Shown here: piece after piece, positions 1-31,169 of the stretch | Position numbering within the stretch: the first letter of the stretch is position 1 | How the letters are laid out: each line of letters begins with the position of its first letter | Origin: a virus | IMG/VR virus record: IMGVR_UViG_3300042898_003059 | Span: 1-31,169 of that record | Length of the DNA stretch: 31,169 nt | Direction: 5' to 3' (one strand) | Position numbers and translations under genes: made by a program | Notes under the pieces: generated by a model | Databases searched by the model: none | What the model was told of the DNA's origin: nothing | What the model saw: the letters and a program-made list of their open reading frames with translations, nothing else

Positions 1-1833
1 CGTGTCGGCACCATCGGTTCATCTTCCACTATTGGACAAACGGCACAGGCAGTCGGTTCATATTTCTTGCCTGGCGATACGTCAATCCTGAGAAGCCCTA
101 TTCGTTCAACCGGATTTTCTTTACTAACCCCAGGAACGCCCAATATCCCCAGACTTCCCAGTATGCGCACTGGCCGCGACAAAGTCCATAGATGTCCTGA
201 AGGTTTCCAATATGGAGGTCGCTTTACAGACAACCAGTTCACTACATGTGGAGCAAAATTGTTTGATATTCCAAGCCCTCTTGGATTAGCCATGTCTGCT
301 TTGCGTGCGTTACGCAGGGGAACAACCCTGAAACCCATTCCTGTAGAAGGAAGAGCATTAACCCCGGGAGAGTACGGAGGATCAGTGATTGATTCTCGTG
401 CACCACAAATCCCACGAGTTACAGATAGTGATGTCAAAAAACAACTTGAAAGTATTAGGCAAATTGTCAAAGACATGAATCAACCGAACCTTGATGCCAA
501 GAGAATGGTACGGCGTGACGGGTTCATTCTGGAACCAGTGGTATCTCCAAAAGTTTTGAGAACCATTCCCGATAACCGTGACATGGAAGGGGCAGCATAC
601 ATTTTAAATGCAAATAATGTTTCTACCCTCGGTGGCGAAGAACTTGGGTTGCTCTCAAATACTGGAGTAACCAAACTTATGTACGTTTTACCTGGTGGAT
701 CAACACTTAGTTTAGAAAAAGTTAGACCATTAACCGTTGGTGAACGTCGCAAACTTGGTAGAACAGTCAATGCTGCCTCTCGTATTGATAATAGTCAGAT
801 CGCTGCGGCAAGACTGATGTCTGTTGCTGAAGAAACTGGTGACGGGATTCAATATTCTGAAAATTTTGTTGGTGTCAGCAACCCCCATAAGAGAATTGCT
901 ACAAGAAATGGCAAAATGGTTGAAAGTTGGGTTGGCCAAGTATTTGCCAACCGCAAAGGCAAGCCATTGCCCGAGACGAGACAGACTTCTTCTGAGGCTG
1001 GCATTTCTGAAAAAATATCTTCACTTCAAGAAGCGATTGAGCATATTGCGGCAGGTGGAAGTCTTGCTTCTATTTCCCCCGATATTCTCCAACAGGCGCT
1101 TATTCAGGCTGGATTATTCAAAGCACGCAATATTGGCAATAATCAGAAAATTTTCGACGGACCCAATGGAAGATCGTATTTGTCTATTAGTCCTATTAAT
1201 GATTTTGAACATTTGAACGCAACTCTCGTTTCTGATATTCAACAGCATTTTGGTATTGAATCTCCAGACGTTTATCCATATGGCTCGGGTCCTCGTCGTT
1301 CATATTTGAAAGAAACTTCTGGGACTGTTTATCCAGGAAATGTGCCATCTACCAGCAAACTATTTAAAGATGGCGACATTTCTCATGTGGCTGCGCTTTT
1401 AGTGTCCGACTTATTGATCGGTGATTCCAATAGGTCGCCCGCAAGCGTCGAAATTATAGAATTGTCAGACAAAAATGCGGTTGTCCCGACCATCAACTTG
1501 CCCGATTTTACTGAGATTCAAAAGAAAATCAAGACTCCCGAAGAACTCATCAGACAAATGGCATCACTTGCTGAAAATGGCTCCTATCAGGAGTATTATA
1601 GAGAGTTGAAGAGTCAACAAAAAAGACAATTCCTTGCCATTATCAATAAGTTGCTAGCAAGAGCGCGGGCTTTCAATTTTGAAAAATATCAAGCCAGATT
1701 TGTTATTGATGGAAGATTGACCGAAGTAGAAAAAAGTCATTTACTAATAATGCAGAAGATAGTCAAGCAGAGAATTGGCTCTCTGGAAAGAGCCGGAGAT
1801 TTGATCCGGAATATACTTGGAGGATTTCAGTGA
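1..1833 (+). CDS. Virion-associated protein of unknown function, 5' end outside the window
   Basis: The reading frame is open from base 1, so the gene enters from the left; the TTG at 67 is only the first possible start inside the window. A Cys motif (RCPEGF...GGRFT...STCG-like; Cys codons at 193 and 247) resembles the Cys/WMPC motifs of the giant protein at 9308, suggesting a shared virion role. The middle part (about 1080-1480) has an order reminiscent of HipA/PI3K-like kinase folds: a segment with HLNATLVSDI then GIESPDVYP, and later LLIGDSNRSPAS where a kinase would have a D-R-H-x-N-type loop. The catalytic residues are not preserved, so I call it at most a degenerate kinase fold. The C-terminus is helical and basic. 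The stop overlaps the next start by 4 nt (GTGA), so the two are translationally coupled. Function not recognised. Confidence 0.75.
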   Translation, partial: RVGTIGSSSTIGQTAQAVGSYFLPGDTSILRSPIRSTGFSLLTPGTPNIPRLPSMRTGRDKVHRCPEGFQYGGRFTDNQFTTCGAKLFDIPSPLGLAMSALRALRRGTTLKPIPVEGRALTPGEYGGSVIDSRAPQIPRVTDSDVKKQLESIRQIVKDMNQPNLDAKRMVRRDGFILEPVVSPKVLRTIPDNRDMEGAAYILNANNVSTLGGEELGLLSNTGVTKLMYVLPGGSTLSLEKVRPLTVGERRKLGRTVNAASRIDNSQIAAARLMSVAEETGDGIQYSENFVGVSNPHKRIATRNGKMVESWVGQVFANRKGKPLPETRQTSSEAGISEKISSLQEAIEHIAAGGSLASISPDILQQALIQAGLFKARNIGNNQKIFDGPNGRSYLSISPINDFEHLNATLVSDIQQHFGIESPDVYPYGSGPRRSYLKETSGTVYPGNVPSTSKLFKDGDISHVAALLVSDLLIGDSNRSPASVEIIELSDKNAVVPTINLPDFTEIQKKIKTPEELIRQMASLAENGSYQEYYRELKSQQKRQFLAIINKLLARARAFNFEKYQARFVIDGRLTEVEKSHLLIMQKIVKQRIGSLERAGDLIRNILGGFQ

Positions 1834-4800
1834 ATCGTTACGCCCTATTAAAAGATTCTATTAATGACAGTATTTTTGGAGTAATCGTTGATAGTAACGG
1901 TCTCTCAAAATTCTATGGCGTAAGCGCCAAAGGACTAGAATGGTCCAAGTGGGCCAACGGGATTAACGTTAAAAGCGAAAACAACGGTTTACCAATTGGC
2001 GTAGTGGTAGGCGGTTACTCGGCCCTTCGTAACACTAACCCCAACTATATTCAAGCACTCGTAGATACTGTATCTCTCCGCAATCCTTCAATCAATAAGA
2101 AACAAGGCATCTCTGATTCTTTGATCAAGAACTCTTCCTCGGTTGTCCCTGGTGTTCGTGACGCGGAATTGCGTGCATTTGACATCGACAAGCGTAATGA
2201 AGCCATTGCTTTCAAAGCGCGTGCATTCCGTACCGACTCCAAAGTTTCATCGTTGCTTACCCAGGTGCGTGCGGAGCGACTGGGATTTGTTTCAGCCGAA
2301 GGCGTATTTAGTTCACGTAACCCAATCCATACCCCTGAAGTGAAGCAAGCAGAAATTATTGATTTGTATGGTCGTTCTTTGCAGCGTGCTATTGGCTTGA
2401 GTCTTATTCGTAAGAAGTCAGCCAAGATGCTTGCTGTTGTCCGCAAGAATCAGGCGCTTGCTCAGTCTTTTGGTATTGAATTCAAGGCGGCTGGTATTGG
2501 TCCGAAGATTGGTAGTCGTTTGGGTGGCGGTCTTCGTTCTGCTCCTGCTGGCATGTCTTTTGTTGACGTTACTGGTGTGACTGACGCTGATACTGACGGT
2601 ATTGTTTTTGAAGGTAAGCCTGGTCTTGAGCGTCCGATTATTCCTCGTTTTATGGTTCCGAAGGACCTTGCTCGTAAGTTGTCTGGGATTGTTGATGGTG
2701 ATGCTGAAGAGATTGAGAAGCAGCGTCGTGCCGGTAATACGAGCGTTCAGTTTGATGAAGGTAAGTTGCGTAATATTGTTGCGAGTGTTGGTGGGGATGC
2801 GAGTCTTCTTCAGGCCGTAACTAATGATCGTGGTGTTCCTGCTACTACGACTTCTGGGCGTGAGCGTGTTTCTGCTGCTGCTCGTAATGTTGCTGGCAAT
2901 ATTGCTTCTCGTCGTAGGGAGATTGCTTCGCGTCGTGGTATGCGTAGTGGTCAGCGTGCCGATCTTGGTGATGCGACTCCGCTTTCTCCTGGTGAGTTGA
3001 ATAAGTTGTCGGAGCAGGAGATCGTTGATCGTTTGATTGAGGATCGTTATGCTGGTTTGAATCTTGATGAGGCTGCGAAGAAGTATGGTTTGAAGGGTGG
3101 TCGTGTTGAGGCTCGTCGTCTTGAGGCTCGCGAAATGCAGCGCCGTAATAACCAAGGTATGCGCTCGCGGACAACACCTCCAGGAATAGTTCGCGAAGAT
3201 TATTTTAACTTTGAAGAATATGATTTCAATGATCAGGTTGTTGACGCGATGGGGAACTGGATGGGTCGACCGGATCAGCAAGAAATGCGCGAAAGAAGCG
3301 GTGGACTTGAGGCACTCTGGGAAGACTTCAAGAAGTCTGACGAATACCGCGACATGGAAGCCGACATGCTGGATGACAACCTCAAGTTCAGTGGAGCAAC
3401 TTCGGATAATCCGGTACTAGTCTCAACCGCAGGCAATGACCGTGGTCAGGCAGAAATCAAATATGACGGAGAAATGTTCACTGTTGACGTAAGTTTATGG
3501 AATAACGAACAAGACGAACTTTTTGATACTCCAGAAGCCAAGCAAGAATTCGATAATCTGTCTGAAGCAGAAGAATATGCATCGTCGCTATTTTCTGATG
3601 GCATGCGTTCACGTAACTTAAAAATGTCAGGTGCTCCAAAAGAAATTCAAGATTCTTACTCCGAAGATGACATTAAAAAAATTGAAAATTCATTACGTAC
3701 TGGAGGTCGTCAGGAACTTCGCCTGTCGTGGGACTCAGAAAATAACGGATGGATGCTTGATTCTTTTGATGCCGACGGAGAAGTCTTTATTGAAGCAGAC
3801 GCACCACTGGTTCGTTTAACTGATGCGATATCTGATGTTATTGCGGATCGATATGACTCAGAGGCATATGGTGGCGAACCGCCATACCTTAGCAATATGA
3901 ATGAATTACTGCCCGATGAAGAAGATGGGGACGATAGTTGGATTAAAGAATATCCAGTTTCTGGTATGCGTTCAGTTACTGGTATTTCAGAAATGAACAC
4001 TTCTGGCGCTCCAAAAGAATATGCAGATGCTCTAGAAAAATGGCGTGGCTATTTTGGCGAAACACCTACTCGTAGGAATAGAAGAACAGGAAAAGTAACT
4101 GAAAGTGAGCGGAATCACCCAGCACTACCTTCAGTCTATTGGAATAAAGAAAATGAATCGTGGGTGCTTTCGTTCGATGGCGAACCGACCGAATTAAGTA
4201 TTTATTCTGACGATCCAAGAGAAGCAGCAAAGGCAGTTTCGGATATTCTTGAAACAACAGCAGATCGTTATCGTTGGGAAAATGAAGACAACTTTGGGGA
4301 TATTAGCGATTTGGCAGATATCGGTGAGATGCACAGTGATGGCGACGGTAAAGATAGAACCGTAAAAATTACCGCTGGTATGCGTTCCAGTTCAGGAAAC
4401 ATTAATAGTTTTGACGACTATCTGAACCATCCCGCATTTGATAGAGATTTTGCTGAATGGCGCAAAGACAATCCAGGTAAAAATAAGAGAGATTTTATTG
4501 ACGACCCAGACGGCGCAGAAGAATACTTCTCGCTTGGTATGGAAGAAGCAGGAGCATCCTTAAACCCAGAATCATATTTTGGCACTTCTGGCATGCGTTC
4601 ACGTTCAGGTGGAATGCGTTCACGAGTTGGTGGTGGCAAATGGGATGGCAAGCGACCAGAACCACAAGACATTAAAGCAGGTGCAGACTTAAGCGGAGCG
4701 GACCTTAGTTATCAAATTTTGCGTCGTATTGACTTGAGTGATGCTAATCTAACTGGAGCAAATCTTGTTGGTACAAAAATTAATGGTGCTAATTTGAAAG

Positions 4801-7800
4801 GTGCAAATCTAACAGATGCCAACCTTAGTAGAACAGAATTGCAAGCCTCAAATCTTGTTGGCGCAAAACTTACTGGCACTGATTTTACTAGTGCAAACCT
4901 ATCAAATGTCGACCTAACAAATGCCGACCTATCTTCCGCAAACCTGTATAGCACAATGCTTGATGGGGCAAATCTAACTAACGCAAACCTTCAGGGCGCA
5001 AACCTTCGCGGTGCAAAAATGCAAGCAACAAACTTGAACGCTGCAAACTTAATTAAAGCAAACTTAACTGACGCAAATCTTACTGACGCAAAACTAATTG
5101 CCGCAGACTTAATTTACGCAGACCTACGAAATGCAAAAATGATTCGTGCAGACTTGCGATTTGCGAACTTGGCAGGCGCAAACTTAACTAGAGCAAACCT
5201 TGGTACTGCAAACCTAAAAAAAGCAAATCTAGAAGAAGCAAACTTAACTGACGCAAACGTCACTGACGCAAATCTTACTGACGCAAAACTGGATAATGCA
5301 GTTTTAACGAACGTAAGAATGCCCAGAGACTGGATCATCAGCAATTTGGGCACTGCTGGTATGCGTTCACGTGGCTATCGTAATGACGATGATTCGGATT
5401 ACGATAATGAGGATTACGGAGTTGACAGGGGAGACTGGGACGATGATCTAGACCCCGATGAACGTCGACGCATCATGGACGGTATGCGTCGACGTTCAGG
5501 TGGAATGCGTTCCAGGTACTCTGATGACAGTGCAGATGGCTACTCGGAAGCAGATGCGCCCGATCTTGATAGAGAAGATTACGAGAACTACATAGATACT
5601 CCTACGTTTGAAGAACATTTAGGTGAATGGCTCGTAGATAATCCGGGCAAGACTAGAGAAGATTTCATCAATGACCCCGACGGTGCAGAACTCGCATGGG
5701 ACAAATTTTTTGAAAACGATGATCCAAAAAAGTATTACGGCATTAGTGATGCTGAGTGGGCTGCCGCTTTCCGTTCACGTTCAGGGAACATAAATAGTTT
5801 TGACGACTATCTGAACCATCCCGCATTTGATAGAGATTTTGCTGAATGGCGCAAAGACAATCCAGGTAAAAATAAGAGAGATTTTATTGACGACCCAGAC
5901 GGCGCAGAAGAATACTTCTCGCTTGGTATGGAAGAAGCAGGAGCATCCTTAAACCCAGAATCATATTTTGGCACTTCTGGCATGCGTTCACGTTCAGGTG
6001 GAATGCGTTCCAGTACGCAACTACGTGGCAGGGACTTCAAGCGTGATGCCAATATCAGAGCCAATCACCTTGGCAAAGATGCTGAAACATGGCCAAGAAC
6101 AGCAAGATTGCAAGACGTAATCTATCCCGAGAGACCTTATTATGGTGCTCAAGACGTGAGTCGGTCAGATAAAATTATTCTGAGTGCTCCAAGTGAAAAT
6201 GGTGGCCCTGAAGGAAAAGTATATATCGCAGAGTTTGACGACGAAACTGGAACACTCACAGTCAGTTGGGGCAGGGCAGACAGTAGAAATCTTCAGACAA
6301 AAGTTTATTCAGGTAAAACTGAAGAAGATTTCCACAAGTTATTACGAGACAAAGAAAAGCGTGGATATCGACTAGAAGGTGGTCATATTCCTGCCAAATC
6401 TTCATCATATGACAAAGATGTTGATTGGAAGGCAGATCATGAAAAACAAGCCAAGATGGGTATGCGTTCCAGTACAGGGACAGAACAGCGCCCCTATACG
6501 AATGTCCCAGTAACAGGTTCATCAGCATTGCGACAAGCAAGTTATAACGCAGAAAAACAAGAACTAGTTGTAACTTACGCGAATGGAAAAACATACACAT
6601 ACAAAAACTTTTCAAATGATGACTTAGATAATTCTCTATCTGGGCCCGACTATGTCCTGACGGGCACTGCAGTAAATCAGATAAAGAAAAATCACGATTT
6701 CCGCGAAGGTGGAACACACACATTTGATCCTCAATATCAAGATGTTCAAGGTCCAGGTGGAGAATTCAGTGTAGAAAAACTTTCCCGCCTTGGACGTGGA
6801 GAAAAAACTCAAATTCCAGTAACCGGTTCTTCGGCAATCGAAGCACTCACATGGGACGATGAAAACGAAGACCTTATCGTAACCTACGCAGGTGGACGCA
6901 CATACACATACAAAGATGTTGACTCTTACTGGATCGAAGATTTAGAAAGAGAAACTGGCACTGGCCGAATTATCAACAACATCAAAAAAGAAGGTTATCG
7001 CGTAGTCGATGGCGGTGAACATGGTGATATGCCAAGTGAAGGCCTAACGGCAGAACGCGCAGAATTCGGTATGCGTTCACGCATGGCTCCCTCGTCAGGC
7101 CGTATCCGTGCAGCAGAAATGGAAATCTCCGCTCGCCCACAAGGAATGGCATCACGTCGCTCCGAAGGCCTCAAAGACCCACGTTTCGCCGTACCAGGAC
7201 GCGACCGCGTTGACCCATCAGATGGACAACTATGGAACCGCCTATCAGACGAAGAAAAAACAACCGTTGCAAACCGTGCCGTTAATCGCGAAAGAATGCT
7301 TCTCAACGAGTTCAAGCAACGATTCCCAAGATGGTGGGATAGAGCAAGTAAGGAAGCAGACAAAAAAGGTTGGGACAAAGATTTGATGAAGGGAGGCAAC
7401 GCCGGATGGCTTGACGAATTGCACAGATTCGTTACTAATCTTGCTGATGATCCAAACTACCCAGAGAAGAGTAGAGCCGACGCGGAGAAGCAGTTTAATG
7501 ACCTGCAGGCCCTTTATAACATGAGAATCAACAGAGGCTCACATGACCTTCTAGAACACTTGAATCCTACTTCGCGACGCTACCTATTTGACGATGCTCG
7601 ACGCGATGACAGTAAGAAAACTGGGATTTCTGCTAGCAGTAAAGAAATGAAAACACCTTCTACTGCACCACGCCCATTCGGTGATCCGATTGATGTCGGA
7701 ACACCAATTCGTGAACAAGTTGGACAGAATCAAAAGAAGCCAATGAAAGAACGTCTAGACGCATACTACAAGAGAATGTCAGACAAGATTCTTTATTCTG

Positions 7801-8906
7801 ATCCCGCACGTCAGGCTCGCCGCGAAATGCGTAAAGCACGACGTCAAGGCATTAACGCTGGAGGATTCACCGAAAGAGAAGCCAACCCAGTAGATGACGC
7901 AAAACGTAAGATTCGTCGCCGCAAGCGCCTCAAGCAAATGCGCAAAAATCGCACACGCGACGTCAGCACCATCTCTGACTCATCAACAAGTAACCGTATA
8001 GATGGACGCCTTGCTCACACCGATGGCCAAGGTTCATTAGTATTCGGAGATAAGTTGGCTTCAACTCTTTCAACGATGATGCAAAATTATCGTACAGAAG
8101 CAAAACTGAAGCAGACCAAGGGCGGCGTTAATAAGAATAGAGCCCTTGCTGTTCTTTGGGATGGTGCCGGATATAACGGAACACCAAACATTGTCACACC
8201 AGATGAATTCAAAGCACTTCATGCAGCCGGCTGGGTCCCTGTAGTAAGAGGACATGGCAACGGTTCAAATGGAGTTCGTTATGCGAACGACTGGATTGAC
8301 GATCCCGTACGTTTCATCACAGGACAAGGTGGAGAAGCGCAAGGCGAAGGTGAATACTGGGCAAGGGCTACGCAAGGCGGTGGTGGCTGGTTCAGTTGGA
8401 TGGATGGTTCATTGCCTGCAGGCACTGTAGGTCTCCTCCCTCCATCAACACGTCGTGTTAATAAGGCAGAGTTGCGTAAAATTCAAGCAGAGCATGCTCC
8501 TTTGGCGAAAGCAATTAAGGCTTTTGACGCAGGACTGCCGACTGGAGAACGCGAAAAAATGAATGCTGAAGAGTATGTGGATCAATTGCGTGATCATTTA
8601 CGTGGCTCGCTTGGACCAATTTATGAATCAACAATGTCCACCAAGATGGGTCAGATGACATCAAAGATTTTGGAATCACTAAGTGGTTCTTCGGATTCCA
8701 AGAAACAAGAACTTCTTGATTCTTTAGAATTCCTTGAACTTATTAGTAAGAAGAGAACTTCTAACTCATATGCTCCGCTATTAGGCTACGATACAATTAT
8801 GGCTGATAGCGGCGTAGAATTGATTCATAACCGCACGGCAATCACTATCGTTGGTGATACATTCAAGAGAGATGACGCAGTCAATTTGGCTAAGTCGAAA
8901 GCATAA
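1830..8906 (+). CDS. Giant modular virion polyprotein with pentapeptide, WGR, KTSC and C-terminal ADP-ribosyltransferase-like domains
   Basis: 2358 aa. The GTG start overlaps the upstream stop and has GGAGG at 1819-1823. Order of parts: unique N-terminus (1-250); a DADTDG acidic loop followed by ERPIIP (about 252-270); two related modules starting SGAPKE (about 597-706 and 716-845); a ~65-aa FDDYLNHP module (about 853-920), repeated perfectly at about 1316-1384 and in diverged form at about 1250-1315; a pentapeptide-repeat beta-helix rich in A(N/D)L (about 950-1167); a WGR domain (about 1463-1515, W1480-G-R, ending EKRGYR); two KTSC-like domains (about 1560-1625 and 1663-1726, GSSA...VTYA.G.TYTYK); a basic helical stretch; and an ART-like domain (about 2100-2350) with R2140, a GEGEYWA turn at 2175, GYDTI at 2319 and a terminal NRTA strand. 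GMRS(R/S) tags separate most parts. This architecture suggests cargo packaged in the capsid; that role is inferred. Confidence 0.85.
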   Translation: MNRYALLKDSINDSIFGVIVDSNGLSKFYGVSAKGLEWSKWANGINVKSENNGLPIGVVVGGYSALRNTNPNYIQALVDTVSLRNPSINKKQGISDSLIKNSSSVVPGVRDAELRAFDIDKRNEAIAFKARAFRTDSKVSSLLTQVRAERLGFVSAEGVFSSRNPIHTPEVKQAEIIDLYGRSLQRAIGLSLIRKKSAKMLAVVRKNQALAQSFGIEFKAAGIGPKIGSRLGGGLRSAPAGMSFVDVTGVTDADTDGIVFEGKPGLERPIIPRFMVPKDLARKLSGIVDGDAEEIEKQRRAGNTSVQFDEGKLRNIVASVGGDASLLQAVTNDRGVPATTTSGRERVSAAARNVAGNIASRRREIASRRGMRSGQRADLGDATPLSPGELNKLSEQEIVDRLIEDRYAGLNLDEAAKKYGLKGGRVEARRLEAREMQRRNNQGMRSRTTPPGIVREDYFNFEEYDFNDQVVDAMGNWMGRPDQQEMRERSGGLEALWEDFKKSDEYRDMEADMLDDNLKFSGATSDNPVLVSTAGNDRGQAEIKYDGEMFTVDVSLWNNEQDELFDTPEAKQEFDNLSEAEEYASSLFSDGMRSRNLKMSGAPKEIQDSYSEDDIKKIENSLRTGGRQELRLSWDSENNGWMLDSFDADGEVFIEADAPLVRLTDAISDVIADRYDSEAYGGEPPYLSNMNELLPDEEDGDDSWIKEYPVSGMRSVTGISEMNTSGAPKEYADALEKWRGYFGETPTRRNRRTGKVTESERNHPALPSVYWNKENESWVLSFDGEPTELSIYSDDPREAAKAVSDILETTADRYRWENEDNFGDISDLADIGEMHSDGDGKDRTVKITAGMRSSSGNINSFDDYLNHPAFDRDFAEWRKDNPGKNKRDFIDDPDGAEEYFSLGMEEAGASLNPESYFGTSGMRSRSGGMRSRVGGGKWDGKRPEPQDIKAGADLSGADLSYQILRRIDLSDANLTGANLVGTKINGANLKGANLTDANLSRTELQASNLVGAKLTGTDFTSANLSNVDLTNADLSSANLYSTMLDGANLTNANLQGANLRGAKMQATNLNAANLIKANLTDANLTDAKLIAADLIYADLRNAKMIRADLRFANLAGANLTRANLGTANLKKANLEEANLTDANVTDANLTDAKLDNAVLTNVRMPRDWIISNLGTAGMRSRGYRNDDDSDYDNEDYGVDRGDWDDDLDPDERRRIMDGMRRRSGGMRSRYSDDSADGYSEADAPDLDREDYENYIDTPTFEEHLGEWLVDNPGKTREDFINDPDGAELAWDKFFENDDPKKYYGISDAEWAAAFRSRSGNINSFDDYLNHPAFDRDFAEWRKDNPGKNKRDFIDDPDGAEEYFSLGMEEAGASLNPESYFGTSGMRSRSGGMRSSTQLRGRDFKRDANIRANHLGKDAETWPRTARLQDVIYPERPYYGAQDVSRSDKIILSAPSENGGPEGKVYIAEFDDETGTLTVSWGRADSRNLQTKVYSGKTEEDFHKLLRDKEKRGYRLEGGHIPAKSSSYDKDVDWKADHEKQAKMGMRSSTGTEQRPYTNVPVTGSSALRQASYNAEKQELVVTYANGKTYTYKNFSNDDLDNSLSGPDYVLTGTAVNQIKKNHDFREGGTHTFDPQYQDVQGPGGEFSVEKLSRLGRGEKTQIPVTGSSAIEALTWDDENEDLIVTYAGGRTYTYKDVDSYWIEDLERETGTGRIINNIKKEGYRVVDGGEHGDMPSEGLTAERAEFGMRSRMAPSSGRIRAAEMEISARPQGMASRRSEGLKDPRFAVPGRDRVDPSDGQLWNRLSDEEKTTVANRAVNRERMLLNEFKQRFPRWWDRASKEADKKGWDKDLMKGGNAGWLDELHRFVTNLADDPNYPEKSRADAEKQFNDLQALYNMRINRGSHDLLEHLNPTSRRYLFDDARRDDSKKTGISASSKEMKTPSTAPRPFGDPIDVGTPIREQVGQNQKKPMKERLDAYYKRMSDKILYSDPARQARREMRKARRQGINAGGFTEREANPVDDAKRKIRRRKRLKQMRKNRTRDVSTISDSSTSNRIDGRLAHTDGQGSLVFGDKLASTLSTMMQNYRTEAKLKQTKGGVNKNRALAVLWDGAGYNGTPNIVTPDEFKALHAAGWVPVVRGHGNGSNGVRYANDWIDDPVRFITGQGGEAQGEGEYWARATQGGGGWFSWMDGSLPAGTVGLLPPSTRRVNKAELRKIQAEHAPLAKAIKAFDAGLPTGEREKMNAEEYVDQLRDHLRGSLGPIYESTMSTKMGQMTSKILESLSGSSDSKKQELLDSLEFLELISKKRTSNSYAPLLGYDTIMADSGVELIHNRTAITIVGDTFKRDDAVNLAKSKA
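4404..4621 (+). repeat. 218-bp direct repeat, copy A
   Basis: Read base by base this stretch appears identical to 5793-6010, an offset of 1389 bp. It encodes one FDDYLNHP module plus two flanking GMRS tags. Synonymous positions are also identical, so the duplication is recent or maintained by recombination. Confidence 0.9.
5793..6010 (+). repeat. 218-bp direct repeat, copy B
   Basis: Second copy of the repeat at 4404-4621, same orientation and same reading frame. The pentapeptide-repeat domain and a diverged third copy of the same module (about 5577-5775) lie between the copies, so recombination between A and B would remove these in frame. Confidence 0.9.
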
Positions 8907-8919
8907 GGTGAAGGGCATC

Positions 8920-9276
8920 ATGGAAACTGGAACAAATGAACGCATGTTCATGCAGCAACACTCTCATTTATCGGAATTGATGGATTATCCGCCATTTACG
9001 ACAAGTATTGAAAAATCTCAAGCATTTGAAGATGCATTGTCCGCAGCATATGACGTTATCTCTAAAAAACTTGACAAATTAGATGACGATATGGGTGTTG
9101 ATCGTGATGAAACTTTCAAGGACTCATATAAGACAGTTGTTTCTAAATATATCGACAATATTGAAGAAGCAGAATTATATCGTGTTCGCTATGGTCAAGA
9201 CATTAAAGCAGCGCAAGCAGCAGCACTTGAGGCTGAAGGCAAGACATTGGACGATGATGGGGTACCATATCTCTAA
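8920..9276 (+). CDS. Small acidic helical protein between the giant genes
   Basis: 118 aa. I chose the ATG at 8920, which follows GGTGAAGGG and begins 13 nt after the upstream stop; a longer in-frame version would overlap the giant gene. The protein is acidic and mostly predicted helical (for example KKLDKLDDDMGVDRDE), has no cysteine and no transmembrane segment. No family recognised. Its position between two giant virion-type genes suggests an assembly partner, chaperone or scaffold-like role, which is inference only. Confidence 0.75.
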   Translation: METGTNERMFMQQHSHLSELMDYPPFTTSIEKSQAFEDALSAAYDVISKKLDKLDDDMGVDRDETFKDSYKTVVSKYIDNIEEAELYRVRYGQDIKAAQAAALEAEGKTLDDDGVPYL

Positions 9277-9307
9277 TAGTTAATTAGAATGTGAAGGATT
9301 ACTCTAC

Positions 9308-12300
9308 ATGAAATCTACATCGTCCAGCACATATAAGAAGATGCGGGCGTTGCGGGAAGCCCAAAAATTAGGTTGTTCTGGCGCTCATCAAAATAACGAT
9401 GGCCGCTGGATGCCTTGTTCTTCGCATGACAAATTAACTCAAGTCGCCCCAGTGATTGCTTCTGCCAGCAGGGATGCCATATCTCAAAATCGTGGAAAAA
9501 GAACCCTAAAGGGCTCTAACAAGATTAAGAAACAATGGGAGAACCTCGGTCAAAGTGGCATCCTCAATTTAGGAAACGTCGCTGGCGGCGGGTTAGTGGC
9601 TGGTAGTCCTACAGGGAATTTTGGTGGAGATGCTGCTGGCATGAGTGCCAAAGCATTACCCAATATTTTTGGTCCACGCGATCAAGACGTTGATGTTTTC
9701 ACTGACATTGAATCTGCTAGACAGCGTTCGCGTCAATTAGGTTGCGTTGGTGTTAGTCGACGCATCTCCAAAACTGGTGCGACAGTCTGGATGCCCTGCA
9801 CAAACATGTCCGATTATTCGTCGCTTGCTGGAACCACCAGCCTGGGCAGACGTCATCAAAAAGAACGTTTAGAGCGAGTCATTAATGCCGCTATTGAAAA
9901 GAAACTAAAAAAGAACAATAAACGTAATAAGAAATCTCTTGCTGGTGATGTTAATTTCAAAGCACTTGGCGGTGGCTTGGGTGGAAATCTGAAACGTCCT
10001 GCATTCTTTGATCCCAACGCATGGGACGGAGACAACGACGGTCGCGTACAAGACAACACGCCATTTGAACGCCCATCTATTCCTGGAGTCAACGGGCTGC
10101 CCGTGAGTGGGATGAGAAGTGTCAGTAAACCGAGACTGAACATAGATGAAGCGCAACGGGAAAGCATAGAAAGTGGCGACACCGCATTTGATGAACTGGT
10201 GTTTTCTAAAAAAGCAAAAAAGTATGCTCGCAAATATTTAAAATTATTTGAATCAACTTTTGAACCAATTGATGAAAAATATCGCTATATGGACGATGAC
10301 GAAATTATCGATCTAATCAGAAGTAGCATGCCCGCGTCTGCTGAAGAACTGAAACAATTAGTCCGCACAAATCCATTCACAAAAAACAAAGCACGAACTG
10401 CGTGGAGCCGACTCATGCAGGCAAATCCAGACTTTGAAGCAACAGCCAAAATGCGTGATGCTTTCATTAAGCAAATCAAAGATAACCCTGGTGTTTTGGA
10501 AATGGTTCGTCGTTATGGCGTTCCACCAATTGTTGCCACAGAGTATGTTCCAGCATTGGCCTGGTATGGCAATAACACTGAAGGGTGGGGTGAAAGCGGT
10601 GGCGGCTGGGCTCATCTTGGTGTCATAGCAATGAACTATACGTGGGTTGAATTCGATCACGGGATGTCAATCGAAGATGCTGTACGCCACGAAATGGGTC
10701 ACGCGTGGGAAGCAATGGCTGCAGTTCAAAATGATAAAGCAAGAGCACATTACGCTTTACAATTTTCTGAACTTTATGAAGGACTTATTCAAATGTCCAG
10801 GAATAAGGAACAAGTATCTTCCTATCACGACGCCAAATGGGGCAATGAATCAGAGCATGCCTCAGCAGCAAAAATATCTGAGTATGCAACAACAGCAAGA
10901 ATTGAATGGTTGGCAGAAACAATTGCTGCCCTAACTAGTTCCGACCCAAGTAAAAGAGCAAAAGTTGATGCTACTGCTAAAGAGAATATTAGCGAATCAT
11001 TCGGCATTGCACCTTGGGAAGTTGAACAAATATTCACTCCTATAGATGGTTCTGGAGGTTTTGCTAGCAGAATTTCTTCTTTGCCAAACAAACGTGATTT
11101 AGATAACCCAAGTTTGAGTGATTTTCTTAAAAAAAGATACGAAATAGATGAAGATTCATTGTCAGAATCCGCAAAATGGGTTGAACAAAATCCTGAGTAT
11201 TTATCGGATATGTCTCTATCCGTCCAGTTATCTTCCTCCCCAGGGGTTCAGAGTCAATACAGGCGATCAGTCGTTGAAGGATTCAGGTCATATAACTCAC
11301 AGGGACGCCAAGGTTCTGGTGGTAGAGAAATGGGCCAAAAAATACTCGGGCGTGTCAACCCAGAAGAATCCAATCAAGACGAACCAACATTATATTTCGT
11401 TGGTGGCACTACCGGTTCCGGAAAATCGACATTAGTAGCCAGAGGGGTAATGGACGGTGTGCCAAATCAAAGTTCTGCCGCGCATATTGATCCCGACGAA
11501 ATAAAAACAGGGTTAGTTGGCTGGAATGGCGGGCAGGGGGCCAGTGCAGTGCATCAAGCCTCACGGGTTGCCACCGACAAAATCATGGATGATGCCGCAT
11601 TACAGCGAATGCATATGGTTGTCCAGGGTACGGGCAAGCGTCGCGAACATCTAACCAATATGCGCAGACGAGGATATAAGACTTCAGGTCATTTTGTGTG
11701 GATTCCTGACGATCTCGCAGATCAAAGAGTTGCGGAAAGGAAACGTAACGGCGGAGCGAATATACCGACATATTTTGGTTCGCAAATTGCGAGAGAACTT
11801 AGAAGTGGGCCTGATTCTGTTTCTCGTCAGATAACTGACGGTCTTTATGATGAATTTTTTCTTTACGACAACAGTGGAGATGTCCCAAAACTTGTAGCCA
11901 AACGTTTAACGGATGGTTCATTTGAAATATTGAATAATCAGGTGTTTAATTCTTTCTTTAGTCCAACTGGGGCAAAGTTTGTTCGTGATTACTGGGAGAG
12001 TAACTCTCCATCAAATAAAAAGAATTTAACCCGTACCGGAATGTCTAGCAGAAGAGGTCTTTCTTCGATGGGTGACAAAGTTGGGATGCGATCACGTCGT
12101 CTCGGCGAATGGGAAGATGTAACTGATTACGACAAATTTGGTGAATCAAGTATCGTTTTAAAAAATACTTATGGTGAAGATAGCCTGCGTGATCTTTTAG
12201 AAATTTTGGAAAGCGAACAATCATCTATTAAGAAAGCAATTGCGCATTGGGAAAAAACTGGTGAATGGCTTGGTGAAGATTTCAATGTTTCTATGCCAAG

Positions 12301-15300
12301 AACACCAAATGCGAAATCTGGAATAACAAAAAATCATACTGCCGAAAGTCTATTAAAAAATCAGACAAAAGAACAGATGAAAAATAACTTTGATTTGTAT
12401 TTAAATAACATTGATGCTCAACTAAAGCATGTTCGTGGGCGACTAAAGAATATTGAAGAAATAAATAATGGCGCTGAACCATTGCACATCAATTTTGCCA
12501 CTTTGCGTGACATGCCGGATTTTGATGCTTTAGTAAAACGTGGGAAAGAAATTAATAACTTGAGATATGGAGACGAAAATCCACTTATTTCAGATGATTA
12601 TATTTATTTAACACATACTGGTCATCCAGAACTTGAAAATGGCATTCTTGACCCCAACTTTAGCCTTGACGCTGGTGGTGGAGGCATCCCTGGTCGTGGA
12701 TCAATGGATACAAAACGTTTAAATAAAGTCGGCAGGGACATGATTGTCCGAAAGTACGAAACGGCAGAGAAAGACCTGACCGCATGGCAGGAAGTTGTTG
12801 ATCATTTTAGTAAAACTGGTGAATGGCGTGGAGCAAAATTGGCTAAATCACTTCAATTGGGAGCACAAAAACCCACTGGAAGAATTTTTAATGACTACAG
12901 TGCCGATGATTTAGACAATAAAATTTCTTCAGAGTACCTTCTTGATCAAGCATCCAACAGTATTGACTTCAACAAAGAAGTTCTTCAAAGATTAAGCAAG
13001 CAGTACGGTCCTGCTAAACGTAATGAAGAACATTTAAGTTACGAATTTGCTGGCAGTGGACCAAATTTTGGTTATAGCCGACGAGACACCCCCAGCAGTA
13101 AGACTTATCTTGTAAGAGTTCCTCGCGATGAGGCAACTACAGAGGCTGGACCGTCCACAATGGGGGAATTCCAAGTTTTCGGTCAACTCAAACCTGTTGC
13201 TTCATTTGAATTCCCAAGCAATATCAATGATTGGGACACCAACGCTGCCGCTACTGCTTATTTTGAAAAAATAGCGTTAAAAAATGAAGGAATTGCCACT
13301 TCTGGTATGCGTTCACGAAATCAACTTGGACAATCTATAGAAAAAGATGAGATTTTCGGAGGTTCAGTATTCTCTGGATTCACTCCACGAAATCCGCTTA
13401 CAACAAGGGACCTAAACAACAATAATTTGCGTATGGCAGAAATGATTTCGATACATGTCGACCCTCGTATTGATTTCAAAAACAGAAACATGGATTATGC
13501 AAACCTTACAAGAGCACATTTGGGTGGAATTGACTTAACAGAGTCATCGTTGTTTAGTTCCAACTTAAGTAATCTCAATGGTTCTGGAGTCATATTTGGC
13601 AAAACAAATTCCAAACCTGCTGATTTACGTTACTCAATATTGAGTGCAGCACAAATGCCAAATTCCCAATTTGAGGGAGTTGATTTATCTGGCGCACTAA
13701 TGATTTCAACAAATTTCAACAAAGCGAATTTAAAGAATACCAATTTTGAAAATGCCGTCTTATGGAATTCAGATTTTCGTGGTGCGGATTTGCGTGGATC
13801 GAATATCACGGTAGAGCAGTTAATGAATTCAAAATTTGATTCAACAACTAAATTGCCTGAGGGTATGTCGTTGCCAATTGCGGAGAATAATGGGACCAAT
13901 ACGCAAAAACCATCAACTCACAAGATTCCTCTTGGTGTTATTGGCAATGATGATGCCGATTTGCTTCGTAAAAATCTTGTTGATGGTGTTTTGAAAATTG
14001 ATGGGCCTCTAGATGCTAAGAAACTTGAATTATTACGTAGAAATTTGAGTAAATCAGAAATTTTCAATACTGATTTACGACGGTCAACCTTTAATGAAAG
14101 CACTTTTTTTAATTCAACAATGGCAAATGTGGATTTAACTGGAAGTTCTTTGTTTAAATCAAACTTCAATAAGAGTACATTGAACAATATAAAATTTAGT
14201 CATGCAAATTTGGTTGGTGCTAATTTTAGAAATGCAATAATTGGTCGAAATGTATCATTCAAGGGCGCAAATCTTACTGACGCAAATTTTGCTGATGCTA
14301 AAATACAAGGCAAGATAGACTTGTCTGGTGCCGATCTTACCGGAGCGATATTAGATGGTGTGGATTTGCGTGATGCCATAGTTGATAGTCAGACAAAACT
14401 TGATGGCGCTATTGGTCTTGACAGGAATAAAACACCCAAAATGGTTGTCCGTGGTTTGAGATCACGTAATTATTCTGATATGTCGACAGAAGATTTAATA
14501 AACACTCCAGGCAATGTTCTTTTGTCTGATGCCAACGATGCATTGCTGGAAATTGGCAAGATGAGTAACGCCAAGCGTCCAGATGCAAACATTGATCCCC
14601 TTGTATCTAAAATACAAATTATTTATGGACATCTTAATGATGTTCCTGGAATCAATGAAGATTTCTCTATCAAGAATTCTGAGTTAGATAATCAAATATC
14701 TGCAGTAAATAACATTATTGATCAGTTTGGAACATTCCAATTCGGTGATGGACAACCCATAGATGTTAGAAAATTCATTGAAAATAAAGATAAATCAGGA
14801 TATGTCAAGGCAATTAAGTCTTCTGGACAGAATGTTCCACTCAGTATTCCAATTAATGAGTGGAATAAAATAAATTCTCAATTAGTTGCACGCGATATGT
14901 TGAATGATCGCAAAGAATTGTTATCTCCAACAACAAAGATAGTTAAAAGTAAACTGAATAGTTCTGTTGCTACAGAAGCGATGCTTTCTGACTATGGGAT
15001 TATGAGCAATATTAATAATCTTCCAGATTTTTCAATTGCTGAACCGATTCGCAAAAAGCGACCAACGCCCTCGATAGCCAGTGGTGAACTTGGGCCAAAT
15101 GAAATGTTGATTTATAACTCCAATAACCGTCCAACAATTTCTAAAATACCTAAATCACAAAGAATTGAACAATCGATCAATCGTGTAAATGGTATGGCTA
15201 GTAGATCGAAGCCAACTTCTGAAACAGGGAGAGCAAATAGGTCAGAAGAAATCTATAAAACTGTTTCTGATGCACTCATTGCAGCCCTAGAGGAATCTGT

Positions 15301-16153
15301 TGATGGGAATTGGGAACGTCCTTGGAATTTGGGGACGACAATTCCAAGAAACGCTTCCACTGGCAGACAATATGGCGGGTTTAATGTCATCCTTTTTTCT
15401 CTTGTCCAACAGAATCGTAAATACGAGCATCCTGTATGGGCCACATACAAGCAATGGGAAGCACTTGGCGCCCAAGTTCAAAGAGGCGAAAGGGGTTTGA
15501 CCGGAATTAAGTGGGTTTCTCGCGAACGCGACGTCAAACTCCCAGATGGCACCCCGACCAAGGATACGTTCTTGACCCCTAGTGCCTTCACGGTTTTTAA
15601 TATTGCCCAAGTTACTGGGGCGAATCCAGATGATTTCCTCCCTCCAAGGCTTTCTCCAGAAGAAAGAATTCCTGCTCTAGAAGAAATCTTTGGACAAATT
15701 CTTCCCAATATTAAAACAATCAATGGAGATTCTGCATACTATAGTCCGGCTAGTGACTACATCAATATGCCCCCGTTCTCAGCCTTTAATGACCCAAGCG
15801 CATACTATGCAACACTTTCTCACGAATTGATTCACTGGACAGGAAATAAAAAAAGAGCCGACCGCCCAAATATGAACCGATTTGGGACACCAGAATATGC
15901 TTTTGAAGAATTAGTAGCAGAAATAGGTTCTGCTTATCTAATGGCACTCCTTGGGATGGAAGCAACACCTCAAAAACAACACGCCCAATATTTGAAATCA
16001 TGGATCGAGATATTAAAAGATGACCCTACTGCAATTCAACGTGCCGCAAGCCAAGCACAAAAAGCAGTAGATTATCTTATTGCTCAATCACCAAAACTAC
16101 AAGAATTATCGACACCTATTAACATTTCACAAAATTTAGTGGAAGAAGCCTGA
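9308..16153 (+). CDS. Giant modular virion polyprotein with zincin, zeta-toxin, pentapeptide and ArdC antirestriction domains
   Basis: 2281 aa, ATG preceded by AAGGA at 9294-9298. Two Cys/WMPC motifs open the protein (C23/C37 and C146/C164), then a DPNAWDGDNDG loop with ERPSIPG (about 235-258). A zincin follows with H461-E-M-G-H465 and likely third ligand E533 or E537 (EWLAE). A zeta-toxin-type kinase has Walker A GGTTGSGKST (699-708, K706), a downstream HIDPDE, and VVQGTG. A region near 1130-1320 (YLTHTGHPELENGIL ... TYLVRVPRDEA) is weakly ART-like. Two pentapeptide-repeat domains lie at about 1360-1510 and 1570-1700. The C-terminus (about 1970-2270) is ArdC-like: an N-terminal DUF1738-type domain (YGGFNVILF, WATYKQW) and metallopeptidase H2172-E-L-I-H2176 with FEELVAEIG (2199-2207). 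GMRS-type tags lie at the borders. Known ArdC protects incoming plasmid DNA from restriction; an injected phage version is inferred. Confidence 0.88.
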   Translation: MKSTSSSTYKKMRALREAQKLGCSGAHQNNDGRWMPCSSHDKLTQVAPVIASASRDAISQNRGKRTLKGSNKIKKQWENLGQSGILNLGNVAGGGLVAGSPTGNFGGDAAGMSAKALPNIFGPRDQDVDVFTDIESARQRSRQLGCVGVSRRISKTGATVWMPCTNMSDYSSLAGTTSLGRRHQKERLERVINAAIEKKLKKNNKRNKKSLAGDVNFKALGGGLGGNLKRPAFFDPNAWDGDNDGRVQDNTPFERPSIPGVNGLPVSGMRSVSKPRLNIDEAQRESIESGDTAFDELVFSKKAKKYARKYLKLFESTFEPIDEKYRYMDDDEIIDLIRSSMPASAEELKQLVRTNPFTKNKARTAWSRLMQANPDFEATAKMRDAFIKQIKDNPGVLEMVRRYGVPPIVATEYVPALAWYGNNTEGWGESGGGWAHLGVIAMNYTWVEFDHGMSIEDAVRHEMGHAWEAMAAVQNDKARAHYALQFSELYEGLIQMSRNKEQVSSYHDAKWGNESEHASAAKISEYATTARIEWLAETIAALTSSDPSKRAKVDATAKENISESFGIAPWEVEQIFTPIDGSGGFASRISSLPNKRDLDNPSLSDFLKKRYEIDEDSLSESAKWVEQNPEYLSDMSLSVQLSSSPGVQSQYRRSVVEGFRSYNSQGRQGSGGREMGQKILGRVNPEESNQDEPTLYFVGGTTGSGKSTLVARGVMDGVPNQSSAAHIDPDEIKTGLVGWNGGQGASAVHQASRVATDKIMDDAALQRMHMVVQGTGKRREHLTNMRRRGYKTSGHFVWIPDDLADQRVAERKRNGGANIPTYFGSQIARELRSGPDSVSRQITDGLYDEFFLYDNSGDVPKLVAKRLTDGSFEILNNQVFNSFFSPTGAKFVRDYWESNSPSNKKNLTRTGMSSRRGLSSMGDKVGMRSRRLGEWEDVTDYDKFGESSIVLKNTYGEDSLRDLLEILESEQSSIKKAIAHWEKTGEWLGEDFNVSMPRTPNAKSGITKNHTAESLLKNQTKEQMKNNFDLYLNNIDAQLKHVRGRLKNIEEINNGAEPLHINFATLRDMPDFDALVKRGKEINNLRYGDENPLISDDYIYLTHTGHPELENGILDPNFSLDAGGGGIPGRGSMDTKRLNKVGRDMIVRKYETAEKDLTAWQEVVDHFSKTGEWRGAKLAKSLQLGAQKPTGRIFNDYSADDLDNKISSEYLLDQASNSIDFNKEVLQRLSKQYGPAKRNEEHLSYEFAGSGPNFGYSRRDTPSSKTYLVRVPRDEATTEAGPSTMGEFQVFGQLKPVASFEFPSNINDWDTNAAATAYFEKIALKNEGIATSGMRSRNQLGQSIEKDEIFGGSVFSGFTPRNPLTTRDLNNNNLRMAEMISIHVDPRIDFKNRNMDYANLTRAHLGGIDLTESSLFSSNLSNLNGSGVIFGKTNSKPADLRYSILSAAQMPNSQFEGVDLSGALMISTNFNKANLKNTNFENAVLWNSDFRGADLRGSNITVEQLMNSKFDSTTKLPEGMSLPIAENNGTNTQKPSTHKIPLGVIGNDDADLLRKNLVDGVLKIDGPLDAKKLELLRRNLSKSEIFNTDLRRSTFNESTFFNSTMANVDLTGSSLFKSNFNKSTLNNIKFSHANLVGANFRNAIIGRNVSFKGANLTDANFADAKIQGKIDLSGADLTGAILDGVDLRDAIVDSQTKLDGAIGLDRNKTPKMVVRGLRSRNYSDMSTEDLINTPGNVLLSDANDALLEIGKMSNAKRPDANIDPLVSKIQIIYGHLNDVPGINEDFSIKNSELDNQISAVNNIIDQFGTFQFGDGQPIDVRKFIENKDKSGYVKAIKSSGQNVPLSIPINEWNKINSQLVARDMLNDRKELLSPTTKIVKSKLNSSVATEAMLSDYGIMSNINNLPDFSIAEPIRKKRPTPSIASGELGPNEMLIYNSNNRPTISKIPKSQRIEQSINRVNGMASRSKPTSETGRANRSEEIYKTVSDALIAALEESVDGNWERPWNLGTTIPRNASTGRQYGGFNVILFSLVQQNRKYEHPVWATYKQWEALGAQVQRGERGLTGIKWVSRERDVKLPDGTPTKDTFLTPSAFTVFNIAQVTGANPDDFLPPRLSPEERIPALEEIFGQILPNIKTINGDSAYYSPASDYINMPPFSAFNDPSAYYATLSHELIHWTGNKKRADRPNMNRFGTPEYAFEELVAEIGSAYLMALLGMEATPQKQHAQYLKSWIEILKDDPTAIQRAASQAQKAVDYLIAQSPKLQELSTPINISQNLVEEA

Positions 16154-16154
16154 C

Positions 16155-16358
16155 ATGCTGCAACGACCAAAAGGACCAAACGGTTCATTTACGGATGATC
16201 AAATTAGAAAAGCAAAAGCGTACGCCCTAGAAGTAAACGCCGCCGCATTTAACATGCCAGAAAAAAGCCAAACACTGTTAGAAAAGATCAAAAAAACGTT
16301 CCGACGCAACATTGTTAAACGCACGGAATCGGTAGAACCAGAAAATAGTCGTCATTAA
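16155..16358 (+). CDS. Small basic protein, unknown
   Basis: 67 aa; the ATG lies one base after the upstream stop, and GGAAGAAG within the end of that gene can serve as ribosome binding site. The protein is lysine/arginine-rich with a central helix (TDDQIRKAKAYALEVNAAAF) and a basic tail. It is the last gene before the capsid leader. No family recognised; a capsid-assembly or DNA-binding helper is possible. Confidence 0.65.
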   Translation: MLQRPKGPNGSFTDDQIRKAKAYALEVNAAAFNMPEKSQTLLEKIKKTFRRNIVKRTESVEPENSRH

Positions 16359-16490
16359 ATAAAATACTGATAAAATTTGCTATTGTTGCACTAAAGTAGC
16401 AGCATAATAATGTAGTTTAGTAAGACAGGGCTGGGTGCTTACCTAAGCCAAGCAAACAACAACCCAACAACCCTTAACTAGGAGTAAAAA
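16359..16490 (+). promoter_or_regulatory. Leader and probable promoter of the capsid gene
   Basis: 132 bp without a gene. A weak sigma70-like pair TTGTTG (16383-16388), 17 bp, AATAAT (16406-16411) is visible. Downstream is a small hairpin around GGCT...AGCC (about 16430-16450, inner GGT/ACC), then an unstructured CA-rich run (AACAACAACCC) and a strong AGGAG at 16480-16484, 6 nt before the ATG. The layout fits independent high-level expression of the major capsid protein. Confidence 0.4.
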
Positions 16491-17798
16491 ATGTCACAAG
16501 ACACCGCTCGCCTGAACGAATTGCAGACCGCACTTCGTCAGAAGATGACCGACAATAAGGCCATCGCAGATTCATTCAAAATTGAAAACGGCACCGTCGT
16601 AGTTTCAACCGCTCAAAAGTCAGCATTCGACGTCAACATGAAGGACATCAAGGAAATTAAAAGCCTTATCGATGGCCTTCAGGGTATGAGTGCTGCTGAA
16701 GAGTGGAACCGCTCGGGATACTCTTCCGTCGGTGGCTCGGCTGCTGCAGGTGCATCGTACAACGGTCGCACCTCATTCAAGTCAATCGGTGATGAGTTCA
16801 TCCAGTCCGCAGAATTCAAGTCACTCAACGGTGGCCGCAATGGCGCGAACATGACCTCACCATTCACAACCAATGCAGTTCTCACCGGTTCATACAACCA
16901 GAAGGACATGTACTCGGCCCTCCCGACCGGAACCCCCGGAACGTTTGGCGCTGTTCAGCGTGACCCTATCGTTGTTCCTCCGATGCGCACCAAGCGTGTT
17001 CGTGACTTGTTCCCGGTTCGTACCACAACCGCACAAGTTATTGAATACTTCCGTATGACTGGTTTCGCCAATAACGCTGCTGCAGTTGCACAGCGCAACA
17101 ACGACAACACCAACTTCGGTGTCAAGCCGCAGTCGTCATTCACCTTCGTAGGCGAGCAGGCTCCGGTCCGCACCATCGCTCACTGGGAAGCCGCACACCG
17201 CAACGTTCTTGCTGACGAACCGCAATTGCGTTCGATCATCGACAACGAATTGATGTACGGTCTTCGTTTGCAGGAAGATGCACAGATTCTTGCTGGTGAC
17301 GGTACTGGTGAAAACCTTCAGGGTGTTTTGACTACTACCGGTATTCAGGAATACGACTGGTCATCAGGTGCCACCCTCCCCGTAGTCGACACCAAGGCTG
17401 ACGCGATTCGTCGTGCCGCAACCTTGTCGTTCCTCGCCTACTACGAGCCAACCGGCATCGTTATGCACCCGAACGACTGGGAAGACATCGAATTGACCAA
17501 GGATTCACAAGGTCAGTATCTCGTAGCGGTTTCGGTCGCTATGGGTGGCGAGCCCAAGTTGTGGCGTATCCCGATTGTCGAAACTCCAGCCATCGCCGAA
17601 GGTACCGCACTTGTCGGTGCATTCGGTACCGGCGCACAGTTGTACGACCGTGAGCAGGCCAGTATCCGTATCAGCGAACAGCACAGCGACTTCTTCGTCC
17701 GTAACGCCATTGTGGTGTTGGCCGAACAGCGTTTGGCTCTTGCTGTTAAGCGTCCGGAAGCATTCGTCAAGGTTAACTTCGACGCCAAGCCTGCCTGA
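16491..17798 (+). CDS. HK97-fold major capsid protein
   Basis: 435 aa, close to the usual size for the phage_capsid (HK97 gp5) family. The N-terminal ~115 residues are helical and polar like a scaffold/delta domain (LNELQTALRQKM, then KDIKEIKSLIDGL). The body shows typical family features: VPPMRTKRVRDLFPV near the E-loop/spine, ATLSFLAYYEPTGIVMHPNDW, GGEPKLWRIPIVETP, and a C-terminal SDFFVRNAIVVLAEQRLALAVKRPEAFVKV strand pattern (quoted in parts: DFFVRNAIVVL; LALAVKRPEAFV). Codon use is C-ending and more even than in the neighbours, as for a highly expressed gene. It has a strong Shine-Dalgarno and is followed by an intrinsic terminator. No protease, portal or terminase is visible in the window; they are presumably to the left. 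Confidence 0.93.
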   Translation: MSQDTARLNELQTALRQKMTDNKAIADSFKIENGTVVVSTAQKSAFDVNMKDIKEIKSLIDGLQGMSAAEEWNRSGYSSVGGSAAAGASYNGRTSFKSIGDEFIQSAEFKSLNGGRNGANMTSPFTTNAVLTGSYNQKDMYSALPTGTPGTFGAVQRDPIVVPPMRTKRVRDLFPVRTTTAQVIEYFRMTGFANNAAAVAQRNNDNTNFGVKPQSSFTFVGEQAPVRTIAHWEAAHRNVLADEPQLRSIIDNELMYGLRLQEDAQILAGDGTGENLQGVLTTTGIQEYDWSSGATLPVVDTKADAIRRAATLSFLAYYEPTGIVMHPNDWEDIELTKDSQGQYLVAVSVAMGGEPKLWRIPIVETPAIAEGTALVGAFGTGAQLYDREQASIRISEQHSDFFVRNAIVVLAEQRLALAVKRPEAFVKVNFDAKPA

Positions 17799-17821
17799 TA
17801 AGCAAACAAAATAATTAGTGT

Positions 17822-17866
17822 GAAACCCCCCGGTTGGATGCAAATCCTCTGGGGGGTTTCTCATTT
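17822..17866 (+). terminator. Strong intrinsic terminator after the capsid gene
   Basis: GAAACCCCCC (17822-17831) pairs perfectly with GGGGGGTTTC (17851-17860), a 10-bp stem. The loop holds a second small hairpin GGAT-GCAA-ATCC. A T-containing tail (TCATTTAT) follows. It lies 23 nt after the capsid stop. Confidence 0.9.
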
Positions 17867-17901
17867 ATAACTACAAAACTTGTGAGATAATAAGAAGTGT
17901 T

Positions 17902-18078
17902 ATGGGAAAGCAAAATCATTTTGATGATGAAGATGACTTCAATTGGGAAGACATTGAACGCATCACTAAAAATTTTAAAGGTTCTGCAGATGACATTGAA
18001 GACATCATTTTCAATGAAGCACAACCGAAGAAAAAGAAAAAACAACAAATTTTTAAAACTAGATTTGATCAGGATTAA
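17902..18078 (+). CDS. Small 58-aa charged protein
   Basis: A short frame starting ATG-GGA-AAG at 17902 and ending TAA at 18078. The N-terminal half is strongly acidic (FDDEDDFNWEDIE), the C-terminal half is basic (QPKKKKKQQ). A weak AAGAAG precedes the start, and a GATAAT box at 17886-17891 could give a very short leader. It lies between the terminator and the next gene, 8 nt upstream of it. A longer alternative frame over the same bases (17897-18109) overlaps the next gene and looks unnatural. Function unknown; the charge pattern would suit a scaffold or head-decoration helper. Confidence 0.6.
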   Translation: MGKQNHFDDEDDFNWEDIERITKNFKGSADDIEDIIFNEAQPKKKKKQQIFKTRFDQD

Positions 18079-18086
18079 GGTGCTTC

Positions 18087-21000
18087 ATGAGCAATTTTCA
18101 TTGGGATGATATCAACGTTAAGGTTGATGATTCTTGTCCTATTGCTACTAGCGATATTTCTGTCAATCTAAAGAACCGTCAGAAGGCAATTGATACTGCT
18201 GGTTATGGTCCGCTTAATCCAACGAAACCAAATAACGAATTTTGGGATGCTAAGGCAGAGCGTTGGAATGTTGCTGCGGATGATGCACGTGATCAAAAGT
18301 GCGGTAACTGTGCTGCTTTTATTCAAACAAAGAGAATGCTTGATTGTATTGATAAAGGTTTAGGCAACGAGTCAGGCAATTCTGCTTGGGATGTTATTAA
18401 TGCTGGTGATCTTGGTTATTGTGAGGCTTTCGATTTTAAGTGTGCCTCATCTCGTACTTGTGATACTTGGATCGTTGGTGGTCCTATTACTGAAGAGAAG
18501 GAAAATAATATGGAAGAGAAATCTCTTGAGGATATGTATTCGGAACTCTTGGCTATTGAAGAGAAGTCTTTAGAGGATACTTATTTGGAACTTTTGGCTA
18601 TTGAAGAAAAGGCGGGCTTGATGGTTCCAGTTCGCCCTGACATTGAGGGCCTTAGACTTAGAAAACCCAAGTTTGAAAAAAGGCTTCGCCCCCGACCGCC
18701 ACTACCTGGCCCTGGCCCTGGTGGCATGGGTAGGGGTAGATATAAGGCTGAGGAAGAAGATGAGCCTGAAGAGGACATGCTTTATGATGAAGAGTATGTA
18801 GGCGACGATGAAGATGATAAGGCCATGATGAGGCCTGGCGGTGCTGGTAGTCCTCGTGATGCTTCGGATCGTCAACGCGGTCAGCAGTTCATGAATTGGG
18901 CCAGCGGTCGTAATCCTAGTGGTACTAATGTTCACCCGACTTCTGTTGGGAATATGGATATCGGTGATTCTGGACGAAGAAACGTTGCTAATAGCAGAAT
19001 GACTGATCTTATGAGAAATAGGTCTTGGACGAACCCAAGTCCGCGCCCTCGCGTTCGTCCTGAACGTGGTCCTGGAAATCCCGGACCGGCACCACGACCA
19101 CGTTACAATATGAACCCACCCAATCCTCCAATACCCAATACTGATGGACGCAAGAAACCCAAGGATTGGGGTAGCGACAATGCTGCGCAACAAATTTCTG
19201 GTGGTATTCCTCAGAAGTCGGCGTGGGATGAAGAAGCATATTATGAGTACGAGTACGACTTCGATATGAAGAAGTTACCGATGGGTGATGGCGGGGGCAA
19301 GCGTCCTAGTCCCCCCTCTCCTAAGCGCAACGAAGAAAATCCTAATAGGAAGTTTCAGCAGTTCGCCGATCACCTCAATGCTAATGATGTTGGAGGACCA
19401 GGAAAGGCTAGTGTTGCCGCTAGTCGTCAAGCAGGTTTGAAAAAATATGTTGGTGACGTCGCCATTGGCGCCGCTGGTTCGGCATCAAGTTCACCAGTAG
19501 GAGATAATAGGGGTACTAGCAAGCGGTATGCTGCACGCGTAACACCGCCTCGTCCTGTTCGCGGACCTGGAAATCCAGGAGCGCCAAAACCAAGACCAAC
19601 TCGCGGACCTGGTAACCCTGGACCAAAAGTAAATCAACAAAGAGGTTTGGCTGCTGCGGGAGATTACTTTAGTGGCCGCTCTGGCGACCCTCGCGCAAAC
19701 GCTCAACAGCAGGCCACGCGCGGTCGTGAACGCATCAGTAAGTTCGGCAGAGACGTCATCGGTGATGGCAGTTCCTTGCCAGGCGCCGATAGAAAAGGCC
19801 CTCAGCCGAAGCCCGGGAAATTAAATCGCGTCACCCCAAGTAAGCGCCGTGAGGACCCGCCGCGAAAAAGACCATTAGCATTCAATCAGGCTGTCCCTCG
19901 TCAAAATAAGCCGTCACAAGGTGGCTTAGAACGAGCGATGCGTCGTCAAGATAAGCCGTCACAAGGTGGCTTAAATCGAGCGATGCGTCGTCAAAATAAG
20001 CCGTCACAAAGTTTGTTGGGTGAAAATTTCAGCAAGTCTTATGATCAAGGCTACGAGTACGATGGGTACGAAGATTACTTGTACCAGAAGTCTTACGATC
20101 AAGGCTATGACGAGTATGACGAGTACGAAGATTACTTGTACCAGAAGTCTTACGATCAAGGCTATGACGAGTACGACGAGTACGAAGATTACTTGTACCA
20201 GAAGTCTTACGATCAAGGCTATGACGAGTATGACGAGTACGAAGATTACATCGATTTCAAGGGAATGACTAGCGAGCAGGCTGCCGGTTTGCGTGCAGCA
20301 GGAGAATATTTTGGTGATAAAGACAAGGGCAAAGAACGTATTGCTGGTTTCAACAGAACGCTTGCTAGTGGTTACGCTGGTTTGACTCATAATCCACAAA
20401 AACCCAATACTTCAGTAGGTGGCGGCAGGGGACTCAATCCAGGCAACCCTGGCCCAAATAAAAGACCAAATACAGGCATGAGTAACAAGCCGAATCGTCC
20501 GATTCGTCCTACTCGTGATGCTGCGCCACGCGCACCACGCCCCAAGATCAATACTCCTCGCCCTGGTGCAAAGAAGCCATCATCTGGCGGTGGCGGTGGC
20601 TTCTATGGTGAAACTTTTGGGTCTAGATGGAATAGATTCACCGACGCCGTGAGCGGCAAGGGTTCTGATGAAGAAATGTATTGGGATGACGAGGATGAGA
20701 TGGCGATTCCTCCAGATACCGATGATAAGGCAGAATATACTGATACACAACGCGCAGAATTTCGAAAGTTTGGTGATCACCTCAATGCTAGAGATATTGC
20801 CGATGGTCCTCAGCGTGCAGCGGAAGCAGCAAAACGTCAAGCAGGTTTGAAAAAATATGTTGGTAACGTCGCTCTTGGTGCTGCTGGTTCGGCATCTAGT
20901 TCACCTGTAGGAGACACAGGCCGTGTCGCTCCCAGGCCAGTAGGTGGCGGCAGAGGAAATACTCCAGGTAGACCCCTTGTCGCTCCCAGGACTCCAGGAC

Positions 21001-21113
21001 GCAGACCAGCACCCATGCCAGTGCCGAATCGAACAATGCCAATTACTCCAGGACGCAGACCAGCACCCATGCCAGTGCCGAATCGAACACCTAATCCTAG
21101 ACGATATGTCTGA
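18087..21113 (+). CDS. Large mostly disordered protein with N-terminal cysteine cluster and repeats
   Basis: 1008 aa; ATG with AAGG 6 nt upstream. Residues 1-135 form a compact domain with Cys at 17, 72, 75, 87, 112, 119 and 125 (CGNC, YCEAF, RTCDTW, then GGPI); it resembles the Cys-rich phage domain often annotated as high-potential iron-sulfur-like, and may bind a metal or cluster. The rest is low-complexity: acidic Glu/Asp blocks, Pro/Gly/Arg-rich stretches, a duplicated ~50-aa segment (LKKYVG(D/N)VA(I/L)GAAGSASS) at about residues 420-475 and 900-945, a 15-aa repeat (three copies), a 19-aa Tyr/Asp repeat (four copies) and an 18-aa PAPMPVPN repeat (two copies). Its place after the capsid gene suggests a virion or assembly role. 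No function is claimed. It overlaps the next start by 8 nt. Confidence 0.8.
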   Translation: MSNFHWDDINVKVDDSCPIATSDISVNLKNRQKAIDTAGYGPLNPTKPNNEFWDAKAERWNVAADDARDQKCGNCAAFIQTKRMLDCIDKGLGNESGNSAWDVINAGDLGYCEAFDFKCASSRTCDTWIVGGPITEEKENNMEEKSLEDMYSELLAIEEKSLEDTYLELLAIEEKAGLMVPVRPDIEGLRLRKPKFEKRLRPRPPLPGPGPGGMGRGRYKAEEEDEPEEDMLYDEEYVGDDEDDKAMMRPGGAGSPRDASDRQRGQQFMNWASGRNPSGTNVHPTSVGNMDIGDSGRRNVANSRMTDLMRNRSWTNPSPRPRVRPERGPGNPGPAPRPRYNMNPPNPPIPNTDGRKKPKDWGSDNAAQQISGGIPQKSAWDEEAYYEYEYDFDMKKLPMGDGGGKRPSPPSPKRNEENPNRKFQQFADHLNANDVGGPGKASVAASRQAGLKKYVGDVAIGAAGSASSSPVGDNRGTSKRYAARVTPPRPVRGPGNPGAPKPRPTRGPGNPGPKVNQQRGLAAAGDYFSGRSGDPRANAQQQATRGRERISKFGRDVIGDGSSLPGADRKGPQPKPGKLNRVTPSKRREDPPRKRPLAFNQAVPRQNKPSQGGLERAMRRQDKPSQGGLNRAMRRQNKPSQSLLGENFSKSYDQGYEYDGYEDYLYQKSYDQGYDEYDEYEDYLYQKSYDQGYDEYDEYEDYLYQKSYDQGYDEYDEYEDYIDFKGMTSEQAAGLRAAGEYFGDKDKGKERIAGFNRTLASGYAGLTHNPQKPNTSVGGGRGLNPGNPGPNKRPNTGMSNKPNRPIRPTRDAAPRAPRPKINTPRPGAKKPSSGGGGGFYGETFGSRWNRFTDAVSGKGSDEEMYWDDEDEMAIPPDTDDKAEYTDTQRAEFRKFGDHLNARDIADGPQRAAEAAKRQAGLKKYVGNVALGAAGSASSSPVGDTGRVAPRPVGGGRGNTPGRPLVAPRTPGRRPAPMPVPNRTMPITPGRRPAPMPVPNRTPNPRRYV
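19899..20012 (+). repeat. 45-nt coding tandem repeat (15 aa, about 2.5 copies)
   Basis: Copies begin at 19899, 19944 and 19989 and encode RQ(N/D)KPSQGGL(E/N)RAMR, the last copy truncated. Nucleotide identity is high, so the expansion is recent. The segment is very basic. Confidence 0.85.
20034..20249 (+). repeat. 57-nt coding tandem repeat (19 aa, about 4 copies)
   Basis: Copies start at 20034, 20088, 20145 and 20202 and encode KSYDQGYDEYDEYEDYLYQ; the first copy is shorter by one residue and diverged. The product is a tyrosine/aspartate-rich acidic strip directly after the basic 15-aa repeats, giving an abrupt charge switch. Confidence 0.9.
20994..21089 (+). repeat. 54-nt coding tandem repeat at the C-terminus (PGRRPAPMPVPNRT)
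   Basis: Two nearly identical copies begin at 20994 and 21048. The core PAPMP(V)PN is close to PAPMPNQ in the following gene (21502-21675), so the two neighbouring genes share a repeat family. Confidence 0.8.
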
Positions 21114-22050
21114 TAACTATCTTCATAATTGGGAAGTAAAAAAACTTCGTATCGCAGAATACGACGATATCCCCGACGATTACATCATCGACGAAGATGG
21201 GAAAATGGTTGTTATGCCAACTGAAGAGTTGTATGACGACGGGTCGGATGAGGATGAAGAAGATTCTTCTGATGAAGAGGAGAAGGCTGCTTTTTCTGGT
21301 TCGGCAGATACCCGTGAACGTAGAGCAGTTTCTGATGAGTTTCGTCGTACCGGTAAGGGTCAGGGATACGACAAATTGACTACACCTAGCCAGGTTGCTG
21401 CTTATCGTTCGTCGTATGGTTTGGGTCCAGCGAAGCCGGGTAGTGGTTCAAATCCACCTCCCGGACCTGCGCCGATGCCGAATCAAACAATGCCCCCAAA
21501 TCGACCTCGACCTGCACCGATGCCGAATCAAAAACTGCCGATCAATCGACCTCGACCTCGACCTGCACCGATGCCGAATCAAAAACTGCCGATCAATCGA
21601 CCTCGACCTCGACCTGCACCGATGCCGAATCAAAAACTGCCGATCAATCGACCTCGACCTGCACCGATGCCGACATACCGAGCAAACGAAACAAACGATC
21701 AAGGATTCATGAAATCCGCACAACAACCATTACGTGACCCCGACGGCGGGTTGACCGCTGCTGGTCGTAAACATTTCAAGGAGACAGAAGGTGCGAATCT
21801 TAAACCCGGTGTTAAAGGTGCGGCAGATACGCCAACCAAAATGCGTCGCAAAGGTTCTTTCTTGGTTAGGTTCTTTACGAATCCGACTGGACCAATGGTT
21901 GATCCGAAAGGAAGACCGACTCGTCTCGCGTTATCAGCGCGAGCGTGGGGCGAACCCGTACCACGAAACTTGGAAGACGCAGCAAAACTTGCAGCAAAAG
22001 GACGCCGACTCCTAGATAGATACAGAAGTATTAAGGACTCAAAAAAATGA
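21106..22050 (+). CDS. Pro-rich protein with C-terminal DUF6321-like domain
   Basis: 314 aa from the ATG at 21106, overlapping the upstream gene by 8 nt; a longer in-frame version would lie wholly inside that gene and is unlikely. Residues 1-70 are acidic (DDGSDEDEEDSSDEEE). A Pro/Arg-rich repeat region (about 117-190) carries RPRPAPMPNQKLPIN units. The C-terminal ~100 residues (GGLTAAGRKHFKETEGANLK, MRRKGSFLVRFF, RLALSARAWGEPVP) match what I know of DUF6321, a domain of unknown function common in phages; they are basic and helical. The gene is coupled to the nuclease gene by ATGA. A role in DNA packaging or virion DNA binding is possible but not shown. Confidence 0.8.
   Translation: MSDNYLHNWEVKKLRIAEYDDIPDDYIIDEDGKMVVMPTEELYDDGSDEDEEDSSDEEEKAAFSGSADTRERRAVSDEFRRTGKGQGYDKLTTPSQVAAYRSSYGLGPAKPGSGSNPPPGPAPMPNQTMPPNRPRPAPMPNQKLPINRPRPRPAPMPNQKLPINRPRPRPAPMPNQKLPINRPRPAPMPTYRANETNDQGFMKSAQQPLRDPDGGLTAAGRKHFKETEGANLKPGVKGAADTPTKMRRKGSFLVRFFTNPTGPMVDPKGRPTRLALSARAWGEPVPRNLEDAAKLAAKGRRLLDRYRSIKDSKK
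21502..21675 (+). repeat. 51-nt Pro/Arg coding repeats
   Basis: Units start at 21502 (45 nt), 21547 and 21598 (51 nt each) and 21649 (partial), each encoding RPRP(RP)APMPNQKLPIN. Near-perfect nucleotide identity indicates slippage or unequal recombination. Confidence 0.88.
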
Positions 22051-22451
22051 TCAACCCATACTGGTACACAGGAAAAGTTCTCGGCGTCGTAGATGGTGAC
22101 ACCGTTGACCTAATGGTCGACCTTGGTTTTAGCGTCCACCACAAGATTCGTGTACGCCTATACGGAATCAACACACCCGAATCACGCACCAAGGATGCAG
22201 CCGAAAAACAAATGGGTCTCAAAGCGAAAGAATTCACAAAAGATTGGCTACATAACCACGAGACGGTTTTTATCAAAACCATCGTTGATAAGAACGAAAA
22301 GTACGGTCGTGTACTTGCAGAACTCTACTCATCGGGCGACATCGAATCACCAACAACCGCATGCCTCAATAAGGACATCGTTGGCGCAGGATATGCACGC
22401 GAATACTTCGGCGTTGGCGACAAAACATGGACTGAATTCAAAACCAAATAA
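22047..22451 (+). CDS. Thermonuclease-like (SNase) nuclease
   Basis: 134 aa, start overlapping the upstream stop (ATGA). It matches the staphylococcal nuclease family, Ca2+-dependent enzymes that cut DNA and RNA: VVDGDTVDLMVDLG (D16-G-D-T), RVRLYGINTPE with R35/R37 and E45, and KYGRVLAELY with R88, the positions of the catalytic Asp/Arg/Glu/Arg set. The length equals a single SNase domain. There is no signal peptide, so it acts in the cytoplasm or is packaged. It could degrade host nucleic acid or work in recombination. Confidence 0.9.
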   Translation: MINPYWYTGKVLGVVDGDTVDLMVDLGFSVHHKIRVRLYGINTPESRTKDAAEKQMGLKAKEFTKDWLHNHETVFIKTIVDKNEKYGRVLAELYSSGDIESPTTACLNKDIVGAGYAREYFGVGDKTWTEFKTK

Positions 22452-22493
22452 AAGTTTGAGTTAAACAAGACTTGCTTACTGAAGGAAAATAAA

Positions 22494-23201
22494 ATGGCAG
22501 CACAAAAAGGTATCGGAGTTGTTTTTCATTGCTCAGACTGTGACCCCTATGAAGTACGGTCTTACGGTTGGGGTGGTGAATGGCCAGGTTCGGACTGCGG
22601 TTATCACGCACTTACCGAAAACGCCAGAAAGTACATCCACGCTCACCCTGAAGAGAACCACACGTTTGAAGACATGATTGCCTTAGAGGTGGGAGATGAA
22701 GTACTACCAGTACTCATTGATTTAGGAAACAAAATAGAATCAGGCTATGAAATAGTAAAAGATGGCGTAATCGATGCCTACCATTGGGTGGATGAAAACG
22801 GTTGCAACATAGCAGTGACTGCAGCAATCTCGGCTGGGGTTATTGCCTATTTTACGCCGGCACAACCCGCAGGTGCAGCAACATCAACCACTCTATCAAT
22901 TATGGCACAGCCGCTTCTTTATGTTGCAGATATGGCAACCAAGGCAGTGGCAGTAGCGGCAATGAGCGAAATCATAACGGAAGGATTTTTACTAATACCA
23001 TTCGTTAGTGAGAGTATTGACCACACGCTATTAAAAAACATAATCTCAAACTGTTTAGCCAAAAGTTTAGATTCAGCAGCATTGTGGGCAACGCCAGCGG
23101 GTGTTGGTATTGCAATCGGAGCAGCAGTTGCACCTGTTATCGCAGATTTGATATGCAAAAAAACTTGTCCTGAAGGATTTACTAAAGCGTTTAATGCGTA
23201 A
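22494..23201 (+). CDS. Protein with probable membrane helices and N-terminal Cys/His motif, unknown
   Basis: 235 aa; AAGGAA at 22482-22487, 7 nt before the ATG. The N-terminus has HCSDCDP, a further Cys (SDCGYH) and His-A-His (YIHAHPEE), which could be a small zinc site. The second half is Ala/Gly/Ile-rich with two or three long hydrophobic stretches (IAVTAAISAGVIAYF; ATKAVAVAAMSEII; WATPAGVGIAIGAAVAPVIA) and ends with a Cys pair (CKKTC). It could be a holin-like or other membrane-active protein, or a small virion protein. No family recognised. Confidence 0.7.
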   Translation: MAAQKGIGVVFHCSDCDPYEVRSYGWGGEWPGSDCGYHALTENARKYIHAHPEENHTFEDMIALEVGDEVLPVLIDLGNKIESGYEIVKDGVIDAYHWVDENGCNIAVTAAISAGVIAYFTPAQPAGAATSTTLSIMAQPLLYVADMATKAVAVAAMSEIITEGFLLIPFVSESIDHTLLKNIISNCLAKSLDSAALWATPAGVGIAIGAAVAPVIADLICKKTCPEGFTKAFNA

Positions 23202-23222
23202 TGCAGAATACGGAGCCTGTAA

Positions 23223-23468
23223 ATGAAAGTTTGGATTGACCAAAATTTATGTACCGGGGACGGTTTATGCGCGGAGATAGCCCCAGATGTATTCGTAATG
23301 ATGTCGGATGGTCTTGCCTATGTGCAAGAGAGCGGAAAGATTTATGCGGCAGCAGCGGGCAATTTAGAGGGTTCCGCTGGCCTGGCTTCTTTCTCAGACG
23401 ACAGAATAGATGATGTTGTTGAGGCTGCCGAGGATTGTCCTGGGGAATGTATTTTTATAGAACCCTAG
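23223..23468 (+). CDS. [3Fe-4S]-type ferredoxin
   Basis: 81 aa with GGAG at 23212-23215. It has the single-cluster ferredoxin pattern of actinobacteria: C10-T-G-D-G-L-C16 followed by APDVF, and C72-P-G-E-C76. The central cysteine of a 4Fe-4S site is replaced in the CTGDGLC loop, so a [3Fe-4S] cluster is likely. A ~20-residue Ala/Gly-rich insertion (about 41-57) is unusual. Such ferredoxins feed electrons to cytochromes P450 and other oxygenases. No P450 or reductase is in the window. It could supply host enzymes or replace host ferredoxin. Confidence 0.88.
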   Translation: MKVWIDQNLCTGDGLCAEIAPDVFVMMSDGLAYVQESGKIYAAAAGNLEGSAGLASFSDDRIDDVVEAAEDCPGECIFIEP

Positions 23469-23484
23469 TTATTCTTGTATTGCG

Positions 23485-23513
23485 TTGATAATTCAGAAAT
23501 AAGCCGCTATGTT
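23485..23513 (+). promoter_or_regulatory. Sigma70-like promoter giving a leaderless transcript
   Basis: TTGATA (23485-23490), a 17-bp spacer and TATGTT (23508-23513). Transcription would start about 7 nt further, at 23520-23521, exactly on the ATG at 23521. No Shine-Dalgarno is present, consistent with leaderless translation. Confidence 0.5.
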
Positions 23514-23520
23514 GGTCACC

Positions 23521-23742
23521 ATGACCAGCAGAGACACCCACGACATCCTCGCTTACGAACAAGAACAACAAAACAGCGGAATCAACATTCAAATCAACAC
23601 CCTAATTGATGCGATGATTGATGCAGAGAAATGTTTGTTTCATAATAGTGACGCAAACCTTATGACAAACTCAGTTGAAAACCCTGAAATCATAATTAAG
23701 GACCCATTCATCTGGCGTGGATGCCACCCCATCACGTCATAA
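23521..23742 (+). CDS. Small protein, unknown, probably leaderless
   Basis: 73 aa from the ATG at 23521 (MTSRDTHDILAYEQEQ). An ATG at 23509 would add MLVT, but it lies inside the -10 element. The protein is polar with one helix (IQINTLIDAMIDAEKCLF), has two Cys and no recognised domain. It is the last + strand gene before the leftward cluster. No hairpin terminator is visible in the 30 bp between it and the convergent HNH gene. Confidence 0.55.
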   Translation: MTSRDTHDILAYEQEQQNSGINIQINTLIDAMIDAEKCLFHNSDANLMTNSVENPEIIIKDPFIWRGCHPITS

Positions 23743-23772
23743 CATACTGTCAATAAGATTTTCTATAGAGCC

Positions 23773-24255
23773 TTAGTCATTGGTTGTTTTATATTTATTT
23801 CTTCTGCGTATATTAATTTTATCTCTATTGTTTTTATGATACTTACTACTTGCTTTATTAGAACAGTATTTACATACCCTATGTCCACTGCTCCTATGAT
23901 AAGTATTTTCAATAGAGTATTCGCGTGAACATGTCCCACAATGTGTTTTTACTTGATTTCGATGTCTTTTTTTCCCAATCATGTCATCAACATTTCCTTG
24001 ATTATCAGAAACAAATAAATGACTTGGATTTACACATGATGGATTATCGCATGAATGGCAAACAAAAATATCACTGAATATTTCCCCATTAAGTAATGAC
24101 CATGAGATACGAGATGCCGTGACTGTCTTCCCATTTAATTTAAAATTACCGTATCCACGAGAATTTTTTCCAGCAATCCATTCCCAGCATTCACTTTCTG
24201 TTTTTTTATCTACTTTTGCCCAAAATCTTTTTAGTTGTTCATCTGTAATTTTCAT
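23773..24255 (-). CDS. HNH endonuclease (first of a paralogous pair)
   Basis: 160 aa. The N-terminal half follows the HNH_3-type phage pattern: RFWAKVDK, CWEWIAG, RGYGNFKLNGK, ASRISW, then VCHSCDNPSCVNPSHLF with the zinc/metal residues, and a C-terminal zinc-ribbon-like part (HCGTC, CKYC). The start overlaps the upstream paralogue by 4 nt. Very AT-rich compared with structural genes, as expected for a mobile homing-type nuclease. It could nick phage or host DNA. No intron or intein is visible around it. Confidence 0.88.
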   Translation of the reverse strand: MKITDEQLKRFWAKVDKKTESECWEWIAGKNSRGYGNFKLNGKTVTASRISWSLLNGEIFSDIFVCHSCDNPSCVNPSHLFVSDNQGNVDDMIGKKRHRNQVKTHCGTCSREYSIENTYHRSSGHRVCKYCSNKASSKYHKNNRDKINIRRRNKYKTTND

Positions 24256-24746
24256 TTGATTTCTTTAGTGTTCGTGTGGAAACTTTCTGTTGTGTGAATT
24301 TTAATTTTTGTAAAAATTCTACGTTTTCTTTCAGCATCACGTTTGCAAGACCTACAAACACGAGTAATTCCACGGCCTTTTCGATCCCGAAGAAATGTAT
24401 TTTCTTGACTAAACTCATGCCCATTTTTACAATGTGTTTTTGACTGCTCAAAATGACGCATTTCACGAACGGATTGCTTCATATTGTCACTGCTTGTTCC
24501 GGCGTAAAGGTGATTTGGGTTTATACAGGGAGGGTTATTGCATGTGTGGCAAATCATGAGTCCGTCTGGTATTTCACCCTTGTGGATTACATAACTGATT
24601 CGGTGTGTTGATTTGGCGATTTTATTTAGAGCAAACTGCCCATATCCCTTACTGCTTGTTGCCGCCGTCCATTCCCAGCATCCGTTATCCGCTTCTTTAT
24701 TTACTTTTGCCCAAAACTTTTTTGATTGTTCTTCTGTAAGTTCCAT
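24252..24746 (-). CDS. HNH endonuclease (second of a paralogous pair)
   Basis: 164 aa, preceded by GAGGG on the minus strand. It shares the layout of its downstream neighbour (KFWAKVNK, CWEWTAA, KGYGQFALNK, ICHTCNNPPCINPNHLYAG, HCKNGHEF, CRSCKR) and so arose from the same gene by duplication or is a second family member. The catalytic/metal residues of the HNH are present. The C-terminus is basic and zinc-ribbon-like. Confidence 0.9.
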   Translation of the reverse strand: MELTEEQSKKFWAKVNKEADNGCWEWTAATSSKGYGQFALNKIAKSTHRISYVIHKGEIPDGLMICHTCNNPPCINPNHLYAGTSSDNMKQSVREMRHFEQSKTHCKNGHEFSQENTFLRDRKGRGITRVCRSCKRDAERKRRIFTKIKIHTTESFHTNTKEIK

Positions 24747-24778
24747 TTTTCCCTCTATGGTGTTTTAGTTACTTCAAC

Positions 24779-25420
24779 TTATTCTGTATCAATTATGTCA
24801 ATACCGTATTCATACCTATCATCCTCCGAAGTGCGCCATTTATCAGCGTCTTCGACATCCCATAGGCGAGTGTTGATAAGTCTTTCGATCAGAGTGCCGT
24901 GTTTAGTGGTAAAGGATGGGTCAAACAGTCTTACCCTGTTGTTTGGTTGGATGGCGTAGTTGCCGTCGTTCCTGAGGATTACATGACCACATTTGTGTTG
25001 ACCGGGGTTTTCGCTAAAACCTGCGTTTATTTGGTTGGTATCAGGGGAGTGCCAGTCAAGAGTGAATAGGTATTTGCCGTTAACAAATTCGCCTGACCGG
25101 GCTACATACGTCATTCGCATATGGCGCATTGCTTCAAACTCTGTAACAGAGATTTGTGAACTAAAAGAGTTCCACAGAACTAAATCATGGATATCTACTT
25201 CGGGTACGCCTGGTTCGGCACAAAACGCTGATATGGGCATTCTCCACCAGACACCACCATCTTCCATCAAGAAATGAAATAACGGTGACCGACCCTGCAT
25301 TGAGGCCACACCAAAAATCATGCAAGGGAAATATTGATCGTGTGAGTCAACTTGGTTACGAAGATAGTTACCTCGTACATAACATTCAATTGCAGGTATG
25401 TTTGCGTTTAGTTCGGGCAC
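24779..25420 (-). CDS. Conserved phage protein of unknown function
   Basis: 213 aa. I place the start at the GTG at 25420 because AAAGGAGT lies 7 nt upstream on the minus strand (25428-25435); a longer form starting at 25519 would overlap the methyltransferase gene and have an odd His-rich N-terminus. It is a compact beta-rich protein with motifs HDLVLWNSF, FHFLMEDGGVWWRMP, FTLDWHSPDTNQ and HKCGHVILRNDGN. There is no signal peptide. I recall similar proteins in other phages without known function. It sits between nucleases and sugar/methyl-transfer genes. Confidence 0.8.
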   Translation of the reverse strand: MPELNANIPAIECYVRGNYLRNQVDSHDQYFPCMIFGVASMQGRSPLFHFLMEDGGVWWRMPISAFCAEPGVPEVDIHDLVLWNSFSSQISVTEFEAMRHMRMTYVARSGEFVNGKYLFTLDWHSPDTNQINAGFSENPGQHKCGHVILRNDGNYAIQPNNRVRLFDPSFTTKHGTLIERLINTRLWDVEDADKWRTSEDDRYEYGIDIIDTE

Positions 25421-25490
25421 TTTTATTACTCCTTTATTGATATTGCCATGGGGACAATACCATAATGGATGGTGATGTCTTTTGAAATAA

Positions 25491-25997
25491 CTATTTGTGT
25501 GCGCTCCAGCGAACATCATTATTTATTATGTCTACTACCACATTTTTAAAATTGTTTCGCTCTAAGGTCCATCGCATATCACGGGCACCAATATTTGCGT
25601 AGTATTCCCAATCACGAATTGGGTTTTCATCAATTGCGGAATGAGGGAATCTGCCTTCGCCGGCAGCGGTACCAATAAACGTTCCGCCTGGTTTCAAATT
25701 TCTGTAAGTCATTTCTGTGATTCTTCGCCATTCTTGTGCATGTTCAAAAACTTCACAACAGACAATGACATCTACTGGTTCTGGGGCTAACCAATATGCC
25801 GCATCGGCTATCAGGTCAACACCTGGGCCTGTTTGCATATCGATTCCGCAATAGTTTTCGGCGTCATTAAAAATTGTTTTTACAGTTCCATTTATGTTGA
25901 GGCTGCCAATTTCAATAACTTTATAGTTGTCGTTTGGGTGAATTTGTTTCCATTTTTTAAATGAATCCTCTACCCAGTTAAATACTTCATTATGCAT
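25491..25997 (-). CDS. Class I SAM-dependent methyltransferase
   Basis: 168 aa, GGGGAG 6 nt before the ATG, start overlapping the glycosyltransferase stop by 8 nt. Rossmann signals: VIEIGSLNINGT (motif I, about 27-38), YCGIDMQTGPGVD (acidic end of strand 2), DVIVCCEVFEHA (motif of strand 4) and LKPGGTFIGTAAG. Small for the family but complete. The Methyltransf_11-type core points to a small-molecule or sugar substrate rather than DNA; no target-recognition domain is seen. Confidence 0.85.
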   Translation of the reverse strand: MHNEVFNWVEDSFKKWKQIHPNDNYKVIEIGSLNINGTVKTIFNDAENYCGIDMQTGPGVDLIADAAYWLAPEPVDVIVCCEVFEHAQEWRRITEMTYRNLKPGGTFIGTAAGEGRFPHSAIDENPIRDWEYYANIGARDMRWTLERNNFKNVVVDIINNDVRWSAHK

Positions 25998-27753
25998 ATT
26001 TTTCTCCCCATTTCATGATGAAACGTTTCTTGTCTTCATCTACTAGTTGTTCAAAATTTTCTGGCTTATTTGTTTTGATTGTCACACTATCAGCGTGGAT
26101 GCAGTGTGCTTTATGCGATATGAAAGTTTGGTATGGGGTATCGTAATTTACCCAATTAACCAAATCGTCGTCTCCGTACCACCACTTGTATCCTTCGTCG
26201 AACGACCATGCTTTGACAAGTTCTGAACGCAGAACCATCGCAAAGCCAGCCATTCCACCAGTGCCGTCATATCGCGAGCGGCAGGTATCGAAAACTTGTC
26301 TGTCTTCAGTCATTTTAATTTCTGTATAGTTGGGACAAACGAGACCAATGTTTTTGTTTCTGTCTAATGTCTCGCAAAGTGAACTAATGCAAGAGCCATC
26401 CAAGCGTACGTCATCGTTCAGGAAGGCTATGTGGTTTTTTCTTCCAACAGTATTTATGCCCAAATTCCACAAATACTGGATTCCTTTACCTTGTTCGCCA
26501 GTAATGAACTGAATGGATTCGTTCGCCTGTACGTCGTAAGGTAAATTTAGGAGGTTTTTGGACACTCCCGCCCCATCAGCAACTACGCATATTTTCCCAA
26601 CTTTTTTATCAGTAGACAAATCTCGCAATAAAGCAATTAGACCATCAAAATTACTTTTTGTTGGAATAACAACATTGACACAAGTATTGGCACTTTCGTA
26701 CCAATATTGGTTATCTAAAAGACGTTTATCTTCTGGATGAAAATTTAATGCGTCGAAACCATGCTTTATGGCCTCTTCGTATAGGCCTAGACGATAAGCG
26801 CTGATTGCAGCAAGATCATGCGGCAAATATCCCCATGATTTTGCTTCATTAAGATATAACGACCCTCGTTCAGTAATCGCTAGGGTACGTTTGGCGGCCC
26901 AGTAACATCCTTCCCATTTGGAAGTATCAAAACAATGTTGTGCTAGGTCGAGCCATGGTTCCCGACCTTCTGAATATTCGGCACATGCTCGCAGAAGCCA
27001 AAATTCTGCTTTATGTGGATGCATTATTGCGAGGAATCGCATTGAATAAGCACGTTCTGCATTCCAGTTGGAATCCTTCATTACTAGATGGCGTTCAAAT
27101 AGTTTTGTTGCTTCTTCGTATCTGTTGTTAAAAAACAGTTCTCGTGCCGTGTAGTAGGTTTGCCGACCATTTTCTGGATCGTCTTGTATGTCTTGTAGTA
27201 ATAGGGGGAGGTAGGAACTTCGTGATTTAGTTTGGTCTGGGAAATGATGTATTTGAAATTCGTTAGTGAAGTGGTGGCGTTCTTCCCCACTTGTTTGTAC
27301 GTTGACTTCGTGACATGCGCCTTTCCATCTGAACATTTGGCGTCTAACTATTTTGTCTCCATGATAAACCAGGCCCGGGCTTCCGTCTTCTAGCCAATTC
27401 CAGGTATATGAGTAACGTACTCGTGTTGCCCAATCTGGTGCATTTTTTAATGCGGTATTCCAGTCACCTAGTAATTGTTCATCTAAATCTAGGTTGATTA
27501 TCCATGCATCAACATCTGGTAGTAAATCAAGTAAATGATTTCGTGCGTTAGCGAAATGCCATGGATTGAACGTTTGTTCAAATACGGTAATGCCACATTC
27601 TTTGGCTATTGAAACAGTGTTATCCGTTGAGCCAGTATCGAGAAGGAATATGCCATCTGCACCCTTGGCACTTTCTGCCCAAGTTTTAACATACTTTTCT
27701 TCATTCTTGGCAATAGATGCAACAAAAATTGGTTTACTCATATCGCTCATCAT
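25990..27753 (-). CDS. Double GT2 glycosyltransferase with a TPR-like linker
   Basis: 587 aa. The N-terminal GT2 domain (about 8-200) has SIAKNEEKYV, DTGSTDNT (39-46) and LDLDE (88-92, the DxD metal motif), as in the bacterial GT2 family acting on N-terminal or surface glycans. A helical repeat region (about 200-350, for example YTARELFFNNRYEEATKLFE) links to a second GT2-like domain (about 358-560) with VVIPTKSNFDGL, AFLNDDVRLD (NDD 446-448) and WWYGDDD (524-530). No Shine-Dalgarno is clear; ATG-ATG-AGC-GAT-ATG offers several starts and TATATT lies just upstream. It probably transfers nucleotide-sugars to a phage or host acceptor. Confidence 0.85.
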   Translation of the reverse strand: MMSDMSKPIFVASIAKNEEKYVKTWAESAKGADGIFLLDTGSTDNTVSIAKECGITVFEQTFNPWHFANARNHLLDLLPDVDAWIINLDLDEQLLGDWNTALKNAPDWATRVRYSYTWNWLEDGSPGLVYHGDKIVRRQMFRWKGACHEVNVQTSGEERHHFTNEFQIHHFPDQTKSRSSYLPLLLQDIQDDPENGRQTYYTARELFFNNRYEEATKLFERHLVMKDSNWNAERAYSMRFLAIMHPHKAEFWLLRACAEYSEGREPWLDLAQHCFDTSKWEGCYWAAKRTLAITERGSLYLNEAKSWGYLPHDLAAISAYRLGLYEEAIKHGFDALNFHPEDKRLLDNQYWYESANTCVNVVIPTKSNFDGLIALLRDLSTDKKVGKICVVADGAGVSKNLLNLPYDVQANESIQFITGEQGKGIQYLWNLGINTVGRKNHIAFLNDDVRLDGSCISSLCETLDRNKNIGLVCPNYTEIKMTEDRQVFDTCRSRYDGTGGMAGFAMVLRSELVKAWSFDEGYKWWYGDDDLVNWVNYDTPYQTFISHKAHCIHADSVTIKTNKPENFEQLVDEDKKRFIMKWGEKYA

Positions 27754-27780
27754 AATATAAATATCTAAACAATTTTTCTT

Positions 27781-28269
27781 TTATGGAAAATCTATTTTTA
27801 AATGTTCTTTATTGAGTAGGCGAGTTGTTTCTGGAGCATAATGTGCTGGTTCTGCCAATTCCCATGCTTTGTCGTAATCTAACCATCCCCAGATATCAAC
27901 ATTAATAAATTCTGGTACTTCGGGTTGGGCAGCAAAAAGAACTAAACCTTTTCCTAATTGGTGTTTCCGCACTGCGACAGTGTTCCCTTTGCGTACACGT
28001 CGTACTTCAATGTTTCTGCCGACATCGGGAACATTTCGATATTTATTATGTTCTTCTTTTGACCATACATGCCCACTCCAAAAACGATTAGTTGCTTTGG
28101 CTACGGCGAGTTCACAAATAGCAGATGCGACTGTTGCCGTTCTATCGTCTTCCATTAATTCTTTTTTATAATGTGGAGCATCTTGTTTTCCCCAATTTGC
28201 AGCAAACCTTGCTATGCCAACATTGCACGCATGCACGTATTCCCAGGGTTCAAGAGTGATAATGGTCAT
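27781..28269 (-). CDS. Possible PD-(D/E)XK-like nuclease-fold protein
   Basis: 162 aa from the ATG at 28269; a longer frame from 28362 would run across the divergent promoter region and is rejected. The order N-terminal helices, then PDVGRNIEVRRVR (about 92-104), VRKHQLGKGLVLF and DIWGWLDYDKAWEL resembles phage proteins I associate with a restriction-endonuclease-like fold, in which the Asp, Glu and a charged residue on the next strand form the site. This is a weak motif argument. It may be a housekeeping or defence-related DNA enzyme. It lies in the leftward group with the sugar and methyl transferases. Confidence 0.55.
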   Translation of the reverse strand: MTIITLEPWEYVHACNVGIARFAANWGKQDAPHYKKELMEDDRTATVASAICELAVAKATNRFWSGHVWSKEEHNKYRNVPDVGRNIEVRRVRKGNTVAVRKHQLGKGLVLFAAQPEVPEFINVDIWGWLDYDKAWELAEPAHYAPETTRLLNKEHLKIDFP

Positions 28270-28312
28270 ATATAAATTCCGTTTCGTAACGTGATGGCAA
28301 TATGAGTTCAAG

Positions 28313-28318
28313 TATAAT
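28313..28318 (+). promoter_or_regulatory. Consensus -10 box giving a leaderless transcript
   Basis: A perfect TATAAT at 28313-28318 stands 6 nt before the ATG at 28325, so transcription should start on the A of the start codon. No good -35 is visible at 16-18 bp. There is no Shine-Dalgarno. The 55-bp region also contains the start of the divergent leftward gene. Confidence 0.5.
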
Positions 28319-28324
28319 TGAAAG

Positions 28325-28963
28325 ATGTTAGAAAAGCACCTAAAATCATCTAGTGAACGCAAGTTTTCTGGCGTTTACACAGATTCTGATATTGCGGTGT
28401 TAATGAACTATGGGCGCGTAAGTAGTAACAGATATAAAAATAGACAAATAATGCATGACCCAATGTTTTTGAATGCAATGCGCATGCTCATTGACCACGA
28501 ACGGCCTTCATATGTAATGGAATTCGGTACTTTTGATGGTGGCCTATCTGAGTACATGAGCGATACTGCTAAAAATATTAATCATGACATGAAGATCATT
28601 TCGTACGACATCGATTTTTTGAGAAATGTTATTCAGGAACCAATTAGTGATGTTGAGTTAGTTCAACTTGATATTTTTGACATCAAAAATTATTTAACAG
28701 TTAATCACGAAATGATCGCAAATCTTGATGGACCAAAATTTGTTATTGACGATGTTGGAATTAACACAATTGAGTTATTGGAAGCGATTGACCCATATTT
28801 AAAAAAGGGAGATCATTTCATCTGTTGTCATACTTTGAATAAAGATACACATGACGGAATTTTAAACCACATAGGTGATAGTTATTCTATAAATACCTAT
28901 GCTTGCGATATGTTTGGTGAGAACTTCATAGAAAATCCAAACGGATTTCTAGTAAAAAACTAA
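28325..28963 (+). CDS. CmcI/Methyltransf_24-like methyltransferase
   Basis: 212 aa. Core motifs: YVMEFGTFDGGLSEYM (motif I, about 63-78), IISYDIDF (acidic strand-2 end), VELVQLDIFDI, KFVIDDVGINTIELLEAIDPYLKKGD and ICCHT. This arrangement is seen in cephalosporin hydroxylase (CmcI) and related SAM methyltransferases acting on sugars or antibiotics. The only + strand gene in this leftward region; it probably has a leaderless promoter. Its stop (TAA, 28961-28963) overlaps the convergent gene's stop by 3-4 nt. Target unknown. Confidence 0.75.
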   Translation: MLEKHLKSSSERKFSGVYTDSDIAVLMNYGRVSSNRYKNRQIMHDPMFLNAMRMLIDHERPSYVMEFGTFDGGLSEYMSDTAKNINHDMKIISYDIDFLRNVIQEPISDVELVQLDIFDIKNYLTVNHEMIANLDGPKFVIDDVGINTIELLEAIDPYLKKGDHFICCHTLNKDTHDGILNHIGDSYSINTYACDMFGENFIENPNGFLVKN

Positions 28964-29784
28964 AAAGTTGTCTTAACAATATAATGTTCTTTGTCGGCTA
29001 TCTTATAAATATCGTGCTGATGAGGCATAGAACGCCTAACCATCACTCTTTTCAGCCATCTATCATTACCATCATAATTAGGGACGAATGATGTTCTCCC
29101 GTGAACAACTTTCCAATTTTCAATAATGGCAATATTGCCAGTAGATAATACAAAAGCCTGCTTGCAACTTTCTATGGCAGAAGAAAGAACTTGCAAAGCG
29201 TGATTCGCGTCCGTGTTGAGTCCATTCATCAAAACGCGATCATAAGCCATCGACGTGCCATTATTAAAAAGAATTGCTGTTCTTATCAAAGAGTCTGGCT
29301 GACCAGGGTTTTGAAAACTCTTATCCAAGGTGGTCGTGAACATTGGTTGATGCAATATCTCAATAGTTTCTTGATCCATGCCATATAAAATATCATCAAG
29401 AATTGCATATGTAGTTTCTGCCCTCTCATCACCACGCACACAAAGAAGAATGACATATTGAGGACGCCACGGATGAAACGCTGTCTCGGTATGCATTTCT
29501 AAAGTCGTCAATGACGAAGAAGAAATTTGTTCACTTTCATTTTTCTTTATCGGAAAAAGATTCTGAACAATAGCCCCATCTTGCTCTTGAATAAAACCAT
29601 AAGGTTTACCCCATGCCTCGCAAAATCTAATTAACGAAGAATCAATTAGACGAAGATTATCTGAATCCCAAAACTTTGTACCGTACTCAAGCAACGTCGG
29701 TGTTTTAATATCATGCATTAACTCCGCAACAGAGGGAGAGTCCTTGTGGCATTTAAAGTCAATGATCTGTAAGCCTGCACCCAC
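28960..29784 (-). CDS. Fe(II)/2-oxoglutarate oxygenase of the clavaminate synthase/AsnO/VioC type
   Basis: 274 aa. GTG start at 29784 with AGGA about 7 nt upstream; the gene begins one base after the stop of the small RHH gene. It shows H98-T-E100 (EMHTETAFHP) for iron binding, the second His in VVHGRTSFVP (H228), and the 2OG-binding pattern DRWLKRVMVRR (R246). The HxE form rather than HxD is typical of clavaminate synthase, AsnO and VioC, which hydroxylate free amino acids such as Asn or Arg. Length is a little short of the usual ~330 aa. Phage function is unknown; it could act on an amino acid, a peptide or a DNA/glycan precursor. Confidence 0.88.
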   Translation of the reverse strand: MGAGLQIIDFKCHKDSPSVAELMHDIKTPTLLEYGTKFWDSDNLRLIDSSLIRFCEAWGKPYGFIQEQDGAIVQNLFPIKKNESEQISSSSLTTLEMHTETAFHPWRPQYVILLCVRGDERAETTYAILDDILYGMDQETIEILHQPMFTTTLDKSFQNPGQPDSLIRTAILFNNGTSMAYDRVLMNGLNTDANHALQVLSSAIESCKQAFVLSTGNIAIIENWKVVHGRTSFVPNYDGNDRWLKRVMVRRSMPHQHDIYKIADKEHYIVKTTF

Positions 29785-29785
29785 T

Positions 29786-29956
29786 TCATTTTCCTATGTC
29801 TCTCAACACCAACAACTCCACATACTCCCTAATACTCAACCCATACCCCTCAGCCTGCGCCAACACCAACCTCTTAAAATCAGCAGACACCTTCAACGAC
29901 AAAGACGCACGATCCCCAACCGGCACAACCGGAGGCCTACCCGTCAACCGCTTCAT
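29786..29956 (-). CDS. Small ribbon-helix-helix (CopG/Arc-like) DNA-binding protein
   Basis: 56 aa, too short to be easily noticed. It starts MKRLTGRPPVVP and continues with a strand ASLSLKVSADF followed by two helices KRLVLAQAEGYGLSIREYVELLV, the RHH pattern (strand-helix-helix). The RPP-type basic N-terminus is common in antitoxin-like RHH proteins. The start overlaps the upstream gene stop by 4 nt (ATGA). It probably represses its own operon, or it is an orphan antitoxin; no toxin gene is adjacent. Confidence 0.7.
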   Translation of the reverse strand: MKRLTGRPPVVPVGDRASLSLKVSADFKRLVLAQAEGYGLSIREYVELLVLRDIGK

Positions 29957-30420
29957 ACACCCACCCTCAACAACTCAACCAACCGCTTTTCACAAACATC
30001 ACGATAAACCTCCAAAAAGTACTCCCGATCACCATTAGTCGTCAAACCAAACACAACATCACCCAACCTCTGAATCGTTTCCACCACCGTCACCGAAAGC
30101 ACCGGACGCTCCACACCAGAATTCAAAGCAACACGCAACCCCTGCAACTGACCCCACGCAACAGCAGGAGAAACAACATCACTAATACGATCAGCAAACA
30201 CATGCCTACGCAACAACCCAGGAGTCGGCATCACCTTAGACACCGTCGCCAACTCAACAAACTTCACACGCAACAACTCAACATCCACATCCCCCAACAC
30301 ATCAAACCAAGCACGAACAACATTACGCCGATCACCCTCAAACAACTCACGATTAAACATCGCAAAACAAACCGACACAAACTGCTCAAACTCCTTCGAC
30401 ACATCACGAACCCTCACCAC
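29953..30420 (-). CDS. Possible phage helicase loader/replication protein
   Basis: 155 aa, GTG start (two adjacent GTG codons at 30420 and 30417), overlapping the upstream stop. Helical throughout, with FNRELFEGDRRNVVRAWFDVL and a VMPTPGLLRRHV turn resembling the small helical phage helicase loader/inhibitor family (G39P-like). The match is by general pattern and length only. It lies in a short leftward operon with a possible replication initiator, which supports the guess. The coding strand is extremely G+T-rich. Confidence 0.6.
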   Translation of the reverse strand: MVRVRDVSKEFEQFVSVCFAMFNRELFEGDRRNVVRAWFDVLGDVDVELLRVKFVELATVSKVMPTPGLLRRHVFADRISDVVSPAVAWGQLQGLRVALNSGVERPVLSVTVVETIQRLGDVVFGLTTNGDREYFLEVYRDVCEKRLVELLRVGV

Positions 30421-30833
30421 GGCTCATCACCATCCACCAAATACCCCAAAAACCGCTCCGTATGCTCATGCGAACGAAAAATCAAATCCAAACTGTCATA
30501 CCGACGCCCACGCTTATTCCGCCCCATATGAAAATCCGACTTCGAACAACCATCAATCGCACGCCGGCACACCTCCATACCAAAATCACTAATCGCAGCC
30601 GCAACACGATCACGACCCTTAACATCCAGACGCGCAGGGTTCTTCCGATTCGGTCGCATCACATGGCACCAGTAGTCGTAGATTTCTTGAATGGCGCTTT
30701 CCGCCACCGTAGAACCTTTGACTGTCTGTTCTACCGTTGCTTTTGAGGGTCCGCGAACTTTCTTCTTCTTCTTCTCTGGTTTTTGAAATTCAAAAAATTC
30801 GTTTTCCATAGTATTTAATATATTAACGTTCAA
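30414..30833 (-). CDS. Possible replication initiator-like protein (O-type C-terminal domain)
   Basis: 139 aa. The TTG at 30833 has AAAGGAAG 5 nt upstream (30839-30846) while the ATG at 30809 has none, so I prefer TTG. After a Lys-rich stretch (PEKKKKKVRGPSK) the region IQEIYDYWCHVM, RLDVKGRDRVAAAI, CRRAIDGCSKSDFHMGRNKR and YDSLDLIFRS matches the domain found near the end of many phage replication proteins. Its length fits that domain alone. The N-terminal third has balanced composition, while the rest is G+T-rich. It overlaps the next gene by 7 nt. Confidence 0.6.
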   Translation of the reverse strand: MNVNILNTMENEFFEFQKPEKKKKKVRGPSKATVEQTVKGSTVAESAIQEIYDYWCHVMRPNRKNPARLDVKGRDRVAAAISDFGMEVCRRAIDGCSKSDFHMGRNKRGRRYDSLDLIFRSHEHTERFLGYLVDGDEPW

Positions 30834-31169
30834 AGTGTCTTCCTTTCTTTACTTTGCTTGACCGATCGGTACGCGTATAGATTCTTCTCTCAAAAGGTGT
30901 TTTATTTGTGAGTTAATAAAGAATCATTACAAGCAATGACTTTAGTTTCTCAATAGTTGAAAACTAGTAAGAGAAGGAAACCCCTTTGGAGGGGGTCTGG
31001 GGGAACCTTTAGAAAAGGTGCCTCCGTCTTAAGTGCATCGCAAATAGCACTTTGCGCAGGTGACGCAAGTGTTATCACAGTTCCGACCGGTCGACCGTAG
31101 TTGTTGTCGGGCAACGTATCACGCGTTGTGGCGCGCGTGCAAGCACCGATGGGATATTTCTTTAAATAT
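30834..31169. other. Non-coding, palindrome- and hairpin-rich region, candidate origin or regulatory leader
   Basis: 336 bp without a convincing gene. Palindromes: ACCGATCGGT (30861-30870), CGACCGGTCG (31084-31093) and overlapping GGTCGACC (31089-31096). Hairpins: TTCTC/GAGAA enclosing TAGTT-GAA-AACTA (30947-30975), ACCCC/GGGGT (30980-30996), ACCTTT-AGA-AAAGGT (31005-31019). At 31031-31071 GCACTT can pair with either AAGTGC upstream or CAAGTG downstream. I cannot tell origin from leader RNA or operator cluster. Confidence 0.5.
31031..31071. repeat. Two mutually exclusive hairpins
   Basis: AAGTGC (31031-31036) pairs with GCACTT (31047-31052). The same bases also pair, as CACTT(T)GCG (31048-31056), with CGCAAGTG (31064-31071), leaving one bulged base. 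Such competing stems occur in attenuators and riboswitch-like leaders, but also by chance. Confidence 0.45.

What the first reader, a model, noticed from the sequence alone, without database searches (positions are those of the whole stretch)
1830..16153. Two giant polyproteins bundling anti-host and antirestriction effector domains
Two genes of 2358 and 2281 aa, just upstream of the major capsid gene, string together WGR, two KTSC-like, pentapeptide, ART-like, zincin, zeta-toxin and ArdC domains with linkers. Known analogues are T4 Alt (an ART packaged in the head and injected) and N4 virion RNA polymerase (a giant packaged protein). A phage polyprotein combining several nucleotide-modifying and antirestriction modules would be a new kind of injected toolkit. 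Packaging itself is inferred from neighbourhood, length and ART/Muf-like context.
Basis: partly seen in the sequence, partly recalled or inferred. Interest (0 to 1): 0.9.

Follow-up and report, generated by a model that had tools for sequence, protein, structure and literature searches.

The report
Phage cargo polyproteins punctuated by tags
Two giant phage genes next to the capsid gene are strings of swappable anti-host modules, separated by a short peptide mark that each phage lineage spells in its own way, which suggests a cut-to-release weapon kit carried by the virus.

Summary
Both giant ORFs are real (2358 and 2281 aa), and most listed domains hold: pentapeptide, two KTSC, zincin, zeta toxin, ArdC+MPTase. 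WGR is sub-threshold; ART-like is plausible but unproven. As a class they are polyvalent proteins (Iyer 2017). What is new is how they are built. A short tag (GMRSR and variants; 15 sites in A, 6 in B) separates the modules. In the closest relative the same tag punctuates four giant ORFs between portal and capsid genes (54 sites), one headed by the S78 prohead protease. Many related phages show the same layout with their own tag (STRS, LSSG, ISGRM, GMAS and others). Tag use is nearly exclusive: portal and capsid genes lack tags, homologous modules sit between different tags in different phages, and tags avoid domains. Tags are better conserved than their flanks, and in several phages their codons are near random, so selection acts on the peptide. 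A 477-bp module between perfect 38-bp tag repeats is present in two close relatives and absent here, an exact cassette gain or loss. Most likely these are packaged effector polyproteins whose tags are module joints and processing sites. Cleavage and packaging are inferred; the tag's reader is unknown.

The parts
1..1833 (+). ORF1, 3' part of a conserved core protein (645-730 aa stop to stop in 23 of the 25 fetched relatives); function unknown
   Evidence: homologues in 26 of 26 phage sets including the window by profile; 0 tags here; no useful PDB sequence match
1830..8906 (+). protein A, giant cargo polyprotein (2358 aa), start overlaps ORF1 stop
   Evidence: domains; 15 tag sites
1830..2936 (+). 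N-terminal tag-free head of A, conserved in relatives
   Evidence: 12 non-redundant homologues listed (one near-identical); first tag at residue 408 of the stop-to-stop frame
2937..2951 (+). tag 1 of A (GMRSG)
3156..3170 (+). tag 2 of A (GMRSR)
3600..3614 (+). tag 3 of A (GMRSR)
3963..3977 (+). tag 4 of A (GMRSV)
4377..4391 (+). tag 5 of A (GMRSS)
4374..4621 (+). small module, first copy, with tags at both ends
   Evidence: 97% identical DNA copy at 5763-6010
4590..4625 (+). tags 6 and 7 of A (GMRSRSGGMRSR)
4665..5351 (+). pentapeptide-repeat domain of A
   Evidence: PF00805 E 3e-53; PHROG matches
5358..5372 (+). tag 8 of A (GMRSR)
5481..5516 (+). tags 9 and 10 of A (GMRRRSGGMRSR)
5763..6010 (+). 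small module, second copy
5979..6016 (+). tags 11 and 12 of A and the cassette joint: in relative G001 a 477-bp module sits here between perfect 38-bp direct repeats
   Evidence: identical insert (477 of 477) in G002
6243..6371 (+). WGR-like domain (sub-threshold)
   Evidence: PF05406 E 0.14
6459..6473 (+). tag 13 of A (GMRSS)
6513..6656 (+). first KTSC-like domain
   Evidence: KTSC 2 stretches; phrog_7365 span
6828..6971 (+). second KTSC domain
   Evidence: PF13619 best stretch 1667-1714
7068..7082 (+). tag 14 of A (GMRSR)
7143..7157 (+). tag 15 of A (GMASR)
7947..8906 (+). C-terminal module of A, ART-like candidate
   Evidence: 16-row alignment with invariant RG, GxGEY, GxD, R; AF2 pLDDT 80.9; weak ART rows
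9308..16153 (+). protein B, giant cargo polyprotein (2281 aa)
   Evidence: domains; 6 tag sites
9344..9427 (+). DUF3721 motif (best stretch; a second stretch also passes)
   Evidence: PF12518 E 1.4e-14
10109..10123 (+). tag 1 of B (GMRSV)
10361..11077 (+). zincin-like domain with HEMGH and downstream EW.AE (ends approximate)
   Evidence: kept in 5 of 5 aligned
11369..11827 (+). zeta-toxin-like kinase domain
   Evidence: PF06414 E 7.6e-12
12038..12052 (+). tag 2 of B (GMSSR)
12083..12097 (+). tag 3 of B (GMRSR)
   Evidence: pLDDT under 50 in the model
12083..13327 (+). ART-like candidate module of B, tag to tag
13304..13318 (+). tag 4 of B (GMRSR)
   Evidence: pLDDT under 50
13643..14410 (+). 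pentapeptide-repeat region of B (two blocks)
   Evidence: PF00805 E 8e-29; PHROG spans
14453..14467 (+). tag 5 of B (GLRSR)
15191..15205 (+). tag 6 of B (GMASR)
15248..16054 (+). ArdC-N plus MPTase-PolyVal module
   Evidence: PF08401 E 4e-25, PF18818 E 8e-43
16491..17798 (+). major capsid protein, HK97 fold
   Evidence: PF05065 E 4e-47; profile to 3qpr E 2e-64

Best explanation
A and B are two members of a set of cargo (polyvalent) polyproteins of an uncultured tailed-phage lineage with an HK97-fold capsid and an S78 prohead protease. Giant ORFs have an N-terminal head, conserved in several of them (A, B, the S78 ORF, and the ORF with a ~710-aa head), followed by a string of interchangeable modules (anti-restriction, pentapeptide, zeta kinase, ART-like, and in relatives helicase, exonuclease, NUDIX, DnaJ, sigma-like), separated by one lineage-specific peptide tag. 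Shown: tag architecture, mostly one tag per tag-bearing phage, module boundaries, peptide-level conservation, and a tag-to-tag cassette gain or loss. Inferred: the polyproteins are made late with the head, go into the prohead, are cut at the tags (S78, found in 28 of 36 records, is the first candidate), and the released modules enter the host with the DNA to blunt restriction and other defences. The tag would thus serve both as cut site and as recombination joint.
For: Layout: portal, then S78 protease (alone or heading a giant ORF), ORF1 and capsid gene in that order in 25 of 25 fetched relatives, with giant ORFs between. Tags by profile at about one false hit per set: G001 55 sites, 54 of them in four giant ORFs and 0 in portal, ORF1, capsid and the two ORFs of 250 aa or more downstream; G005 39, G006 39, G008 31, G015 28, G016 22, G021 27, G036 27. 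The phage-by-tag table is close to diagonal, e.g. in ORFs of 900 aa or more G001 has GM[RAS]S 41 / STRS 0 / LSSG-type 0 / ISGRM-type 0 and G005 has 0 / 35 / 0 / 0. The same RNase_T module (40-56% identical) sits between GMRS, [LM]SSG, FSSG or ISGRM tags in five phages (RNase_T by Pfam in four, and by profile in G016). Tags inside domain spans: 1 of 189 against 21.4 +- 4.5 with rotated tags, 0 of 2000 rotations as low. Tag core identity 167/180 against flanks 848/1154 between G001 and G003. Codon identity among tags is at chance in G006 and G021. A 477-bp cassette between 38-bp perfect repeats is present in G001 and, identical, in G002 and absent in the window, with the rest of A 99.6% identical.
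Against: The S78 domain is highly conserved across tag classes and the capsid N-arm motif NGANM is present in 64 of 67 capsid sequences whatever the tag, the three without it being the named outgroup phages; so S78 is not obviously the phage-specific reader of the tag. The capsid cleavage site could not be placed. In 10 of 26 phage sets no tag-like exact 5-mer rises above shuffles, so tags are not universal. Tag codons are more alike than expected in G001, G008 and G036, and slightly so in G005, G015 and G016, so DNA-level copying also contributes. Enrichment of tags at the ends of homology blocks is modest. No proteomic data were found for any member; cleavage and packaging were not tested.
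Confidence: 0.5

Rival explanations
1. The tags are only linkers and recombination joints. The polyproteins are packaged and act uncut as beads on a string, as N4 virion RNA polymerase is packaged unprocessed. Tag similarity within a genome reflects repeated cassette shuffling.
For: Direct evidence of cassette gain or loss at 38-bp tag repeats; excess codon identity in G001, G008 and G036; some relatives lack a clear tag, and G009 repeats poly-glycine instead. N4 per PMC5512222 (passage).
Against: Codons at chance in G006 and G021 and 26 of 26 distinct 15-mers in G005; tag cores far better conserved than flanks; the tag here holds Met and Arg rather than generic linker residues; homologous modules carry different tags in different phages.
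Confidence: 0.3
2. The tags are cut after delivery, by a host protease or by an embedded zincin (MPTase-PolyVal or the B zincin), to free modules in the host cytoplasm. The tag would follow host protease specificity, which would explain why it differs between phages while S78 hardly does.
For: S78 conservation against tag variation; zincins are embedded in B; autoprocessing by MPTase was proposed for polyvalent proteins (PMC5512222, passages).
Against: Zincins are patchy: ArdC-MPTase in 8 of 25 fetched relatives and the B-type zincin in 3 of 25 (plus one doubtful 26-residue hit), while tag-bearing G016 and G021 have neither by these profiles. Hosts are unknown.
Confidence: 0.2
3. The tag is a docking motif that recruits each cargo polyprotein to the inside of the prohead (scaffold or protease), a repeated capsid-targeting sequence rather than a cut site.
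For: In the eight best-tagged phages the tag is absent from portal and capsid ORFs; docking would explain multiplicity and lineage specificity.
Against: Placement at module boundaries is not needed for docking; no variable receptor was identified.
Confidence: 0.12

Closest known systems
Polyvalent proteins of phages and conjugative elements (Iyer et al. 2017, PMC5512222)
   Same: Many disparate effector domains in one polypeptide, including ArdC-N, MPTase zincin and zeta-like kinase, encoded beside virion genes, proposed to be injected.
   Different: The words linker, pentapeptide and KTSC do not occur in its main text. In the passages read it describes no recurring boundary peptide, and processing is ascribed to embedded zincins. 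Here four tag-bearing giant ORFs of one genome share a lineage-specific tag and one carries the S78 prohead protease (G001).
Prohead-protease processing of head and ejection proteins in giant phages (SPN3US gp245, PMC5694885 and PMC10052503)
   Same: Head proteins cut at a short shared motif by the prohead protease (passages).
   Different: 14 sites in nine separate proteins, 13 of the 14 removing N-terminal propeptides; the word polyprotein occurs in neither text. Here tens of candidate sites lie between effector modules; cutting is not shown.
T4 Alt and N4 virion RNA polymerase
   Same: Alt: a packaged ART. N4 vRNAP: a packaged RNA polymerase with an MPTase domain (both per passages of PMC5512222).
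   Different: No RNA polymerase domain found in A or B by Pfam or PHROGs; ART assignment inconclusive.
Crassvirus cargo proteins (PMC10172136, search listing only)
   Same: Cargo proteins named in a virion paper (term counts in the listing only).
   Different: Not read; no comparison of domains or tags was made.

Membership tests
Polyvalent proteins | two or more functionally disparate domains in one polypeptide, including PolyVal-type domains | tested here: met
   B: DUF3721, zeta, pentapeptide, ArdcN, MPTase-PolyVal; A: pentapeptide, KTSC
Polyvalent proteins | encoded by a phage among late/virion genes | tested here: met
   directly upstream of the capsid gene; portal and S78 protease upstream in G001
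Polyvalent proteins | packaged and transferred into the host | not testable with these tools
   needs virion proteomics
Substrates of an S78 prohead protease | the phage encodes the protease | tested here: met
   met for G001, whose A is 99.6% identical and which has S78; the window record itself starts downstream of that gene
Substrates of an S78 prohead protease | cut at the repeated motif | not testable with these tools
   motif present and conserved; no cleavage data
Substrates of an S78 prohead protease | motif variation matched by variation in the protease or in the capsid cleavage site | tested here: inconclusive
   S78 domain highly conserved across tag classes; capsid NGANM in 64 of 67; capsid cleavage site not placed
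ADP-ribosyltransferases (ART-like module) | ART fold | tested here: inconclusive
   no Foldseek PDB match at E<=0.001; low VIA rows to 1dtp Z 5.1 and TreX Z 4.9
N4 virion RNA polymerase | RNA polymerase domain | tested here: not met
   no such Pfam or PHROG match in A or B at the thresholds used
WGR domain proteins | Pfam WGR over its cut-off | tested here: not met
   12.8 bits against cut-off 22

The most novel reading that the evidence does not exclude
These phages use a peptide punctuation code: each lineage marks up to ~11,000 residues of cargo polyprotein (G001: 54 sites in four ORFs, one headed by the prohead protease) with its own tag. The tag is cut during head maturation or on entry, so that a virion delivers dozens of separate effectors.
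Probability: 0.38. Interest if true: 0.92.

Novelty: new variant of a known kind. Interest (0 to 1): 0.78.

Why it matters
If the tags are cut sites, a DNA phage has evolved something like the polyprotein strategy of RNA viruses for delivering many early effectors from a few genes, and the tag gives module boundaries without structure prediction. That makes a large store of unknown anti-defence domains minable: cut the ORFs at the tags and test each module. It would also make it testable how phages package and eject large protein cargo. Even if the tags are only joints, an in-frame cassette system with a lineage-specific, peptide-level tag is unexpected. A core protein (ORF1) and the head of a second giant ORF had no tblastn match among 50,697 phage records, so the lineage appears poorly represented among sequenced isolates, although the capsid protein has relatives there at under 60% identity.

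Tried and rejected
DNA-motif explanation: the DNA form GGNATGCGNTCN is found 35 times in frame in G001 ORFs of 2000 aa or more and 0 times elsewhere or on the minus strand (14/0/0 in the window); distinct codons reject a pure DNA signal, though codon identity is elevated in G001, G008 and G036.

Simple co-variation model (the same protease reads tag and capsid site): not supported, because the capsid N-arm NGANM and the S78 domain hardly change between tag classes. A possible shared core (capsid M-x-[SA] against tag [ML]-x-S) is inference only. I tried to place the capsid cleavage site by profile against HK97 gp5 chains; the N-arm alignment is ambiguous. On a capsid tree of 17 of the 25 phages (8 capsid sequences missed by my filter) tag classes cluster weakly: 8 changes against 10.0 shuffled, as low in 8 of 200.

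Structure: two AF2 jobs. Foldseek PDB gave nothing at E<=0.001; in BFVD the eight matches at E<=0.001 to the A module carry no functional name, and a PolyVal ART lies at E 0.068. PDB sequence profiles of both modules, ORF1 and the ~220-aa ORF, and a search with the 141-aa ORF, gave nothing usable.

Host: a capsid search in genome contigs gave 7 MAG loci of mixed taxa; host not assigned. Nearest named phages by capsid protein: Brevibacterium phage Cantare (49%) and Gordonia phages; no repeated tag was found in the stretches fetched from Cantare, GMA6 and DalanDe.

Literature: searches listed no report that I recognised of tag-punctuated phage polyproteins; four papers were read as passages only, and only open-licence papers are held.

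Selection and misses: 25 of the 28 S78-bearing records (of 36 searched) were taken for the interval analysis, so S78 in 25 of 25 is by selection. By the contig ranges the 8 misses hold at most about 23 kb upstream of the capsid gene. Tag profiles used the 13 relatives fetched first and the window; G027, then only partly fetched, gave no tag-like profile and was dropped from the homology counts, while the weak sets G012, G018 and G023 were kept. The window and G001 are near-duplicates, and so count nearly as one. A few profile hits fall outside giant ORFs (for instance two in ORF1 of G008, one in the capsid of G012) and look like the expected false hits. Homology-end enrichment is modest: 160 of 692 ends within 25 aa of a tag against 111.5 +- 12.4 rotated. 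The 40 domain spans were entered by hand; one (KTSC of G005) is just under its cut-off, for the window's pentapeptide and first KTSC I used wider PHROG spans, and the one tag inside a domain lies in such a span. In one search, 51 of G001's 55 sites matched my core pattern and 45 aligned without gaps.

Full report
1. The observation. The window (31,169 bases, an IMG/VR virus record) holds two giant uninterrupted ORFs, A (1830-8906, 2358 aa, GTG start overlapping the stop of ORF1) and B (9308-16153, 2281 aa), followed by an HK97-fold capsid gene (16491-17798). Pfam supports pentapeptide repeats in both, KTSC (2 stretches) in A, and DUF3721 (2 stretches), zeta toxin, ArdC-N and MPTase-PolyVal in B. 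A second zincin in B is supported by RHE[ML]xHAW and EW[LF]AE kept in 5 of 5 aligned sequences. WGR is below its cut-off (E 0.14). Two modules are ART candidates (A 2040-2358, B 926-1340). AlphaFold2 gave mean pLDDT 80.9 and 76.3, but Foldseek found nothing in the PDB at E<=0.001. VIA second looks list ADP-ribosylating enzymes at low Z behind helical rows (diphtheria toxin 1dtp Z 5.1, 121 aligned, rmsd 3.9; PARP1 Z 3.5; TreX/TreTu Z 4.7-4.9, 101-106 aligned). I treat ART as plausible, not shown.

2. The tag. Repeat searches showed families of GGYATGCGTTCACGT-like repeats scattered through both genes. In protein they read GM[RSA]S[RSV], 13 times in A, 5 in B and in no other window ORF of 150 aa or more; a profile finds 15 and 6. 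The tags lie between, not inside, the recognised domains.

3. Relatives. A capsid search of viral contigs confirmed 387 places and kept 80 loci. Peptidase_S78 was found in 28 of 36 records searched. I fetched the interval for 25 of the 28. In all 25, portal, S78 ORF, ORF1 and capsid gene come in this order, with S78 13.7 to 48.1 kb upstream of the capsid gene. Also in all 25 there are a 425-633-aa core ORF and a ~220-aa ORF, the latter fused to the S78 ORF in two. Giant ORFs lie in between, some headed by S78; 19 of 25 have giant ORFs between ORF1 and the capsid gene, where A and B lie, and the other six, all of the LSSG tag class, have them only upstream of ORF1. G001, whose capsid protein differs from the window's by one residue of 435, has giant ORFs of 3661 (S78 at 27-171), 2727, 2557 and 2289 aa, and one of 934 aa; the 2557 and 2289 are A and B.

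4. Mostly one tag per tag-bearing phage. The dominant 5-mer differs between phages but recurs through the giant ORFs of one phage: GMRSR 26 copies in G001, STRSS 12 in G005, GLSSG 18 in G008, RFSSG 12 in G036, ISGRM 12 and 11 in G016 and G021, GMASR 10 (RGMAS 12) in G007, GLRSS 7 in G020, against at most 3 in shuffled sequence. By this exact-5-mer criterion 16 of 26 sets including the window have a tag. Two further sets exceed shuffles only through tandem or poly-glycine repeats (G031, G009), and the other eight do not clearly exceed them (two reach 3 against 2); of these, G012 and G018 carry 10 and 11 G[ML]RS matches. With a profile and a threshold of about one false hit per set, G001 has 55 sites (54 in four giant ORFs, one doubtful in the 934-aa ORF), G005 39, G006 39, G008 31, G015 28, G021 27, G036 27, G016 22; in these eight there is none in portal or capsid ORFs and none to two in ORF1. 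Counted by five patterns, the table of phage against tag is close to diagonal; ORFs of 200-700 aa have 0 or 1.

5. Tags mark module boundaries. Homologous modules sit between different tags in different phages. An RNase_T exonuclease module lies between GMRSQ and GMRSR in G001, RMSSG and GLSSG in G015, FSSG tags in G036, and ISGRM tags in G016 and G021, at 40-56% identity. The ArdC module follows GMASR in B, RLSSG in G015 and G036, PLSSG in G008 and GMRSA in G006. Across 40 domain spans, 1 of 189 tags falls inside a domain against 21.4 +- 4.5 for rotated tags (0 of 2000 as low). Inside cross-tag homology blocks there are 54 tags against 196 +- 17 (minimum 139 of 500 rotations), and 160 of 692 block ends lie within 25 aa of a tag against 111.5 +- 12.4 (maximum 155); the median distance from a block end to a tag is not shorter than with rotated tags (108 against 105). 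In the model of the B 926-1340 module both flanking tags have pLDDT under 50.

6. Peptide-level conservation and cassette exchange. Between G001 and G003 the tag core is 92.8% identical (167/180; 45 of 51 tags aligned without gap) against 73.5% (848/1154) for its flanks. Codon identity among tags equals the chance level from codon usage in G006 and G021, is slightly raised in G005, G015 and G016, and is clearly raised in G001, G008 and G036. So selection acts on the peptide, with some recent DNA copying. A direct exchange event is visible: A of the window and of G001 are 99.6% identical (2388/2398) and differ by one 159-residue module lying exactly between tags. In G001 the 477-bp cassette is bounded by perfect 38-bp direct repeats encoding GMRSRSGGMRSST; the window has one copy (with one base different) at 5979-6016. 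G002 carries the identical insert (477 of 477). A 248-bp module with tags at its ends is also duplicated within A (97% identity).

7. Cargo range. In relatives the modules include UvrD-like helicase, RNase_T, sigma-70 region 4, NUDIX, DnaJ, KTSC, pentapeptide, zeta and ArdC-MPTase. Long stretches of the giant ORFs have no Pfam match (same calls). The range (restriction, DNA processing, nucleotides, transcription) fits early host takeover and defence evasion (inference).

8. Mechanism. Most likely the polyproteins are late products that enter the prohead, are cut at the tags, and the pieces go in with the DNA. Shown: architecture, tags, boundaries, conservation, cassette change. Inferred: packaging (from the neighbourhood of portal, protease and capsid genes), cutting (from the tag's properties), injection (from domain content and the known polyvalent class). 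S78 is in 28 of 36 records; ArdC-MPTase occurs in 8 and the B-type zincin in 3 of the 25 fetched relatives, which were chosen for having S78. But S78 is highly conserved across tag classes and the capsid N-arm motif does not follow the tag, so a more variable phage or host factor may read the phage-specific part, or the tag's identity may be kept partly by cassette shuffling.

9. Known and new. The class is polyvalent proteins (PMC5512222; passages). Processing of separate head proteins at a shared motif is known in SPN3US (14 sites in nine proteins, PMC10052503, passages; PMC5694885, passages). NUDIX fused to a capsid-processing serine peptidase was noted in PMC9503650 (passages). I found no report of lineage-specific tags separating effector modules in the searches. 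A core protein (ORF1) and the head of a second giant ORF have no tblastn match among 50,697 phage records, although the capsid protein does. I therefore rate it a new variant of a known kind, with a clear path to being more.

Noticed in passing
window 18087-21113: 1008-aa ORF with a 57-nt tandem repeat (3.8 copies, KSYDQGYDEYDEYEDYLYQ) and other internal repeats; no PHROG match at E<=0.01. Function unknown.
   Followed up: no
window 21464-21673: 51-nt tandem repeats coding for Pro/Arg-rich sequence in ORF 20944-22050, which overlaps the preceding ORF.
   Followed up: no
window 23773-24746 (-): Two adjacent HNH endonuclease-like genes sharing a 125-nt stretch at 72% identity, downstream of the capsid region.
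   Followed up: no
window 24779-27753 (-): Gene block on the opposite strand: ferredoxin-like PHROG, SAM methyltransferase and a 587-aa glycosyltransferase.
   Followed up: no
window 8851-9276: Possible 141-aa ORF between A and B; an ORF of similar size lies at the same place in G001; only weak PHROG matches and no PDB match.
   Followed up: partly
L088 14943-19844 (Gordonia phage DalanDe gp27): Cultured relative whose annotated capsid maturation protease carries about 1100 extra N-terminal residues before the S78 region: a testable isolate with a fused protease.
   Followed up: partly
L094 11660-12328 and homologues: A ~220-aa ORF upstream of ORF1 is conserved (25 of 25 fetched relatives, fused to the S78 ORF in two) with a stretch rich in invariant His/Cys/Trp (WLHHETTGLWPNEGCHHP); no PDB sequence match.
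   Followed up: partly
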